In this document: piece by piece, positions 1 to 64,000 of the stretch
Position numbering within the stretch: position 1 is the first letter of the stretch
Layout of the letters: each line of letters begins with the position of its first letter
Translations under genes and position numbers: made by a program
The notes under the pieces: model-generated
The model's database searches: none
The model's input: only the letters and a program-made list of their open reading frames with translations
Told to the model about the DNA's origin: nothing
NCBI GenBank assembly: GCA_945897515.1
Contig: CAMDFO010000002.1
Span: 1 to 64,000, forward strand
Direction of reading: 5' to 3'
DNA from: Rhodoplanes serenus
GTDB lineage: Bacteria > Pseudomonadota > Alphaproteobacteria > Rhizobiales > Xanthobacteraceae
Length of the DNA: 64,000 nucleotides

Positions 1-533
1 GCCAGATCGACCATCGCGCCGATGCGCTCGATGTTAGCGCGGTGCACGACAAGATTAACGGTGAGCGGCAAACCGATCCGGACCGCCTCGACGGCGAGCG
101 CGTGCTTGCGCTGGAACGCGCCGCGGTAGCCCGCGATACGGTCGGCGGACACGGCGTCGGAGTCCTGTATGGAAACCTGGACGTGATCGAGGCCGGCCTC
201 CCAAAGATCGCGCATGGTGCGCGTCGTGATGCCAACGCCCGAAGTGATGAGATTGGTGTAGAGCCCGGCATCGCGCGCGCCGGACACGATCTCCACCAGA
301 TCGCGCCGCGCGCCCGGCTCGCCGCCGGAGAGATGCACGTGCAGCACGCCCAGCGCGGCGGCCTCCTGGAACACCCGCATCCAGGTCCCGGTATCGAGTT
401 CGTCGTCGCGTGGGTCGAGCACGAGCGGGTTCGAGCAATACGGGCAGCCGAGCGGGCAACGGTGCGTCAGCTCGGCCAGCATCCCGAGCGGAGCGGTCAA
501 AGTGTCGGCTGTCCGCGTCTCGGGCAAACTCAC
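1..533 (-). CDS. pqqE: PqqE, PQQ biosynthesis radical SAM enzyme (3' part beyond window)
   Basis: PqqE is the radical SAM enzyme that cross-links the conserved Glu and Tyr of the PqqA peptide, the first committed step of pyrroloquinoline quinone synthesis. Only about the first 177 residues lie in the window. The start is a GTG whose GTGA overlaps the pqqD stop by 4 bp, the usual translational coupling. Near residue 26 is the CxxxCxxC radical SAM cluster motif (CPLGCPYC), followed by a downstream HLSGGEP stretch that matches the SAM-binding GGEP motif. The family is normally about 370-390 residues, so roughly half is missing at the left edge. The call is firm because of motif, order after pqqD and overlap. 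Confidence 0.96.
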   Translation of the reverse strand, partial: MSLPETRTADTLTAPLGMLAELTHRCPLGCPYCSNPLVLDPRDDELDTGTWMRVFQEAAALGVLHVHLSGGEPGARRDLVEIVSGARDAGLYTNLITSGVGITTRTMRDLWEAGLDHVQVSIQDSDAVSADRIAGYRGAFQRKHALAVEAVRIGLPLTVNLVVHRANIERIGAMVDL

Positions 534-817
534 AACTCCAGCAGCCTCTTCTCGGCCAGTCCGCCCAGCAACTTCGTCACGTCGGCATGTATGACATCGC
601 GCGGCGCTTTGAAGGTCGCGGCCAGGTCGTCGACGATGGCGTCGAGCGTCGCCTCCCCGGTGCACCGCTTGAGCACTTCGACCGCGACGGCGTCAGCCTT
701 GAAGATGCGTTCCGGCGCCAGCAACACCCATCCGCCCTGCGCCTCGTTATGCACGAGACGAGTGCCGCGCGGCAGCCGCGGCTTGGCGTCCGGCGCTATG
801 GCGTTGCTCCCGGTCAA
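530..817 (-). CDS. pqqD: PqqD, PqqA-binding chaperone of PQQ synthesis
   Basis: This 95-residue protein is PqqD, the small peptide chaperone that binds PqqA and presents it to PqqE. Its length is typical of the family. It has the characteristic pattern of a basic N-terminal region, a GGWVLLAPER segment, and then a helical part (VEVLKRCTGEATLDAIVDDLAATF). It overlaps pqqE by 4 bp. Unusually, it is not directly preceded by pqqC: a divergently oriented Bug receptor gene begins about 90 bp upstream. pqqDE therefore probably need a promoter of their own in the 818-906 interval. That is inference, and I did not recognise a convincing promoter there. Confidence 0.95.
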   Translation of the reverse strand: MTGSNAIAPDAKPRLPRGTRLVHNEAQGGWVLLAPERIFKADAVAVEVLKRCTGEATLDAIVDDLAATFKAPRDVIHADVTKLLGGLAEKRLLEL

Positions 818-906
818 AATGGCTCCATGCCGCAGTTTGCGGAATTGACGGCCGTGTTATACGACAAATGCCGGTCAAGAAACTCGAAATGACAGTGGAG
901 GACGCG

Positions 907-1887
907 ATGAATCTGCGGTGTGTGAAGGTGTTGAGCGTGGCCGCGGTTGCGATGATTGCGAGCGTGACGGCGCAAGCGCAGGACTATCCGACCAAACCGG
1001 TGACTTTCATCACCCCCGCCGCGGCCGGCAACAGCCCGGATGTGGTGACGCGCATTGTCGCCGACAGGCTGACGCAGCTTTGGAAGCAGCAGATCGTGGT
1101 GCTCAATCGCCCCGGCGCCGGCGGCCTGATCGCGGCCCAGGCCGCGGCCGCCAGCAACATCGAGAAGGACGGCTACACCCTCTACATGACGCAGGCCTCG
1201 ACCTACACCGTGCTGCCGGTCATGCAGGAAGGCAAGATGCCGGTTGACCTGCAGAAGGCGTTCACCGCCGTCGGCATGGTGGGCGAGCAGCCGATCGCGG
1301 TCGCGGTCAACAAGGACGTGCCCGCGAACAGCGTCAAGGAACTGATCGAACTCGCCAACAAGAGCAAGGACGGAATGCTGTTCGGCGCAACCAATCGTGG
1401 CGGCCAGGCGCACCTGACGGGCGAGTTGTTCCGCGAGAAGTCGAAGGCCAATATCTCGTTCGTCCACGCAGCCGGCGGCGCTGTATCGCTGAACGACGTC
1501 ATCGCCGGACGCATCCCGATCATGTTTGAGGGGTTGGCCGGAATGAACCCCGGCATCCAGAGCGGCGGCGTGCGGCTGCTTGGTATCGCGTCGCAACAGC
1601 GCCTGCCCAACCTGCCGAACCTGCCCGCGATCAACGAGACGGTGCCGGACGTCGTGTCCAGCGGCTGGATCGTGCTGATGGCGCCGACCGGCGTGCCGGA
1701 TCGCGTCATCCAGAAACTCAACGCCGATCTGCGCCAGGTCGTCGCCATGAAGGACGTGCAGGATCGCTTCCATCAGCTCGGCACCTACACCCGCGATCTG
1801 ACGCCAGCGCAGACCAACGAGTTCCTGCGCAGCGAGGAAAAGCTGTGGTGGCCGATCGTGCGGCAGGTGAACCAGGCGCAGAAGTAG
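907..1887 (+). CDS. Bug/TctC-family tripartite tricarboxylate receptor, inserted in the pqq locus
   Basis: This is a 326-residue periplasmic solute receptor of the Bug (TctC) family. A signal peptide (residues 1 to about 25, ending AQAQ) is followed by the family opening YPTKPVTFITP and a conserved NRPGAGG-type loop. The ATG at 907 is preferred over an in-frame start at 868 because GTGGAG lies just upstream and the signal peptide starts there. Such receptors bind small carboxylates and usually work with TctA/TctB membrane proteins, neither of which is in the window. The gene runs against pqqC and away from pqqD, so it breaks the pqqABCDE order. A Rho-independent terminator follows it. The ligand is unknown. 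Confidence 0.93.
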   Translation: MNLRCVKVLSVAAVAMIASVTAQAQDYPTKPVTFITPAAAGNSPDVVTRIVADRLTQLWKQQIVVLNRPGAGGLIAAQAAAASNIEKDGYTLYMTQASTYTVLPVMQEGKMPVDLQKAFTAVGMVGEQPIAVAVNKDVPANSVKELIELANKSKDGMLFGATNRGGQAHLTGELFREKSKANISFVHAAGGAVSLNDVIAGRIPIMFEGLAGMNPGIQSGGVRLLGIASQQRLPNLPNLPAINETVPDVVSSGWIVLMAPTGVPDRVIQKLNADLRQVVAMKDVQDRFHQLGTYTRDLTPAQTNEFLRSEEKLWWPIVRQVNQAQK

Positions 1888-1920
1888 CCGCGCGGCACGG
1901 TGATGCAAGCACACGCCCTG

Positions 1921-1947
1921 TCGTCCCCGCGAAGGCGGGGATGACAG
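1921..1947. repeat. Short intergenic inverted repeat (GCGAAGGCGGGG type)
   Basis: This hairpin has a CCCCGC-GAAG-GCGGGG core next to ATGACAG. The same core and flank recur at 5001, 24304 and 45601, so it belongs to a dispersed intergenic repeat family. It lies between the convergent bug and pqqC genes. Confidence 0.6.
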
Positions 1948-1952
1948 GGAGA

Positions 1953-2681
1953 TCAACCGCCCGGCACGAAAGCGCCGGGCGGTCTTTCTTTGGGATCGAC
2001 GTAGGCGTGCTGCAGCGCGTCGCACATCGCCCACAGCACTGAGCATTTAAACTCCAGCGCCGCCAGGACTTGCTGCTGCTGTTCCGGAGTCCGTGCCTGC
2101 TGCTTGCAGTAGTCCAGCGCGAAGTCCGCATCGCGCGCGGCCTGCGGCGGCCGCTTGTCGAAATAGGACAGAGTCTCACGGGTGACGAAGCTGTAGCTCG
2201 CCAGCATACCGTCCATCCGCTCGGTGATGATTTGCGGCGAGAACATCTCGGTGAGCGACGACGCGATCGCCTCCAGCAGCGTTTTCTCGCGCACGAAACG
2301 GACGTAGGCATCGACCGCAAAGCGCGTGGCAGGCAGGAGTCCCTTCAGCGAGGTAACGTATTCACGGTCGAGCCCGAGTCCTTCGGTAAGCTTGAGCCAG
2401 CGGGCGATGCCACCGTCGCCATCGGCCTCGCCGTCGTGATCGACCAGTCGCGAGCGCCACTCGCGGCGCACGGCGGAATCCTCGCAACGCGCGATCAGGC
2501 TGGCATCCTTGATCGGGATCATCGCCTGATAATAGTAGCGGTTGAGCGCCCAGGCCTGGACCTGACCCTTGGTGCACTGCCCGCCATGCAGCAGCTTGTG
2601 GAACGGATGCAAACGATGATAGCGCCGTGCGCCGATGTCGCGCAGTGCGGCTTCCAGTTCGTCCGGCGTCAACAGCTTCAC
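1953..2681 (-). CDS. pqqC: PqqC, pyrroloquinoline-quinone synthase
   Basis: PqqC is the cofactorless oxidase that carries out the final ring closure and eight-electron oxidation to PQQ. At 242 residues it is slightly short but within the family range. Recognisable blocks are the N-terminal RRYHRLHPFHKLLHGG, the QAWALNRYYYQAMIPIKDA helix and the C-terminal LDYCKQQARTPEQQQQVL region. The start is a GTG that overlaps the pqqB stop (GTGA). The last codons double as the stem-loop terminator of the convergent Bug gene. In most genomes pqqD follows directly, whereas here it lies more than 1.1 kb further on, beyond that gene. Confidence 0.96.
   Translation of the reverse strand: MKLLTPDELEAALRDIGARRYHRLHPFHKLLHGGQCTKGQVQAWALNRYYYQAMIPIKDASLIARCEDSAVRREWRSRLVDHDGEADGDGGIARWLKLTEGLGLDREYVTSLKGLLPATRFAVDAYVRFVREKTLLEAIASSLTEMFSPQIITERMDGMLASYSFVTRETLSYFDKRPPQAARDADFALDYCKQQARTPEQQQQVLAALEFKCSVLWAMCDALQHAYVDPKERPPGAFVPGG
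1957..1991 (+). terminator. Rho-independent terminator of the inserted Bug gene
   Basis: A perfect 9-bp GC stem (CCGCCCGGC at 1957-1965 and GCCGGGCGG at 1974-1982) with an 8-nt loop is followed by a T-rich tract, TCTTTCTTT. On the plus strand this terminates the Bug receptor transcript. It lies entirely within the last codons of convergent pqqC, so the same bases also encode the PqqC C-terminus. Confidence 0.75.
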
Positions 2682-3580
2682 AACACGATCTCCATGCCGT
2701 CTTCCGCGATCTCCCAGCCGGCGGCCTCGACGCGCCGGCGTTCCGCCGAGCCATCGACCAGGATCGGATTGGTGTTGTTGATGTGTATGAAAATCCGGCG
2801 CGCCCGCAAGCCCTGCAACGCCGCGACCGATCCGTCCGCGCCGTCGATCGGCATATGGCCCATGCGGCGGCCGGTCTTGCTGCCGGTGCAGCTGCGGATC
2901 ATCTCATCGTCGGTGAATAACGTGCCATCAAATAGCAGCACGTCCGCGCGCGACAGCCGCTCCCTCAGCGCGGGCGTGACTGCGGCGGCGCCCGGCACAT
3001 AGGCGAGCCGGACCTTGCCGCAGGACAACTCCACACCAACATTGGCCGCGCTCTCGATCGCGGTGTCGGGATCGTCGCCTTCCAGATAGAGCGGCACCTT
3101 GCCCGGCACCATGAACAGCTCGGCTTCCAGTCCACCGCCGAGCGAAAAGCGCGCGCCTGGCACGATCGCGCAGCGCGACACCACGTCAGGGGCGAGCGCG
3201 CCGAACATCGGATTGCCGGCGACCGCCACCAGCGTCGTCGCGGTGGCGTGGAGCGCGAACGGCGAACACTCGCGCAGACTCAGCAGGCCGGCAGTCTGGT
3301 CGATCTCGGCGCCGGTCAGGACGACCGCTTCGATCGGACTGCCGCGCCTACTCGTTTGGGGATGCAAGCGTGGATTGGACTGGATCTGCGATCGCAGGTC
3401 GGGCGAGGCGTTGAGCAGGGTCCACCGCTCGCCATCCGCCGAAACCGCAACGCTCGCCTGCGTGCGCGCACGTACGCGCCGGTCACCGGCCCAAGCGAGC
3501 CGACAGACATCGCAATTGCAATTCCATTGCGGAAAGCCGCCGCCCGCCGCCGCACCCAGCACGATGGCGGTCAGGCCCAT
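2678..3580 (-). CDS. pqqB: PqqB, metallo-hydrolase-fold PQQ biosynthesis protein
   Basis: This 300-residue protein is PqqB, a metallo-beta-lactamase-fold enzyme that hydroxylates the cross-linked precursor tyrosine. The family opening is present (VLGAAAGGGFPQWNCNC), including the WNCNCxxC segment that forms a structural zinc site. Further conserved blocks are LLNASPDLRSQI, VVLTGAEIDQTAGLLSLRE and the C-terminal FIHINNTNPIL. It begins 22 bp after pqqA and overlaps pqqC by 4 bp, so pqqABC are one transcriptional unit. Confidence 0.97.
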   Translation of the reverse strand: MGLTAIVLGAAAGGGFPQWNCNCDVCRLAWAGDRRVRARTQASVAVSADGERWTLLNASPDLRSQIQSNPRLHPQTSRRGSPIEAVVLTGAEIDQTAGLLSLRECSPFALHATATTLVAVAGNPMFGALAPDVVSRCAIVPGARFSLGGGLEAELFMVPGKVPLYLEGDDPDTAIESAANVGVELSCGKVRLAYVPGAAAVTPALRERLSRADVLLFDGTLFTDDEMIRSCTGSKTGRRMGHMPIDGADGSVAALQGLRARRIFIHINNTNPILVDGSAERRRVEAAGWEIAEDGMEIVL

Positions 3581-3602
3581 TTAGATGGAAGCGGCAGGTC
3601 GA

Positions 3603-3680
3603 TCAGAATTCGGCCGGGAGATAGCCGTTGATCTCAAGGCCGATGCAGATTTCGACGAGGGTGGGTGTGGTCCAGGCCAT
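3603..3680 (-). CDS. pqqA: PqqA precursor peptide
   Basis: This very small gene encodes 25 residues beginning MAWTTPTLVE and ending YLPAEF. It contains the diagnostic Glu-x3-Tyr pair, here E16 and Y20 within GLEINGY, which PqqE cross-links to build the PQQ skeleton. An AGAGGAAAC ribosome-binding site lies just upstream. The gene heads the minus-strand pqqABC unit, and its promoter should lie in 3681-3850. Length, the Glu/Tyr spacing and position immediately before pqqB make the identification secure. Confidence 0.95.
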   Translation of the reverse strand: MAWTTPTLVEICIGLEINGYLPAEF

Positions 3681-3863
3681 GATGTTTCCTCTGCAATTCG
3701 TTCGCTATGAGCTAACGCAGAACAACAGCGCTCGTTGCACTCAAAGGTAGATCGGGTTCCATCCGGGCGCAAGCGGTTCACACCGGGTCAAAACACGGGA
3801 CTTTGCCTGTGAAAACTGTCATACTCTGACCACAACGTCTAGTTGTTGTCTTGGAGGCTCACG

Positions 3864-4100
3864 ATGCAAGCCGGGATTTTGATGCTCGTCTACATCCTCA
3901 CCACAGCCGTTCTACAATTCATCGGCTTTTTGATCAGCCAGCTTATCGATTATCAGCTTCCAACCTTCGGCCTCATGACCTTCCTGATCCTGTTCATGGG
4001 CGCGTTCGGACTCGCTTGGCCTATAGCGGTCTGGATCGCTGAAACAGGAATGCGGAAGTATGGGATCGAAATCGAGCAGATGGACAAGCGCGCCGTCTGA
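3864..4100 (+). CDS. Small two-segment membrane protein, function unknown
   Basis: This is a 78-residue hydrophobic protein with two predicted membrane segments (about residues 3-28 and 36-60) and a charged C-terminal tail (GIEIEQMDKRAV). The ATG at 3864 is chosen over an in-frame start at 3843 because a GGAGG lies 7 nt upstream of it. It is divergent from pqqA and convergent with the Fe-S subunit gene. I do not recognise the family. It could be a stress-induced small membrane protein, but there is no evidence for a specific role. Confidence 0.7.
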   Translation: MQAGILMLVYILTTAVLQFIGFLISQLIDYQLPTFGLMTFLILFMGAFGLAWPIAVWIAETGMRKYGIEIEQMDKRAV

Positions 4101-4139
4101 TCCCAGACGCGGTGGGGCGCAAGCGCCGCTGATATTGGC

Positions 4140-4973
4140 CTATAACCGGATTTCTCCGAGACTGAGGCTCTGACCGAGCTTCGCCTCGACGGTTTTCTTT
4201 CGGCCATGGCCGGAGATTTCAACGGTGTATGCGCCTGAGCCCTCATCCAGCCGGTCGAATTTGAAGTCCCCGTAATTGTCGGTCTCGGTCGCCGCGACCT
4301 GCGTACCGTCCTTGAGCAGCCGCACCGCCGCGCCCTCCACGCAGTCCACCACGCCATTGGCCTCGGTCGCGACGCTGCCGCCAATGAAGCATTTCGAGTA
4401 GCGCCATAGATTGCGGTAATAGACCCGCGGCTTGGTGGCGGCCTCGGGCTTCATCACCTCGAGCGCTTCGTCGCGCGCCATCCGCGCCATCTCGTCGTCT
4501 TCGACCTTGATCGCGCGCATCGCGCCGGTCGGGCAAGCCTGATGACCGCGGGTCTTGTCCCAGCCCTGGTCGAGCAGGTGCGCGTCGAACGTCCAGATTT
4601 GCGGAAGCTGCAATTCCTCGTTCCACCAGATATGGCCGTAGGGGCAACTCTCGACCAGATCCTTGCGGCCCTTGGCCTTGACCGGATCGATGATGACGAT
4701 GCCGTCCTCGCGCTTGTTCACCGCATCGCCGCCCTTGGACAGGCACGGCGCGTTGTCGCAGTGGTTGCACATGGTCGGCGCGAAGGCGATGTCGATCATC
4801 GGCGCCTGCCCGCGCTCCTTCTGCTTGATGTCGATCCAGTGGTGGCCGTGCCGCGGCATCGGCGCGGAATAGCCCGGCCAATCGTTGCCGACGTACTCGT
4901 CCATCGCCGACAGCGTGCACAACTGGCAATTGGTGCACTCGGCGACGTCGATGATCATGTTCCATTTTTTCAT
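4140..4973 (-). CDS. Fe-S (beta) subunit of a transhydroxylase-like molybdoenzyme
   Basis: This 277-residue electron-transfer subunit belongs to the DMSO-reductase superfamily. Ferredoxin-type cysteines occur at 13, 16, 19, 69, 72, 77, 110 and 147 (CTNCQLC, CNHCDNAPC, SCPYG, ACPTG), consistent with several [4Fe-4S] clusters. The last roughly 75 residues (GVVDCVEGAAVRLLKDG onward) form a predicted beta-sandwich of the Cna-B/transthyretin-like type. From memory, an iron-sulfur subunit with a trailing beta domain is the arrangement of the pyrogallol-phloroglucinol transhydroxylase small subunit. There is no signal peptide. It lies downstream of the large-subunit gene, separated by a 120-bp gap that holds a repeat. 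The substrate is unknown. Confidence 0.85.
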   Translation of the reverse strand: MKKWNMIIDVAECTNCQLCTLSAMDEYVGNDWPGYSAPMPRHGHHWIDIKQKERGQAPMIDIAFAPTMCNHCDNAPCLSKGGDAVNKREDGIVIIDPVKAKGRKDLVESCPYGHIWWNEELQLPQIWTFDAHLLDQGWDKTRGHQACPTGAMRAIKVEDDEMARMARDEALEVMKPEAATKPRVYYRNLWRYSKCFIGGSVATEANGVVDCVEGAAVRLLKDGTQVAATETDNYGDFKFDRLDEGSGAYTVEISGHGRKKTVEAKLGQSLSLGEIRL

Positions 4974-5000
4974 GGCGACTCTCTTACCCAGAACACAGTG

Positions 5001-5074
5001 TCATCATCCGCGAAGGCGGATGATCCAGCGTTTGCCGTAAGCCTGGATGCCCGCTTTCGCGGGCATGACAGCGG
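5001..5074. repeat. Paired palindromic intergenic repeat
   Basis: Two hairpins in tandem, a TCATCCGCGAAGGCGGATGA type followed by a GCCCGCTTTCGCGGGC type, end in ATGACAGCGG. The same two-hairpin layout recurs at 24304-24382 and 45601-45688, so this is a dispersed repeat unit and not a site specific to the molybdoenzyme. It lies between the two subunit genes. Confidence 0.75.
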
Positions 5075-5093
5075 TGTTGTTGCGCTCTCATCA

Positions 5094-8000
5094 TCATTTC
5101 GCCGGAACCAGATGCGCGTCCCGCAGCGACTGCTTGATCGTCGCGTCCCTCTCCATCGCGGCGAAGGTCTCCGACATATGCTCGATCCGGCCGTCCCACA
5201 GTTCGACCTGCACGATCGACTGCGCGCCGGCCAACGAATGCGTCGACTTGGTCTGGGTCTTGTGCGGGGTGAGCAGGTTGAGACAGCCGCCGCGGTCGAC
5301 CGACTTGCCCGGCTCGCCCATCGGCGCGTAGACCGCCGACGACTCGTAGCCGTGGCAGACGCCGCGCGACAGCCGCTGCGTCGGCAGCGCCGCGCAGATC
5401 ACCGCGCCGCGATCGTTGTAGATCTTCACCAGGTCGTTCTTCTTGATGCCGCGCGCTTTCGCATCCTCGGCGTTGAGCCGCAGCACCCAGTAATACCAGC
5501 CGTCGACCTTCACCCGGTGGTCGGCGATGTTGTTGAGGAACGAGCTCTTGCCGTCGCCCTGGGTGTGGAAGCTGTATTTCGAGTGCGGCGTGAGGAGTTG
5601 AAGCGGATAGCGCCCGAACTCCGGCGAATGCGGGCCTTCCCATGACGGCTCGTATTTGACGATCGGCGGCCGCTCCGGGTCCTTGGCGCGCTTGAGGCTG
5701 TTGCAGTCGAATTCGAGCTTGCCAGATTGGGTCTGCAGGCCCTTGAGGAACTCGTCCATGTAGTCCGACGGCAGCGGCTGCGCCTCCGGCACGTCCTTCT
5801 TGCGGCCTTCCCAGAACCAGCGGAAGGACACCGGCGCGCGCAGCTTTTCCTTCTCGGCGGGCACCACGTAATAGCCGCGCTTCAAGAGCTTCTTGAACGA
5901 GATCACCTTCGGCAGATCGGAGGCGAGATAGAGCCGCTTGACCCAATCGAGCTCGTTGATCCCCTCGGAGAAATAATTCGACAGCCCGAGCCGTTTGCAG
6001 ATCTCGTTGAATATCCAATAGTCCGATTTCGATTCGCCGAGCGGCTTGATCGCCGGCGCCTGGAAGATGATGACGCGGTGGTTAAGCTGCTGCTGGCCGT
6101 GGTGGCCGTAGCCGCCGAGCCCCGCCCATTCGCTGATGTCGGTGCGCTCGAAATTGGTGCAGGCCGGCAGCACGACATCGGCGAACTTGGCCTCGCCCTC
6201 GAACCAGATCGACTGGTTGACCACGAACTCCAGTTGCTCGGACTGGTACATCCGCACATGGCGGTTGGTGTTGTTCATGGTGCCGAGGATCGAGCCACCG
6301 TATTTGTAGAGCATCTTCACCGGCGACGCGCCCGGCGACGGATACATGAACTTGCCGAACTGGTGCTCGATCGATTTCCCGACCCAGCGATAGCCCTCCG
6401 CCTTCCCCTCGTAGATCGCCTCCGGCAGGAAGATGCGCGGGATCATCTGGCCGTTGGAATTCATGGTCGGAAGCTGCGGCATGCGCTGGTAGAGCGCGAC
6501 CGGCATCGCGGTGTTTTCCAGATCGCCCGACATGCCGCCTTCGGAATAGCCAGGGAAATAGAAATTGAAATCGACCGGGCAGCCCCATTGCAGGTTGCCC
6601 ATGTTGCAGCCGGGCTTGCCGAGCCCCTGCATCGCACTGAGGCAAACCATGACGCGCGCCCATTGGATGCCGGTCTGGTTGCGGCAGGCGCCGCCATGGC
6701 CGTTGCCCCAGCCGCCGGGGGCGAGATAGACGCGCTTGCTGCCCCACTCGCGGGCCAGCGCGCGCACGTCCTTCGCCGGAACGCCGGTTTCCTTCTCCTG
6801 CCACTCCGGCGTCTTGGCGATGCCGTCCTCTTCGCCAGTGAGATACGCCGCCCACTTGTCGAAGCCTTCAGTGTGGGTCTTCACGTATTCCTTGTCGTAC
6901 AGCCCTTCCTTGATCCAGACGTAGGCAATCGCCATCGCCATTGCGGGCGAGGTGGTCGGCTTCGGCGCGAACCACTTACCGGGCAGGAACTGCGCGGTAG
7001 CGTTGTAATACGGGTCGACGTGCACGACCTTGATGCCGAGCTTCGGATTCTTCAGCCACTGCCGGCGCACCGTGCCTTCCTGCGCGCCGTAGGAGCCCGA
7101 TGTGGTCTCAGGATCTGCCGCCCACGACACGATCATGTCGCAGTTCTGCAGGCAGTCCTCGACCGTGCCGTAGGTTTCCGACTGGCCGACGCGCAGCGTG
7201 TGGCCCCAGTGATGCACCGCGCCCAGTACCAGCCCTCCCAGGAATCCGGATTGTGGTGCACGCGCGTCATGCCGACGGCGTTGCTGAAACGGAACAGCGC
7301 CGAGAGGTAATAGCCGATGTTGCCCCAGGTGTGGTGCGAGCCGTGCGACACGGCGATGCAGCCGGGACCATAGGTCCGCTTCTGCCGCTTGATCTCGTTG
7401 GACACGATCGTGAGCGCCTCGTCCCACGAAATCCGGACGTATTCCGATTTGCCGCGGTTCTGCGGATTGCGCGCGCCGTTGGGATCGAAGTCGACCCGCT
7501 TCATCGGATAGAGCAGCCGGTCCGGCGAATAGACGATCGACTTGGCGTTCTGGCCGTGCGGCGCCAGCGTGGTCTTGCGCGGTGGCGTCAGCTTCACGCC
7601 CTTTGCGTCGATGCTCCATGGCTGCGGATCGGTGTCGTCGAAATCGATCGGCGTCATACGGACGATCTTGCCGTCCTTGACGGTGACGAACACCGGGCCG
7701 CCATTGGTCATGTTGCAATAGCGCACCGAGCCGTCGGCCTGCGGCAGGCCAAACTGCAGCCCAGCCGACTGCCCCATCATCACGGTCTGCGCGAACCAGT
7801 TGGCGAGGCCGTCCTCGCCCGTCACCGTGAGCTGGAATTCCTTCTGCGCGTTGATCTGGTCGAGCCAGTTGATCGGCGGCGTCAGCAGGCCGGCTCCCAG
7901 CGCGGCGTTCTTGAACGCCACCGTGACGTCGGCATCCTTGCGCACCCCAAAGCCCGAGGTCAGGCGGCCGTCCTGGAACCGGAACCAGCGGCCGATCTCC

Positions 8001-8140
8001 TCGTCGCGCGCCATGAACTGCGCCGTGAGGTTGTGCTCTTTCAGCCGCTCGCGGTACTCCGGATGCCGCCAAGCCTTGTATTTCAGCAGCACCGAGAGAC
8101 CGAACAGGATCAGCGAAAGCTTGATGGACGCGAGGTTCAT
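5094..8140 (-). pseudogene. Large subunit of transhydroxylase-like molybdopterin oxidoreductase, with a frameshift near 7222
   Basis: This bis-MGD molybdoenzyme would be about 1015 residues if a single G is restored at the GGG run (complement of 7222-7224). The first 306 codons run from the ATG at 8140, which has GAGGAGAAC upstream. The reading frame then shifts by one and continues to 5094. The N-terminus has a hydrophobic segment (about residues 5-20) and an SCP2-like domain (about 45-122), with no Tat motif. No N-terminal Fe-S cysteine cluster is present, as in transhydroxylase. His269 and the Asp299-Ser300 pair are spaced as I recall for His144 and Asp174-Ser175 (the molybdenum ligand) of pyrogallol transhydroxylase. 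Both sides of the shift look well conserved, so a sequencing error is as likely as real inactivation. Confidence 0.85.
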
Positions 8141-8202
8141 GGACGTTCTCCTCGCTCCGATTTCTATGGGAAATCGCCCACCGAATCCAGGGAAGGTCTC
8201 AT

Positions 8203-8311
8203 GTCCCGGGCGAGCGCAAGCGAGACCCGGGACCCCGGTTTCTTATGCCAAGGAACCGGGGTCCCGGTTCTGCAGCGCATCATCAAGGGATGCTGCGCTG
8301 CGCCCGGGACA
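8203..8311. repeat. Intergenic repeat, copy A (CCCGGG/ACCCGGGACCCC family)
   Basis: A block of nested palindromes (TCCCGGGCGAGC...ACCCGGGACCCCGG) is followed by CTGCAGCGCATCATCAA and a closing GCTGCGCCCGGGACAC. Nearly the same block is at 10101-10206. The two copies flank the small membrane protein and E2 genes, and both are intergenic. Confidence 0.85.
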
Positions 8312-8321
8312 CAAGTGTCGC

Positions 8322-8726
8322 CTACCTATTGATCCACGCCACCGTGATCCCCATCAGCACGAGGCGGATCGCGTCGAACACGATCTGCTTGAGGGCGAGA
8401 GCAAACGGAACCGGCGTCACCACGTGGTAGATCAGGTATGTCGGGACCACCGTCAGGAACGCAATCGCAATGCCGAAGCGCACGCCCTGCGCGAGCCAGG
8501 GCTTGTCCTCCCGGCCTTGCGCATAGATCCAGGCGAAGGCGACGCCGAACAGCGCCTGCGCCAGGATCATCCAGTGCATAAGCGTCTGCGCCTCTGCGGG
8601 CGGACGCATGCCCGCAGTGACCGAATAGTCGGCGCCAAGCAGCAATCCGTGGACGATGAAACTGAGCGCCCACGACATGATGAACATCGCGGCGGCGGAG
8701 ATCAGGAATTTCCGGTCCAATGCCAT
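8322..8726 (-). CDS. Small four-helix membrane protein linked to the molybdoenzyme
   Basis: This 134-residue protein has four predicted membrane segments (about residues 8-30, 48-68, 80-100 and 108-130) and few charged residues. It lies between E2 and the molybdoenzyme large subunit on the same strand. Position suggests it could be a membrane partner of the molybdoenzyme, but it lacks the multiple conserved histidines expected of a haem-b anchor: only H26, H51 and H101 are obvious. The family is not recognised with confidence; DUF1761/DoxX-like small membrane proteins are alternatives. Confidence 0.65.
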   Translation of the reverse strand: MALDRKFLISAAAMFIMSWALSFIVHGLLLGADYSVTAGMRPPAEAQTLMHWMILAQALFGVAFAWIYAQGREDKPWLAQGVRFGIAIAFLTVVPTYLIYHVVTPVPFALALKQIVFDAIRLVLMGITVAWINR

Positions 8727-8757
8727 GGCTCGCCCCTTTGGTTGACCGGCGCCGATC

Positions 8758-10086
8758 CTACACCAGCATCCGCACCGGGCTTTCCATCAGCCCCTTGAAC
8801 GCCGCCAGCAGCTCCGCGCCGAGCGCGCCGTCGACCACGCGGTGGTCGCAGGACAGCGTCACCGTCATCTGGCTGACGAACCTGACGCTGCCGTCTTCGG
8901 CCTCGACCGGCCGCCGCTGCGAGGCGCCGACCGCCAGGATGGTGGCGTGCGGCGGGTTGATGATGGCCGCAAATTCTCGCACGCCGTACATGCCGAGGTT
9001 AGAGATCGCGGCTGAGCCGCCCTGGTATTCGGCAGGCTTGAGTTTCTTGTCGCGGGCGCGGCCGGCGAGTTCCCGCATCTCGCTGGAAATTGCGGAGAGC
9101 GATTTTCCTTCCGCGTTGCGGATCACCGGCGTCAGCAGCCCGCCTTCGATCGCAACCGCGACCCCGACATCGGAGTGCTTGAAGCGCAGGATGCGGTCGC
9201 CGGCCCACACGGCGTTCGCCGCCGGTACGCGCTGCAAGGCCAGCGCCAGCGCCTTGATGACGAAGTCGTTGAGCGACAGCTTGTAGGCCGCCTCGCCATC
9301 CTTGTTCTTCGCAGCGCCGGCATTGGCCTCCTCACGCAGCGCCATCACCGCGCCGACCTCGACGTCGGTGGTCAGATAGAAATGCGGAATGGTCTGCTTG
9401 GCCTCGATCAGGCGCGCGGCGATAGTCTTGCGCATGCCGTCGAGCGGCACCTCCTCGTAGTCGACGCCTTGATAGAGCGCCTTGACCTGATCGGCGGACG
9501 CGCCCGTCGCCATCGCCGCTCCTGCGCGGCCTGCCCCGCTGGAAATCACAGTCTCGACGTCGGCCGCGACGATGCGGCCATGCGGGCCGGAGCCCTGGAT
9601 ACGCGAAAGATCGATGCGGTTTTCTCCGGCGAGCCGCCGCGCCAATGGCGTGACGAATGTGCCGCTGGCGAGCTTCGCCGGGCCGTAATTGCGTTCAGGC
9701 GTGCGCACCTCGAAGAACGGATCCATCGGACCGGAATGCCGATAGGCATGCTGCGCAACCGCTGCCGCGGCCGGTGCCTTCGGGGCCGGCTTCGATGCAG
9801 TCGGAGCTGGCCGCGCGCCGGTCGCGGCCGCACTCGTCGTCACAGCCGCGCCGCCCTCACCCGCGATGATCGCCACCACCGCGCCGACCGGCGCCACCGC
9901 GCCCACCGGCACGCGGATTTCCGAAAGCGTGCCGGGCGCGATCGCCGGCACCTCCATGGTCACCTTGTCGGTCTCGATCTCGAACAGGTTGTCGCCGGCT
10001 TTCACGGCGTCGCCGGCTGACTTGAACCATTTGGTGATCTTACCCTCGGAGACGGTCTCTCCGAGCTGCGGCATCAGGACGTCCAT
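8758..10086 (-). CDS. Dihydrolipoyl acyltransferase (E2) of a 2-oxoacid dehydrogenase complex
   Basis: This 442-residue E2 core subunit transfers the acyl group from E1-bound ThDP via lipoyl-lysine to CoA. It has a single N-terminal lipoyl domain with the lipoylated lysine at K41 (ETDKVTME), an Ala/Pro-rich linker, and a peripheral-subunit-binding domain (FVTPLARRLAGEN). The C-terminal acyltransferase domain has the catalytic HxxxDG (H415-D419). The ATG at 10086 is chosen over a GTG two codons earlier because GAGAGGTGGG precedes it. It is the last gene of the E1alpha-E1beta-ALDH-E2 run. No E3 gene is nearby. Pyruvate, acetoin or branched-chain specificity cannot be decided from the sequence. 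Confidence 0.92.
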   Translation of the reverse strand: MDVLMPQLGETVSEGKITKWFKSAGDAVKAGDNLFEIETDKVTMEVPAIAPGTLSEIRVPVGAVAPVGAVVAIIAGEGGAAVTTSAAATGARPAPTASKPAPKAPAAAAVAQHAYRHSGPMDPFFEVRTPERNYGPAKLASGTFVTPLARRLAGENRIDLSRIQGSGPHGRIVAADVETVISSGAGRAGAAMATGASADQVKALYQGVDYEEVPLDGMRKTIAARLIEAKQTIPHFYLTTDVEVGAVMALREEANAGAAKNKDGEAAYKLSLNDFVIKALALALQRVPAANAVWAGDRILRFKHSDVGVAVAIEGGLLTPVIRNAEGKSLSAISSEMRELAGRARDKKLKPAEYQGGSAAISNLGMYGVREFAAIINPPHATILAVGASQRRPVEAEDGSVRFVSQMTVTLSCDHRVVDGALGAELLAAFKGLMESPVRMLV

Positions 10087-10100
10087 TCCCACCTCTCGTA

Positions 10101-10206
10101 TCCCGGGCGAGCGAAGCTCGACCCGGGACCCCGGTTTCTTTCTAAGGAAGCTGGGTCCCGGGTCTGCAGCGCATCATCAAGAAATGCTGCGCTGCGCCCG
10201 GGACAC
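10101..10206. repeat. Intergenic repeat, copy B (CCCGGG/ACCCGGGACCCC family)
   Basis: This is the second copy of the repeat at 8203-8311, with the same order of palindromic arms, the same CTGCAGCGCATCATCAA core and the same GCTGCGCCCGGGACAC end. The central arms differ by a few bases and by length. It lies between the E2 and aldehyde dehydrogenase genes. Confidence 0.85.
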
Positions 10207-10217
10207 GCATGTGGCGA

Positions 10218-11675
10218 CTACCAGCTCACAGAAATATACTGCGTCTCCAGAAACTCCATCAGCCCTTCGTGCGCGCCTTCGCGGCCGATGCCGGACTGTT
10301 TCATGCCGCCGAATGGCGCGGCCGGGTCAGACACCAGCCCGCGGTTCAAGCCGATCATGCCGAAGTCGAGCTTTTCGGAGACGCGCATGCCACGGCCAAG
10401 GTCCTTGGTGTAGAGATACGCCACCAGCCCGTACTCGGTGTCGTTGGCGCGCTTGATCACCTCGTCCTCCGAGGTGAACGTCTGCAATGATGCCACCGGC
10501 CCGAAGATTTCCTCGTTCAGCATCTTGGCGTCGTTCGGCACGTTGGAGAGCACCGTCGCGGGATAGAAGAACCCCGGACCATCCGGCTGCTTGCCGCCAA
10601 CGAGAATTTTCGCGCCCTTGCCGACCGCGTCTTCGACCAGCTCGATCACCTTGTCGCGGCCTTCGGCATTGACCAGCGGGCCGAGCGCCACGCCGTCGTC
10701 GAGGCCGTTGCCCATCTTGAGCGCGCCCATCTTGGCGGTAAGCTTTTTGGCAAACTCCTCCTGCACCTTCTCGTGCACGTAGAAGCGGTTGGCAGCAGTG
10801 CAGGCTTCGCCCATGTTGCGCATCTTGGCGATCATCGCGCCGTCGATCGCGGCGTCGACATCGGCGTCCTCGAACACGATGAACGGCGCGTTGCCGCCAA
10901 GCTCCATCGCGGTGTTGAGCACCTGATCGGCGGCGCTGTGCAGGAGCTTGCGGCCGACTTCCGTGGAGCCGGTGAACGAGACCACCCGCACGCGCGGATC
11001 GTGCAGCATGTGGTCGACCACCGGACCGGAGCGGCGCGACGGCAGAACGTTGACGACACCGGCCGGAACGCCGGCCTCTTCCAGGATCGGCATCAGCGCC
11101 AGCATGGTCAGCGGAGTCTCGGACGCGGGCTTGAGGATGACTGGGCAGCCGGCGGCGAGCGCCGGTCCGATCTTGCGGGTCGCCATAGCGGCGGGGAAAT
11201 TCCACGGCGTCACCAGCACGGCGATGCCGGCCGGCTTGTGGTGCACGAACATGCGCGCGCCGGAGGATGGCGCCATGCCGTTCTGGCCGAGGTTTCGCAC
11301 GCCCTCCTCCGCGTTCCAGCGGAAGAACTCAGCGGCGTAGGCGACCTCGCCGCGCGAATCCGACAGCGCCTTGCCGTTCTCGATGGTAATCAGCTTCGCC
11401 AGCCGCTCGGCGTCGCGCATGATCAGTTCGAACGCCTTGCGCAGGATTTCGCCCCGCTCGCGCGGCTTCTTGGCGGCCCAGGGGCCGAAAGCGGCTTGCG
11501 CGGCGTCGAGCGCGGCCTTGGCGTCCTCGATGCTGGCGCTAGCGACCGAGGCGATCTTCTGCTCGGTCGCCGGATCGATCACGTCGAAGCGCGCGCCATC
11601 AGATGACTTGCGCCATTTGCCGTCGATCCAGAGGTCGATCGGGACGTTCGCAAGCAGATTGTCATATGCGGCCAT
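10218..11675 (-). CDS. NAD(P)-dependent aldehyde dehydrogenase, succinate-semialdehyde dehydrogenase type
   Basis: This 485-residue class-3 aldehyde dehydrogenase oxidises an aldehyde to the acid with NAD(P)+. All hallmark residues are visible: TPWNFPAAM with N159, K182 in ILKPASETP, FTGSTEVG (235-241), catalytic base E258 in ELGGN and nucleophile C292 in GEACTAANR. A strong AGGAG precedes the ATG. The sequence style resembles succinate-semialdehyde dehydrogenase (GabD). It sits between E1beta and E2, an uncommon location that implies it acts on an aldehyde from the same pathway. Acetaldehyde or another semialdehyde are possible substrates. Confidence 0.92.
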   Translation of the reverse strand: MAAYDNLLANVPIDLWIDGKWRKSSDGARFDVIDPATEQKIASVASASIEDAKAALDAAQAAFGPWAAKKPRERGEILRKAFELIMRDAERLAKLITIENGKALSDSRGEVAYAAEFFRWNAEEGVRNLGQNGMAPSSGARMFVHHKPAGIAVLVTPWNFPAAMATRKIGPALAAGCPVILKPASETPLTMLALMPILEEAGVPAGVVNVLPSRRSGPVVDHMLHDPRVRVVSFTGSTEVGRKLLHSAADQVLNTAMELGGNAPFIVFEDADVDAAIDGAMIAKMRNMGEACTAANRFYVHEKVQEEFAKKLTAKMGALKMGNGLDDGVALGPLVNAEGRDKVIELVEDAVGKGAKILVGGKQPDGPGFFYPATVLSNVPNDAKMLNEEIFGPVASLQTFTSEDEVIKRANDTEYGLVAYLYTKDLGRGMRVSEKLDFGMIGLNRGLVSDPAAPFGGMKQSGIGREGAHEGLMEFLETQYISVSW

Positions 11676-11684
11676 GATGAACTC

Positions 11685-12665
11685 CTACGCTTTGAGCGTG
11701 CGCCGCACCCGTTCGACGATGCGGTCGACGGTCGGCAGGATGGCGTCTTCCAGAATATCCGCCGCCGGCAGCGGGATGTGCGGCGTGGTGATCCGCACCA
11801 GTGGGCCGTCGAGATCGTAGAACGCCTCGTCGGCGATGATCGACATGATCTCGGCACCCCAGCCGCACAGCCGTGGGTTCTCCTCGACCGAAAAGCAGCG
11901 GTGGGTCTTGGCGACCGAGCCAAGGATGGTCTGGGTGTCGAGCGGCACCAGCGAACGGACGTCGATGACTTCGCAGTCGATGCCATGCTCGGCGGCGAGC
12001 CGTTCGGCAGCGGCCAGCGCGCGTGGGACCATCAAAGCCAGCGCGATGATGGTGGCGTCCCTGCCGGGCCGCAGAATCTTCGCGGTGCCGAGCTTGTCGA
12101 GAATCTCGCCGTCCGGCACCTCGCCCTTGGTCCCATAGAGCGACTTGTGTTCGAGGAAGATCACCGGGTCCGGATCGCGCACCGCAGCGGCCAGCAAACC
12201 GATCACATCGACCGGGCTCGACGGCGCCACGACCTTGAGGCCGGGGATCATCATGCACCAGTTCTCGACGCTCTGAGAGTGCTGTGCGCCGAACCGCGAG
12301 CCCGCGCCGTTGCCGGTGCGCACCACCAGCGGGCACTTGGTCTGCCCGTTGGTCATGTAGCGGCTCTTGGGAAACTCGTTAGCAATGTAGTCGAAGCAGA
12401 CCGCGAAAAAGTCCGAGAACATGATCTCGGCGATCGGCTTCAACCCGGTCATCGCCGCGCCCATCGCGGCGCCGAGGATCGCCTGCTCCGAGATCGGGGT
12501 GTCGCGCACGCGCAATGGCCCGAACTGCTCGTACAGACCGACGGTCGCCTTGAATACGCCGCCCGCCTTCGCCACGTCCTCGCCGAGGAATACCACGTCG
12601 GGGTCGCGCGCCATCTCCTGCGCGATGCCGCGGGCGACGGCGTCGCGATACGTCAGTTCCGCCAT
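11685..12665 (-). CDS. E1 beta subunit, 2-oxoacid (acetoin/pyruvate-type) dehydrogenase
   Basis: This 326-residue transketolase-like beta subunit forms the heterotetrameric ThDP-dependent E1 with the neighbouring alpha subunit. Conserved blocks are FLGEDVAKAGGVFKAT, DTPISEQAILG, FGAQHSQSVENW and a C-terminal VEENPRLCGWGAEI. It overlaps the E1alpha gene by 13 bp, indicating translational coupling. AcoB-like acetoin dehydrogenase and PdhB-like pyruvate dehydrogenase are the closest kinds; the sequence alone does not separate them. Confidence 0.93.
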   Translation of the reverse strand: MAELTYRDAVARGIAQEMARDPDVVFLGEDVAKAGGVFKATVGLYEQFGPLRVRDTPISEQAILGAAMGAAMTGLKPIAEIMFSDFFAVCFDYIANEFPKSRYMTNGQTKCPLVVRTGNGAGSRFGAQHSQSVENWCMMIPGLKVVAPSSPVDVIGLLAAAVRDPDPVIFLEHKSLYGTKGEVPDGEILDKLGTAKILRPGRDATIIALALMVPRALAAAERLAAEHGIDCEVIDVRSLVPLDTQTILGSVAKTHRCFSVEENPRLCGWGAEIMSIIADEAFYDLDGPLVRITTPHIPLPAADILEDAILPTVDRIVERVRRTLKA

Positions 12666-13672
12666 GCCCAGCCCCCGTCGGCGTAAACGTCGGTCGTCAG
12701 GATATCCATCGGCGGATTCGGCGCGGCCTTGCAGGCCTCGGTGGCCTCATCGACGATCCGCTTGATGTCGGCGTCGATCTTGGCAACCGCATCGTCGCCG
12801 ATGCCGAACTGCTTCAAGCGCTCGCGATAGATCTTGATCGGGTCGCGCTCCTTCCAGCGTTCCAGCTCGCCTTCGGGGCGATACTTCGCCGGGTCGGCGC
12901 GCGAATGGCCGCTGTGGCGGTAGGTCATGCACTCGATCAGCGACGGACCCTTGCCGGCGCGGGCCTTCTCGTAGGCCGTCATCGCGGTTCGGTACACCAC
13001 ATCGGCGTCGTTGCCATCGATCACGATGCGCTCCAGGCCGTAGGCCGAGGCACGGTCCGCCGCCGGATGCTCGACCGCAGTAACGTCGCGAATAGGGGTG
13101 TATTCCATGTAGAGATTGTTCTCGCAGACGAAGATTACTGGCAGTTTCCACACCGCTGCGAAGTTCAGCGCCTCGTGGAACGCGCCAATGTTGGTGGTGC
13201 CGTCGCCGAAGAAACACGTCGTCACGTCGCTGTGACCTTTGTACTGCGCCCGCCACGCCGCGCCGCAGGCGATCGGCAAATGCGCGCCGATGATGGCATA
13301 GGAGCCCATCACGCCGTGTTCTTCCGAGGTCAGGTGCATCGAGCCGCCCTTGCCGCGCATCAAGCCGTTGTCGCGCTGCATCAGTTCGCCCAGAACCTGC
13401 TCGACCGGCACGCCCCTGGCCAAGGTGTGCGCGTGGCCGCGATAGGTGCAGAACGAAAGGTCGCCCTTCTTCATAGCAACGGCAAAGCCGGCGGCTACTG
13501 CCTCCTGTCCCAGTGACAGATGGCTCGTTCCCTTCACCAAGTTCTGCAAGAACAGGTCAAACGCCCGCTGCTCGGCCTCCCGGATGTTGACCTGGCTGCG
13601 GTAGAGCTCCAGCCGCGTCTCCTCCCCGATATCGTCGTTCAGGGCGGCCGCGGGGATCGGTTTCTTCGACAT
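12653..13672 (-). CDS. E1 alpha subunit, 2-oxoacid (acetoin/pyruvate-type) dehydrogenase
   Basis: This 339-residue ThDP-binding alpha subunit contains the thiamine diphosphate motif spanning about residues 156-186 (GDGTTNIGAFHEALN, ending in CENN). It also has SHLSLGQEAVAAG, the MRGKGGSMHL block and the phosphorylation-loop-like TYRHSGHSRADP region. It begins the E1alpha-E1beta-ALDH-E2 unit and overlaps E1beta by 13 bp. Length is typical of AcoA/PdhA. The preceding gene on the strand is a DMT exporter ending 59 bp upstream, so a promoter could lie there, although all genes run the same way. Confidence 0.93.
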   Translation of the reverse strand: MSKKPIPAAALNDDIGEETRLELYRSQVNIREAEQRAFDLFLQNLVKGTSHLSLGQEAVAAGFAVAMKKGDLSFCTYRGHAHTLARGVPVEQVLGELMQRDNGLMRGKGGSMHLTSEEHGVMGSYAIIGAHLPIACGAAWRAQYKGHSDVTTCFFGDGTTNIGAFHEALNFAAVWKLPVIFVCENNLYMEYTPIRDVTAVEHPAADRASAYGLERIVIDGNDADVVYRTAMTAYEKARAGKGPSLIECMTYRHSGHSRADPAKYRPEGELERWKERDPIKIYRERLKQFGIGDDAVAKIDADIKRIVDEATEACKAAPNPPMDILTTDVYADGGWAWRN

Positions 13673-13731
13673 TTCAGGTCCTTGGGCAGGCTTATGGTCT
13701 GGCCGGTATCAGGCGGCTGGGCCGCATTTTG

Positions 13732-14637
13732 TCAACCGGGCTCGATCGGGGCAACTCTGCCGGTCACCACGCGCTCGCGATAGAGCAGATAGAGGCCGGA
13801 TGCGATCACGATGGCCGCCCCCGCCACCGTCCAGTGGTTCGGCATGTCGGCAAACACCAGAAACCCGAGCGCCACCGCCCAGACGATCTGCGTGTAGATA
13901 AACGGCGACAGCACGGAGGCCGGAGCCCGCCTGTGGGCCAGGATGAGCAGGAAGTGCCCGCCCGCGGCAAACACGCCCATCACCACCATCAGCACGATGT
14001 CGATCCAGAACGGCGGCGGCATCCAGACGAACGGCAGCACCGGGGCCATCACGATAAAGCCCAGCATATTGGCGTAGAACAGTGTGGTCTCGCTGGAATC
14101 GGTCCGCGAGAGCATTCGCGTGGTGATGTTGTACCCCGCGTAGCAGAACGCACTGCCGAGCGAGAACAGCGCGGCCCACTGCATGCCGCCAACTCCGGGC
14201 CGCACGACCACCAGCACGCCGGCGAATCCGACCATGATTGCCGTCCAGCGCCGCCAGCCGACCCATTCTCCGAGCAGGGGCCCGGCGAGGATCGCGACCA
14301 GGAACGGCGTCGAGAACAGGATCGCCAGCGCCTCGTCGAGCTGCAGATAGCGGAACGCCGTGAAATTGAAGATCGTCGAGCCGAGCAGCAGCGCCGATCG
14401 GCCGACTTGCAGCAACGGCCGCTTGGTTCGGAGCAAGCCGGGCCGGTTGATCGGGTTGGAGAAGATCAACGCGATAAGAAACGCACTGGCATAGCGCACG
14501 CCGACCACCTGCATGGTGGGGATGTGCCCACCGAGATACTTCGCCATGCAATCCAGGATGCCGAACGAGGCGACCGCGCCGCACATCAACGCGATGCCGG
14601 TCAGCCGGAGCCGGCGTTCGTTGACAGGGTCCGTCAA
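13732..14637 (-). CDS. EamA/DMT-superfamily transporter
   Basis: This is a membrane permease of about 301 residues with ten predicted segments arranged as two EamA repeats (about residues 14-145 and 155-290). The family is drug/metabolite exporters of the RhaT/YdcZ type. The start is taken as the TTG at 14637, which overlaps the upstream dehydrogenase stop as TTGA. In-frame upstream codons (to 14691) would place an unlikely Arg/Tyr-rich tail in front of the first helix and overlap the neighbour by 58 bp. It sits between the dehydrogenase and the E1alpha gene. The substrate is unknown. Confidence 0.88.
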   Translation of the reverse strand: MTDPVNERRLRLTGIALMCGAVASFGILDCMAKYLGGHIPTMQVVGVRYASAFLIALIFSNPINRPGLLRTKRPLLQVGRSALLLGSTIFNFTAFRYLQLDEALAILFSTPFLVAILAGPLLGEWVGWRRWTAIMVGFAGVLVVVRPGVGGMQWAALFSLGSAFCYAGYNITTRMLSRTDSSETTLFYANMLGFIVMAPVLPFVWMPPPFWIDIVLMVVMGVFAAGGHFLLILAHRRAPASVLSPFIYTQIVWAVALGFLVFADMPNHWTVAGAAIVIASGLYLLYRERVVTGRVAPIEPG

Positions 14638-15389
14638 TACGTCGCCCGCCCGCCGGAAATATCGAACACCGAACCGGTAGTAAAGGAGCACTCGGCCGAT
14701 GCGGCGAATGCGACCAGTGCGGCGATCTCGTCGACCTCGACGAAACGGTTGCGCGGGATTTTCGCCAGCATGTAGTCGATGTGCTCCTGCGTCATCTGGT
14801 CGAAGATCGCGGTCTTCGCCGCCGCCGGCGTGACGCAGTTCACCGCGATGTCGTAGGTCGCAAGCTCCTTGCCGAGCGATTTGGTGAGCGCAATTACGCC
14901 GGCCTTCGACGCCGAATAGGCCGGTGCGTTCGGGTTACCCTCCTTGCCGGCGATCGAGGCGACGTTGACGATCCGTCCGTAGTTCTGCGCAATCATCAGC
15001 GGCACGATGGTACGGCAACAATAAAATTGGCTGTCGAGATTGACGCGCATCACCTGCGCCCAGGCCTCGGGGTCGTATTCCCAGGTCTTGACGTTCGGCC
15101 CGGCGATGCCGGCGTTGTTCACGAGAATGTCGATGCGCTCGAACGACTTCACGGTGGCGTCGCGCGCCGCTTCGACCTCGTTCAGCTTGGTCACATCGAC
15201 AGTGAACGCCTCGACCCGGCGGTTACGCTTCAGTTCGCCTGCGGCCTGCGCGGCGAGCCTACCGTCGCGATCCCAGATCGCCACCGATGCCCCGGACTCC
15301 AGCAGCCGCTCGACAATCGCCCGGCCGATGCCCTGAGCACCGCCGGTGACCACCGCATTCCTGCCTTCGAGATCGATCTTGTTGGCCAT
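14634..15389 (-). CDS. Short-chain dehydrogenase/reductase (FabG-like)
   Basis: This 251-residue classical SDR is an NAD(P)-dependent alcohol/ketone oxidoreductase. The Rossmann motif GGAQGIG (16-22), NNAG (91-94), catalytic S145, Y158 and K162 (YSASK), and the closing SGGRATY are all visible. It resembles sugar or hydroxy-acid dehydrogenases more than the fatty-acid FabG because of the ESGASVAIWDRD NAD-preferring turn with Asp. It is the first gene of the minus-strand run leading to the 2-oxoacid dehydrogenase, with a GAGGG ribosome-binding site, and its stop overlaps the DMT start. Confidence 0.92.
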   Translation of the reverse strand: MANKIDLEGRNAVVTGGAQGIGRAIVERLLESGASVAIWDRDGRLAAQAAGELKRNRRVEAFTVDVTKLNEVEAARDATVKSFERIDILVNNAGIAGPNVKTWEYDPEAWAQVMRVNLDSQFYCCRTIVPLMIAQNYGRIVNVASIAGKEGNPNAPAYSASKAGVIALTKSLGKELATYDIAVNCVTPAAAKTAIFDQMTQEHIDYMLAKIPRNRFVEVDEIAALVAFAASAECSFTTGSVFDISGGRATY

Positions 15390-15583
15390 GTCCCTGCCCT
15401 CGCTGCCGAAACCTAACGAACGGCGTGCGGACTTGCGAGCGCCGAATCCTCACAGCAGGGTTGCTGCCGCAACCGATTGAGCCCGCCGAAGGGGCTGCTA
15501 TAGCTTCGTAACGGCGAAACAGCAGCTTCGCGCTCGGGTGGCCGGCATCCAGGCGCTGCTCGCCTCGCGTTCGGAAGCGAGCA

Positions 15584-16321
15584 ATGGACGATACGGTTTT
15601 TCAGATTGCGGTGTATCTCTCCGCAACGTTCATCGCGGCGCTGGTCGCCGGCGTCACCGGATTTGCGTTCGCGCTGATTGCCGCATCGGTGTGGCTGCAT
15701 GTGCTGACGCCGCTCGAGACCGTGACGCTGACCGTGAGCTACGGCCTCATTGTTCAGGGCTACGGCACATGGAAATTGCGGCACGCGCTTCACTGGAGCC
15801 GGGTGTGGCCGTTCGCGATTGGCGGCGCGCCTGGCGCAGCCTTGGGCGCGCTTGTGCTGCAATGGGCCGACCCGTCGTTGATGCGCATAGGAATCGCAGC
15901 GTTCCTGGTGCTGTATTCGATCTACAGTCTGGTTCGCCCGACCCTCAAGCCGGTACAGGCCGGCATGGGCGCGGATGTCGTCGCCGGCTTTCTCGGCGGG
16001 TTCGTCGGCGGAACGGCCGGATTTCCTGGAATTCTCATTGTGATCTGGTGCGACCTCCGCGGCTGGCCCAAGGACATCCAGCGCGGTGTGTTTCAGCCGC
16101 TGAGCGTGGCGCTGCTGGCGATGTCGGCAACGGTCCTCGGCGCAACCGGTTCGATCGGCATCCACACCGTTCAGCTTTTTCTGCTCGGCCTGCCGGTGCT
16201 CGCCGCCGGGACCTGGGCCGGATTTGCGCTCTACGGCCGCATCGACGAAGCGACCTTCCGCCGCATCGTGCTGATGCTGCTGCTGGCGTCCGGGCTGTTC
16301 TTGCTGGCGAGCTTCTGGTGA
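15584..16321 (+). CDS. TauE/SafE-family permease
   Basis: This 245-residue polytopic membrane protein has about eight predicted helices in two similar halves, each beginning with a G-rich motif (ALVAGVTGFAFAL near residue 20, FLGGFVGGTAGFPG near 138). These are features of the TauE/SafE family, which exports sulfite, sulfoacetate and other organic anions. It is transcribed divergently from the SDR gene across 194 bp with no recognised operator, and it precedes the chromate-resistance genes. The exported substrate is not known. Confidence 0.88.
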   Translation: MDDTVFQIAVYLSATFIAALVAGVTGFAFALIAASVWLHVLTPLETVTLTVSYGLIVQGYGTWKLRHALHWSRVWPFAIGGAPGAALGALVLQWADPSLMRIGIAAFLVLYSIYSLVRPTLKPVQAGMGADVVAGFLGGFVGGTAGFPGILIVIWCDLRGWPKDIQRGVFQPLSVALLAMSATVLGATGSIGIHTVQLFLLGLPVLAAGTWAGFALYGRIDEATFRRIVLMLLLASGLFLLASFW

Positions 16322-16427
16322 TGTAGCTTCGGCTCGTGGGGCCCGCGGCGGTCGCCCCGCATTCTCCAAGGCTCGCGAGCCCAAAGCTCAACGCCCAAGC
16401 ACCGCCTCCTCTATCATGGAGGGGGCC

Positions 16428-17252
16428 ATGCATTCTGCGAGCTTTGCTATCTCACCAAACGATCTGTGGTCGCTCATCGGCACGGCGCAGTCGCCGCAGA
16501 TCGTCGACGTGCGGCGCGATGAAGTCTATGCCTCCGCGCCGGGCTTGATCCCGACCGCGCAATGGCGGGATTTTTCACAAGTCGCATTCTGGTGCCATGA
16601 GCTCGATCCGGACCGGCCCATCGTGCTGTCCTGCAAGCAGGGCAAGGAGCTGAGCCAAGCGCCAACGGCCTATCTGCGGAGCGAAGGATACGACGCCCGC
16701 ATGCTCACCGGCGGCTACGCGGCGTGGAGCGAGGCGGGACTGCCATTGGTTTCGAAGGCTGTGCTGGAGCGATTCGCACCGAGCCGGCCGAGCCTCTGGG
16801 TCACACGGAGGCGGCCGAAGATCGACCGCGTGGCCTGCCCGTGGCTGGTCCGGCGCTTCATCGATGCGCAGGCTCGCTTTCTGTTCGTGGACCCGGCATT
16901 CGTCCCGGCGGTCGCGCAGGAAACCGGCGCGGTGCCGTTCGATATCGAGAGCGTCGAACTTTCGCACGAGGGTCCCCGTTGCACCTTCGACACCATGCTC
17001 AAGCTGTTCGGACTCGAAGCCGAGCCTTCGCTGCAGCGGCTCGCGCTGATCGTACGCGGCGCCGACACCGCCAGACCCGACCTGGCGCCGGAGGCGGCAG
17101 GGCTGCACGCGGTTTCGCTCGGGCTGTCGGCCCAGGCGGGCGACGACGATCATGGCCTGCTCGAAAAGGGCTTCATGGTCTACGATGCGCTGTTCGCGTA
17201 TCTGCGCTTCGCCGCGCAGGAGCGCCACAACTGGCCAGCCAAGGTGGCATGA
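16428..17252 (+). CDS. chrB: Rhodanese-ChrB fusion, chromate-resistance accessory protein
   Basis: This 274-residue two-domain protein has an N-terminal rhodanese domain (about residues 5-105) with the active-site loop CKQGKELS, and a ChrB-type C-terminal domain (about 115-270) with KIDRVACPWLVRRFIDAQA. ChrB proteins regulate or assist chromate resistance. GGAGGGGG immediately before the ATG at 16428 favours that start over one 12 bp earlier. The stop overlaps an in-frame ATG of chrA, so the two genes are translationally linked. A fused rhodanese hints at a link to sulfur or sulfane chemistry. Confidence 0.88.
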   Translation: MHSASFAISPNDLWSLIGTAQSPQIVDVRRDEVYASAPGLIPTAQWRDFSQVAFWCHELDPDRPIVLSCKQGKELSQAPTAYLRSEGYDARMLTGGYAAWSEAGLPLVSKAVLERFAPSRPSLWVTRRRPKIDRVACPWLVRRFIDAQARFLFVDPAFVPAVAQETGAVPFDIESVELSHEGPRCTFDTMLKLFGLEAEPSLQRLALIVRGADTARPDLAPEAAGLHAVSLGLSAQAGDDDHGLLEKGFMVYDALFAYLRFAAQERHNWPAKVA

Positions 17253-17260
17253 GGGACGAC

Positions 17261-18601
17261 ATGGCAACTGTGGAAATCGCGTCGCCTGCCAAAACCGCCG
17301 CACCGAGCTTCGGCGAGGCGCTCAAGGTCTGGTTCAAGATCGGCTGCCTGTCGTTTGGCGGGCCGACCGGCCAGATCGCAATGATGCACCGCATCCTGGT
17401 CGATGAGAAAAAGTGGATCGACGAGCCGCGCTTCCTGCATGGTTTGAACTTCTGCATGCTGCTGCCGGGCCCGGAGGCGCAGCAACTCGCAACCTATATC
17501 GGCTGGCTCATGCACGGGGTGCGCGGCGGGCTCGTCGCCGGCATCCTGTTCATTCTTCCCGGCGCGTTCGTGATGCTGGGTCTGAGCCTGCTTTATGTCC
17601 TCGGCAGCGGCGTGAGCTGGGTCGACGGCGCGTTGTTCGGCATCAAGGCGGCCGTGCTGGTGATCGTGGTCGAGGCATTGATCCGGATCGGCAAGCGCGC
17701 GCTCAAGACCAGGCTCCTGCTTGGTCTGGCTGCGGCGGCGTTCATCGGCATCTTCTTTCTCGCGTTGCCCTTCCCGGTGATCATCGGCGCCGCGGCGCTG
17801 ATCGGATATGGGGTGGCGCAGTCGTCGCCTCATTTGCTGGCGATCAAGACAGGCGAAGCACAGGCTGCACCCGCCCCCGGCCGGTGGCAGCAGGCCGCCA
17901 TCGCCACAGCCATCGGGTTAGCGATCTGGTGGGCGCCGGTCGCGCTCGCGGCCGTCACGCTCGGGCCGGACCACATCCTGATAACCATCGGTATCTTCTT
18001 CTCCAAGCTTGCCGTGGTCACGTTCGGCGGCGCCTATGCGGTGCTGGCCTACATGGCGCAGGCCGCGGTCGAAACCTACGGCTGGGTGACCCCGGAGCAA
18101 ATGGTCGACGGGCTTGGCCTCGCCGAGACGACGCCCGGACCGCTGATCCTGGTGACGCAGTTCGTCGGTTTTCTGGCAGCCTACGGCCACCCCGCGCCAT
18201 TTGCTCCGATCGCGGCCGGAGTCATCGCCGCAGCCCTGACCACCTGGGTCACGTTCGTGCCGTCGATGATGTGGATTTTTGCTGGTGCTCCTTTCATCGA
18301 ACGGTTGCGCGGCGACCGACGGCTTTCCGGAGCGCTCGCGGCCATCACCGCGGCCGTGGTCGGCGTTATCCTCAATCTCTCGGTCTGGTTCGCCCTGCAC
18401 GTGCTGTTCGGGCGCGTGGAGGAACAACATGCCGGATGGCTGCGCTGGTACGCATTCGATCCGCTGGCGTTGGACTTGAAGGCGACGGCGCTGGCCGCAA
18501 TCGCGGCGGTGCTTGCCTTCGTGCTGCATCGCGGCTTGATCGAACTGGTCGTGGTGATGGCTGCGCTCGGGATCGCGGTGCGGCTGACCCTGGGGGCATA
18601 G
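17261..18601 (+). CDS. chrA: ChrA chromate transporter
   Basis: This 446-residue inner-membrane chromate efflux protein has two homologous halves. The N-terminal half has the FKIGCLSFGGPTGQIAMMH signature and PGPEAQQLATYIGW, and the C-terminal half repeats as FFSKLAVVTFGGAYAVLAYM and AETTPGPLILVTQFVGF. The long-form length is normal. The start at 17261 follows a GAGGG ribosome-binding site; an ATG at 17249 overlapping the chrB stop is the alternative. Its stop abuts the convergent ABC permease stop with no gap, leaving no room for a terminator between them. Confidence 0.95.
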   Translation: MATVEIASPAKTAAPSFGEALKVWFKIGCLSFGGPTGQIAMMHRILVDEKKWIDEPRFLHGLNFCMLLPGPEAQQLATYIGWLMHGVRGGLVAGILFILPGAFVMLGLSLLYVLGSGVSWVDGALFGIKAAVLVIVVEALIRIGKRALKTRLLLGLAAAAFIGIFFLALPFPVIIGAAALIGYGVAQSSPHLLAIKTGEAQAAPAPGRWQQAAIATAIGLAIWWAPVALAAVTLGPDHILITIGIFFSKLAVVTFGGAYAVLAYMAQAAVETYGWVTPEQMVDGLGLAETTPGPLILVTQFVGFLAAYGHPAPFAPIAAGVIAAALTTWVTFVPSMMWIFAGAPFIERLRGDRRLSGALAAITAAVVGVILNLSVWFALHVLFGRVEEQHAGWLRWYAFDPLALDLKATALAAIAAVLAFVLHRGLIELVVVMAALGIAVRLTLGA

Positions 18602-19411
18602 TCAGCGCTCCCGCACGGTTGCACTCTCGTGCCAGCGCCGCAGCATGAGGTGCGAAAACATCGACAGCAGTAGGAAGATAACGATGCCGACGATGGAGAG
18701 CAGCAAAAGTGCAGCGAACATGCGCGGGATGTTGAGTCGATAGCCCGACTCCGCGATACGGTAGGCGAGGCCAGAGCCTGCCCCGGCCGAGCCAGCGGCG
18801 ATCTCGGCCACCACCGCGCCGATCAGCGACAGACCGCCGGCGATCTTCAGCCCCGCCAGCATATTCGGCAGCGCGGCGGGCAGTTTCAGTTCCCACAGCA
18901 CGCGCCAGCGCGAGGCGCCGTACATCCGAAACAGGTCGGCAAGGTTGTGATCGACCGAGTTCAGCCCGAGCGTGGTGTTGGCGAGCACCGGAAAGAACGC
19001 GACGATCCAGGCGCACGCCAGCACGGCCGCTTGCTGCGGCAGGTAGATCAGCAGCAGCGGCGCGATGGCGACGACCGGCGTAACCTGCAGGATGACGGCG
19101 TAGGGATAAAGCGAGTGCTCGATCAGCCGCGACTGGTTGAACAACACGGCCAAGCCGACACCGCCGACGATCGCGAGCGCGAGCCCTTCAAACGTCGTCT
19201 CCAAGGTGGCGAACAGCGAGGTCGAAAGGATCGGCCAATCATCGAACAGCGTCGCGACCACCAGGCCGGGGCTAGGCAGGATGTAGGGCGGAATGTCATT
19301 GATGCGAACCACTAAGTCCCATGCAATGACGATGAGCACGAAAACCACCGCAGGCAGCAGGATACGCAAGATACGCTCGCGCGCTTCGCCTGCGGTCAGC
19401 ACCTCGCTCAT
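18602..19411 (-). CDS. ABC transporter permease, NMT1/SsuC type
   Basis: This 269-residue inner-membrane permease of the BPD_transp_1 fold has about six helices. The EAA-type loop ([27 protein letters not shown], shown in part as [14 protein letters not shown]) contacts the ATPase. The family imports nitrate, sulfonates, taurine or pyrimidine precursors. The ATG overlaps the ATPase stop (ATGA). It is the last gene of the importer operon and ends against chrA. Confidence 0.92.
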
Positions 19412-20205
19412 GCCGCCGCTTCCGCATGCGCGTCGATCGCCTGCCCCAATGCCTCCGACGTCAGCCGGCAATACGCCGCATACATCGCTGAGGTGCGAAA
19501 GCGCCCGTCGCGCTCGGCGGTTTCGATCGCCAATTCGGTGTGGATGCGGCCGGGCCTTGCGGTCATCACAACCACCCGCTGCGACAGGAACACCGACTCG
19601 AACACCGAATGCGTGACGAAAACCACGGTCATGTCGAGCCTGCGCCATAGCGCGAGCAGATCGTCGTTGAGCTTGAACCGCGTGATCTCGTCGAGCGCGG
19701 CGAACGGCTCGTCCATCAGCAGCACGCGCGGCTGCGTCACCAGCGCGCGCGCGATCGACACCCGCATCTTCATGCCGCCGGACAGTTCGCGCGGATAGGC
19801 CTTCGCGAAATCGGCAAGACCGACGTATGCCAACGCTTCCGTCACGCGCGGCGCAGCGGCGGCCTTATCGACACCAGCGAGCTTCAACGGCAGGAACACG
19901 TTGCCAAAGACCGTGGCCCACGGCATCAGCGTCGGTTCCTGGAACACGAAGCCGAGATTGTCGCGGGCGTTAGAGCCGAGATCCCGCCCGCCCCGCCACT
20001 CCACGATACCGCGGCTGGGCTCGCTCAACCCGGCGACGATACGAAGCGCGCTCGACTTGCCGCAGCCGGACGGGCCCAGAAGCGACAGGAATTCGCCCTC
20101 GCGCACGTCGAGATCAAGCCCATCGAGCGCCACCGTGCCGGTGCCGAAGGTCTTTGCCACGCCGCGGAGCGAAACGATCGGCGAGCCGGAGGCTGGCGGT
20201 GCCAT
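19408..20205 (-). CDS. ABC transporter ATPase, SsuB/TauB type
   Basis: This 265-residue nucleotide-binding subunit has Walker [10 protein letters not shown] (about 44-52), Q-loop [11 protein letters not shown], signature LSGGMKMR, Walker [14 protein letters not shown] and switch VTHS. It pairs with the overlapping permease gene and the NMT1-like binding protein two genes upstream. The Bug receptor gene interposed between the binding protein and this ATPase ends only 7 bp before its start, so all four are probably one transcript. Confidence 0.94.
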
Positions 20206-20212
20206 CCGCCGA

Positions 20213-21187
20213 TTACTTCCGCAGCCCGATGTCCGTATAGAACGCCACCCAGCGCTTGACCTCGGCGGCGTGGTGGTCGGAAAACTCTTTTACGCCCTGC
20301 CCGGTCGGTTCGAAGCCGATGGCACGGAACTTGGCCGCCGTCTCCGGCTGCTTGACGATCTCGACGATGGCTGCGCCAAGCTTCTGGCGGATCGCATCCG
20401 GCAATCCCGGCGGGCCGTAGATGCCGAGCCATCCGGTCACGACCACGCCGGGCACGCCGGCCTGCTCGAAGGTCGGCACGTCCGGCAGGCCCGGCTGGCG
20501 ATACGGACTCGATACGGCGAAGCCCTTGATCGTGCCGGTCTTGACCTGCTCCTGGACCACCGGCGACACCTCGATGATGAGCTGGATGTGCCCGGCGATC
20601 AGATCGTTCAGCGCTAGCGGACCGCCGCGGTAGGGCGCGTGCACCATCTTCACGCCGGTCTGCTTCATGAACAGATTGGTCACGAGGTTGGCCATCGAGC
20701 CCTCGCCGGTCGAGCCGTAGGTGAGTTGGCCCTGCCGCGCCTTGGCGTAGTCGATGAACTCCTTGACCGAATTCACCGGGAGACTTTTGTTGACCACCAT
20801 GGTGGTGGCGTATTCCGACGTGCCGGCGATCGGCACCACGTCCTTCATCGGATCGAACGAGGCCTTGGTATCCATCGCATAGTTGAGCACCAGCGAGCCG
20901 ATGTTGCCGACCATCAGCGTGTAGCCATCGGGTTCGGCCCGCAGCAGTTCGCGCAGTCCGATGACGCCGTTGGCGCCCGGCTTGTTCTCGACCACCACCG
21001 GCTGATTGAACTTGGCGCGCAGCCCATCGGCAACCAGCCGTCCGGACAGGTCGGTGATGCCGGCGGGCGGGAACGGGATCAGCAGCTTGATCGGACGCGA
21101 CGGGTAGGTGTCCTGCGCCCGGGCGTCTTGAGGCAATGACGCCGCCGCAAACGCAACGCAGAACAGCAAGCTCAGAACAGCGCGCAT
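20213..21187 (-). CDS. Bug/TctC-family receptor within an ABC importer operon
   Basis: This 324-residue periplasmic receptor has a cleavable signal peptide (ending DARAQD), [14 protein letters not shown], a [11 protein letters not shown] loop and the late [13 protein letters not shown] motif. A GGAGG site precedes its ATG. It lies between the NMT1-like binding protein and the ATPase in a four-gene minus-strand unit, an unusual place for a receptor that normally feeds a TctAB transporter. It could sense or bind the same ligand as the ABC importer, but this is inference from position only. Confidence 0.93.
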
Positions 21188-21215
21188 TTCTTCAATCCTC
21201 CAGCCCTGGCGCAGA

Positions 21216-22214
21216 CTACTTCGGCCGCAGGTCGACGCCCACCCCTTTGTTGACGAACTGGAGCGTGTAGGACTTGCGGTAGTCGATCCCGGCCTTGACC
21301 ACGCCAGCGGCCACCATCTTGTCGAAGAAGCTCTTCATCCGAGCATCAGTCATCGCGCCGACGCCGAGTCGCGTGCTGTCGCCCGAATCGACGATGCCGA
21401 ATTCCTTCATCTTGGCGATCGAATAGGCGATCGCCGCGTCCGACATTTCGGGATTGTCGCGCTTGATGCGGGCGTTGGCGGCCGCGCTGTCGCCGTAGAT
21501 GTAGTTGGTCCAGCCGACGACTGAGGCATCGACGAAGCGCTGCACCAGCCCGGGATTTTTCTCCACCAGGTCGCGGCGGGTCTCGATCAGAGTGGAGTAG
21601 CTATCGAAGCCCTGGTCGGCGAGAAGGAATATCTTCGGCTTGATTTTACCCTGCGTCTCCACCGCATAGGGCTCGGAGGTGACATAGCCCTGCATCGCGG
21701 TGCGCTTGTCGGCGAGGAACGGTTGCGGGTTGAAGGTGTAGGGCTTGACCTGCTCCTCGCGGAAACCGAAGTCGCGCTTCAGCCACTGGAAGTACGATGC
21801 CATGCCCTCCTTGGAGACGAACAGCGTCAGCTTCTTCAGGTCCTCGAACTTCTCGATGCCCTGATCCGGATGCGCCAGCAGGACCTGCGGGTCCTTCTGG
21901 AACATGGCGGCGATTGCCAGCGTCGGGATGTTGTTCGCCACGGCGTCAAAGCCCTGAAGGGTGTTGGCGCTCATGTAGAACTCGATGCGGCCGGCCAGCA
22001 GTTGCAGGCGGTGGTTCACGTTCGGCCCGCCCGGCAGGATGGTCACGTCGAGGCCGTACTTGCGGTACGTGCCGTCCGCCACCGCCTGATAGAAGCCGCC
22101 GTGCTCGGCCTGCGCCACCCAATTGGTGGCGAAGGTCACCTTGTCGAGCTGCTGGGCCTGAGCGGGGCAAAACCACAACGTCAGCGCGAATAGTGCGGAT
22201 AAAAGGGTTCGCAT
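21216..22214 (-). CDS. NMT1/THI5-like ABC substrate-binding protein
   Basis: This 332-residue periplasmic protein has a signal peptide of about 21 residues ending in AQAQ and then TFATNWVAQAEHGGFYQAVADGTYRKYGLDV. That is the opening typical of NMT1/ThiY-like proteins binding formyl-aminopyrimidines, riboflavin or sulfonates. WVAQAEHGGFYQA is a hallmark stretch. The ATG at 22214 starts the signal peptide, so the longer in-frame upstream start (22343) is rejected. It heads the importer operon. The ligand cannot be read from the sequence. Confidence 0.9.
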   Translation of the reverse strand: MRTLLSALFALTLWFCPAQAQQLDKVTFATNWVAQAEHGGFYQAVADGTYRKYGLDVTILPGGPNVNHRLQLLAGRIEFYMSANTLQGFDAVANNIPTLAIAAMFQKDPQVLLAHPDQGIEKFEDLKKLTLFVSKEGMASYFQWLKRDFGFREEQVKPYTFNPQPFLADKRTAMQGYVTSEPYAVETQGKIKPKIFLLADQGFDSYSTLIETRRDLVEKNPGLVQRFVDASVVGWTNYIYGDSAAANARIKRDNPEMSDAAIAYSIAKMKEFGIVDSGDSTRLGVGAMTDARMKSFFDKMVAAGVVKAGIDYRKSYTLQFVNKGVGVDLRPK

Positions 22215-22386
22215 GGCTCTCACTTTGTCATTGCAGAGCTTGGTCCGGCAATCCCGACTATAGGTCGTCCGAGGCGGCAGGAAATAGCGGTCCAATAGTC
22301 CTGATTTTCGCCTTTGAACCTTTTCTCGCGCCCCTACGACCAAGGGTCATAGGCGATGTTCCTCCAGATCACCGCCCCAAACTTTC

Positions 22387-22470
22387 GATCGGTGCGAACG
22401 CCCCCCTTCCCGCGCATCGATCCGATCGGCCCGCCCGGTGTAGTCCCCTTCCGGGCGGGCCATTTTTTTC
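22387..22470 (+). ncRNA. Candidate small RNA with C-rich loops and strong terminator
   Basis: Two consecutive hairpins lie on the plus strand. Stem 1 is a 10-bp pairing of 22387-22396 with 22413-22422 (one G-U) around a 16-nt loop containing CCCCCCTTCCC. Stem 2 is an 11-bp perfect GC stem (22428-22438 with 22451-22461) around a loop containing TCCCCTT, followed by A and seven T. No protein gene ends upstream on this strand, so the terminator cannot belong to a preceding CDS. C/U-rich loops complementary to Shine-Dalgarno sequences are known in several rhizobial small RNAs. The alternative is a leader attenuator of the dehydratase 119 bp downstream. The 5' end is unknown. Confidence 0.55.
22428..22470 (+). 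terminator. Rho-independent terminator without an upstream gene
   Basis: GGCCCGCCCGG and CCGGGCGGGCC form an 11-bp perfect stem with a 12-nt loop, followed by a seven-T tract. It is the strongest terminator in the window by eye. It would end the candidate sRNA, or attenuate transcription into the dehydratase gene. Confidence 0.8.
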
Positions 22471-22526
22471 CCAGTTGACTCCCGACGCCCTCCCCTTGAG
22501 CAATGGCGCCTGCGTCTTGCTTGATT

Positions 22527-22575
22527 GCGCATGTTCTTTCCGGAAAACCGGTATCCACTTTTCCGGAACATGCGC
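22527..22575. repeat. Rhizobial-type intergenic palindrome (GCGCATGTTC...GGAACATGCGC)
   Basis: This is a 49-bp imperfect palindrome: GCGCATGTTCTTTCCGGAAA, then ACCGGTATCCAC, then TTTTCCGGAACATGCGC. The pattern TTCCGGAAAACCGGT(T)CCCACTTTTCCGG is, from memory, a very common dispersed palindrome in Hyphomicrobiales genomes. It lies 14 bp before the dehydratase start and would place a large hairpin in that mRNA's leader. Confidence 0.75.
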
Positions 22576-22588
22576 TGGGGGAATTCCG

Positions 22589-24277
22589 ATGAAAAAAGGC
22601 CTGCGGTCGCGTCTCGCGCAATACGGCGACGAGGAGTTTGCGCTGTTCCTGCGGCGCGGCTTCCTCAAGGGCGCCGGCTTCACCGACGAAGCGCTGGACC
22701 GGCCAATCGTCGGCATCCTCTCGACAGCCTCCGATTTCAACCCATGCCACAAGACCGCGCCTCAGGTGGCCGAAGCGGTTTCTCGGGGCGTCCGGATGGC
22801 GGGGGCGCTGCCGTTCGTGTTCCCGACAGTGTCGCTGCACGAGGCGTTTTCGTTCCCGACCAGCATGTTGTTGCGCAATTTGATGGCCATGGACGTCGAG
22901 GAGATGATCTCGGCATTGCCTTTGGATGCCGTGGTTCTGATCGGTGGTTGCGACAAGACCATTCCGGCCGAGCTGATGGGGGCGATCTCGGCCGATATGC
23001 CGGCGATCGTCGTCAATGTCGGCTCGATGCTGGCCGGCAAGCACGAGGGCGCCCGGCTCGGCGCCTGCACCGACTGCCGGCGGCTTTGGGCGGCGTTCCG
23101 CGCCGGCACGCTCGACGGTCCCGACCTCGATCGCGCCCACGACCAGCTCATGCCGACCTCCGGCACCTGCATGGTGATGGGCACCGCCTCGACCATGGCA
23201 TGCATGGCGGAAACGCTCGGCTTCATGCTGCCCGGTTCGGCCACCGCACCCGCGGTGTCGTCCGACCGCTGGCGCTTCGCCGAGGCGACCGGCAAGCGCG
23301 CCGCCGAAATGGCGATCTCGGGCGGGCCGCTGCCGAGCGAACTTCTGACCAAGGCTGCACTGAAAAATGCCTCGGTGGTGTTGCAAGCGACCTCCGGCTC
23401 GACCAACGCCATCGTGCACCTTGCCGCCATCGCCGGCCGGGCCGGCATCCAATACGATCTCGACGAGCTGGATCGCGTCGGCCGCGAGGTGCCGGTGCTG
23501 CTCGATCTGAAGCCCGCCGGCAACAATTTCATGGAGGACTTCCACGCCGGCGGCAGCCTTCCGTCGCTGTGGCGGCGGCTGAAGGATCATCTCGACCTGT
23601 CGGCCAAGACCGTGAACGGCGAGACCATCGGCGAGATCATCGCGCGCTGGCCGCCTTACGTGGACGACAAGGTGATCCGCCCGCTCGACAACCCGATCGT
23701 GCCGAGCGAAGCCATCGCCGTGCTCAAGGGCAACCTCGCGCCGCAGGGCGCCGCGATCAAGCTCGCGGCGGCGACACCCGCGCTGTTCCAACACGAAGGT
23801 CCGGCACTGGTGTTCGACTCGCTGGCGGACCTCGAGGCCCGGATCGACGATCCGGATTTGGACGTTACGCCGGACACCGTGATGGTGCTGCGCAACGCCG
23901 GCCCGATCGGTGCGCCCGGCATGCCCGAAGCCGGCGCGCTGCCGATCCCGAAGAAGCTCGGATCGAAAGGCTTGAAGGACATGGTGCGGATTTCCGACGC
24001 GCGCATGAGCGGCACCGCGTTCGGCACCGTGGTGCTGCATATCAGCCCGGAGGCTGCGGCGGGCGGCCCGCTCGCGCTGGTGCGCGACGGCGACATCATC
24101 AAGCTGGACGCCAAGGGCCGGACGCTGACGCTCAAGGTCGACGACGCGGAGCTGGCGCGCCGCAAGACGGAATGGAAGCCGCCGGCGAAACCGGAGCGCG
24201 GCTATCACCGGCTGTGGGTGGATACGGTGACGCAGGCCGAGCAAGGCTGCGATTTCGATTTTCTGGTGGGGAAATAA
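22589..24277 (+). CDS. IlvD/Edd-family dehydratase, sugar-acid type
   Basis: This 562-residue dehydratase removes water from a polyhydroxy acid to give a 2-keto-3-deoxy acid. The three Fe-S cysteines are at C53 (NPCHKT), C121 (GGCDKT) and C194 (GTCMVMGTAS), spaced as in the [2Fe-2S] L-arabinonate/xylonate dehydratase group. SDARMSGTAFGT is the conserved C-terminal substrate block. The ATG at 22589 follows GGGGGAA; upstream in-frame codons run through the sRNA region and are rejected. Dihydroxy-acid dehydratase (IlvD) proper is possible but less likely given length and motif style. Confidence 0.9.
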   Translation: MKKGLRSRLAQYGDEEFALFLRRGFLKGAGFTDEALDRPIVGILSTASDFNPCHKTAPQVAEAVSRGVRMAGALPFVFPTVSLHEAFSFPTSMLLRNLMAMDVEEMISALPLDAVVLIGGCDKTIPAELMGAISADMPAIVVNVGSMLAGKHEGARLGACTDCRRLWAAFRAGTLDGPDLDRAHDQLMPTSGTCMVMGTASTMACMAETLGFMLPGSATAPAVSSDRWRFAEATGKRAAEMAISGGPLPSELLTKAALKNASVVLQATSGSTNAIVHLAAIAGRAGIQYDLDELDRVGREVPVLLDLKPAGNNFMEDFHAGGSLPSLWRRLKDHLDLSAKTVNGETIGEIIARWPPYVDDKVIRPLDNPIVPSEAIAVLKGNLAPQGAAIKLAAATPALFQHEGPALVFDSLADLEARIDDPDLDVTPDTVMVLRNAGPIGAPGMPEAGALPIPKKLGSKGLKDMVRISDARMSGTAFGTVVLHISPEAAAGGPLALVRDGDIIKLDAKGRTLTLKVDDAELARRKTEWKPPAKPERGYHRLWVDTVTQAEQGCDFDFLVGK

Positions 24278-24303
24278 CTCGTCGTTCTCACCGCATTCTC
24301 AGT

Positions 24304-24382
24304 GTCATCCCCCGCGAAGGCGGGGGAACCAGCGCGTGAAACAGAAACCTGGGTCGTCCGCTTTCGCGGACGATCACAGCGG
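24304..24382. repeat. Paired palindromic intergenic repeat
   Basis: A TCATCCCCCGCGAAGGCGGGGG hairpin and a GTCCGCTTTCGCGGAC hairpin, closing with ATCACAGCGG, have the same two-arm design as 5001-5074 and 45601-45688. It lies between the convergent dehydratase and MetE-like genes. Confidence 0.75.
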
Positions 24383-24403
24383 AGTGTGAGGCGCGAACGC
24401 GCC

Positions 24404-25438
24404 TTACGCCCCCAATTCCTTTCTTCCAATCTTTGTCCCCTCCACCATCGCGCACATCTTCCCGAACGCCACGTCGCGCGGCAGATATTTCAGCCCGCAA
24501 TCCGGCGCCACCACGATCCGCTCCGCCGGCACGTGCGGCAGCGCTCGACGGATGCGCGCCGCGACCGTCTCGGGAGACTCGATATTCATGTCGGAGAGAT
24601 CGAGCACACCGAGAATAATGGTCTTGCCCGGAAGCTTCTCCAGCACCGCGCAATCAAGCCCCGACTGCGCGGTCTCGATCGATACCTGCTGCACCGGCGA
24701 ATTCACGAATTCCGGCAGAAACGAATAGCCCTCCGGCCGTACGTGGATCACCGCCGCGTAGCCGAAGCAGATGTGCACCGCCGTCGTGCCCGTCACACCG
24801 TCCAGCGCCGCGTTCATGGCCTTCAGCCCGTACTTCCGCGCCTTGTCCGGCCGGGCCTGCATGTAGGGCTCGTCGATCTGCACGATGTCGGCGCCGGCCG
24901 CGAACAGGTCCTTGATCTCGGCATTGACGGCGGCGGCATAGTCCAGCGCCATCTCCTCCTCGTCCTTGTAGAAATCGTTCTGCGCCTGCTGCGACATCGT
25001 GAACGGGCCGGGCACCGTGATCTTGATGGTGCGGTCGGTGTTGGCGCGGAGGAACTTCACGTCGCGCACCTCGACGGCGTGCTTGCGGCGCACCTTGCCG
25101 GCGACGCGCGGGACCGGATTGGGATGGCCGGAGCGATCGAGCGCGGTGCCGGGATTGTCGATGTCGACGCCTTCAAGCGCGGTGGCGAAGCGGTTGGAGT
25201 AGCTTTCGCGCCGCATCTCCCCGTCGGTGATGATGTCCAGCCCGGCGCGCTCCTGGTCGCGGATCGCGATCAAGGTCGCATCGTCCTTCGCCTGGTCGAG
25301 CCATTCCGGCGCGATCCGCCACAGCTCCTTGGCGCGAACGCGCGGCGGAAAACGACCCGCGAGCTTCTTGCGGTCGATCAGCCATTCAGGCTGGGCGTAG
25401 GAGCCCACCAGCGAGGTGGGCAGCAGCGGCAGTGGCAT
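24404..25438 (-). CDS. MetE-like (cobalamin-independent methionine synthase C-terminal fold) protein
   Basis: This 344-residue single-domain protein has the UROD/MetE barrel. Likely zinc ligands are visible in AVHICFG (His-x-Cys) and APDCGLKYL (Cys). IDEPYMQ matches the conserved acidic block of the family. Full-length MetE is about 750 residues, so this is not a complete methionine synthase. Related single-domain proteins include alkyl-coenzyme M transferases and methyltransferases of catabolic pathways. GGAGGAAAC precedes the ATG. It forms a minus-strand group with a SemiSWEET, a GlcD-GlcF fusion and another MetE-like gene. The substrate is unknown. Confidence 0.87.
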   Translation of the reverse strand: MPLPLLPTSLVGSYAQPEWLIDRKKLAGRFPPRVRAKELWRIAPEWLDQAKDDATLIAIRDQERAGLDIITDGEMRRESYSNRFATALEGVDIDNPGTALDRSGHPNPVPRVAGKVRRKHAVEVRDVKFLRANTDRTIKITVPGPFTMSQQAQNDFYKDEEEMALDYAAAVNAEIKDLFAAGADIVQIDEPYMQARPDKARKYGLKAMNAALDGVTGTTAVHICFGYAAVIHVRPEGYSFLPEFVNSPVQQVSIETAQSGLDCAVLEKLPGKTIILGVLDLSDMNIESPETVAARIRRALPHVPAERIVVAPDCGLKYLPRDVAFGKMCAMVEGTKIGRKELGA

Positions 25439-25477
25439 GATGTTTCCTCCGGCTGCCGGAGACTAGCAGCAGCACCG

Positions 25478-25744
25478 CTATGCGGAACGGAAATTTTCAC
25501 GCAACCGGAAATACAGGATGCCCATCAGGAAACAGAGACTGATGCTGTTGGCGAGCACGATGACCATGTCGTTCTGCAGCACGCCGTACACGATCCAGAG
25601 CGCGATACCGGCCGCGAGGATCGAGAACATCTTCAGTGACAGGTCGTCGGCCGAGCCGGTGTCCCAGCATTTCTTGAGCTGCGGGATGTAGGAGACGGTG
25701 GTGCAGAATGCGGCGAGCAGGCCGATGACAGTGGTGAGGTTCAT
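25478..25744 (-). CDS. SemiSWEET transporter
   Basis: This 88-residue protein with three predicted membrane helices carries the PQ-loop motif (SYIPQLKKCWDTGSADDLS in helix 1 to loop). That matches a SemiSWEET, the bacterial half-size homologue of eukaryotic SWEET sugar uniporters, which works as a dimer. Length is standard (about 85-95). It lies between the GlcD-GlcF fusion gene and a MetE-like gene on the same strand, suggesting uptake or release of a small sugar or related solute. Confidence 0.9.
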   Translation of the reverse strand: MNLTTVIGLLAAFCTTVSYIPQLKKCWDTGSADDLSLKMFSILAAGIALWIVYGVLQNDMVIVLANSISLCFLMGILYFRLRENFRSA

Positions 25745-25753
25745 GACGCCGCG

Positions 25754-28708
25754 TCAACGCACCGCGGCGGGAGCGGTTCCTTGCAGGCTCATCGCCAGCA
25801 CCCGCGCCACATGCAGCGCTTCGCGGCTAGCACCGTCGTGGATCTGGTGGCGGCAGGAGGTGCCGTCCGCCACCACCAGCGTGCCGACGTCCGCCTTGCG
25901 CACCGCCGGCAGCAGCGAAAGCTCGCCCATCGCCAGCGAAACGTCGATGGTGTCGGCGGCGTAGCCGAAGCTGCCGGCCATGCCGCAGCAGCTCGATTCG
26001 ATGGTCTCGACCTTCAGGTCCGGCACCAGCCGGAGCACCTGCTCGACCGGCGTAAAGGCGTCGAACGCCTTCTGGTGACAATGGCCATGGACCAGCGCGC
26101 GCTCGGCGATCTTGTTCAGCGGCAGATTGAGCCGGCCTTCGTTGGCCTCACGCGCCAGAAATTCCTCGAACGTGAAAGCGTGATCGGAAACGCGCTTCGC
26201 GCTCTCACCCTTCACCATCGCCGGAATTTCGTCGCGGAAGCTGAGGAGGCAGCTCGGCTCCAGGCCGATCACCGGAACGCCGCGCTCGGCATAGGGCGCG
26301 AGCGCTGCGAGCGAGCGTTCCGCTTCGTGCCGCGCCTGTTCCACCGCCCCGACGGACAGGAAGGTGCGGCCGCAGCACAGCGGACGGGACGAGCCGTCCG
26401 CCGGTTTCGCCACATGCGCCCGATAGCCGCCGGCATTCAGTACGGCGAGCGCGGCGTCGAGGTTCTCGCGCTCGAAATAGCGATTGAAGGTGTCGGCGAA
26501 GAGAACGACCTCGGGCGTGCCACTCCCTTCGCCGTTGTGGGAGTCGTCGAACACATCCGAGCGCCAGCGCGGGAGAGACCGCCGCGTGCTGAACCCCGCC
26601 ACCGCTTCGGACAGCTTCGCCGCGCCGGGCAGCACATCGCGCAAATTCAACAGCCACGGCACCTTCGCCGCATAGGGCGCGTAGCGTGGCAGCCAGCCCA
26701 CCAGTCGGTCGTGCAGCGAATAGCCGTGCTTCTTCGCCCGCGCCGCCTGCACCTCGATCTTCATGCGCGCCATATCGACGCCGGTCGGGCACTCGCGGCG
26801 GCAGCCTTTGCAGGACACGCAAAGCTTGAGCGTCTCCGCCATCTCATCTGATGTCAGCGCATCCGGACCGAGCTGGCCGGTGATCGCCAATCGCAACGAG
26901 TTGGCGCGGCCGCGCGTCACGTCGCGCTCGTCGCGCGTCACGCGATAGCTCGGGCACATCACGCCGCCGGCGAGCGAACGGCAGGCGCCGTTGTTGTTGC
27001 ACATCTCGACCGCGCCCTGGAAACCGCCGCCCGCCCCGGTATAGGCCGACCAGTCGAGCTGCGTGCGCATCGCCCAGGCGTGATAGTCGGGCCCGTAGCG
27101 GAAGTTGCTGCGGTCGTCGAACTTCGGCGCACGCACGATCTTGCCGGGATTGAACAACCCGCCAGGATCGAAGCGATCCTTCACCTCCTCGAAGGCTCGA
27201 GCGAGCCTTGAGCCGAACATCGGCTCGTTGAACTCCGAGCGCACCAGCCCGTCGCCATGCTCGCCGGAATGCGAGCCCTTGTATTCGCGCACGAACGCAA
27301 ACGCCTGCTCGGCGATGTTGCGCATCGCCTTAACGTCCTTGTCGAGCCGCAGGTTGAGGATCGGCCGCACGTGCAGGCAACCGACCGAGGCATGCGCATA
27401 CCAGGTGCCGCTGGTGCCGTTGCTCTCAAACACCTCTGTCAGCCGCGCGGTGTAGTCCGCAAGATGCTCTAGCGGCACCGCGCAGTCCTCGACGAACGAC
27501 ACCGGTTTCCCGGCGTCCTTCATCGACATCATGATGTTGAGACCGGCGGTGCGAAGCTCGGTGATCGCGCCCTGCAGCTTCGGATCGAGCACGTCGACGA
27601 CGCCGCCCCATTTGGCGCCGCTGTTGCGCCAGTCGAAGCCGAGGTCGCCCATCAATTCGTGCAGCCGCTGCAAGCGCCGCACGTTCTCGTCCCATTCGGC
27701 CTCGGCGAATTCCACCAGCAGCAGCGCCTGCGGCACATCGCGCACAAACGCTTCCAGCGTCGGGCGGAACATGTCGATCTCGCGCGCCAGCGAGACCATC
27801 GTGGCGTCGACCAACTCAACCGCGATAGGCGCAAGCTTGACGATATGCTGCGCCGCCGCCATCGCTTCGTGGAAGCTGCCGAAGTGGCAGGCGCCGACCG
27901 CGCGCCGGCCCAGCAGCGGCGACAATTTCAGTTCGATCGCGGTGGAGAACGCGAGCGTGCCTTCCGAGCCCACGAGAATATGCGCGAGGTTGACGTCGTT
28001 GCGCCCAGGCACCAGCGAGTCGATGTTGTAGCCGCCGACGCGACGCTGCACGCTCGGAAACCGCGCCGCGATCTCGCCGGCCTCGCGCGCGCCCAGCGCG
28101 AACAGATCGCGCGCCAGCGGAAGCAGCGGCGAATTCGCCGGCACGTCGGAGAGGTCCGGCGCGACCGGACCGAAATGCGCCTTGGCTCCGTCCGCCAGCA
28201 GGGCGTCGATCGCAATGACATTTTCACGGGTGTTGCCGTAGCGCAGCGAGCGGCCGCCGCAGGAGTTGTTTGCGGTCATCCCGCCGATGGTGGCGCGCGA
28301 TGCGGTCGAGACATCGACCGGAAACCACAGGCCGTGGGCCTTGAGCTGGCGGTTGAGGTCGTCGAGCACGATGCCCGGCTCGACCCGGCAGCGCCGTCCG
28401 GCCACGTCCAGATTTAGGATGCGGGTGAGATGTTTCGAGCAGTCGACGACGAGCGATTGGTTCACCGTCTGACCGGCTTGCGACGAGCCCCCGCCGCGCG
28501 GCAGCACGGTGACGCCCTCAGCTCGGGAAATCGCTATCGCCCGTTCGGTTTCTTCAATCGTCCGCGGCGTGACCACGCCGAGCGGCATGATCTGGTAATG
28601 CGACGCATCCGTTGCGTAGCGGCCCCGTGTGAACCGGTCGAATTGCACGCCGCCCGTGACTTCGGCTTTGAGCCGACGCTCCAGTCCCGGCAGCAGTCTC
28701 TCCGCCAT
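25754..28708 (-). CDS. GlcD-GlcF type FAD-linked oxidase/Fe-S oxidoreductase fusion
   Basis: This 984-residue fusion enzyme probably oxidises a 2-hydroxy acid. Domains in order are a FAD-binding PCMH domain with VLPRGGGSSQAGQTVNQ (about 75-91), a FAD-oxidase C-terminal domain, a 4Fe-4S region (CNNNGACRS with CPSY, then CVSCKGCRRECPTG), and two CCG domains (CCGRTFLS and SSCCGMAG). This composition resembles D-lactate or glycolate dehydrogenases fused to their iron-sulfur subunit. The start at 28708 shares one base with the stop of the upstream MetE-like gene (TGATG), so expression is coupled. It lacks membrane segments and acts in the cytoplasm. Confidence 0.9.
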   Translation of the reverse strand: MAERLLPGLERRLKAEVTGGVQFDRFTRGRYATDASHYQIMPLGVVTPRTIEETERAIAISRAEGVTVLPRGGGSSQAGQTVNQSLVVDCSKHLTRILNLDVAGRRCRVEPGIVLDDLNRQLKAHGLWFPVDVSTASRATIGGMTANNSCGGRSLRYGNTRENVIAIDALLADGAKAHFGPVAPDLSDVPANSPLLPLARDLFALGAREAGEIAARFPSVQRRVGGYNIDSLVPGRNDVNLAHILVGSEGTLAFSTAIELKLSPLLGRRAVGACHFGSFHEAMAAAQHIVKLAPIAVELVDATMVSLAREIDMFRPTLEAFVRDVPQALLLVEFAEAEWDENVRRLQRLHELMGDLGFDWRNSGAKWGGVVDVLDPKLQGAITELRTAGLNIMMSMKDAGKPVSFVEDCAVPLEHLADYTARLTEVFESNGTSGTWYAHASVGCLHVRPILNLRLDKDVKAMRNIAEQAFAFVREYKGSHSGEHGDGLVRSEFNEPMFGSRLARAFEEVKDRFDPGGLFNPGKIVRAPKFDDRSNFRYGPDYHAWAMRTQLDWSAYTGAGGGFQGAVEMCNNNGACRSLAGGVMCPSYRVTRDERDVTRGRANSLRLAITGQLGPDALTSDEMAETLKLCVSCKGCRRECPTGVDMARMKIEVQAARAKKHGYSLHDRLVGWLPRYAPYAAKVPWLLNLRDVLPGAAKLSEAVAGFSTRRSLPRWRSDVFDDSHNGEGSGTPEVVLFADTFNRYFERENLDAALAVLNAGGYRAHVAKPADGSSRPLCCGRTFLSVGAVEQARHEAERSLAALAPYAERGVPVIGLEPSCLLSFRDEIPAMVKGESAKRVSDHAFTFEEFLAREANEGRLNLPLNKIAERALVHGHCHQKAFDAFTPVEQVLRLVPDLKVETIESSCCGMAGSFGYAADTIDVSLAMGELSLLPAVRKADVGTLVVADGTSCRHQIHDGASREALHVARVLAMSLQGTAPAAVR

Positions 28709-29850
28709 CAGCTCCAAACCCTGCGTGCGGTTTCCACCAGGACATCGAGCTTCCGCCGTTGGACGTCCTGCGTGACCCAGGCATCTGCCGATGCGCCGGA
28801 AAATCCGCAGTTGGGGCAGATGCTCAGATTCTCGATCGGGATGTATTTCGATGCCGATTCGATCTTGCGCATCAGTTCGTCGCGCGTCTCGACCTTCGGG
28901 TCGCGGATGTTGATGAGACCGAGCGAGATGGTCTTGTGCTTGGGCAGGTCACGCAGCGAGTCGAGCGCTCCCGACCGGTCGGAATATTCGATCAGGAACG
29001 TATCGGCCTCGAGGCTGTCCACGATCTTGCCGATCGTCGGCGCCTCGTAACTCGAAGCCGCGCCGCCCAGCGGACCCTGCGGCCCGAGAATGTACGTGCC
29101 AAGGCAGATATGCACCGCAACCGTTACGCCGTCACGCTTGGCCGCACGCAGCAACGTATTCTCGGCAGCCAGAACCGCGTCGAGTTCCTTCTGCGGATCG
29201 AGGCCGAGGTCGAGCACCTGCGCTTTCATCCGCTCCGGAACAATAAATCGGGTGTAGCCCGGCGCATCGATCTGGATGTAGCTCACACCATCATCGGCGA
29301 TCGCCCTCACCTCGTCGGCCATGAGCCGGGTGAAATCCTGGAAAAACTCCTGCCAGCTCGGATAGGCGCGATCGCTGATACCGGGCCGGTACTGTGAAGG
29401 GGAGAGCGTGACCGGGCTTGGCAGGGTCATCTTGAACGCGCCGGGCGAATGCTGCTTCAGAAACTTGATCTCGTCTCCAGTAATCCTTTTCTTCAGACGC
29501 AGCTTGTCCGCCACCACCGGGACCTGCGGCACAAACTCTTCGCGGTCTGCGACCTCCTTGCCGACCAGCGTCGGATAGCGCGTGTAGTCGATGCCGCGAT
29601 CCTCGAAGCCATGAAAGAACCTGTCCGATATTGCCGACAGCCAGAACGCGCGGCGGAATTCGCCGTCGGAATAGATCTCCATGCCGGCGTCACGCTGCAT
29701 TTTCAGCGCGTCGAGAATGGCGGCATCCTCGATCGCAGTCAGTTCGTCGTCGGTGATCCGGTTGTGCAAACGGTCGAGGCGAGCCCCGCGCAATTTGTCG
29801 GGACGTATGAGGCTGCCGCAGTGGTCGGCGCGAAAAGTCCGCTTTGCCAT
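28708..29850 (-). CDS. MetE-like protein coupled to the GlcD-GlcF fusion
   Basis: This 380-residue MetE/UROD-fold protein contains ADHCGSLIRP at the N-terminus (a methionine-synthase-like opening), VAVHICLGT (His-x-Cys) and ICPNCGFSG (Cys), together with the IQIDAPGYTRF block. These fit a zinc-dependent thiol alkyl- or methyltransferase. The ATG at 29850 is chosen over a longer in-frame start at 30072, which would run into the divergent Bug gene. Its stop codon overlaps the next gene's start. It is divergent from a Bug receptor gene across 117 bp, which may hold both promoters. Confidence 0.87.
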   Translation of the reverse strand: MAKRTFRADHCGSLIRPDKLRGARLDRLHNRITDDELTAIEDAAILDALKMQRDAGMEIYSDGEFRRAFWLSAISDRFFHGFEDRGIDYTRYPTLVGKEVADREEFVPQVPVVADKLRLKKRITGDEIKFLKQHSPGAFKMTLPSPVTLSPSQYRPGISDRAYPSWQEFFQDFTRLMADEVRAIADDGVSYIQIDAPGYTRFIVPERMKAQVLDLGLDPQKELDAVLAAENTLLRAAKRDGVTVAVHICLGTYILGPQGPLGGAASSYEAPTIGKIVDSLEADTFLIEYSDRSGALDSLRDLPKHKTISLGLINIRDPKVETRDELMRKIESASKYIPIENLSICPNCGFSGASADAWVTQDVQRRKLDVLVETARRVWS

Positions 29851-29967
29851 GTCTGAAAAACCGTGTTGTGATGCGAACTGCAGATTTGGCGAGCGCGACC
29901 TTATTGACGCGGGCCCGCCGGGGCAATGCTCACCGAAGTTGGGCAACAAAGCCAGGGGAGGAAAGCC

Positions 29968-30972
29968 ATGCCGACGCGAGGTCGCGCGATCGCTTGCAAT
30001 CGCCGGAGAATTCTCGAGCTTGGACTTTCCGCGGCCTTCGTGCCTATGGCGCCGGCGATCCTGCGGGCGCAAATGTCCGACCTGCCGGCCGGGCCCATCA
30101 GGGTCATACTGCCCACCCTCTATGGTGGGCAGTCAGACACGCTCGGCCGTTTGATCGGGGATCGTGTCGGTCCTGCAATCGACCGCAGCTTCGTTATGGA
30201 GCCGCGCGCTGGCGCCGGCGGACTCATTGCCGGCGAGTACGTCGCGCGCGCCGCGCCGGACGGCAACACCCTGCTGTTCGTCACCGGCGGGCACACCACG
30301 CTGCCCGGACTCTATGCACGCAGCATCAAGTTCGACGCGGTGAAGGACTTCGCGTTCGTGTGCCAGATCAGCGAGTCGAGCTTTGCCATCGCTGTGGCGC
30401 CGGACCATCCGGCGAAATCGTTCGCCCATCTGCTGGAGTTGTCGAAGCAGGACCCGGGAAAGATCACGTTCAGCAGCACGGGTGTCGGCTCGACCCAGCA
30501 CCTGATCGGCGAGGTGTGCCAGGAGCGCTTCGGCGTGAAGTGGACCCATGTGCCCTATCCGGGCGGCGCGGGGCCGGTCAACGACGTCATCGGCGGCCGC
30601 GTGGATATGTCGATCAATGCCATGCTCACGCTCGCTCCGCTGGTGAACGGCGGGAAGATGCGGGCGCTGGCGGTGAGTTCAGCGGAACGCGATCCGCTCC
30701 TGCCGGACACACCATCGTTCGGGGAAATCTCACCGGGTTTCTTCGTTGGGACGATTCTCGGCCTCGCTGCGCCTGCTCGGACACCGCGGCCGATCATCGA
30801 GCGGCTCAACCGGGAGATCGCCAAGGTGGTAAACACCGACGCCATGCGGCAGCGGCTCGCCGGCATGGCCAACAAGGCCAAGGGCGGCACGCCAGAGGAA
30901 TTCACGGCGACCGTGGCCCAATATGTCGAGCGCTGGTCGGGGGTTATCGGCAAGCTCGGGATCGCTCGCTAA
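29968..30972 (+). CDS. Bug/TctC-family receptor
   Basis: This 334-residue periplasmic receptor has a signal sequence containing three arginines before a hydrophobic stretch (NRRRILELGLSAAFVPMAPA), which might be Tat-type. The family elements IRVILPTLYGGQSD and VMEPRAGAGGLIAGEY follow. AGGGGAGG precedes the ATG at 29968. It is divergent from a MetE-like gene and followed by an aminotransferase gene 113 bp downstream on the same strand. Its sequence is more distant from the tandem Bug genes at 32.5-36.6 kb than they are from each other. The ligand is unknown. Confidence 0.92.
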   Translation: MPTRGRAIACNRRRILELGLSAAFVPMAPAILRAQMSDLPAGPIRVILPTLYGGQSDTLGRLIGDRVGPAIDRSFVMEPRAGAGGLIAGEYVARAAPDGNTLLFVTGGHTTLPGLYARSIKFDAVKDFAFVCQISESSFAIAVAPDHPAKSFAHLLELSKQDPGKITFSSTGVGSTQHLIGEVCQERFGVKWTHVPYPGGAGPVNDVIGGRVDMSINAMLTLAPLVNGGKMRALAVSSAERDPLLPDTPSFGEISPGFFVGTILGLAAPARTPRPIIERLNREIAKVVNTDAMRQRLAGMANKAKGGTPEEFTATVAQYVERWSGVIGKLGIAR

Positions 30973-31085
30973 AAGTCTATCAATCCATCGACCAGGAGGC
31001 CTTGACCGCGTTGCGACATTCTAGTTCAACGCCACCAGCCGGGCCGTCCAAAGCCCAAAAAACAAGCCGCCACAGGAGCCTTTCG

Positions 31086-32294
31086 ATGGCCCAGAACTCC
31101 GCGCGCACCGCCGGGCGTCATTTCCTGCAGATTCCGGGACCGTCGCCGCTGCCCGATCGCATCCTCCGGGCGATGGACACGCCGATCATCGATCACCGCG
31201 GTCCGGAGTTCTCCAAGCTCGCCAAGCGCTGCCTGGACGGCATCAAGACCATCTTCAAGACCACCAATCCGGTCATCATCTACACCGCCACCGGCACCGG
31301 CGCGTGGGAAGCCGCTCTCATCAATACGCTCAACACCGGCGACCGCGTGCTGATGGTCGAGACCGGACAGTTCGCCACGCTGTGGAAGAAGATGGCCGAG
31401 AACATCGGGCTCAAGCCCGAGTTCATCCCCACCGACTGGCGCACCGGCGCCGATCCGAAATTGATCGAAGCCAAGCTCCGCGAGGACAAGAAGCACGAGA
31501 TCAAAGCTGTCTGCGTGCTGCATAACGAGACCTCGACCGGCGCGCTGTCGCCGATCGCGGAAATCCGCAAGGCGATCGACGCTGCCGGTCATCCGGCGCT
31601 GTTTCTGGTCGATACCATCTCGTCGCTCGCCTCGACCGACTACCGCCACGACGAATGGGGCGTCGACGTCACCGTCGGCGGGGCGCAGAAGGGCCTGATG
31701 CTGCCGCCCGGCATGTCCTTCAACGCGGTCAGCGACAAGGCCATCGCGGCGTCGAAGAACTCGCGGCTGCCGAAGTCGTTCTGGTCGTGGGAAGACATGC
31801 TGAACATGAACAAGGTCGGCTTCTTCCCCTACACGCCGGCGACGCAGATGCTGCACGGCCTCGCCGAAGGCATCGACATGCTGCACGAGGAAGGGCTCGA
31901 CAACGTGTTCGCGCGGCATGATCGCTTCGCCGAAGCGACGCGGCGCGCCGTGAAGGCATGGGGCCTTGAGATCATGTGCAAGGACGCAAAGTACTACTCG
32001 CCGACCATCACGGCGGTGATGATGCCGGAGGGACACAACGGCGACGCGTTCCGCGCGCAGGCGTTGGATACGTTCAACATCTCCTACGGCGCGAGCTTCG
32101 GCGCGTACACCGGCAAGTATTTCCGCATCGGCCACCTCGGCGACATTAACGACGGCTATCTGGTCGGCGCGCTCGGCATCACCGAAATGGCGCTGGCTCA
32201 CGCCGGCATCCCGCACAAGAAGGGCGGCGTGCAGTCGGCGATGGACTATATCGTCTCCGTGCACGCAGGGCCCAAGCGGGCCGCGGCGGAGTAA
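31086..32294 (+). CDS. Serine-glyoxylate/alanine-glyoxylate type aminotransferase
   Basis: This 402-residue class-V PLP aminotransferase has the lysine that binds PLP in GGAQKGLMLPPG. The family opening HFLQIPGPSPLPDRILRAM, the TGTGAWEAAL phosphate-binding turn and VDTISSLAS (PLP-contacting Asp) are all present. It resembles serine-glyoxylate aminotransferase of the serine cycle, interconverting glyoxylate and glycine with an amino donor. AGGAG lies upstream. The nearby GlcD-GlcF oxidase could supply glyoxylate, which is consistent but unproven. Neighbouring genes are Bug receptors. Confidence 0.92.
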   Translation: MAQNSARTAGRHFLQIPGPSPLPDRILRAMDTPIIDHRGPEFSKLAKRCLDGIKTIFKTTNPVIIYTATGTGAWEAALINTLNTGDRVLMVETGQFATLWKKMAENIGLKPEFIPTDWRTGADPKLIEAKLREDKKHEIKAVCVLHNETSTGALSPIAEIRKAIDAAGHPALFLVDTISSLASTDYRHDEWGVDVTVGGAQKGLMLPPGMSFNAVSDKAIAASKNSRLPKSFWSWEDMLNMNKVGFFPYTPATQMLHGLAEGIDMLHEEGLDNVFARHDRFAEATRRAVKAWGLEIMCKDAKYYSPTITAVMMPEGHNGDAFRAQALDTFNISYGASFGAYTGKYFRIGHLGDINDGYLVGALGITEMALAHAGIPHKKGGVQSAMDYIVSVHAGPKRAAAE

Positions 32295-32323
32295 TTAGCC
32301 TCTCCGAATATGGCTTCGTTGCA

Positions 32324-32357
32324 ACGGCCGGGCTTGTCCCGGCCGTTTCCGTCTGTT
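32324..32357 (+). terminator. Probable terminator after the aminotransferase
   Basis: ACGGCCGGG and CCCGGCCGT form a 9-bp stem with a 5-nt loop, followed by TTCCGTCTGTTTT. The T tract is interrupted, so termination efficiency is uncertain. Confidence 0.5.
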
Positions 32358-32387
32358 TTGCTTGGGCAACAAGCAAGAAAGACGTGG

Positions 32388-32414
32388 ATGCCCGGCATAA
32401 AGCCGGGCATGACG
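32388..32414. repeat. Short palindromic repeat of the GATGCCCGGC/GCCGGGCATGAC type
   Basis: GCCCGGC-ATAAA-GCCGGGC is followed by ATGACGGCGG. It shares the ATGACxGCGG end with the larger repeats at 5001, 24304 and 45601 and lies just before the Bug remnant. Confidence 0.55.
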
Positions 32415-32430
32415 GCGGAGAGACGCTGAC

Positions 32431-32557
32431 ATGAGACGCTACGCCCCTGCACTCGCGGTTGCGCTGACCGCCCTCATCTTTCGACGCGCTGTTCCGGGCC
32501 GACATCGCGAAGTTTGCCAAGATCATCAACGACGCAAAAATTCCGAAGCAGGACTAA
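32431..32557 (+). pseudogene. Bug/TctC receptor remnant: signal peptide joined to the last 24 codons
   Basis: The ATG at 32431 starts a signal peptide (MRRYAPALAVALTALIF, 17 codons). About at 32483 the sequence switches, in another frame, to codons for DALFRADIAKFAKI and then INDAKIPKQD and a stop (32555-32557). That is nearly identical to the C-terminus of the next gene (ALYRADVARFAKVIADAKIPKLE). Almost the whole mature receptor (about 280 codons) is missing and the junction is out of frame, so this is a third tandem Bug copy destroyed by internal deletion. An AGGAG within it now serves as the ribosome-binding site region of the following gene. Confidence 0.85.
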
Positions 32558-32573
32558 CAAGGAGAACAAGGCC

Positions 32574-33551
32574 ATGCGACGACGGTTGTTCCTGGTGTCG
32601 AGCTGCGTGCTCGCCGCCCTTGCGCTGGCAGATGGCGCCCTCGCGCAGACCTATCCGAACCGGCCGATCCGTATCGTGGTGCCGTTCCCGGCGGGCGGCG
32701 GCGTCGATACCATGGCGCGGATCGTAGGCAACAAGCTGTCCGAGCGGATCGGACAGCCGGTGCTGATCGAGCATCGCCCTGGTGCCGGCGGCACCCTCGG
32801 CGCCGACGCTGTCGCCAAGGCCGCGCCCGACGGCTACACGGTGCTGCTGACGGTCAACGGTCTCGCCATCAGCGCCGCGCTCTATCGCACACTGCCGTTC
32901 GATCCGCTGAAGGCGTTCGATCCCATCGTGCAGGTCGCCGCCAATCCGTTCGTGCTGGTAGGCTCGCAAAAGATGCAGGCCGCGACAATTCAGGACGTGA
33001 TTGCGGTCGCCAAGGCCAAGCCCGGCACGCTCAACTATGGCTCCAGCGGCTTGGGCGCGCCACTGCACCTGCTGGCGGAAATGTTCAAATACGGCGCCGG
33101 GGGCCTCGACATTGCCCACATTCCCTATCGCGGCGATGCGCCGATGCTGACGGCGCTGCTGTCGGGCGACGTGCATATCGGCTTCATGCCGGCCGGCACC
33201 GGCGTTCGGCAGGTCCAGAGCGGCCAGGTCAGAGGGCTCGCCGTCACCGGAGAAAAGCGCTCGCCGGCGCTGCCTGAGGTACCGACTCTGCTGGAAGCCG
33301 GCGTCAAAGGCCTGGAAGCGGATTCCTGGTACGGCCTGTTTGCGCCAGCGGGGACGCCACGCGACATCGTATTGCGCCTGCAACGCGAAACGGCTGAAGT
33401 GCTGAAGCTGCCGGACGTTGTCGAGCGCTTGCGCGCCAGCGGCAACGAACCTGTCGGTGGGACCCCGGAGCAGCTCGACGCGCTTTATCGCGCCGACGTC
33501 GCCCGGTTTGCAAAGGTCATTGCCGACGCGAAGATCCCGAAACTGGAGTGA
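32574..33551 (+). CDS. Bug/TctC-family receptor, tandem copy 1
   Basis: This 325-residue periplasmic receptor has a signal peptide to about residue 24 (DGALAQ) and then TYPNRPIRIVVPFPAGGGVD, EHRPGAGG, the ligand-pocket stretch YGSSGLGAPLHL, IPYRGDAPM and the typical late FAPAGTPRDIVLRL. The ATG at 32574 is chosen because it begins the signal peptide and AAGGAG lies upstream. Its C-terminus matches the remnant just before it and resembles the next gene, so these three arose by tandem duplication. No TctA/B permease is nearby. Confidence 0.94.
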   Translation: MRRRLFLVSSCVLAALALADGALAQTYPNRPIRIVVPFPAGGGVDTMARIVGNKLSERIGQPVLIEHRPGAGGTLGADAVAKAAPDGYTVLLTVNGLAISAALYRTLPFDPLKAFDPIVQVAANPFVLVGSQKMQAATIQDVIAVAKAKPGTLNYGSSGLGAPLHLLAEMFKYGAGGLDIAHIPYRGDAPMLTALLSGDVHIGFMPAGTGVRQVQSGQVRGLAVTGEKRSPALPEVPTLLEAGVKGLEADSWYGLFAPAGTPRDIVLRLQRETAEVLKLPDVVERLRASGNEPVGGTPEQLDALYRADVARFAKVIADAKIPKLE

Positions 33552-33593
33552 GCGCCGCCTGACGTCACAGGCCTTCATGCGAGGAACACGCCC

Positions 33594-34565
33594 ATGAAAA
33601 CCGCAGCCGCCGCGTTTGCCGTTGCGCTTGCCGCCTGCACCATCGCCGACGCCGCGTCGGCGCAAAGCTACCCGAACCGCCCCATCCGCATCGTCGTGCC
33701 CTACGCGCCGGGCGGCGGAGTGAGCGTATACGCTCACCTCATCAGCACGAAGCTCTCGGAAATCGTCAAGCAATCGGTCGTGGTTGAAAATCGCCCTGGC
33801 GCCGGCGGCAACGTCGGCTCCGACGTCGTCGCGAAATCGCCGCCGGACGGCTACACGGCGTTGATCCACACCAGCGCGCTTGCCAGCGCGGGCCCGCTGT
33901 ACAAGTCGCTGCCGTTCGATCCGATCAAGGATTTCGCGCCGGTCACCAATTTGGTCGCGACGCAGATGATCGTCTCCGGCTCGCTCAAATCGACGGCGAC
34001 GACGCTGCCCGAGCTGATTGCCGAGGCCAAGGCCAAACCCGGCACGCTCAACTATGCCTCGAGCGGGCTCGGTTCGTCGCTGCATCTGTTCGCTGAAATC
34101 TTCAAGAACAACGCCGGTGTCAACATCGTTCACATTCCCTATCGCGGCGATGCGCCGATGATCACCGCTATGATCGCAGGCGACGTCCAGATCGCCTTCC
34201 TGCCCCAGGCAACCGGTCAGGCTGCGATTCAGGGCGGCCGCCTGCGAGCCCTGGCGGTCACCGGACGTACGCGTCTGCCGCAACTGCCCGACACGCCGAC
34301 CTTGCTGGAGCTCGGCATCACCGGGTTCGAAGACGGCAGCTGGACCGCTATGTGGATGCCGGCGGCAACACCGTCCGAAATCGTGCTCGCGATTCAGCAG
34401 GCGACTGCCAAAGTACTCTTCGACCCGATGGTGGCGGAACGCTTCCGCTCGTTTGGCGCCGAGCCGATCGGAAACACGCCCGAGCAGTTCGCAGCTCAGT
34501 ACAGGGCCACCATCGCGCGGTTCGCTGACATCATCGAGAGGACGAAAATCCCGAAGCTGGATTGA
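33594..34565 (+). CDS. Bug/TctC-family receptor, tandem copy 2
   Basis: This 323-residue receptor has a signal peptide (to about residue 23, ending ASAQ), SYPNRPIRIVVPYAPGGGVS, VENRPGAGG, the YASSGLGSSLHLF pocket and IPYRGDAPMI. It is clearly related to the preceding gene throughout and lies 42 bp after it on the same strand, probably co-transcribed. It ends 7 bp from the stop of the next, opposite-strand Bug gene. The binding-loop differences (VSVYAHLIS versus VDTMARIVG) suggest a changed ligand, but this is inference. Confidence 0.94.
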   Translation: MKTAAAAFAVALAACTIADAASAQSYPNRPIRIVVPYAPGGGVSVYAHLISTKLSEIVKQSVVVENRPGAGGNVGSDVVAKSPPDGYTALIHTSALASAGPLYKSLPFDPIKDFAPVTNLVATQMIVSGSLKSTATTLPELIAEAKAKPGTLNYASSGLGSSLHLFAEIFKNNAGVNIVHIPYRGDAPMITAMIAGDVQIAFLPQATGQAAIQGGRLRALAVTGRTRLPQLPDTPTLLELGITGFEDGSWTAMWMPAATPSEIVLAIQQATAKVLFDPMVAERFRSFGAEPIGNTPEQFAAQYRATIARFADIIERTKIPKLD

Positions 34566-34572
34566 GGTGCTG

Positions 34573-35547
34573 TTACTGCTTCTCTATCCCGGCGTCCTGC
34601 ACCACCTGCGCCCATCTGGTGATCTCGCTGGCGATGAATTTTTCCAGCTCATCCGGCGTGCTGGTCAGCGGCTCGATTGCGAACGATTGCAGCTTGTCGC
34701 GCACCTCCGGCCGCGTGAGATAAGCCATCAGCACGGCGTTGACCTTGTCGATGGCCGGCCGCGGCGTGCCGGCGCGCATCACCACCGAGAACCAGCCGGT
34801 CGCCGCGTAGCCCGGCAGGCCGGCCTCCGCGATGGTCGGGATGTTCGGCGCGGCCTTCACCCGCTCGCGCGACGTCACGCCGAAAGCTCTGATCTTGCCC
34901 TCCTGGATCAGCGGCAGAGCGACCGCGAGGTCGACCACCATGAACGGAACCTGGCCGGACACGATGTCCGTCAGCGCGGCGACGCTGCCGCGATAGGGTA
35001 TGTGTTGCGCCTTGCCGCCGATCATCTTGAGAAACATTTCCATGAACAGATGATGCGGCGTGGACGCGCCGGACGTGGCGTAGCTCATCTGGCCGTTCTT
35101 GCTCTTGATCAGCGCGATCAACTCGGGGAGCGTGCTGGCGCCGATCGAGGGATTGGCGACCAGGGCGAACTGCGCCGAGCCAACCAGACCGATCGGCGCG
35201 AAGTCCTTCACGGTGTCGTAGGGCAATGCCTTGAACACGCTCGGGCCGATCGCCAGCGTGGTGATCGGCGCAAGCAGCAGCGCGTAGCCGTCCGGCGGGG
35301 ATTTCGCGACAGCGTTCGCCGCGATCTGGGTGCCGGCACCGGGGCGGTTCTCGACGATCACCGGGCGCTTGAGCTTGTCCTGCAGCTCGGACGCCAGCAT
35401 GCGGGTCAGGATGTCGGTGCCGCCGCCGGCGGGGAACGGGCAGATGAAGGTGATGGTGCGGGAGGGATACTCGTCGATCTGGGCGCGGGCGTGGTTTGCG
35501 AAAACGAACGATGCGAACCACAGCGCGGCGGCGATGGCGTGTCTCAT
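34573..35547 (-). CDS. Bug/TctC-family receptor, inverted tandem pair member A
   Basis: This 324-residue periplasmic receptor has a signal peptide ending HARAQ, then YPSRTITFICPFPAGGGTD, a VIVENRPGAGTQI loop, the YATSGASTPHHLF pocket and IPYRGSVAAL. It is a close paralogue of the next gene upstream on the strand: the last 30 residues differ at only a handful of positions. The pair converges on the plus-strand Bug pair, giving four intact receptors in a row. The presence of a Cys in the normally VVPFP strand is a small oddity. Confidence 0.94.
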   Translation of the reverse strand: MRHAIAAALWFASFVFANHARAQIDEYPSRTITFICPFPAGGGTDILTRMLASELQDKLKRPVIVENRPGAGTQIAANAVAKSPPDGYALLLAPITTLAIGPSVFKALPYDTVKDFAPIGLVGSAQFALVANPSIGASTLPELIALIKSKNGQMSYATSGASTPHHLFMEMFLKMIGGKAQHIPYRGSVAALTDIVSGQVPFMVVDLAVALPLIQEGKIRAFGVTSRERVKAAPNIPTIAEAGLPGYAATGWFSVVMRAGTPRPAIDKVNAVLMAYLTRPEVRDKLQSFAIEPLTSTPDELEKFIASEITRWAQVVQDAGIEKQ

Positions 35548-35578
35548 TTGTGCGAACCTCCCTGGTGAGCCCAGCCTA

Positions 35579-36604
35579 TCATTGCTTCTCGATGCCGGCG
35601 TCCTTGATCACCTGCGCCCACTTCACGGTCTCGCTCGCGATGAACCGCTCCAAATCCTCAGGCGTGCTGGTTAGAGGTTCGATCCCCCGTGCTCGCAACG
35701 TGTCGCGCACGTCGGGGCGCGCGAGATAGGCCGTCAGCACTGCGTTGATCCTCTCGACGATCGGCCGCGGCGTGCCGGCCCGCGCCACCACGGCAAACCA
35801 GCCGCTCGCCGCATAACCCGGAACACCTGCCTCCGCGATGGTCGGGATGTCCGCCGCGGCGCTGAACCGCTCGCGTGACGTGACCCCGAATGCCTTCAGC
35901 TTGCCGCCTCGGACCAACGGCAGCGAGACCGGCAGGTCGGCGATCATGAACGGCACCTGCCCCGACACCACGTCGGTCAGCGCCGCAACGCTGCCGCGAT
36001 ACGGCACGTGCTGCGCCTTGGCGCCGATCATGTTGAGAAACAGCTCCATGAACAGATGATACGGCGTGGAGTTGCCCGCGGTGGCGTAGCTCATCTCGCC
36101 GTTCCTGCTTTTGATCAGCGCGATCAGCTCCGGCAGCGTGCTCGCGGCGATCGCAGGGTTGGCAACCAGCGCGAACTGCGCCGAACCCACAAGCCCGATC
36201 GGCGCAAAGTCCCTGGTCTCGTAGGGCATCGACTTGAACACACTCGGCCCGGTCGCAAGCGTCGTCGGCGCCAGCAGCAGCATGTAGCCGTCGGGCGGCG
36301 ACTTCGCCACGGCGTTGGCCGCGATCTGGGTGCCGCCGCCGGGACGGTTCTCGACCACCACGGTGCGCTTGAATTTGTCCTGAAGCTCGGACGCCAGCAT
36401 CCGGGTGAGGATGTCGGTGCCGCCGCCGGGCGGGAACGGCACGACGAAGGTGATGGTGCGCGAGGGGTAGTCGTCGGTCTGGGCACGAGCGGGATGGCCG
36501 ACGACCGCCAGCGCCAGGGCGGCGCAAAATAACGGTCCTGCCAGCTTTGTGAGTTTCGTTGGCCGACAAGACTTGCGCTCGATTCCCATTGCCTGGCGTC
36601 CCAT
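35579..36604 (-). CDS. Bug/TctC-family receptor, inverted tandem pair member B
   Basis: This receptor is 341 residues from the first ATG, or 336 from the in-frame ATG at 36589. A longer than usual basic N-terminus precedes a signal peptide ending HPARAQ. YPSRTITFVVPFPPGGGTD, VVVENRPGGGTQI and ATAGNSTPYHLF mirror the paralogue at 34573. Relative to that copy one residue is missing in the YETRDFAP loop. It lies 31 bp upstream of the paralogue on the same strand, so both may be co-transcribed, and 9 bp from an AraC-type regulator gene end. Confidence 0.92.
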   Translation of the reverse strand: MGRQAMGIERKSCRPTKLTKLAGPLFCAALALAVVGHPARAQTDDYPSRTITFVVPFPPGGGTDILTRMLASELQDKFKRTVVVENRPGGGTQIAANAVAKSPPDGYMLLLAPTTLATGPSVFKSMPYETRDFAPIGLVGSAQFALVANPAIAASTLPELIALIKSRNGEMSYATAGNSTPYHLFMELFLNMIGAKAQHVPYRGSVAALTDVVSGQVPFMIADLPVSLPLVRGGKLKAFGVTSRERFSAAADIPTIAEAGVPGYAASGWFAVVARAGTPRPIVERINAVLTAYLARPDVRDTLRARGIEPLTSTPEDLERFIASETVKWAQVIKDAGIEKQ

Positions 36605-36612
36605 GGTTCGAT

Positions 36613-37713
36613 TCAGCCTGTCGCCTCGACACGCCCGGCGCGAGGCGGCGGTCTCTTGACGCTGCGGCGCGGCGCCGGCCGCCGCTCTGGCGTCGGCCGC
36701 GCGACGAATGCGGGCACCTGAAACTTCCTTCGATAGTCGCCTGGCGACATGCCGGCCAGCCGGCGAAACAGCCGGCGGAATGAAGCTGCATCCGCGTATC
36801 CGACCTCGCGTCCCACAGCGTCCACCGGTACCGACCCCCGCTCAAGGACTTGCTTGGCTTCCTCGATCCGCAGGGTCTGGACGTAGGCCAGCGGCGAATA
36901 GCCGGTGGCCGCGCGGAAGCGACGATCGAAGGTGCGCTTGGGAAGACCGGACTGCTTGACCATCCGCGTGACCACGTCGGCGCGCTCGTAGTTCTGCGCC
37001 AGCCAGGTCTGGCAGCGCAGGACCGCGGCGTCGCCGTGGTTGACGTTCTGGATCATCGAGGCGAACGGAAGCTGTCCATCGCGGTGCCATTGGTAGAGAA
37101 ACAGCTTCGACATCCGGATCGCTTCCTCGACGCCGCCATGCCGCGAGATGAGCATCAACGCGAGGTCCTGCCAGGCGGACGCGCCGCCTGAGCACACGAT
37201 GCTGTGGCCGCGTCCGCTCTGCACCAGGATGCGATCGGCGTGCAGCTTCACATTGGGATAGTGCTGGCGGAACAGCGGCGCATAGGACCAATGCGTGGTG
37301 GCCTCATGACCATCGAGCAGCCCCGCCTCGGCAAGCACCAGCGAGCCGCCGCACGCGGCAAAAAGCTGTGCGCCGCCCTTGTGCATGCGCGTGATCCAGT
37401 CGAGCAGACTGCGGTCGAGCGCCTGCAAGTCCCGCCTGGTGCCCACCATGACATTCGGCACGAACACCACATCGGTGTGTGCGATATCGGCGACGCTGTC
37501 CTGCGGAAGGATGCTGACGCCGGTGACCAATTGCAGCGGGCCCGGTTTGGCGGTGACGATCCGCGGCTCGAACAACGGCGCGTTTGGTGGCACGCCCTGC
37601 CCAATATCCATGAACCGGCCGGCGGCCCACAGCGTGTCGAATACGCCATAGACGATCGATGGATCGCATTCGGGAAACACCACCAAACTGACGTGGATCG
37701 GCTTGCGGATCAT
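36613..37713 (-). CDS. GlxA-type AraC-family transcriptional regulator
   Basis: This regulator is about 366 residues with an N-terminal DJ-1/PfpI-like (GATase1) domain (about 5-190, with FAACGGSLVLAEAGLLDG around the nucleophile-elbow position) and a C-terminal AraC double helix-turn-helix (about 225-320, LPKRTFDRRFRAATGYSPLAYV and GYADAASFRRLFRRLAGMSPGDYR). The last roughly 30 residues are Pro/Arg-rich. ATG 37713 is preferred over a TTG four codons earlier. Lying at the end of the Bug array and upstream of it on the strand, it may control those receptors, which is inferred from position only. Confidence 0.9.
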   Translation of the reverse strand: MIRKPIHVSLVVFPECDPSIVYGVFDTLWAAGRFMDIGQGVPPNAPLFEPRIVTAKPGPLQLVTGVSILPQDSVADIAHTDVVFVPNVMVGTRRDLQALDRSLLDWITRMHKGGAQLFAACGGSLVLAEAGLLDGHEATTHWSYAPLFRQHYPNVKLHADRILVQSGRGHSIVCSGGASAWQDLALMLISRHGGVEEAIRMSKLFLYQWHRDGQLPFASMIQNVNHGDAAVLRCQTWLAQNYERADVVTRMVKQSGLPKRTFDRRFRAATGYSPLAYVQTLRIEEAKQVLERGSVPVDAVGREVGYADAASFRRLFRRLAGMSPGDYRRKFQVPAFVARPTPERRPAPRRSVKRPPPRAGRVEATG

Positions 37714-37836
37714 CGGTTGGCTCAATCGGCTCGTTGCCGGCCATTTTGCCTCTCACCGGTCCGGCGCACCAGGGGATATGTCCGCACCCAATGGCGCCCG
37801 CGTGCGCCTCAGCAATCGACAATGTGAGATCGGACA

Positions 37837-38886
37837 ATGAATCTGGACATGAACAAGCTCGAGCCGCTGCTCGGGACGATGGTGAATGAACTCGGCGCGG
37901 CGGCAAACGCCGCGCTGGTGCTGATCGGAGACAAGCTCGGGCTTTTCCGGGCGCTCGCCGCGGGCGGCGCGCAGACCTCGGCGCAGCTTGCACAACGCAC
38001 GGGAACGCACGAACGCTACATACGCGAATGGCTGTCGGCCCAGGCCGCATCCGGCTTCGTGAACTACGACGCGCGCGAGGAAACCTTCGAGCTGTCGCCG
38101 GAGCAGGCCGCGGTGTTCGCCGACGAGCAAAGCCCGTTCAACATGACCGGCGGCTTCTATTCGCTGGCGGCGGCGTTCGCCGCCGAGCCCAAGCTGACCG
38201 AAGCGTTCAAGACCGGAAAGGGTATCGGCTGGGGCGAGCACTGCAATTGCCTGTTCTGCGGCGTCGAGAAGTTCTTCCGCCCTGGCTACAAGGCGAATCT
38301 GGTCGCCGAATGGCTGCCGGCGCTCGACGGTGTCGTCGACAAGCTTGAGCGCGGCGCCAAGGTCGCGGACGTCGGCTGCGGACATGGTGCGTCGACGCTG
38401 CTCATGGCGTCTGCGTTTCCGAACTCGGAGTTTGTCGGCATCGACTTCCACCGGCCGTCGGTCGAGCAGGCCCGTCAGAACGCCAAGGCGCTGCCGAACG
38501 TTCGGTTCGAAACCGCCCGCGCGCAGGACTACCCCGGTACGGGCTTCGATCTGGTCACCATGTTCGACGCGCTTCACGATATGGGCGACCCGGTCGGCGC
38601 CGCCGCCCATGCACGGAAGGCCCTGAATCCGGACGGCACGCTGATGCTGATCGAGCCCCAGGCCGGAGACACGCTTGCCGAAAACCTCAATCCGGTCGGA
38701 CGCGTCTACTACGCATTCTCGGCCCAGATCTGCGTCCCCGCCTCGCTGGGCCAGGACGTCGGGGCGGCCTTGGGGGCGCAGGCGGGCATTGCACGGATTG
38801 GCGAAGTCATCCGTCAGGGCGGCTTCTCGCGCTTCCGCCGCGCGACCGAGACGCCGTTCAACGTCGTGCTGGAAGCACGGCCTTAG
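37837..38886 (+). CDS. SAM-dependent methyltransferase with N-terminal winged helix
   Basis: This 349-residue class-I methyltransferase has an N-terminal winged-helix dimerisation region (about 20-95, TSAQLAQRTGTHERYIREWLS). The Rossmann SAM-binding core follows, with motif I VADVGCGHGAST and GIDFHRPSVEQAR. This layout resembles Rv2258c-like methyltransferases and small-molecule O-methyltransferases. It is divergent from the regulator gene across 123 bp and precedes the molybdo-hydroxylase on the same strand by about 100 bp. The acceptor substrate is unknown. Confidence 0.88.
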   Translation: MNLDMNKLEPLLGTMVNELGAAANAALVLIGDKLGLFRALAAGGAQTSAQLAQRTGTHERYIREWLSAQAASGFVNYDAREETFELSPEQAAVFADEQSPFNMTGGFYSLAAAFAAEPKLTEAFKTGKGIGWGEHCNCLFCGVEKFFRPGYKANLVAEWLPALDGVVDKLERGAKVADVGCGHGASTLLMASAFPNSEFVGIDFHRPSVEQARQNAKALPNVRFETARAQDYPGTGFDLVTMFDALHDMGDPVGAAAHARKALNPDGTLMLIEPQAGDTLAENLNPVGRVYYAFSAQICVPASLGQDVGAALGAQAGIARIGEVIRQGGFSRFRRATETPFNVVLEARP

Positions 38887-38990
38887 GATGCGATCTGGTG
38901 GGCCGCCCACCGGGCGGCCCGCAAAGTCATAGGACATGGCGCCGCACGATCATTGGCGGGTACACTGGCTGCCATCGAACAGGGTGGCTC

Positions 38991-41333
38991 ATGGGTGAAT
39001 TCTCGATCGGTCAATCGGTGCGGCGGCGCGAAGACCCGCGCCTGCTGATGGGGCGTGGGCGCTATTTCGACGACCTCAAGCTTGCGGATCAATTGTTCGC
39101 CGCAATCGTTCGTTCGCCGCACGCGCATGCCGATATCCGCGGGATCGATTCCGGCGAGGCGCTGGCGATCCCCGGCGTGCACGCGGTTCTGACCGGCGAA
39201 GACTATCGCGCCGACGGTCTCGGCTCGATGCCGTCGATGGCGATCTACAAAAAGCGCGACGGCGGCCCGATGGTCGTGCCGTTCCGGCCCGCCATCGCGG
39301 TCGGGCGGGCCATGCATGTCGGCTATCCGGTCGCCGTCGTGGTCGCCGACACGCCGGAGCTTGCGCGCGATGCCGCGGAACGCGTGACCGCCACTTACGC
39401 GCCGCGCCCCGCGGTGGTGTCGGCGCGCGACGCATTCGAGCCCGGCGCGCCGCAACTCTACGACGAATGCCCGAACAACGAGTCGTACTACTACGAGGCC
39501 GGCAACAAGGCCGCGGTCGAGGCGGCGTTTGCGCGAGCCGACCATGTGGTCGAGCAGCGCCTGGTCATCAACCGGGTCACCGCCAACACGATGGAACCGC
39601 GCGGGGTGACTGGCGAATATGACGCCGGCACCGGCCGCTACACGTTGCATTGCGGCTTCCAGCGGCCCTGGCTGTTCCGCAATGCCATCGCCGAGAGCGT
39701 GCTGAAAATCCCGGAATCGCAACTCAGGCTGATCACCGGGGACATCGGCGGAAGCTACGGCCTGCGCGGCTCGATCTATCCGGAAATCATCCTGATGCTC
39801 TGGGCGGCGCGGCGCGTCGGCCGGCCGGTGAAATGGCTCGCAACGCGCAACGAAGCGCATATCAGCGACGACGACGCGCGCGACAACATTGTCGATGCCG
39901 CGCTCGCGCTCGACCGGAACGGAACATTCCTCGGCGTGAAAATCAGAAGCTTCGGCAATCTTGGCGCATTCGTATCGTTCCGGGGCGCCATGCCGCCGGT
40001 GGTGAACATCGGCACGGTCTGCGGCGTCTACACAACGCCGGCCGCGCATGTCGCGATCTCGGGCATGCTCACCAACACGCACTGCACCTCGCCCTACCGC
40101 GGCGCCGGGCGGCCGGAAGCATCCTACATGATCGAGCGGCTGATCGACATCGCCGCCGACGAGCTGAAGATCGACCCGGCCGAGCTGCGCCGGCGCAACA
40201 CCATTCCCCCCTCCGCGATGCCCTACAAGACGCCGTTGACGTTCACCTATGACAGCGGCCGCTTCGAGGAGAACATGGACCGCACCATGGCGCTCGCGGA
40301 GTGGCGCGGCTTCGAAGCCCGGCGCACGGAAGCGGCAAAGCGCGGCATGCTGCGCGGCATCGGGATTTCCAACACCATCGAGCAGGCCTCCGATCCAACC
40401 ATCGAGACCGCCGAGATCCGCTTCGATCCGCTCGGCGGCATGACGTTTGTGAGCGGCTCGATCTCGCACGGCCAGGGCCACGCCACCATCCAGACGCAAA
40501 TGCTGGTCGACCGGCTCGGCGTCGAACCGGACCGGATCAAGTTCATCCAGGGCGACACCGACTCGGTGGCGTTCGGCATGGGCACCGGCGGCTCGCGCTC
40601 GACCACCATGAGCGGCGGCGCCATCGTCATGGTCAGCGAGAAGATCGTTCTCAAGGCCAAGAAGCTTGCGGCGCATCTCCTGGAAGCCGCCGAAACCGAT
40701 ATGGAATTCAAGGACGGCCGTTTCACCATCGCCGGAACCGATCGCGGCATCGGTATCCATGACGTGGCGAAGACCGCGTTCCAGCTCGAGAAGCTGCCGC
40801 CTGGCATGGAGCCCGGCTTGTACGAGACCGCGACCTATCGCGCGCGGACCGGCAATTTCCCGAACGGCTGCCACGTCTGCGAGGTCGAGATCGATCCCGA
40901 GACCGGCGCCACGAAGGTGATCGGATATTGGGTGGTGGACGACGTCGGCACCGTCATCAATCCGATGCTGGTGAAGGGCCAGATCATGGGCGGCATCGCC
41001 CAGGGCATGGGCCAGGTGCTGATGGAGGACAAGGCCTACGAGCCGCAGACCGGCCAGGTGCTGTCGGGGTCGTTCATGGACTACGCCATGCCGCGCGCCG
41101 ACGATTTCTGCGACGTGGCGATCGAGGACAATCCGGTGCCGACGCCGACCAATCCGCTCGGCGTCAAGGGCGCGGGCGAGGCCGGTACGGTCGGCTCGCT
41201 GTCGGCCGGTGTGAACGCCATCGTCGATGCGCTATCGGTCTATGGCATCCGACACATCGACACGCCGTGCACGCCGTATCGGGTGTGGCAGGCGATCAAG
41301 AACGCCAAACAAAATGTCGGAGCGACATCATGA
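38991..41333 (+). CDS. Xanthine-dehydrogenase-family molybdopterin large subunit, orphan
   Basis: This 780-residue molybdenum-cytosine-dinucleotide-type hydroxylase subunit begins SIGQSVRRREDPRLLMGRG (aldehyde-oxidase a/b hammerhead domain). It contains the SPYRGAGRPEASY active-site loop and ends with GVKGAGEAGTVGS, where the Glu is the likely catalytic base. The Cys of genuine CO dehydrogenase (in AYRCSFR) is absent, so this is not a CoxL for CO. The usual FAD (CoxM) and 2Fe-2S (CoxS) partner genes are missing from the window. The stop overlaps the next ATG (ATGA), coupling it to a MetE-like protein. ATG 38991 follows a weak AGGGTGG. Confidence 0.9.
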   Translation: MGEFSIGQSVRRREDPRLLMGRGRYFDDLKLADQLFAAIVRSPHAHADIRGIDSGEALAIPGVHAVLTGEDYRADGLGSMPSMAIYKKRDGGPMVVPFRPAIAVGRAMHVGYPVAVVVADTPELARDAAERVTATYAPRPAVVSARDAFEPGAPQLYDECPNNESYYYEAGNKAAVEAAFARADHVVEQRLVINRVTANTMEPRGVTGEYDAGTGRYTLHCGFQRPWLFRNAIAESVLKIPESQLRLITGDIGGSYGLRGSIYPEIILMLWAARRVGRPVKWLATRNEAHISDDDARDNIVDAALALDRNGTFLGVKIRSFGNLGAFVSFRGAMPPVVNIGTVCGVYTTPAAHVAISGMLTNTHCTSPYRGAGRPEASYMIERLIDIAADELKIDPAELRRRNTIPPSAMPYKTPLTFTYDSGRFEENMDRTMALAEWRGFEARRTEAAKRGMLRGIGISNTIEQASDPTIETAEIRFDPLGGMTFVSGSISHGQGHATIQTQMLVDRLGVEPDRIKFIQGDTDSVAFGMGTGGSRSTTMSGGAIVMVSEKIVLKAKKLAAHLLEAAETDMEFKDGRFTIAGTDRGIGIHDVAKTAFQLEKLPPGMEPGLYETATYRARTGNFPNGCHVCEVEIDPETGATKVIGYWVVDDVGTVINPMLVKGQIMGGIAQGMGQVLMEDKAYEPQTGQVLSGSFMDYAMPRADDFCDVAIEDNPVPTPTNPLGVKGAGEAGTVGSLSAGVNAIVDALSVYGIRHIDTPCTPYRVWQAIKNAKQNVGATS

Positions 41334-42373
41334 GCGAAAAACCGATCGTGCATTTCGTCGGCAGCATTCCCCTGCCCGACGCCGAGACCGTGTTCCGCAC
41401 CCTGTCGGGCGCAACAGGGCCGCACCTGCGGCGCCTGCCCGACGGCGAAACTGGCATCCGCAAGACCTGGATCCGGTTTCTGCAGGACGTGCTTGCCGAA
41501 AATCCGGCGATCGAATACGCGACCGACGTTCCGCCGTTCAAATTCGTGCAGTGGGACGGCAAGGTGGTGCGCGAAATCCCACGCCTTCGTATCAAGCCGG
41601 GCATGACGCCCGACGCGAAGAACTTCAAGACCGGCTATGCCGACATGGCGATCGAGTCATGGCGTCTGTTCGAGCGACTGCAAAAGGAAGGAGCGATTCC
41701 GGCGCATGTGAAGTTCCAGATCAGCATCCCGACGCCGATTGCGCCGACCTACAACAACATGGTGCCGGCCGACCGGCCGAAGCTACTGCCGCCGCTCACG
41801 CAGCATTTCATCGGCGAGGTGCAGAAGATCGCGAGCGCGCTCCCCAACGACCACATCGCGATCCAGTGGGACGTGTGCCAGGAGGTGCTGGCCTGGGAGG
41901 GCTACTACGAGCCGGGGCCGGTCGATTTCAAAGCCGAGACCATCGACGTGCTGGGCCGGATCGGTGACGCCGTGCCCTCCGCAATCGAGCTCGGTTATCA
42001 CCTTTGCTATGGCAGCCCGGCCGACGAGCACATGGTGCTGCCCAGGGACTCCGGCCTCATGGTCGAGATGGTCAACGCCATCGTGGCGCGCGTGAAGCGG
42101 CCAATCCAGTTCTTCCATCTGCCGGTGATCAAGGCGCGCACCGACGACGCCTACTATGCGCCACTGAAAAACCTGAAGCTCAAGCCGGACACGCAGCTTT
42201 ATCTCGGCCTGATCCACCACAACGACGCAGCCGGTGACGCCACCCGCCTCGCCACCGCTCGGCGCCACACTCGCGTCGACGGGATCGCCACCGAGTGCGG
42301 CATGGCGCGCGGCGACCCGGCGCGGCTGTCAGCACTGCTTGCGGCGCACGTGAAGGCAGTGGAAGTGGGTTGA
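41330..42373 (+). CDS. MetE/UROD-fold protein coupled to the molybdo-hydroxylase
   Basis: This 347-residue protein has the MetE-like barrel. Probable metal ligands are in LGYHLCYGS (His-x-Cys) and ATECGMARG (Cys). The opening HFVGSIPLPDAE and LPDGETGIRKTW are family features. It is more diverged than the other MetE-like proteins here. Its ATG overlaps the molybdo-hydroxylase stop, so the two are made together and probably act on the same compound. Demethylation or thiol transfer of a methylated aromatic is a speculative possibility. It converges with boxB; a hairpin at 42390-42416 separates them. Confidence 0.83.
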   Translation: MSEKPIVHFVGSIPLPDAETVFRTLSGATGPHLRRLPDGETGIRKTWIRFLQDVLAENPAIEYATDVPPFKFVQWDGKVVREIPRLRIKPGMTPDAKNFKTGYADMAIESWRLFERLQKEGAIPAHVKFQISIPTPIAPTYNNMVPADRPKLLPPLTQHFIGEVQKIASALPNDHIAIQWDVCQEVLAWEGYYEPGPVDFKAETIDVLGRIGDAVPSAIELGYHLCYGSPADEHMVLPRDSGLMVEMVNAIVARVKRPIQFFHLPVIKARTDDAYYAPLKNLKLKPDTQLYLGLIHHNDAAGDATRLATARRHTRVDGIATECGMARGDPARLSALLAAHVKAVEVG

Positions 42374-42389
42374 ACCACGGGCGCTGTCA

Positions 42390-42416
42390 GTCACCCCCCG
42401 TTTGCAGGGGAGGTGA
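42390..42416. terminator. Hairpin between convergent genes, possible bidirectional terminator
   Basis: TCACCCCCC and GGGGAGGTGA pair around a short loop (one bulged A). There is no T tract on either side, so it may be a Rho-dependent or weak terminator, or simply another dispersed inverted repeat. Confidence 0.35.
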
Positions 42417-42440
42417 ACCGAATTTCGCGGCACCAAACCG

Positions 42441-43886
42441 CTACGCCGCGACCTTCACGTACTCGAAGTTGCCGGGGCGGTTGTCGATACCCACTTTGGG
42501 CGGCGAAATCCACGACGCGAACTGCCCTGGCTCACTGACCGGCGTCATCAGCGATGCGATGAAATCGCCGTCGGCGGCTGACGGCAGATATTTGTCCCGT
42601 TCCTTGTCCCAGGCGGCGTCATCCAGCAGCACGCCGGCGGGCGTCGCCTGCACGTTCCTGAACTCGCCGATCTGGCGGTGGAACGCGACATGCGGCAGCG
42701 CCAGGCGGAACTGCACGCCGGTGCGCTCGATGATCTTGTTGAAGCGCTCGATGCCCTTGGCACAGTCGCGCGTGTAGTCGTCGCGCAGCCGCATGTTGAG
42801 CGCGGTCAGCGCCGGCTCGTCGACCAGCTTGATCTCGCCGTCGACGTATTTCAGCACCGGATAGATCGAGTTTTCCAGCCGGTGATCGTCGTCGATCGAA
42901 TTCTCCCGGAAGCGGCCCTTGATGCCGGAATTGAAGGCGTTGGCCGCGTTGGTCGAGACCTCTGAGCCGAACAGGTCGAGCGACAGCGAATAGTGCAGGT
43001 TGAGCTTCTTCTGGATGGTCGGCAGATCGACCACGCCGAGCGCGCGGACCTTCGCGATATCGTTCGGGTCTTCGATGCGAGCCGCCTTCATCGCCTCGCA
43101 GGTGCGCTGAATGGTGCGGCCGATGCCGGTTTCGCCCACGAACATATGGTGCGCCTCTTCGGTCAGCATGAAGCGGCAGGTGCGCGATAGCGGATCGAAC
43201 CCGGACTGCGCCAGCGATTCGAGCTGCATCTTGCCGTCGCGGTCGGTGAAGAACGTGAACATGAAGAACGACAGCCAGTCCGGCGTCGCCTCGTTGAAGG
43301 CGCCGAGCATGCGCGGTGAATCCGCGCTGCCGGAGCGGCGGCGCAGCAACTCGTCGGCCTCCTCACGGCCGTCGCGGCCGAAATACTTGTGCAGGAGATA
43401 GACCATCGCCCAGAGGTGGCGGCCCTCCTCGACGTTGACCTGGAACAGGTTGCGCATGTCGTAAAGCGATGGCGCGGTCTTGCCGAGATAGCGCTGCTGC
43501 TCGACCGACGCAGGTTCAGTGTCACCCTGGATGACGACCAGGCGGCGCAGCATGGCGCGATATTCGCCGGGAATTTCCTGCCAGGCCGGCTCACCCTTGT
43601 GCTTGCCAAAAGGGATCGTGCGGTTCTCCTCCTGCGGAGCCAGCAAGATGCCCCAGCGGTATTCCGGCATCTTCACGTAGTCGAACTTGGCCCAGCCCTT
43701 GGGATCGACCGACACGGCGGTGCGCAGATACACGCTCGCCTCCTGGAAGCCCTCCGGCCCCATGTCCTTCCACCAGTCGAGATAGCCAGGGTGCCAGCCC
43801 TCCAGCGCCTTGAGCACGCGGCGGTCCTCGGTGAGGTTCACGTTGTTCGGGATTTTCTCCCGATAGTCGACGTTGATGAGGTCCAT
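42441..43886 (-). CDS. boxB: BoxB, benzoyl-CoA 2,3-epoxidase oxygenase component
   Basis: This 481-residue class-I diiron oxygenase forms the 2,3-epoxide of benzoyl-CoA in the aerobic CoA-dependent (box) pathway. The iron-binding carboxylate/histidine motifs are visible as E154-GR-H157 in NVEEGRHLWA and E244-AH-H247 in TEEAHHMF, with E124 as a possible additional ligand. The opening MDLINVDYREKIPNNVNL is characteristic of the family. The 12-bp gap to upstream boxC shows an operon. Its NADPH reductase partner BoxA is not in the window and must be encoded elsewhere or replaced. Confidence 0.95.
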   Translation of the reverse strand: MDLINVDYREKIPNNVNLTEDRRVLKALEGWHPGYLDWWKDMGPEGFQEASVYLRTAVSVDPKGWAKFDYVKMPEYRWGILLAPQEENRTIPFGKHKGEPAWQEIPGEYRAMLRRLVVIQGDTEPASVEQQRYLGKTAPSLYDMRNLFQVNVEEGRHLWAMVYLLHKYFGRDGREEADELLRRRSGSADSPRMLGAFNEATPDWLSFFMFTFFTDRDGKMQLESLAQSGFDPLSRTCRFMLTEEAHHMFVGETGIGRTIQRTCEAMKAARIEDPNDIAKVRALGVVDLPTIQKKLNLHYSLSLDLFGSEVSTNAANAFNSGIKGRFRENSIDDDHRLENSIYPVLKYVDGEIKLVDEPALTALNMRLRDDYTRDCAKGIERFNKIIERTGVQFRLALPHVAFHRQIGEFRNVQATPAGVLLDDAAWDKERDKYLPSAADGDFIASLMTPVSEPGQFASWISPPKVGIDNRPGNFEYVKVAA

Positions 43887-43898
43887 GGGCAGGCTCCC

Positions 43899-45581
43899 TT
43901 AAACTCTCTTGGTATCGAATACGGCCTTCTGGCCGGTGCCATAGCGGCGCAACGCGCCCTCTTCTCCAACGGCATTGGGGCGCTGGAAGATCCAGTTCTG
44001 CCACGCCGTCAGCCGGGCGAAAATCTTGGTTTCCATCGTCTCGGGCCCGCCGAAGCGCAGATTGGCTTCGAGCCCTGTGAGGCCGTCGGCCGAAAAGCTT
44101 GCGCGCTCCTCGAGGAACACGCGGATTTCGTCTTCCCAGTCGATGTCGTCGAGCGCAAACGTAATGAGGCCCAATTCCTCGGCGGCTTCCGCGTCCAACA
44201 TTTTACCGGCCGTCTTGCGCGAACTCTCCACTGCGCCGTCATCGTCGAGAAACCGGGTCGCGAGCCGGGTCAGACCGTTCGACATCGGATAGGCGCCGAA
44301 GTTGACCGGAGCGAGCGCCACTGCGGCCGGCGGCCTGTTATCGCCGCCACGCTGCCCCACCAGCATGTAGGACCGGTCGGCGGCGAAAATAAGTTCCGCC
44401 AAGGTGCCGGCGAAGCAGGAGCCCGGCTCGATCAACGTCACCAGCGTGCGCGATGTGAGATCGACGCGCTTGAGCACACGCTTCCACTTGAGACGGATTT
44501 CGCGCGCCAGCCAGTGATCCTTGTTGGCATCGAGAAACGCGTCGTAGGCCAGCACCGCAGCTGCATCGCCCGTCGACTTGAACACGATCGCCGCAGTATC
44601 GAATTCATTCATCCGGATGTCGAGGATGGCGTCGTCGAGTTCGCGCGCCAGTGCCAGCGGCCAGAACGCCGAACCTTGCGCCGTCAACGCCTCGGCGTTG
44701 GCCGGGGGTGCTGCGTCGGGACCACGCAGGGTGATTGTGGCGATCCGGCCCGCTATCTCGACCGAAACGTGCTTGCTCTCGCGGCCGTTTGCCGTCGCAC
44801 GCACTTCGATCGGTGCAAGAACGATGCCCTTGGCGTCTGCCGGCCGGTCGGACCTGGCGGCGAACTCCTTGGTGCGCGTCTTCACCACCTCGTCGAGCTT
44901 GGAATTCGGCGCAACCTCGTCGACCAATTTCCAATCGACCGCGCGCTTGCCCTTGATGCCCTCCTCCGTGGTGCAGAACACATCGGCATGGTCGCGTCGC
45001 ACCTTGCGCTTGTCGGTGACTCGCGTGAGCCCGCCGGTGCCGGGCAGCACCGCCAGCAGCGGCAGCTCCGGCAGCGAGACCGTGGAGGAGCCGTCATCCA
45101 CCAGGATGATGTGGTCGGCCGCAAGGGCCAGTTCGTAGCCGCCGCCGGCGCAGGAGCCGGTCACCACGCAGATCATGCGCTGGCCGGAGTTTTCGCTGGC
45201 GTCCTCGATGGCATTGCGGGTCTCGTTGGTGAACTTGCAGAAGCCGACTTTGTGGGCGTGGCTGGCGCCGGCCAGCATGCGGATGTTGGCGCCGGCGCAG
45301 AACACACGCGGCTTGCCCGAGCGCAGCAGGATGACGCGCACCTGCGGATGCTCGAAGCGCAGCCGCTCCAGCGCATCCGCGAGCTCGATATCCACGCCGA
45401 GATCGTAGGAGTTGAGCTTGAGCTGGTAGCCCTCGAACAACGGCGCGTTCTCGTCCACGTCCATGGTGAGCGTCGCGACCTCGCCTTCGGTCGCGAGCTT
45501 CCAATGGCGATAGCGCGACGGATAGGTCTTGAAATCGATTCGGCTCTTGCCGTCGGATAATTTGCGGTCTGCTTCAGCCAT
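43899..45581 (-). CDS. boxC: BoxC, 2,3-epoxybenzoyl-CoA dihydrolase
   Basis: This 560-residue crotonase-superfamily enzyme opens the epoxybenzoyl-CoA ring by hydrolysis, releasing formate and a C6 semialdehyde-CoA. The first crotonase half contains RVFCAGANIRML and GSCAGGGYELALAADHI (oxyanion-hole loops), and the second half contains ETMETKIFARLTAWQNWIFQ. The length (about 550-560) is characteristic of BoxC. It is immediately upstream of boxB on the same strand. Downstream enzymes such as BoxD (semialdehyde dehydrogenase) are not adjacent. Confidence 0.95.
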   Translation of the reverse strand: MAEADRKLSDGKSRIDFKTYPSRYRHWKLATEGEVATLTMDVDENAPLFEGYQLKLNSYDLGVDIELADALERLRFEHPQVRVILLRSGKPRVFCAGANIRMLAGASHAHKVGFCKFTNETRNAIEDASENSGQRMICVVTGSCAGGGYELALAADHIILVDDGSSTVSLPELPLLAVLPGTGGLTRVTDKRKVRRDHADVFCTTEEGIKGKRAVDWKLVDEVAPNSKLDEVVKTRTKEFAARSDRPADAKGIVLAPIEVRATANGRESKHVSVEIAGRIATITLRGPDAAPPANAEALTAQGSAFWPLALARELDDAILDIRMNEFDTAAIVFKSTGDAAAVLAYDAFLDANKDHWLAREIRLKWKRVLKRVDLTSRTLVTLIEPGSCFAGTLAELIFAADRSYMLVGQRGGDNRPPAAVALAPVNFGAYPMSNGLTRLATRFLDDDGAVESSRKTAGKMLDAEAAEELGLITFALDDIDWEDEIRVFLEERASFSADGLTGLEANLRFGGPETMETKIFARLTAWQNWIFQRPNAVGEEGALRRYGTGQKAVFDTKRV

Positions 45582-45600
45582 ACGCCAACCACCCAGGGGC

Positions 45601-45688
45601 TGTCATGCCCTGCGAAGGCGGGGCACCCAGCACTTTCATACACCGCCCGCGGCACTGGATCATCCGCTTTCGCGGATGATGACAGCGG
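45601..45688. repeat. Paired palindromic intergenic repeat
   Basis: TGTCATGCCCTGCGAAGGCG starts the first arm, and ATCATCCGCTTTCGCGGATG starts the second, ending ATGACAGCGG. It is the same design as at 5001-5074 and 24304-24382, lying between boxC and the hydrolase gene. Confidence 0.75.
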
Positions 45689-45690
45689 AG

Positions 45691-46500
45691 CTATGGCAGC
45701 GCCCGCCGCACAAAATCCACGATCGCATCCAGCGTCTGCTCCGGCGCCTCACGATGCGGCACGTGTTTGGTGTCCGGCAGCATCAGCACCTCGACCGGGC
45801 AGTAGCACTCCTCCTGCGCGATCTCGACCTGCCGCATAGTGCCGTACTGGTCATCGACGCCCTGGATGATCAGCACCGGCACGCGGATGTAAGCCAGTTC
45901 CTCGGTCAGGTCCCATTTGCGGAAATCGCCCTTGAGCCAGACGTCGCTCCAGCCGTGCGCGGTGGCGTCGACGTCGTCGTGGTAGCGCGCCAGGCGCGCC
46001 CGCAGATCTGTGGTGTCATAGGCCCTGCGGAATTCCTGGATCGACGTGCTGGTGACGTCCTCGACGATGAAATGCGGCGCCATCAGGACGATCCCGTTCA
46101 CCCGATGATCCTGGAAGCTGCCACCGTAGATCGCAGCGATCGAGGCGCCGTCGCTGTGGCCGACCAGCAGGCCGCGTTGAAACCCGATGGCATCGAGAAT
46201 TTTTGGCAACGTCTTGCGTGCCTCGTCGTGCATGAAGTCGAGCCGGCGCGGCAGTTGCGCGGGGCTCGACCGGCCGTAGCCTTGGCGGGAATAGACGAAC
46301 ACGCCACAGCCGGTCGCGTCGGCAAGGTTGTCCGGGAAATCGCCCCACATGCCGACGCAGCCGAGCCCCTCGTGCAGCACGATGAGCGTCGGCGCGTCGC
46401 CGGGCCGCGGGCCGATCATGCGGTATTCGAGGCGCTGGTCGCCGAGTTCGAGGAAGCCTTGGTCGGGAAGCGGGATCATTGGGACATAACGTAAAGACAT
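45691..46500 (-). CDS. Alpha/beta hydrolase associated with box genes
   Basis: This alpha/beta-fold hydrolase is about 269 residues. The nucleophile elbow GHSDGAS (Ser), the oxyanion region VLHEGLGCVGMWGDFP, and an acid and His pair near VDDQYG and TKHVPHREAPE are visible. Hydrolases of this type often sit beside boxB/boxC and may act on a thioester or lactone intermediate. The start is uncertain: ATG at 46500 or 46479 are both possible, neither with a good ribosome-binding site. It is separated from boxC by a repeat of about 90 bp. Confidence 0.85.
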   Translation of the reverse strand: MSLRYVPMIPLPDQGFLELGDQRLEYRMIGPRPGDAPTLIVLHEGLGCVGMWGDFPDNLADATGCGVFVYSRQGYGRSSPAQLPRRLDFMHDEARKTLPKILDAIGFQRGLLVGHSDGASIAAIYGGSFQDHRVNGIVLMAPHFIVEDVTSTSIQEFRRAYDTTDLRARLARYHDDVDATAHGWSDVWLKGDFRKWDLTEELAYIRVPVLIIQGVDDQYGTMRQVEIAQEECYCPVEVLMLPDTKHVPHREAPEQTLDAIVDFVRRALP

Positions 46501-46548
46501 GGATGCTCGGCACAAGACCGGCACCCACCGAACAATCTTTGCCGGCGG

Positions 46549-47289
46549 CTATGTCGTCAGCAGCAGATAGGTTCCCTGGATCACGCAGCAACCCCCAACG
46601 GCAGTGATCAGGCGCGTCGTCCACGCGCGGAATTGTGCATCCGTCATCACTTGCAGGATACGTTTGGCCAGCGTGGTGCCAAGCATGGCCGCACCGACGG
46701 CTAGCACCGCGAGCACCGGATCAAGTGACGCCGCCTGGTCGATCAAGCCACCGAAGTAGGCGAGCTTCATCGCATGGCAAGCGATCTGGCAGATTGCTTT
46801 GCTCGCGATGATCTCGCGACGGTCGAGCTTTCCCCCAAGGAAATAGCTGTCGATCAGCGGACCGGAGACACCGGCCATCAGCATGAGCGCCATGGAAACC
46901 AGGCCATAACCGACCGCCTGGGGACGGCTTTCCGGATCGGGCTTCAGACTCGCCGGCAGATACAGCAGGATCGGCGTAAGCCCAAGGAAAATGAGCGCCA
47001 CCGGCTTGCTTGGCACATACAGGATGAAGGACCAGACGGCGAACGCGAGCGCGCTCCCCAAGAGAAAGAAACCGACCGGGAGCCAACGAATGTGGCGCCA
47101 CCACAGCAGCGCCCGCCAGCCATTCGAGGCCATCTGCGTCACTGCGTGCAGCACCATCGCGGCCGGCAGAGGCATCACCACGATGAGAATGCCCATCAGG
47201 ATCATCCCGCCAGCCATACCGAAGATGCCCGAGATGAACGAGGTGGCGACGATAATGAGGCTGAGCGATGCGATGAGCAGCGGCGTCAT
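46549..47289 (-). CDS. TauE/SafE-family permease, near box genes
   Basis: This 246-residue permease has about eight helices and the family glycine motifs (FISGIFGMAGGMIL near residue 18, LMAGVSGPLIDSY near 137). It is a distant paralogue of the one at 15584. A GGAGGATTC site precedes the ATG. Divergent from the LysR-type regulator gene across 154 bp, it may be controlled by it. Export of an aromatic acid or metabolite is plausible but undemonstrated. Confidence 0.87.
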   Translation of the reverse strand: MTPLLIASLSLIIVATSFISGIFGMAGGMILMGILIVVMPLPAAMVLHAVTQMASNGWRALLWWRHIRWLPVGFFLLGSALAFAVWSFILYVPSKPVALIFLGLTPILLYLPASLKPDPESRPQAVGYGLVSMALMLMAGVSGPLIDSYFLGGKLDRREIIASKAICQIACHAMKLAYFGGLIDQAASLDPVLAVLAVGAAMLGTTLAKRILQVMTDAQFRAWTTRLITAVGGCCVIQGTYLLLTT

Positions 47290-47443
47290 GGACGAATCCT
47301 CCGGGCAACCGCGCCGCCGAGCGAAGCGAGGGGCCGGCGCCGCGCTCGCCTTCGGCTTCCCGCGCGAACGTGATGCGCTGCTTGAGCGCCCGGTGCAAAC
47401 TGAGTTATGTTGCCGTCAGCATCAGCTTTTTTGATGGTCGAAG

Positions 47444-48343
47444 ATGCGGAAGCTGCCCTTTCTCAACGGCATCAAGGCGTTCGAAGCAGCGGCGCGGCAC
47501 GGGAGCTTTACCGGCGCGGCCGACGAGATGAACGTCTCGCCCGCCGCCGTCAGCCGGATGGTGCATCTGCTCGAAGCACGAATTGGCGTAACGCTGTTCG
47601 AGCGCACGCCGAACCATCTGGTGGTGACGGAGGCCGGACGCGCCTACCAGACCGGCCTGACGCCGATCTTCGACGCCATCGCCAATCTCACGGCGCAAGT
47701 CACTGCGCAGGCCGGCACGCGCGTTCTCACCATCGGGGTCGGCCCGACGTTCGCGATCCGCTGGCTCATTCCCCGCCTCACGGACTTGCAAAAGGAGCAG
47801 CCCGACATCGAGGTGCGGTTCGCCACCGGCGGCGTAGCCGCGCCGTTCGCCGACGACTGGACCTGCGGCATCAAGTTGGGAGATGGCAACTGGCCGGGCC
47901 TGACATCCGAAATGCTGTTCGCTGCCGATCTTTTGCCGGTCTGCGCGCCGCGCCTTGCGGCACGATTGAAGCAGCCCGCCGATCTCAAGGGGCCGGACCT
48001 TCTGCGGGTCGTGCATGCGGGCGGTGACTGGCCGAACTGGCTGAAGGCCGCGGGAGTGGCTCGGGTTGCCGCCAAGGGTCCGCAGTTCGAATATTACGGA
48101 CAGGCGCTGCAAGCCGCCGCGGACGGGGCCGGCGTCGCGATGGGCATCAGGCCCTATATCGACGACGACCTGCGGGCCGGCCGGCTGGTGGCGCCATTCT
48201 CGCTCACGGTGCCGAAGGGCGAGCACTGGTATCTCGTCTATCGCGACGCCCGCCGCGATCAACGCGACTTCGTCGCATTCCGGCAATGGCTGATGAACGC
48301 CACGCAACCGCGCCCGGCGCGAAGGCGAAACCGTGGGTCCTAG
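47444..48343 (+). CDS. LysR-type transcriptional regulator (GcvA-like)
   Basis: This 299-residue regulator has an N-terminal winged HTH (LPFLNGIKAFEAAARHGSFT through FERTPNHLVVTEAGRAY) and a C-terminal periplasmic-binding-protein-like effector domain starting RVLTIGVGPTFAIRWL. The motifs match the GcvA/AmpR subgroup. It is divergent from the TauE-like permease gene; the 154-bp gap is a likely operator region though no clear T-N11-A box was pinned. The effector may be a benzoate-derived ligand, inferred from position. Confidence 0.9.
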   Translation: MRKLPFLNGIKAFEAAARHGSFTGAADEMNVSPAAVSRMVHLLEARIGVTLFERTPNHLVVTEAGRAYQTGLTPIFDAIANLTAQVTAQAGTRVLTIGVGPTFAIRWLIPRLTDLQKEQPDIEVRFATGGVAAPFADDWTCGIKLGDGNWPGLTSEMLFAADLLPVCAPRLAARLKQPADLKGPDLLRVVHAGGDWPNWLKAAGVARVAAKGPQFEYYGQALQAAADGAGVAMGIRPYIDDDLRAGRLVAPFSLTVPKGEHWYLVYRDARRDQRDFVAFRQWLMNATQPRPARRRNRGS

Positions 48344-49053
48344 ATTCCCAAATACCGGTGCTGGACATCCGGCGCGGCGGCGAGCTCCTGCGAGTTGCCG
48401 GTCCACACCACGCGGCCGCGCTCGATCAGATAGTGCCGATCGGCGATGCGCGTCAGGGCCTCGACGTTCTTGTCGATCACCAGGATCGATTGTCCGGCCT
48501 GCTTGAGCCGCGTCAGGCAGCTCCAGATTTCCGCGCGGATCAGCGGCGCGAGGCCTTCGGTCGCCTCGTCGAGGATCAGCAGGCGCGGATTGGTCATCAG
48601 CGCGCGACCGACCGCCAGCATCTGCTGCTCGCCGCCCGAGAGCAAATTGGCCATGCTGCCGAGCCGCTCGGCCAGCCGCGGAAACAGCTCGCAGACCTTC
48701 TCCAACGTCCAGGGCTGGGGGGCCGCCGAGCGGTTGGCCGCGGTCGCGACCAGGTTCTCGCGCGTGGTCAGGTTGGGGAACACTTGGCGGCCTTCCGGCA
48801 CCAAGCCGATGCCGAGTTGACCCACCCGGTACGACGGCAGCGTGCGAATTTCCTGGCCGTCGAAGCGGATCGAGCCGGCCCGCGCCGGCGTCAGCCCCAT
48901 GATCGAGCGCACGGTCGTGGTCTTGCCCATGCCGTTGCGGCCCATCAACGTCACCATCTCGCCCGGCGCGATGGCGAGCGACACGCCGTAGAGCACCTGA
49001 CTGGCTCCGTAGCAGGTCTCGATGCCGTCGATGGCGAGCAGCGCGTCAGACAT
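48340..49053 (-). CDS. livF: LivF-type ABC transporter ATPase
   Basis: This 237-residue ATPase of a hydrophobic amino-acid/aromatic-acid importer has Walker A GRNGMGKTT, signature LLSGGEQQML, Walker B LLILDEATEGLAP and an IDKN switch in place of the usual switch histidine, typical of LivF. It overlaps LivG by 8 bp. The operon order is LivH-M-G-F, and LivF ends overlapping the convergent LysR stop. Here the neighbouring CoA ligase suggests benzoate or a similar aromatic acid as the substrate. Confidence 0.92.
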   Translation of the reverse strand: MSDALLAIDGIETCYGASQVLYGVSLAIAPGEMVTLMGRNGMGKTTTVRSIMGLTPARAGSIRFDGQEIRTLPSYRVGQLGIGLVPEGRQVFPNLTTRENLVATAANRSAAPQPWTLEKVCELFPRLAERLGSMANLLSGGEQQMLAVGRALMTNPRLLILDEATEGLAPLIRAEIWSCLTRLKQAGQSILVIDKNVEALTRIADRHYLIERGRVVWTGNSQELAAAPDVQHRYLGI

Positions 49054-49825
49054 GCGCCGCCCCTGCGTCGGTTACGACCTCCTGCTCGCCAAGATAGGCC
49101 TGCCGCACCTCGGCATTGGTGCGGATCGCCGACGGCGAGCCCGAGGCGATGACGCGGCCGCAGACCAGCACCGTAATGCGGTCGGCGAGCGCGAACACCG
49201 CTTCCATGTCGTGCTCGATCAGCAGGATGGTCAGCTCCCGTTTGAGCTCGCGTAGCGTCCTGACCATCCGGCTGGATTCGTCCGGCCCCAGTCCCGCCAT
49301 CGGCTCGTCGAGCAGCAGCATGCGCGGCTTGGTGGCGAGCGCCATCGCCAGCTCGATCTGGCGGTGCTCGCCGTGGCTCATGTTGGAAACCAGGACGTCG
49401 CCGCGGTCGGCCAGACCGACGCGCTTGAGCGCGTCCCGCGCCGGCTCGCGCAATTCGCGGCTGCGGCGCGCATCGTCCCAGAAATGGAACGAATGCCCGG
49501 CATGGGCCTGCACGGCCAGCGCCACGTTGTCGAGCGCCGTGAAGTCGAGAAACAGCGACGTGATCTGGAACGAGCGCGCCAGCCCGAGCTGGCTGCGCTC
49601 ATAGACCTGCAATTCGGTGATGTCCTGCCCGTCGAAATGGACCCGACCGGCGTCCGGCCTGATCTCTCCGGTGAGCTGGCCGATCAGCGTGGTCTTGCCG
49701 GCGCCATTCGGGCCGATGATGGCGTGCAGTTCGCCGCGCGCAACGTCGAGCACGATGTCGTCGGACGCCACCACGCCGCCGAACCGCTTGGTCAGGCCCG
49801 AGACCTTGAGCAAGGCGTCAGCCAC
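49046..49825 (-). CDS. livG: LivG-type ABC transporter ATPase
   Basis: This 259-residue ATPase of the branched-chain/aromatic importer has Walker A GPNGAGKTT, Walker B MLLLDEPMAGLGP and LIEHDM with the switch histidine. The start is a GTG at 49825, overlapping the LivM stop by 8 bp. It functions with LivF as a heterodimeric ATPase. The signature is altered: NMSHGEHRQIELA instead of LSxGEQ. Confidence 0.92.
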   Translation of the reverse strand: MADALLKVSGLTKRFGGVVASDDIVLDVARGELHAIIGPNGAGKTTLIGQLTGEIRPDAGRVHFDGQDITELQVYERSQLGLARSFQITSLFLDFTALDNVALAVQAHAGHSFHFWDDARRSRELREPARDALKRVGLADRGDVLVSNMSHGEHRQIELAMALATKPRMLLLDEPMAGLGPDESSRMVRTLRELKRELTILLIEHDMEAVFALADRITVLVCGRVIASGSPSAIRTNAEVRQAYLGEQEVVTDAGAAHV

Positions 49826-50813
49826 GGCGGGCGCTCGCGATCAGGCCGTCGATGCCGCCGCGCGCGAACAGCACGATCAGCAGCAGCATCGGACCGAGAA
49901 TCAGTTGCCAGTATTCCTTCGCGGCCACCACCTCCTTGCCGGTGATGACATGGCTGGCGAAGCCGATGAGATGGGGCAGCGTCTCCTCCAGCACCAGCAG
50001 CGCGACCGAGCCGATCACCGGCCCGAAAACCGATCCCATGCCGCCGAGCACCGCCATGACGATCAGATCGCCGGAACGGGTCCAGTGCATCATGGCCGGA
50101 CTGATGAAGTTTGTGTGGTTGGCAAGCAGCGCGCCAGACAGGCCGCAGATCACTCCCGCGATCACGAAGCAGACCAGCTTGTAACGGAACGTCGGAAAGC
50201 CGATCGCCCGCATGCGCCGGTCGTTGGAGCGTGCACCCTGAATCACGGCGCCGAAGCGTGAGTTGATAATGCGCCAGACCACATACACGGTCGCCAGCAG
50301 CAAGACGAGGCATACGTAATAGAACACCGTACGGTTCGAAAGGTTGAGCAACCCGCCGAACTCGCTGCGCTTGTGGATCGTCAGCCCGTCGTCGCCGCCA
50401 TAGCGGTCGAGGCCGTTGGCGATGTAATAGACCATCTGCGCGAAGGCGAGTGTGATCATGATGAAATAGACGCCGCGGGTGCGCAGGCTGAGCGCGCCGA
50501 CGCCGAGCGCGAACAGTCCAGACACCAGCAGCGCGAGCGGCCACTGCACGAAGCCGGTGTTGATGCCCTCCTTGGCGAGAATGCCGATGACGTAACCGCC
50601 GATGCCGAGATAGGCGGCATGGCCGAAGCTCACCATCCCGCCAAATCCCATGATCAGGTTCAGGCTCACCGCCGCGATCGCGAGAATGATGATGCGGGTG
50701 AACAGCGTCATCATGAAGGTATTGCCCGTCATCGCGGCATAGACCGGGATCAGCGCGAGCACGACGATGACGGCGGCGACGAAGGCATTACGCGGGGTGA
50801 TCATGCCGCTCAT
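49818..50813 (-). CDS. livM: LivM-type ABC permease
   Basis: This 331-residue inner-membrane permease has about nine helices and the family signature FGGMVSFGHAAYLGIGGYVIG. It also carries the ADSL-like GAVIQGARSNDRRMRAIGF loop that docks the ATPases. The start ATGA overlaps the LivH stop. In the operon it pairs with LivH. Confidence 0.93.
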   Translation of the reverse strand: MSGMITPRNAFVAAVIVVLALIPVYAAMTGNTFMMTLFTRIIILAIAAVSLNLIMGFGGMVSFGHAAYLGIGGYVIGILAKEGINTGFVQWPLALLVSGLFALGVGALSLRTRGVYFIMITLAFAQMVYYIANGLDRYGGDDGLTIHKRSEFGGLLNLSNRTVFYYVCLVLLLATVYVVWRIINSRFGAVIQGARSNDRRMRAIGFPTFRYKLVCFVIAGVICGLSGALLANHTNFISPAMMHWTRSGDLIVMAVLGGMGSVFGPVIGSVALLVLEETLPHLIGFASHVITGKEVVAAKEYWQLILGPMLLLIVLFARGGIDGLIASARRG

Positions 50814-51727
50814 TTACCGGCCGCCGGAAACAGGCCCTCCGGCCGGAATATCAGAACCAACGCCATCAGCAGGTAGATCAACATCGACGACAGCGCCGGC
50901 CCGGCGCTAGAGCCCGCGCTATAGCTCAGGAAGTAGCGCACCAGATCCGGCAGGAACGCGCGGCCGATGGTGTCGATCAGGCCGACGATGATGGCTGCCG
51001 CGAACGCGCCGCGGATCGAGCCGATGCCACCAATGATGATCACGACAAACGCAAGAATCAGGATGTTCTCGCCCATGCCGATCTGCACGAAGGAAATCGG
51101 CGCCTGCATCATGCCGGCGAAGCCCGCGAGCGCTGCTCCCAGCCCGAACACCAGCGTGTAGAGCAGTTTGATGTTGACGCCGAGCGCCCCGACCATCTCG
51201 CGGTTGGATGCGCCGGCGCGGATCAGCATGCCGACGCGGGTTCGCATCACAATGATGTAGAGCAGCGCCGCGACCGCCAGCGTCGCCAGGATGATGACCA
51301 GGCGATAGAGCGGGTAGTAGACGCCCGGTAGCACCTGCACTGCGGTGAGCATCTCCGACGGCAGCGAGATCGTCCGTCCTTCCGGGCCCCAAATCAACCG
51401 GACCAGCTCATTGAAGAAAATCAGCAGGCCGAAGGTTCCGAGCACGTGATCGAGGTGGTCGCGCCCATACAGCGGGCGGATCGCAATGACTTCCAGCACC
51501 ATTCCTGCGATCAGCGTCGCCAGCAGTCCAAGAGCGAATCCGGCGACGAAGCTGTCCGTCACCTCGACGAAGGTCGCGGCGAAATAGGCACCCAACATGT
51601 AGAGCGAACCGTGCGCCAGATTGACCATGTCCATGATACCGAAGATCAAGGTCAGGCCGGCCGCCAGCAGAAACAGCAGCATGCCGAGCTGCATGCCGTT
51701 AAGGCATTGTTCGAAGAGATACAGCAT
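50810..51727 (-). CDS. livH: LivH-type ABC permease
   Basis: This 305-residue permease has about eight helices with the family signature LTLIFGIMDMVNLAHGSLYM and the ATPase-docking loop LIRAGASNREMVGALGVN. It is the first gene after a 272-bp gap that carries a repeat and the livK terminator. The gene is therefore likely transcribed from a promoter between 51728 and 51938, or by read-through from livK. Confidence 0.93.
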   Translation of the reverse strand: MLYLFEQCLNGMQLGMLLFLLAAGLTLIFGIMDMVNLAHGSLYMLGAYFAATFVEVTDSFVAGFALGLLATLIAGMVLEVIAIRPLYGRDHLDHVLGTFGLLIFFNELVRLIWGPEGRTISLPSEMLTAVQVLPGVYYPLYRLVIILATLAVAALLYIIVMRTRVGMLIRAGASNREMVGALGVNIKLLYTLVFGLGAALAGFAGMMQAPISFVQIGMGENILILAFVVIIIGGIGSIRGAFAAAIIVGLIDTIGRAFLPDLVRYFLSYSAGSSAGPALSSMLIYLLMALVLIFRPEGLFPAAGK

Positions 51728-51751
51728 CGTTTCGCTTGCCCCAGACTCGCC

Positions 51752-51884
51752 GTCATCCTTCGAGACGCCGCGCCACGCGGCTCCTCGGGATGAGGCCGGT
51801 GGTTATGGCAACCATCCCGCACTGGCCGCACGTTCCGACCTCATCCTGAGGAGCCCGCCGAAGGCGGGCATCTCGAAGGATGGG
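51752..51884. repeat. GTCATCCTTCGAGACGCC/CTCGGGATGAGG family repeat
   Basis: It starts CGTCATCCTTCGAGACGCC, has CTCCTCGGGATGAGG and GAGCCCGCCGAAGGCGGGC in the middle, and ends TCTCGAAGGATGG, so the ends are inverted relative to each other. A similar dispersed repeat is widespread in Bradyrhizobium relatives, from memory. It fills most of the LivH-LivK gap. Confidence 0.75.
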
Positions 51885-51938
51885 CCGCAAACACGGTCTC
51901 ACCCCGCACATAGCAGGGATGAGGCCACTCTGTCTCGC

Positions 51939-51975
51939 AAAAAACAAGACGGCAGAAGCACGCGCTTCTGCCGTC
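51939..51975 (-). terminator. Rho-independent terminator after the LivK gene
   Basis: On the minus strand GACGGCAGAAGC and GCTTCTGCCGTC make a perfect 12-bp stem with a 4-nt loop, followed by TTGTTTTTT. It lies 25 bp after the binding-protein stop, so it separates a strong binding-protein transcript from the permease genes. Confidence 0.92.
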
Positions 51976-51999
51976 GTTCAACGATCTTCGGATGCCGCC

Positions 52000-53172
52000 T
52001 CAGTTCGGCATCTTGCACTTCTGGACATGCTTGTCCTGGTCGTTCTCCACGATGGTGGCGACGGTCTTCATGCGGAACTCGCCGCCTTCATTGACCGCTT
52101 CCTGGAGATAGAAGTTCTGGATCGGGATGTGGTTCGGTCCGAACTTGAAGCTGCCGCGCACCGACTTGAAGTCCGCCTTCCGGGCGGCGTCGCGCATCCC
52201 GTTCTTGTTGGTGAGATCGCCCTTGACCGCCGTGACCACGCTGTCGAGCAGCGGCACGGCATCGTAGGTCTGCGAGCCGTAGAACGACGGGTCGGTCTTG
52301 TGCTTCGCCCGGAAGTCGGCGACGTACTTCTTGTTGGCCTCGTTCGGAAGGTCGCGCACCCACTGCTGCGCGCCGGGGATGCCGAGCGCCTGGTCCTTCA
52401 ACCGCGGCAACGACAGCGAATCAATGGTGAACGCGGTGTAGAGCGGAATCTGACCCTTGAGGCCGGACTGCGAATACTGCGTGATGAACTGGATGCCGGG
52501 GCCGCCCGGATAGAACGCAAAGATCGCATCGGGCTTGGCGTTGCGCGCCTTCGAAAGCTCGGCCTGAAAGTCGACTTGCGTCGGCCAGGTGGTCAGTTCG
52601 CGGCCGACGATCTTGCCCTTGAAGGTCGCTTCGACGCCTTCGAGCATGTCCTTGCCGGCCGCGTAGTTCGGGCCGATCAGGAACGCGCTCTTGACGCCCT
52701 TCTGATTCATGTAGAGGCCGATCGCCTGCGGCGTCTGGTCGTTGTTCCACGACGTCGAGAACACGTATGGCGAACACATCTCGCCAGCGAGCTGAGAGGC
52801 GCCGGCGTTGGTGATGATGGTGAAGGTCTTGGAGTCGATGATCGGCTTGAGCGAAGCGAGCAGCACATTGGACCAGATGATGCCGACGATGAAGTCGACC
52901 TTGTCGGACTCGATCAGCTTCTGGACCTTCTGCACGCCGACTTCAGGCTTGACCTGATCGTCCTCGTAGATCACTTCGACCGGCAGGCCGCCGAGCTTGC
53001 GGCCGTGATGGTCGAGCGCGAGCTCAAACGAGTTGCGCATGTCGTTGCCGATCGCTGCGACCGGGCCGCTGAACGTGCTGATGAAGCCGATCTTGACGGT
53101 CTTCTGCTGGGCCAGAGCCGGCGCCGTGGCGAGCGCGAGAACGGCGCAGGTGGCCAAAAGGGTGCGTTTCAT
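52000..53172 (-). CDS. LivK-type substrate-binding protein of the Liv-like importer
   Basis: This 390-residue periplasmic receptor of the type-I LIV family has a signal peptide (to about 21, ending APALAQ) and then VKIGFISTFSGPVAAIGNDM, the family opening. LIGPNYAAGKDM and the SQTYDAVPLLDS region are conserved. It is separated from LivHMGF by a terminator, a common way to give more binding protein than permease. Together with the CoA-ligase gene immediately upstream on the strand it suggests benzoate or another aromatic acid as ligand. Confidence 0.92.
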   Translation of the reverse strand: MKRTLLATCAVLALATAPALAQQKTVKIGFISTFSGPVAAIGNDMRNSFELALDHHGRKLGGLPVEVIYEDDQVKPEVGVQKVQKLIESDKVDFIVGIIWSNVLLASLKPIIDSKTFTIITNAGASQLAGEMCSPYVFSTSWNNDQTPQAIGLYMNQKGVKSAFLIGPNYAAGKDMLEGVEATFKGKIVGRELTTWPTQVDFQAELSKARNAKPDAIFAFYPGGPGIQFITQYSQSGLKGQIPLYTAFTIDSLSLPRLKDQALGIPGAQQWVRDLPNEANKKYVADFRAKHKTDPSFYGSQTYDAVPLLDSVVTAVKGDLTNKNGMRDAARKADFKSVRGSFKFGPNHIPIQNFYLQEAVNEGGEFRMKTVATIVENDQDKHVQKCKMPN

Positions 53173-53210
53173 AATGTTCCTAACCTCCCGGTGAGTGATT
53201 GGCGGCGACT

Positions 53211-54833
<1,623 letters not shown>

Positions 54834-54921
54834 CGCATCCCCTCGAAAAGATGAACTATTATGCAGGGCGCAAACACCAGCCGCAATGCGCTTGCCTCGT
54901 ACCGAACTGGAACTTAAGTCC

Positions 54922-56088
54922 ATGATCCTCAGCCGCGACCGCATCCTGACCACGCATGTCGGCAGCCTGCCCCGCAACGAGGTCCTGACCGATCTCCTGG
55001 TGCGGCGCGAAGCCAGCCAAAGCATCGACGGCGCGACCATGGCGGCCGAGATGGACAAGGGCGTCGCCGAGGTGGTGGAGCGCCAGCGCGCGGCCGGCAT
55101 CGACATCGGCAACGACGGCGAGCAGCAGCGGGTCGGCTTCCAGACCTACGTGCCGCAGCGCATGTCTGGCTTCGGCGGCGAGTCCAAACGGCCGCGGACC
55201 CGCGACCTGAACGAATTCCCCGAACTGGTCGAGCTGATGAAGCTCCGCTTCCCCAAGCGCGCCAACAGCCACAACGCGCCGCAGGCGATCGCCGACGTGA
55301 AATATCTCGACGACGCGCCGATCAAGGACGAGCTTTCGCGCTTCAAGCGCATCGCCGGAAGCCACTTCGCCGAGACCTTCATGACGGCGGCGTCGCCCGG
55401 CATCATCGCCACCACCATGATCAACGCCCATTACGACTCGCACGAGGCGTATCTGATGGCGCTGGCGCGCGAGATGAAGATCGAATACCGCGCGATCCAC
55501 GACGCCGGAGTCGTGCTGCAGATCGACGCGCCCGACCTCGCGATGTCGCGCACCATCAATTTCCAGGAAAAATCCGACGCCGAATTCCAGAAAATCTGCG
55601 AATTGCAGGTCGAGGCGATCAACAACGGCATCGAAGGCATCCCACGCGACCGGGTTCGGCTGCACTGCTGCTGGGGCAACTGGGATGGGCCCCACCTGTT
55701 CGACATCGCGCTCGAAAAGGTGCTGCCGATCTTTCTCCAGGCGAATGTCGGCGCGCTGTCGATCGAGTTCGCCAATCCGCGGCACGCCCATGAATACGAA
55801 GTGCTGCAACGCATCCCGCTGCCCAAGGACATGATCCTGATCCCCGGCGTGATCGAGAGCACCAGCAACTTCGTCGAGCACCCCGAAGTGGTGGCGCGCC
55901 GCATTCAGGAGGCGGTCGCGGCGGTCGGCGACCGCGAGCGGGTGGTCGCCTCGACCGATTGCGGTTTCGGCACATTCGCGGGCCGCGAATACGTCATCTC
56001 GGGCGCGGTGTGGAAGAAGCTCGAGGCGCTGCGGGCCGGCGCCGATATCGCTTCGGCGAGGCTGTGGGGCAAGAAGAGCGCGGCATAG
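54922..56088 (+). CDS. MetE-like protein, paralogue A
   Basis: This 388-residue zinc-dependent methyltransferase-fold protein opens ILTTHVGSLPRNEVLTDLL, like the C-terminal domain of MetE and the single-domain epoxyalkane:coenzyme M transferase. Ligand motifs are RLHCCWGNWDG (His-x-Cys) and STDCGFGTF (Cys). Close similarity to the gene at 57200 over the whole length shows duplication. It is divergent from the benzoate-CoA ligase gene across 88 bp, so both may respond to the same signal. The substrate is unknown; methionine synthase function is unlikely for the single domain. Confidence 0.88.
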   Translation: MILSRDRILTTHVGSLPRNEVLTDLLVRREASQSIDGATMAAEMDKGVAEVVERQRAAGIDIGNDGEQQRVGFQTYVPQRMSGFGGESKRPRTRDLNEFPELVELMKLRFPKRANSHNAPQAIADVKYLDDAPIKDELSRFKRIAGSHFAETFMTAASPGIIATTMINAHYDSHEAYLMALAREMKIEYRAIHDAGVVLQIDAPDLAMSRTINFQEKSDAEFQKICELQVEAINNGIEGIPRDRVRLHCCWGNWDGPHLFDIALEKVLPIFLQANVGALSIEFANPRHAHEYEVLQRIPLPKDMILIPGVIESTSNFVEHPEVVARRIQEAVAAVGDRERVVASTDCGFGTFAGREYVISGAVWKKLEALRAGADIASARLWGKKSAA

Positions 56089-56190
56089 TCGCCCACCGCT
56101 GCCCAACATTGTCGCGGCGTAGCAGGGAAGACTATGATCCAGCAGACAACGCCCGGACTACGGGCCGTCCGAACGGGGAGGATATCAACG

Positions 56191-57168
56191 ATGCACGCGA
56201 TCAACCGGACCTTGGCGCTCTCCGGCGCCCTCCTGCTGGCGCTCGGCTCCGCTGCCCTTTCTCAGGCCGATTACCCGACGCGCCAGATCACCATCGTGGT
56301 TTCGGTCGCACCCGGCAGCCAGGCCGACCAGTTCGCCCGCCTGATCGCGGAGCCCCTGCAACAGCGCCTCGGCAAGCCGGTGGTAATCGAGAACCGCCCC
56401 GGCGGCGGTCAGGTCACCGGCGTCAACGCCGCCGCCAAGGCCGCGCCCGACGGCTACACGCTGATGCACGGTAATCTCTCCGGCTTCATCATCTCGCCGC
56501 AACTCCGCGATCCGGTGCCCTACAACACGCCGAGGGATTTCGTGCCGATCGCACTGACGCTCTCGGGGCCGTCGGTGCTGGTGGTCGACCCCAAGCTGCC
56601 GGTCCACACCGCAGCCGAGCTGATCGCCTATGCCAAGGCCAATCCCGGCAAGCTGAACTACGGCTCGCACGGCGCGGGCTCGTTCACCCACGTCTCGACC
56701 GAGTTGTTCAAGGGCATCACCGGCACCGACATGGTGCACGTGCCATTCAACGGCGGCGGGCCGCTGGCGATCGGCTTTCTTTCCGGGCAGGTCCAGGTCG
56801 TGATCTTCGACCTGGTCAGCATCCGATCGCATGTCGACGCCGGCAAGGCGCGCGTGATCGCGCAAGTCGGCGACCAGCGCTCGCCGCATTACAAGGACAT
56901 CCCCCTGCTGTCGGAGAACGTGAATCCCGCGCTCGCAGCCGACTTCTGGATGGGCATGGCCGCGCCGGCCGGCACGCCGCAGCCGATCGTCGACCGGCTG
57001 AACCGAGAGATCAACGCCATCATCAACACGCCGGAGTTCAAGGCCAAGGGCGAGGTCGCCTCGATGTATTCGCAGAACCGCTCCGCCAAGGAGTTCGGCG
57101 ACAAGCTCGCCCGCGAATGGAAAATGTGGGGCGACGTGATCCGCGAAAAGCAACTCGTGGTCCGATGA
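56191..57168 (+). CDS. Bug/TctC-family receptor between MetE-like paralogues
   Basis: This 325-residue periplasmic receptor has a signal peptide of about 25 residues ending LSQA, YPTRQITIVVSVAPGSQAD, VIENRPGGGQVTG and YGSHGAGSFTHV. GGGGAGGAT precedes the ATG at 56191, favouring it over 56134. It lies between two MetE-like paralogues on the same strand, about 100 bp after the first and 31 bp before the second, so the three are probably co-transcribed. It binds an unknown carboxylate, perhaps the substrate of the flanking enzymes. Confidence 0.93.
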   Translation: MHAINRTLALSGALLLALGSAALSQADYPTRQITIVVSVAPGSQADQFARLIAEPLQQRLGKPVVIENRPGGGQVTGVNAAAKAAPDGYTLMHGNLSGFIISPQLRDPVPYNTPRDFVPIALTLSGPSVLVVDPKLPVHTAAELIAYAKANPGKLNYGSHGAGSFTHVSTELFKGITGTDMVHVPFNGGGPLAIGFLSGQVQVVIFDLVSIRSHVDAGKARVIAQVGDQRSPHYKDIPLLSENVNPALAADFWMGMAAPAGTPQPIVDRLNREINAIINTPEFKAKGEVASMYSQNRSAKEFGDKLAREWKMWGDVIREKQLVVR

Positions 57169-57199
57169 CGGCAAGCCGCCACTCAACGAAAGTCCAAGC

Positions 57200-58372
57200 A
57201 TGATCTTCAGCCGCGATCGAATCCTGACCACGCACGTCGGCAGCCTGCCTCGCAACGAAACGCTGTCCGACCTGCTGATGATGCAGGAGGAAGGCAAACC
57301 GCACGACCCGAAGGTGCTCACTGACGAAATGGACAAGGCCGTCCATCACGTCGTCAGCGAACAAATGAAGGCCGGCATCGACATCGGCAACGACGGCGAG
57401 CAACGACGCATCGGCTTCCAGACTTACGTGCCGCAGCGCATGTCGGGCTTTGCCGGGGTGTCGAAGCGCCGCCGCGGCCGCGAGTTCGAGGAATTCCCGG
57501 ACCTGCTCGCCTATATCATGCGCCGCTTCCCGAACCCGCCCAAAAGCCAGCAGGGCGCGCCCGAGGCGCAGGCCGATATCAAGTATCACGACTTGAAACC
57601 CATCACCGGAGAGACCACGGGCTTCAACCGGATCGCCGACGAACTGGGCGCGTTCTCCGAGCGGTTCATGACCGCGGCGTCGCCCGGCATCATCTCGACC
57701 ACGATGCTGAACGCACACTACGACTCGCACGACACCTATCTCGACGCCATCGCGAGCGAGATGAGCAAAGAGTACCAGGCGGTCCACAAGGCAGGGCTGA
57801 TCCTGCAGATCGATGCTCCGGACCTCGCGATGGATCGCACCATGATGTACCGCGATCTCTCCGACGCCGAGTTCGTCAAGCGCTGCGAACGCCATGTCGC
57901 GGCGATCAACAAGGGGATCGAGGGCATCCCGCGCGACCGGGTGCGGCTGCATGTCTGCTACGGCAACTGGGAAGGCCCGCACATCCACGATGTCCCGCTG
58001 GCGACGATCCTGCCGGCGCTCTACACCGCCAACGTCGGCGCGCTTTCGATCGAATTCTCCAATCCGCGCCACGCCCACGAATATTCCGCGCTGAAAAAGC
58101 ATCCGCTGCCCGCCCACATGCTTTTGATTCCCGGCGTGGTCGAGACCACCTCGAACTTCGTCGAGCATCCCGAGGTGGTGGCGCGGCGCATCGAGGAGGC
58201 GGTGTCGGTGGTCGGCGACCGCGAGCGCGTCATCGCCTCGACCGACTGCGGTTTCGGCACCTTCACCAAGCGCGAGTGGGTGATCGAACCGGTGGTGTGG
58301 CTCAAGCTGAAATCGATCCGCGACGGCGCGGATATCGCCTCGCAGCGGCTGTGGGGCAAGAAGGTGGCGTGA
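57200..58372 (+). CDS. MetE-like protein, paralogue B
   Basis: This 390-residue MetE-fold protein has ILTTHVGSLPRNETLSDLL, RLHVCYGNWEG (His-x-Cys) and STDCGFGTF (Cys). Long identical stretches with paralogue A (VPQRMSGF, FMTAASPGII, VGALSIEF, RHAHEY) show recent duplication, with the Bug gene now between them. It has one N-terminal insertion of two residues relative to A. It is followed by the M24-fold gene at 58500. The joint operon suggests one pathway, unidentified. Confidence 0.88.
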   Translation: MIFSRDRILTTHVGSLPRNETLSDLLMMQEEGKPHDPKVLTDEMDKAVHHVVSEQMKAGIDIGNDGEQRRIGFQTYVPQRMSGFAGVSKRRRGREFEEFPDLLAYIMRRFPNPPKSQQGAPEAQADIKYHDLKPITGETTGFNRIADELGAFSERFMTAASPGIISTTMLNAHYDSHDTYLDAIASEMSKEYQAVHKAGLILQIDAPDLAMDRTMMYRDLSDAEFVKRCERHVAAINKGIEGIPRDRVRLHVCYGNWEGPHIHDVPLATILPALYTANVGALSIEFSNPRHAHEYSALKKHPLPAHMLLIPGVVETTSNFVEHPEVVARRIEEAVSVVGDRERVIASTDCGFGTFTKREWVIEPVVWLKLKSIRDGADIASQRLWGKKVA

Positions 58373-58499
58373 GGCTCGGCCTCCCCGCTCCTCTCCCCAA
58401 TACAGGGAGAGGCCAGAAAGCGATGCCGCGACGCTCCGAACACGCGCTATAATCACCACGAACCTCGGGCCGCGGCCCCACGAAACTCAGGAGACCCCC

Positions 58500-59804
58500 A
58501 TGGACGACATCACCAAGCGCGACCCCGTGCAGATTCGCGCCGAGGACATCAACCCGCGCTACAACTGGGGCCGCGCGCTGCCGGCGCTCGGCATCATGGG
58601 GGTCGATTTCGAGGAGCGCGTCGATTACCGCCGGCTGCACAAATACCGGATCGGCCGCGCCCGGCAGGCGCTGGAGGCATCCAACCTCGGCGCGCTGCTG
58701 GTGTTCGACGTCAACAACATCCGCTACCTGACCTCGACCAAGATTGGCGAGTGGGAGCGCGACAAGCTCTCGCGCTGGGCGCTGCTGCCGCGCAACGGCG
58801 AACCGATCATCTGGGACTTCGGCTCTGCGGCGGTGCACCACAAGCTCTATTCGCCATGGCTCAAGCCGGAGAACTGCAAGGCCGGCCTCGTTGGCCTTCG
58901 CGGCACCGTCGCGCCGCAGTTCGGCCTGATGAAGCGCCACGCCGAGGAGATCGCCGCAATCCTGCGCGAGCACGGCGTCGCCAACATGCCGCTCGGCGTC
59001 GACATCATCGAGCCGCCGATGATGTTCGAGTTGGAGAAGGCCGGGCTCAAGATCGCGGACGGCCAGCAGACCATGCTGGAGGCCCGCGAACTGAAATCGG
59101 CCGACGAGATCGCGCTGCTCAACCGCGCCGCCGCGATGGTCGACGGCGCCTACCAGCTCGTCAACGACATGCTCAAGCCGGGCGTGCGCGAGAACGACGT
59201 CGTCGCCGAGGTCAACAAGTTCCTCTACACCCATGGCTCCGACGACGTGGAGGCGATCAACGCCATTTCCGGCGAGCGCTGCAATCCGCACCCGCACAAC
59301 TTCACCGACCGCATGATCCGCCCCGGCGACCAGGCGTTCTTCGACATCCTGCAATCGTTCATGGGCTACCGCACCTGCTATTACCGTACCTTCAACGTCG
59401 GCCGCGCCACCGACAGCCAGCGCGACGCCTACAAGAAGGCGCGCGAGTGGCTCGACAATGCGATGGCGCGGATCAAGCCCGGCGCCACGACCTCGCACAT
59501 CTGCGAGGTGTTCCCGACGGCGGACGAGTTCGGCTTCCCGGACGAAATGTCGGCGTTCGGGTTGCAGTTCGCGCATGGCCTCGGCCTGGCGCTGCACGAG
59601 CGCCCGATCATCTCACGCGTGGTCTCGATGGAACACCCGACCGAGATCAAGGAGGGCATGGTGTTCGCGATCGAGACCTATTGCCCGGCGACCGACGGCT
59701 ATTCGGCGGCGCGCATCGAGGAAGAGGTTGTGGTGACCAACAACGGCTGCCGCGTGATCTCGCTGTTCCCGGCGGAGGAATTGCCGATCTCGCACCGGTA
59801 TTGA
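58500..59804 (+). CDS. M24-fold (Xaa-Pro peptidase/DddP-like) protein with altered metal site
   Basis: This 434-residue creatinase/prolidase-fold protein has an N-terminal creatinase domain (about 40-195) and a C-terminal pita-bread domain (about 200-430). Of the five canonical metal ligands, D282 (FFDIL), H359 (FAHGLGLALH), E392 (FAIET) and a Glu near 407 (ARIEEEV) are present. The second Asp, expected eleven residues after D282, is C293 in GYRTCYYRTF. The enzyme may use an unusual metal centre or act as a lyase or hydrolase. The N-terminal FDVNNIRYLTST resembles DddP-type DMSP lyases and creatinases. AGGAG precedes ATG 58500. Peptidase function is doubtful. Confidence 0.85.
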   Translation: MDDITKRDPVQIRAEDINPRYNWGRALPALGIMGVDFEERVDYRRLHKYRIGRARQALEASNLGALLVFDVNNIRYLTSTKIGEWERDKLSRWALLPRNGEPIIWDFGSAAVHHKLYSPWLKPENCKAGLVGLRGTVAPQFGLMKRHAEEIAAILREHGVANMPLGVDIIEPPMMFELEKAGLKIADGQQTMLEARELKSADEIALLNRAAAMVDGAYQLVNDMLKPGVRENDVVAEVNKFLYTHGSDDVEAINAISGERCNPHPHNFTDRMIRPGDQAFFDILQSFMGYRTCYYRTFNVGRATDSQRDAYKKAREWLDNAMARIKPGATTSHICEVFPTADEFGFPDEMSAFGLQFAHGLGLALHERPIISRVVSMEHPTEIKEGMVFAIETYCPATDGYSAARIEEEVVVTNNGCRVISLFPAEELPISHRY

Positions 59805-59810
59805 CACGAG

Positions 59811-59848
59811 TCATTCCGGGCGCGCGCAGCGCGAGCCCGGGATGACGG
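59811..59848. repeat. Short inverted repeat, TCATTCCGGGCGCGCG...AGCCCGGGATGA
   Basis: TCATTCCGGGC and GCCCGGGATGA form an imperfect stem around a GCGC-rich loop. The CCCGGGATGAC end is similar to, but not the same as, the dispersed repeats at 8203 and 10101. Confidence 0.55.
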
Positions 59849-59866
59849 GAGAAACGGGAGGACGAA

Positions 59867-60622
59867 ATGAAAATCGCACTACTCGCAGCAGCCAGCATCG
59901 GGATATCCGCTTTCATGACGCAGCCCAGTTCCGCCGCCGATATCACCGTATTCGCCACCGGCGCGTCGAAACGCGCCTACGAGACACTGGCGCCGCAGTT
60001 CGAGCGCGCGACCGGCCACAAGCTCGTCACGACGTTCGCGCTGCCGCCCGACCTGATTAAGAAAATGGAAGCGGGCGAACCGTTCGACGTCATGATCCTG
60101 TCCTACGACGTCGAGAACCTGATCAAGCAGGGCAAGCTCGCGGCCGGCTCACGCACCGTGTTCGGCAGGATCGGTATCGGCGTCGCCGTGACGCAGGGCG
60201 CACCGAAGCCGGACTTCAGCACGGTCGAGGCGTTCAAGCGTTCGCTGCTCAACGCGAAATCGATCGCAACCTCGGGCGAAGGCTCGAGCGGGCGCTACGT
60301 CGCCAGCCTGCTCGTCAAGCTGGGCATCGCCGACCAGATCAACCCCAAGATCAAGTCGGGCGGCGCCGGCACTTCGGCAAAGCTGGTATCCCAGGGCGAG
60401 GTGGATTTCGTGGTGTCGGGACTGCCGCCGCTGCTCGGCACGCCCAACATCGAGTGGCTTGGCTACCTGCCGGCCGAAATCAACAACTGGCTGGCCTTCA
60501 CCGGCGGGATCAACGCAAAGGCGAGGCAGCCGGAAGCCGGTCGCGCGCTGTTGAACTTCCTGACCACGCCGGCCGCCATCGCGGTCTGGAAGGAGAACGG
60601 CCTGGAACCGGTCGGACCCTGA
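59867..60622 (+). CDS. ModA-like periplasmic substrate-binding protein, orphan
   Basis: This 251-residue type-II binding protein resembles molybdate-binding ModA. A signal peptide (to about residue 23, ending SSAAD) is followed by ITVFATGASKRAYETLAPQFERATG, the family opening, and a substrate loop in GEGSSGRYVASLL. It lacks adjacent modB/modC, so transport would depend on a permease elsewhere. GGGAGG lies upstream. Molybdate would suit the molybdoenzymes in the window, but other oxyanions or organic acids are bound by orphan ModA homologues. Confidence 0.87.
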   Translation: MKIALLAAASIGISAFMTQPSSAADITVFATGASKRAYETLAPQFERATGHKLVTTFALPPDLIKKMEAGEPFDVMILSYDVENLIKQGKLAAGSRTVFGRIGIGVAVTQGAPKPDFSTVEAFKRSLLNAKSIATSGEGSSGRYVASLLVKLGIADQINPKIKSGGAGTSAKLVSQGEVDFVVSGLPPLLGTPNIEWLGYLPAEINNWLAFTGGINAKARQPEAGRALLNFLTTPAAIAVWKENGLEPVGP

Positions 60623-60704
60623 GCGCCGCCCCTGTGGGCGCCGTCACCGAACTGTCATAGGCAAGCGACTATTCTCCGCCATCCGCCGGCGGGGGCAATC
60701 GGCT

Positions 60705-61994
60705 ATGCGTTCATCCATTACGGCTGGCTTCGTAGCGCTGCTCATGGCGGCACCCGCCGCGGCAGACGTGACGATACGCGAACACCGCAGCGACGACACC
60801 CTGCTTATCCTCGGCACCTACAGCTTCGAGGGCGGCAAGACCCTGAACCTGACGGTCGGCATCGGCAGCGGGGCGTTCCGCGGCCCCAACGATCCGCCAA
60901 ACACGATCTGGACGATCGGCGACCGCGGCCCGAACTTCACCTGCGGCGAAGCCAAGACTATCGCCGGCGTGACGCCGCAAGCCTGCGGCGAGGTACGCAA
61001 CGGCCGCGTCTATCCGGTGCCGGGCTATGCGCCGTCGATCTACCGCGTGGTCCTGCTCGACGACGGCACCTTCCGCGTCACCGACGTCATCACGCTCAAG
61101 GACCGCGACGGCCGCCCGCTCAACGGCATGCCCAATCCGCTGTCAGTCGCCACCACCGAGACGCCGCTCGACGGCGCCGGCAAGCGTCTCGCGCAGGATG
61201 TCCATGGCATCGACGCCGAGGGCATCGTCCGCCTGGCCGACGGCACGTTCTGGGTCGGCGACGAGAACGGACCGTCGATGGTGCATTTCGCAGCCGACGG
61301 AAAAATGATCGTGCGCCACGTGCCGCACGGGACGGAAGCCGATTACGCGGGTGCGCGCTACGACGTGAAGGGGACGCTTCCGGCGATCCTGGCCAAGCGC
61401 CAAGCCAACCGCGGAATCGAGAGCATGGCGGTCTCGCCCGACGAGCGGTTCCTGTATTTCATCATGCAGAACCCATTGGCGAACCCGGATGCCGCGGCCT
61501 ATCGAGCCGCCCACAATTCGCGCCTGTTCAAGATCGAGCGCGCGACGATGCGGGTCGCCCGCGAATACGTTTATACGCTCGACGACCCCAAGAGCTTCCG
61601 CCGCGACCCTTCGGAGGTACGGAGCGATCCGCGCATCAGCGAGATGATGGCCATCGGCACCGACCGGCTGATCGTGCTGGAGCGCAGCGAACAGACCACC
61701 AAGCTGCACGAGGTGGAGCTTGCGGGGGCGACGAGCATTTCGGGCACCCGATGGGACGACGCCGCGACGCGCCCGACGCTGGAGCAGAGCGACCTGGCCG
61801 CAGCCGGAGTCACTCCGGTAAAAAAGACGCTCCGGTTCGACACCGCCGATTTCCCGGCGATCGTCGGCAAGACCGAGGGTATGGCGCTCCTGGGCGACGG
61901 CGCGCTCGCCCTCATCAACGACGACGACTTCGGCATCAGCGGCGGCCGCACGCAGATCGTGGTGGTGCGCGGCACCGGCATCGCCAAGCGATAG
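60705..61994 (+). CDS. Esterase-like activity of phytase family protein, secreted
   Basis: This 429-residue periplasmic protein has a signal peptide (about 1-20, ending PAAA) and a beta-propeller-type body. Motifs resembling the phytase-like (DUF esterase-like of phytase) family are seen: TIWTIGDRGPNF, DAEGIVRLADGTFWVGDENGPSM and KTEGMALLGDGALALINDDDFG, acidic loops suited to calcium binding. Function is probably hydrolysis of phosphoesters or related esters, judged by family. Two cysteines (TCGEAK and QACGEV) may form a disulfide. Confidence 0.85.
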   Translation: MRSSITAGFVALLMAAPAAADVTIREHRSDDTLLILGTYSFEGGKTLNLTVGIGSGAFRGPNDPPNTIWTIGDRGPNFTCGEAKTIAGVTPQACGEVRNGRVYPVPGYAPSIYRVVLLDDGTFRVTDVITLKDRDGRPLNGMPNPLSVATTETPLDGAGKRLAQDVHGIDAEGIVRLADGTFWVGDENGPSMVHFAADGKMIVRHVPHGTEADYAGARYDVKGTLPAILAKRQANRGIESMAVSPDERFLYFIMQNPLANPDAAAYRAAHNSRLFKIERATMRVAREYVYTLDDPKSFRRDPSEVRSDPRISEMMAIGTDRLIVLERSEQTTKLHEVELAGATSISGTRWDDAATRPTLEQSDLAAAGVTPVKKTLRFDTADFPAIVGKTEGMALLGDGALALINDDDFGISGGRTQIVVVRGTGIAKR

Positions 61995-62064
61995 CGCGGA
62001 ATTGTCAGAGCGACGACGCTTGAGTCTCTTGCGCGCGGCGCGAGGCCCGGCCATCCTGAAAAAC

Positions 62065-62292
62065 ATGGCGCCCTACGTTCCAAAATACGTCTCGCCGAAG
62101 CAGGCCGCGGAGAGCAAAGCGCAACTGCGGCGGCGCCTCCTTTGGGTCGCCGCCGCCATTCCACTCTCGTTCTTTTTCTTTGCGTTCGCCTATAGCGACC
62201 AGGCGCCAGCCTTGCTGCGCACCGCCGTCGTCACGGTGGACCGTTCGCTCGGCTACCCGATCATCTGGCTGCTGGGTCTGATCCTGGGTTAG
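62065..62292 (+). CDS. Small membrane protein, function unknown
   Basis: This is a protein of about 75 residues with a hydrophilic N-terminus (YVPKYVSPKQAAESKAQLRRR), a first membrane segment (about 24-43), a short loop and a second hydrophobic segment (62-75). An in-frame non-ATG start at 62002 is possible but adds a basic non-conserved-looking tail. It lies 70 bp after the esterase-like gene and converges with the small secreted protein gene (stops overlap by 4 bp). I do not recognise the family. Confidence 0.6.
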   Translation: MAPYVPKYVSPKQAAESKAQLRRRLLWVAAAIPLSFFFFAFAYSDQAPALLRTAVVTVDRSLGYPIIWLLGLILG

Positions 62293-62684
62293 ACTGAAAT
62301 CTCGTTCACCCGCACCAACGACACGAACGGGGCAGGCACCACCGCCTGGAAGCCCGCCGGCGTGGCCATGCCGACGACCAGGACCTGCACGATCTGGAAC
62401 GTGCCTTCCTTGTTGCTGGCCTTGCCGAGTTCGCTGCCGACCACGTAGGCGATGGTCGCGACCACGCAGGCGTCACGGCTGTTCGCTTCGGTGTTGACGG
62501 TCTGCAATGCCTTTTCGGGATTGCCGTCGAACACCGTGACGAAGCGCTCCATCTGCTCCTTGGTGTCGCAGATCACGCTGGTGCTGACCTTGATTTCGCG
62601 GCTGTTGTCGTTGGGTTGCTGTTGAGCCTGGGCCGCGGTGCCGAGCAGTGAAGCAGCCAAAGCAATACCGAGCACGAAACGCAT
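62289..62684 (-). CDS. Small secreted protein, paralogue 1
   Basis: This 131-residue protein has a signal peptide ending TAAQAQ and a mature part starting about residue 22, with a CDTKEQMERFVTVFDGN motif and a second Cys in RDACVVATIAYVVG. A disulfide is plausible. The paralogue at 63020 shares the CDTxxQMERFV(T/A)VFDG and VNTEx4xxxCxxATxAYV blocks. GAGGAGG precedes the ATG. I do not recognise a functional family. Periplasmic location is inferred. Confidence 0.82.
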   Translation of the reverse strand: MRFVLGIALAASLLGTAAQAQQQPNDNSREIKVSTSVICDTKEQMERFVTVFDGNPEKALQTVNTEANSRDACVVATIAYVVGSELGKASNKEGTFQIVQVLVVGMATPAGFQAVVPAPFVSLVRVNEISV

Positions 62685-63019
62685 GCGAACCTCCTCATCA
62701 AGAGAGGCGTGTCGCGTACTCCCCAGCCGCTGCCGCTCTCATCCACATCGATCACATCACTCGGAAAATGAACGGAACAATGCGGAAAAGGTTCCTTTGC
62801 GGATTTTCTTGAAGTGTCAGATCGACGCGCGATTCACGTCGAAAATCGGCGGGAATCGGAGAGAAAAACTCCGAGCTTTGAGATTTTCGGTGCGGTATCC
62901 GACTCAGGGACACGGCACGATCACCAATTGTTCAATATGCGTGAAGGACAACCCTACGGCTGCCGCAGACCGATGCAGCAGAGCCGCATCCGTTGCCGTC
63001 GCTAGCGACAGCAGTCGCG
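62685..63019. other. 335-bp region between paralogous genes
   Basis: Apart from the paralogue-1 leader, which includes the ribosome-binding site and a GGCGTGTCGCG stretch resembling the leader of paralogue 2 (see 63404-63733), I see no gene, RNA or repeat here. Open frames present lack start context or family resemblance. Confidence 0.6.
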
Positions 63020-63403
63020 TCAGGTCTCGACTTCTTCGCTCTTCACAATCGAGAAGAACGCCGCCGGCTGGATCGGCTGAAACCCCTGCGCGGTGGTGAT
63101 GCCGAGCACCAGCACCCGGACGATGTGATACGTCCCCCTGGTGCTCTTGGCCTTCGAAAGCTCATGGCCTTGCACGTAGGCCATCGTGGCCCCGATGCAG
63201 GCGGTTGGATTTTTCTCTTCGGTGTTGACCTTGTTCATCGCGACGGTGAAGTCGCCGTCGAACACGGCGACGAACCGCTCCATCTGCCGTTGCGTGTCGC
63301 AGATGACAGTGGTTCCCATCTGAACATGGGCATTGGGATCGGCAGCAGCGGCCGGAGCAACGAGGAACAGGCCGAACAGGAGGACACGAAGTGCGCCGTT
63401 CAT
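63020..63403 (-). CDS. Small secreted protein, paralogue 2
   Basis: This 127-residue protein has a signal peptide (to about 21, ending PAAAA). The mature domain holds CDTQRQMERFVAVFDGD and a second Cys in ACIGATMAYVQG. It matches paralogue 1 throughout the mature region with conserved Cys pair and length. GAGGAG precedes the ATG. The 5' leader resembles that of paralogue 1 (CTTCTCGTGAGAGGAGATTC versus CTCTTGATGAGGAGGTTC). Function unknown. Confidence 0.82.
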   Translation of the reverse strand: MNGALRVLLFGLFLVAPAAAADPNAHVQMGTTVICDTQRQMERFVAVFDGDFTVAMNKVNTEEKNPTACIGATMAYVQGHELSKAKSTRGTYHIVRVLVLGITTAQGFQPIQPAAFFSIVKSEEVET

Positions 63404-63733
63404 GCGAATCTCCTCTCACGAGAAGCGTGTCGCGAACATCCGCATTCGCTTGGCCGCCCGTTGCTCCCTGTTAAATCAAATAGCGTGCCAAGACACGGAG
63501 TCGCGGTGGCATCATGCTCCGCCCAATCCCTTTAGCAATCGTTAACCACCCGAAAAACTCAGACCGAATATGGAATCCTCGGCCCGCCCTCCCGCAAAAA
63601 TTCGGTGGGTCGGCACCCCCTCGCCACGGACCGCAGGCCGGCCGAATGGACCGGCAATCGCGCATAAAACGAATCAGTCGCTCCTGTGGCTGCCTTCAAA
63701 AGCGGCAGATCCCCGGACAGATTCGCCGCTTCC
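63404..63733. other. 330-bp region before the truncated right-edge gene
   Basis: It includes the leader of paralogue 2 (63404-63440), and otherwise GC-poorer sequence without recognisable coding content. The plus-strand frames here have no family resemblance. No promoter or terminator was assigned. Confidence 0.55.
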
Positions 63734-64000
63734 TCAGATCTTACGGCTGTCGTAGGCCCAGTGCAGCAGCGCCTGGCGCTGGCGCGGACGGCAATGCGGA
63801 TCGCCGGGCTCGCAGTTGCGGCGCACCTGCGCGACGTGGCGTCGGATCGCCTTCCAGCGCTTGATCTGGCGGCGGTCCTCCTCCGGCATCCGTCTGCCGA
63901 GATAGTAGCGGCAGTACCACTGGAACCAGCCGCGCGGATCGTCGGAATGAATCCATCCCTTGGCACGCCAGACCGACAGCGGCTGACTGGCGTTGACGCC
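63734..64000 (-). CDS. Conserved hypothetical protein, C-terminal part
   Basis: The last 88 codons of a minus-strand gene enter from the right edge. The frame is open to the end with no start in the window. The visible protein has a Trp/Tyr-rich motif GWIHSDDPRGWFQWYCRYYLG followed by basic helices (RRQIKRWKAIRRHVAQVRRNC) and ends WAYDSRKI. The pattern resembles a conserved protein family seen in Bradyrhizobium-like genomes (from memory). Function is unknown. The stop is TGA at 63734-63736. Confidence 0.72.
   Translation of the reverse strand, partial: GVNASQPLSVWRAKGWIHSDDPRGWFQWYCRYYLGRRMPEEDRRQIKRWKAIRRHVAQVRRNCEPGDPHCRPRQRQALLHWAYDSRKI

Follow-up and report, generated by a model that had tools for sequence, protein, structure and literature searches.

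An unnamed family of transhydroxylase-related molybdenum enzymes with a predicted SCP2-like domain, often beside putative ring-breaking genes

Introduction

To our knowledge, enzymes of the transhydroxylase type are known from a few anaerobes. One is the pyrogallol-phloroglucinol transhydroxylase of Pelobacter acidigallici (PgtLS; structure 4v4c). We take His144, Asp174, Ser175 and Tyr404 of its large subunit, PgtL, to be the active-site residues, with Ser175 as the molybdenum ligand, and Arg153, Trp354 and Phe468 to be residues of the substrate pocket. The small subunit, PgtS, provides ligands for three [4Fe-4S] clusters. Another is the resorcinol hydroxylase RhLS of Azoarcus anaerobius, whose hydroxylation feeds a PDH-like ring-cleavage complex, BqdLMS. 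This complex is of the E1/E2 type, cleaves hydroxybenzoquinone and is encoded beside the transhydroxylase-like hydroxylase. One study lists RhL among the cytoplasmic relatives of PgtL whose molybdenum is coordinated by Ser (PMC10100899).

Here we analyse a locus in Rhodoplanes serenus, within a stretch of 64,000 nucleotides that we call the window. Its large subunit is clearly homologous to that of pyrogallol-phloroglucinol transhydroxylase and starts with an additional domain for which an SCP2-like fold is predicted. Comparison with other genomes suggests that it belongs to an unnamed family of SCP2-fused molybdenum enzymes that often lie beside ring-breaking genes in bacteria.

Results

The locus and its broken large-subunit gene

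A preliminary description had assigned an Fe-S subunit, a large subunit and a small membrane protein to 4140-8726. The genes are found there, at 4140-4973, within 5094-8140 and at 8322-8726 respectively, all on the minus strand. The features of the locus are as follows.

4140..4973, minus: Fe-S small subunit with a C-terminal Cna-B-like beta domain (4v4c_B match over residues 1-275, E 1.9e-77)
5094..7217, minus: large (Mo) subunit, C-terminal part (4v4c_A, E 1.2e-221; 94% identity to the relative L008; dN/dS 0.09-0.15)
7217..7235, minus: frame-change site in the large-subunit gene (congener copies unbroken in 7 of 10)
7223..8140, minus: large subunit, N part, comprising the SCP2-like domain and the start of the Mo domain (PF21423, 86.6 bits; 4v4c_A, E 2e-59 from residue 139)
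8042..8140, minus: N-terminal hydrophobic or amphipathic helices, residues 1-33 (AF2 helices 3-25 and 27-33; hydropathy)
7730..8029, minus: SCP2-like domain, residues ~38-137 (AF2 pLDDT 88; Foldseek SCP2 matches)
7334..7336, minus: His269, equivalent to His144 of transhydroxylase in the 4v4c_A alignment
7241..7246, minus: Asp299-Ser300, equivalent to Asp174-Ser175 in the same alignment
6546..6548, minus: Tyr aligned with Tyr404 of 4v4c_A
8322..8726, minus: small membrane protein (weak DUF1761 match, below cut-off; not conserved)
8758..10092, minus: E2 lipoyl acyltransferase of an accessory 2-oxoacid-dehydrogenase-type complex (family scan)
10218..11675, minus: aldehyde dehydrogenase (nearest NCBIfam family succinate-semialdehyde dehydrogenase, below its cut-off)
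11685..12665, minus: E1 beta (family scan)
12653..13672, minus: E1 alpha, second E1 of the genome (a better-scoring E1 lies on contig C34)

In the window assembly the large subunit is not a single ORF: the N part (7223-8140) is read in one frame and the C part (5094-7217) in another. Is the gene dead? The frame change near 7217-7235, together with the failure to find a second close copy in this genome, would fit a pseudogene, but we regard that as unlikely. Neither half contains a further stop, the half downstream of the break stands at dN/dS 0.09-0.15, and the gene forms a single open frame in seven of ten congeneric genomes, the other three having no match of the large-subunit kind among the matches listed. 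The assembly, moreover, is a draft, 88.9% complete in 119 contigs. Because both halves keep dN/dS values of 0.09-0.24 against three relatives, we attribute the break to an assembly error or a recent lesion. A full-length protein may not be made from the window's own copy.

The Mo domain retains the transhydroxylase active site

The C part matches 4v4c_A by phmmer at the E value listed above, and the intact relative L008 superposes on the large subunit of 4v4c with a Foldseek TM-score of 0.90 at 49% identity. From their spacing, H269 and D299-S300 had been equated with His144 and Asp174-Ser175 of transhydroxylase, and a Tyr near +229 with Tyr404. H269 and D299-S300 do align with residues 144 and 174-175 of 4v4c_A, and the Tyr404-aligned tyrosine lies 232 residues past the Ser (L008 numbering). 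This correspondence had been set beforehand as one of two refuting tests, and it survives full alignment: His144, Asp174, Ser175 and Tyr404 are conserved in the window parts and in 86 of 86 aligned relatives, of which 85 have the SCP2-like part in the same frame and some are near-copies from the same genomes. In L096 (Sinorhizobium terangae) the gene is interrupted, and a gap of about 1.5 kb separates the Mo part from the SCP2-like part upstream. As first described, the large subunit lacks the usual N-terminal Fe-S motif (there is no Molybdop_Fe4S4 match) and a Tat signal (its first part has neither twin-Arg nor CxxC).

The substrate pocket differs from that of PgtL. R153 is replaced by Y in 79 of the 86 rows, F468 by W in 71 and W354 by H in 57; at positions 153, 354 and 468 the window protein has Y, H and W. 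Active-site loops 269-273, 299-304, 310-319 and 532-553 fall below pLDDT 50 in the full-length model.

The N-terminal domain is predicted to be SCP2-like

In the window large subunit, an extra 138 residues precede the 4v4c match. The AF2 model of this domain (pLDDT 88) matches many SCP2 structures by Foldseek at E 5e-6 to 5e-3, the best PDB matches being the SCP2 domains of alkylsulfatases and UbiJ (TMt 0.62-0.65 to UbiJ), with TM-scores that are modest, about 0.38-0.56, by query length. An SCP2-like fold is predicted for roughly 125 residues at the N terminus, as had been proposed, and the second of the two refuting tests therefore does not refute the proposal either, though a Pfam scan of residues 1-155 returned no family at E 0.01. 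No link between a transhydroxylase and SCP2 or a sterol carrier appears among the open-licence literature matches listed. SCP2-like domains can also serve oligomerisation or membrane contact without carrying a substrate.

The Fe-S subunit

The Cna-B-like end proposed for the Fe-S subunit is borne out: its C-terminal beta domain aligns to the end of 4v4c_B, with Pfam matches below their cut-offs. Cysteines 13, 16, 19, 69, 72, 77, 110 and 147 are retained. Among 84 alignment rows, which include near-copies from the same genomes, 81 have Trp in place of PgtS Cys126 and 82 have Asp in place of Cys129; the unfused paralogues are the two rows in which both cysteines are present. Cys23 is kept in 18 of the 84 rows and Cys145 in 19. 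By our assignment, the cysteines of one PgtS cluster have probably been lost. Since these ligands are gone and 5 of 36 loci have no Fe-S gene within 8 kb, net oxidation with export of electrons is uncertain.

Distribution of the family

Relatives of the N part are encoded by at least 579 genome-contig stretches, so the large-subunit gene is not just an ORF that arose by chance. Marine SAR116 and soil bacteria are among the best 80 of the at least 579 relatives; these 80 were the ones kept, and several search patterns in the SCP2 part bias them towards fused proteins. Large plasmids of rhizobia and burkholderias also carry the SCP2-fused enzyme. Where these copies are annotated (four of eight records), they are called only molybdopterin-dependent oxidoreductase; matches H6 and H8, in records without gene annotation, were compared by similarity only, and H4 and H5 were left out. 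Occurrence is patchy: among other genomes, the enzyme turned up in 5 of the 288 of the class sample and in 5 of the 398 from the order to which G864 belongs, counts in which misses are possible where more than the best 16 or 22 first-look candidates existed, as these alone were scored. Genomes G399 and G460 have two fused copies and one unfused.

In a quick tree of 87 rows, the SCP2-bearing rows form a group (SH-aLRT 99) that excludes PgtL and two unfused rows; long unfused branches meet in this tree, a warning on their placement. L081 (a near-copy), L144 and L146 were left out, and 66 rows have no neighbour label. The E1/E2 and extradiol/FAH labels each require three changes on this tree, two of them forced by starred branches; these could be gains or losses.

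Neighbouring genes vary by clade

Three kinds of neighbour were scored: an accessory E1-E2 complex of the ThDP/lipoyl type, which the window has, a dioxygenase (extradiol or homogentisate) and an aromatic decarboxylase. At least one lies within 8 kb in 19 of 36 loci as against 0 of 35 control stretches, and 17 of the 36 loci have none; the loci are related, and a Fisher value is not a true probability here. The 36 are those of the 80 with at least 4 kb on both sides, the near-copy L081 having been dropped. Some queries came from counted loci, and the count is 17 of 36 without L054 and L061, which match only themselves. Sixty controls were sought and 25 contigs were too short; the remaining 35 come from 16 genomes, with 10 from G326 and two shorter than 20 kb.

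The order beside the Mo enzyme in the window is E2, ALDH, E1 beta, E1 alpha. The adjacency of a 2-oxoacid dehydrogenase/ALDH cluster had been recorded, and it holds; in the genus, the cluster and the Mo enzyme genes look like one operon rather than chance neighbours. A housekeeping pyruvate dehydrogenase is an unlikely identity for the window E1/E2, as the E1 on contig C34 scores higher. The small membrane protein, proposed as a component, was rejected as a third subunit: apart from the window, just two genomes among the loci compared have it, and it is not a conserved neighbour. Separate E1 alpha and beta genes occur in the window genus and, at 78-84% identity, in L145; the E1 is fused in L050, L069 and L183, and those of L050 and L069 are 36-37% identical to the window E1 beta. 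The existence of two forms suggests that E1/E2 genes joined the Mo enzyme repeatedly.

Other loci have other neighbours. In Magnetospirillum sp. SS-4 a single stretch reads regulator-MoE-FeS-HIBADH-cupins-transporter-M24-ALDH-E1. Gamma-resorcylate-type decarboxylases adjoin the enzyme in L068, L021 and L084, and some relatives have an extradiol dioxygenase with an FAH hydrolase, or a homogentisate dioxygenase, alongside. Outer-membrane proteins of the FadL or OmpW type lie, together with acyl-CoA synthetases, beside plasmid-borne relatives from Ensifer and Burkholderiales. Several clusters contain a second MopB gene. The labels LysR, LivH/LivF, TRAP, MetE (in L050) and pqqB/C/D were assigned from sequence rather than by family scan. 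Because neighbours vary by clade, a single substrate for the whole family is unlikely.

Discussion

What does the enzyme do? From the computed homology, active-site conservation, predicted fold and, in part of the family, gene association, we infer a reaction, substrate, membrane location and pathway. With slightly more confidence than doubt, we favour a membrane-associated, O2-independent phenol hydroxylase or transhydroxylase, with an SCP2-like domain fused to its large subunit, that feeds ring cleavage. An N-terminal amphipathic helix would tether the bis-MGD molybdenum enzyme to the membrane on its cytoplasmic side. A phenol, probably of the resorcinol type and perhaps hydrophobic, would be taken up or presented by the SCP2-like domain. 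The Mo site, with its Ser ligand and Asp/His/Tyr set, would add or move a hydroxyl group without O2, and a ring-cleavage enzyme from a neighbouring gene would then receive the polyhydroxylated ring. In the window this would be the E1 alpha/E1 beta/E2 complex, which would use ThDP and lipoate to open a hydroxyquinone ring, and the ALDH would oxidise an aldehyde fragment; in some relatives cleavage might instead fall to an extradiol dioxygenase and FAH hydrolase, or to a homogentisate dioxygenase.

The strongest alternative, possible but in our judgement doubtful, is that these enzymes belong to the RhLS lineage and have dihydroxybenzenes or dihydroxybenzoates, small and soluble, as substrates, with an SCP2-like domain that only anchors the enzyme to the membrane or stabilises it; RhL may itself already carry the domain. 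The E1/E2 neighbours are reminiscent of the anaerobic hydroxyhydroquinone pathway at the step that BqdLMS carries out, and the gamma-resorcylate-type decarboxylases and second MopB genes point the same way, as does the listing of RhL with the Ser-coordinated, cytoplasmic relatives of PgtL (PMC10100899). The FadL/OmpW-type porins and acyl-CoA synthetases of the plasmid relatives fit this poorly, and the nearest SCP2 matches come from lipid- or surfactant-handling proteins.

Those porins and synthetases would fit a hydrophobic substrate in the Ensifer and Burkholderiales relatives. A more specific version of our preferred reading, which we offer as speculation and think rather improbable, is an undescribed family of membrane-tethered hydroxylases or transhydroxylases of lipid phenols such as alkylresorcinols, all built on the transhydroxylase fold. 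The fused SCP2-like domain would carry the substrate, one Fe-S cluster would have been given up because hydroxyl transfer is redox-neutral, and the product would go to a ring-opening ThDP/lipoyl complex or to O2-dependent ring-cleavage dioxygenases. A lipid substrate is less likely in the clades with gamma-resorcylate or homogentisate neighbours, since both compounds are small and soluble.

A reductive direction, with the enzyme working like a dehydroxylase or a hydratase, is very improbable. MopB relatives do include acetylene hydratase (2e7z) and catechol dehydroxylases, but the dehydroxylases are described as a group distinct from other MopB enzymes (PMC7028382); here the transhydroxylase active-site set is complete, Ser ligand included, and ring-cleavage neighbours require more hydroxyls, not fewer. 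An O2-independent hydroxylase of isoprenoid-quinone biosynthesis with a domain working like UbiJ/UbiT, suggested by the UbiJ match and by the several hydroxylations that quinone rings require, is barely credible and was set aside as a main reading on account of patchy occurrence and catabolic neighbours; the copies on large plasmids and the multiple copies, two fused and one unfused, in G399 and G460 also speak against it.

The SCP2-fused branch of transhydroxylase-type enzymes appears widespread, with relatives of its N part in at least 579 contig stretches, marine and soil bacteria among the best 80 of these, and copies on plasmids. If the favoured mechanism is true, phenols would be hydroxylated by water instead of O2, in an enzyme that has its own lipid-handling domain. 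What the accessory E1-E2 complexes and the lost Fe-S ligands do would then be open to direct test. If the lipid-phenol version is true, water-derived hydroxylation would operate within the otherwise aerobic aromatic catabolism of soil, rhizobial and SAR116-type marine bacteria.

How does the family compare with known systems? The catechol dehydroxylases of gut Actinobacteria are likewise MopB enzymes acting on polyphenols, and are described as distinct from the other MopB groups (PMC7028382). RhLS, set beside the family by description only, falls in the same Ser-coordinated subgroup according to PMC10100899. The SCP2 domains of UbiJ and, at the C terminus, of the alkylsulfatases SdsA1/Pisa1 share the SCP2-like fold as the best Foldseek matches, but they have no Mo-enzyme fusion and are 17-24% identical to the window-family domain. 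The E1/E2-type genes that adjoin the enzyme in the window genus, L050, L069, L145 and L183 are likened to BqdLMS by description only, and the window complex could act on another oxo compound. PgtLS is homologous in both subunits and shares the Ser/Asp/His/Tyr site and the Cna-B-like end of the small subunit. PgtL, however, has no SCP2-like domain and begins directly with the Mo domain; its pocket positions R153, F468 and W354 differ from those of the family, from which the cysteines of one PgtS cluster are missing.

A split gene in a conserved run

The genes for the molybdenum (Mo) enzyme and its neighbours are separated by gaps of only -13 to 181 bases from E1 alpha to the Fe-S subunit, and for that reason they look like one operon:

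12653-13672, minus strand, E1 alpha
11685-12665, minus strand, E1 beta
10218-11675, minus strand, aldehyde dehydrogenase (ALDH)
8758-10092, minus strand, E2
8322-8726, minus strand, small membrane protein
within 5094-8140, minus strand, molybdopterin large subunit
4140-4973, minus strand, Fe-S subunit

The source genome is a draft (4.47 Mb in 119 contigs, 88.9% complete; the window belongs to contig C2), and the E1 in the window is its second. When close relatives were compared out to their contig ends, the recurrent set in the genus was EamA, E1 alpha, E1 beta, ALDH, E2, large subunit and Fe-S subunit. Apart from the window, just two genomes among the loci compared have the small membrane protein.

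The large subunit is encoded in the window by two open frames instead of one, an N part (7223-8140) and a C part (5094-7217), with the reading frame switching near 7217-7235. Seven of 10 further genomes in the genus, and 29 of 198 genomes examined across the family, have a stop-free full-length relative; the subunit is also in pieces in three family genomes besides the window's own, with a stop within a piece in two. Against three relatives (L007-L009), dN/dS is 0.17-0.24 for the N part and 0.09-0.15 for the C part. Both halves are under purifying selection, and the frame break is an assembly error or a recent lesion.

Other genes lie close by. An 85-residue hydrophobic protein without a Pfam match is encoded directly past the Fe-S gene end (3843-4100, plus strand). 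Downstream, on the operon's strand, are small genes (530-817, 1953-2681 and 2678-3580) that we label PqqD-, PqqC- and PqqB-like from their sequence; a TctC-type solute-binding gene sits among them on the opposite strand (868-1887). Several close relatives have similar genes next to the operon; L011 is an exception. At 24404-30072, two Meth_synt_2 (MetE C-terminal-like) genes flank a 987-residue FAD-linked oxidase and a PQ-loop protein. Locus L050 has a gene labelled MetE-like from its sequence, and genes like it occur close to the Mo enzyme in L064, L143 and L179.

The catalytic core and its Fe-S partner

Both parts find their top PDB match in PgtL, the large subunit of pyrogallol-phloroglucinol transhydroxylase (E 1.2e-221 for the C part, 2e-59 for the N part). 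An AF2 model of L008, an intact relative, has a pLDDT of 79, with active-site loops below 50; its first structural match in Foldseek is 4v4c_A (TM 0.90 on target, 49% identity). In transhydroxylase numbering, the active-site residues His144, Asp174, Ser175 and Tyr404 are kept in all 86 aligned relatives. Three pocket positions are mostly replaced: Arg153 by Tyr (79/86), Phe468 by Trp (71/86) and Trp354 by His (57/86).

The Fe-S subunit matches 4v4c_B (PgtS) over its whole length, C-terminal beta domain included (E 1.9e-77). It keeps PgtS cysteines 13, 16, 19, 68, 71, 76, 109 and 149; cysteines 23, 126, 129 and 145 are absent. Across 84 related rows, Trp replaces Cys126 in 81 and Asp replaces Cys129 in 82; Cys23 is retained in 18 and Cys145 in 19. 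Both Cys126 and Cys129 are found in just two rows, the Fe-S partners of unfused paralogues, which start at the Mo domain; these paralogues (L138, L141) occur in genomes with fused copies. By the usual motif pairing, the four absent cysteines would presumably ligate one cluster, and we therefore infer that the subunit would carry two clusters instead of three. The Fe-S gene is missing within 8 kb in 5 of 36 loci.

An SCP2-like domain in front of the Mo domain

Residues 1-155 of the large subunit matched no Pfam family. Their structure was predicted by AF2 from 77 sequences (pLDDT 88), and Foldseek against the PDB returned the SCP2-like domains of the alkylsulfatases SdsA1 and Pisa1 (E about 6e-6), UbiJ-SCP2 (E 1.5e-5), AF1534 and animal SCP2 proteins; the TM-scores were modest. 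PgtL lacks this part: its match starts at window residue 139. Scored with a model of the domain, 85 of 86 relatives reach 40 bits or more, and PgtL and two unfused paralogues about 1 bit or less. In the remaining relative (L096, 10079-12024, Sinorhizobium terangae), the SCP2-like domain is encoded upstream of the Mo part, with other sequence of about 1.5 kb in between. In a tree built without the SCP2 columns, a branch with SH-aLRT 99 splits PgtL and the two unfused rows from all others. Genomes G399 and G460 carry an unfused paralogue alongside fused copies.

Relatives of the N part number at least 579 candidate stretches in genome contigs, of which the best 80 were kept for analysis. Sampling with PF21423, with the genome used as centre excluded, gave 15 of 23 genomes in the order of G208, at least 5 of 398 in the order of G864, at least 5 of 288 in the class and, among the best first-look candidates scored, none of 397 over the cut-off in the phylum, with one below it. 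Above the cut-off, the window's own aside, matches are open frames of at least 993 residues, save one of 646. Eight plasmid records hold relatives at 52-58% identity, including Ensifer canadensis, Paraburkholderia, Burkholderia stagnalis, Cupriavidus oxalaticus, Salipiger abyssi, Rhizobium and Sinorhizobium; where the gene is annotated (four records), its name is molybdopterin-dependent oxidoreductase.

Changing neighbours

We scored E1/E2, extradiol dioxygenase, homogentisate dioxygenase (HmgA), resorcylate-type decarboxylase and UbiD within 8 kb. At least one is present in 19 of 36 loci (17 without two self-matches) versus none of 35 control stretches; 17 loci have none. E1 or E2 homologues also adjoin the Mo enzyme in L050, L069 and L145, and in Magnetospirillum sp. 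SS-4 together with ALDH. An extradiol-type dioxygenase, HpaD- or catechol 2,3-dioxygenase-like with model scores below cut-offs, and a FAH hydrolase do so in four SAR116 loci, L058, L149 and the Burkholderiales plasmids L092-L094. On Ensifer and Sinorhizobium plasmids the neighbours are VOC-family, FAH, acyl-CoA synthetase and FadL-type genes. In three marine Rhodospirillales loci (L061, L065 and L066, about 7.3-14.3 kb; the family scan among them covered L061 only), HmgA and then fumarylacetoacetase immediately precede the SCP2-fused Mo subunit, a cytochrome P450 follows it, and there is no Fe-S gene beside it. A gamma-resorcylate decarboxylase follows the Mo enzyme in L068 (2dvt, E 8.6e-108); similar decarboxylases beside the enzyme in L021 and L084 best match gamma-resorcylate and 5-carboxyvanillate decarboxylase, respectively.

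Another cluster recurs in L050, L062/L183, L069, L145 and L181, with parts not all present in each: a LysR-like regulator, the Mo and Fe-S subunits, two small cupins, an M24 peptidase-like protein, a Liv-type ABC transporter and a second MopB with an Fe4S4 domain. It is possibly a pathway of its own.

Relation to known systems

What is invariant is the transhydroxylase-type Mo site with its SCP2-like front domain; what varies is the adjoining ring-opening or decarboxylating enzyme, where one of the scored types is present. The simplest account of these sequences is that the enzyme would hydroxylate resorcinol-type phenols without O2, or transfer hydroxyl groups on them, and so ready the ring for cleavage. 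The SCP2-like domain, a membrane-type N-terminus, FadL/OmpW-type porins and acyl-CoA synthetase suggest a hydrophobic substrate. The homogentisate- and resorcylate-linked clades, however, argue against assuming a lipid in every case.

In the open-licence literature searched, we found no description of an SCP2 fusion to a transhydroxylase-type enzyme. PMC10100899 treats PgtL and RhL, the large subunit of the resorcinol hydroxylase of Azoarcus anaerobius, as Ser-coordinated relatives. The published RhL may already carry an SCP2-like domain. In the window, the E1-E2 complex would then open the phenol ring, as does BqdLMS in the anaerobic hydroxyhydroquinone pathway.
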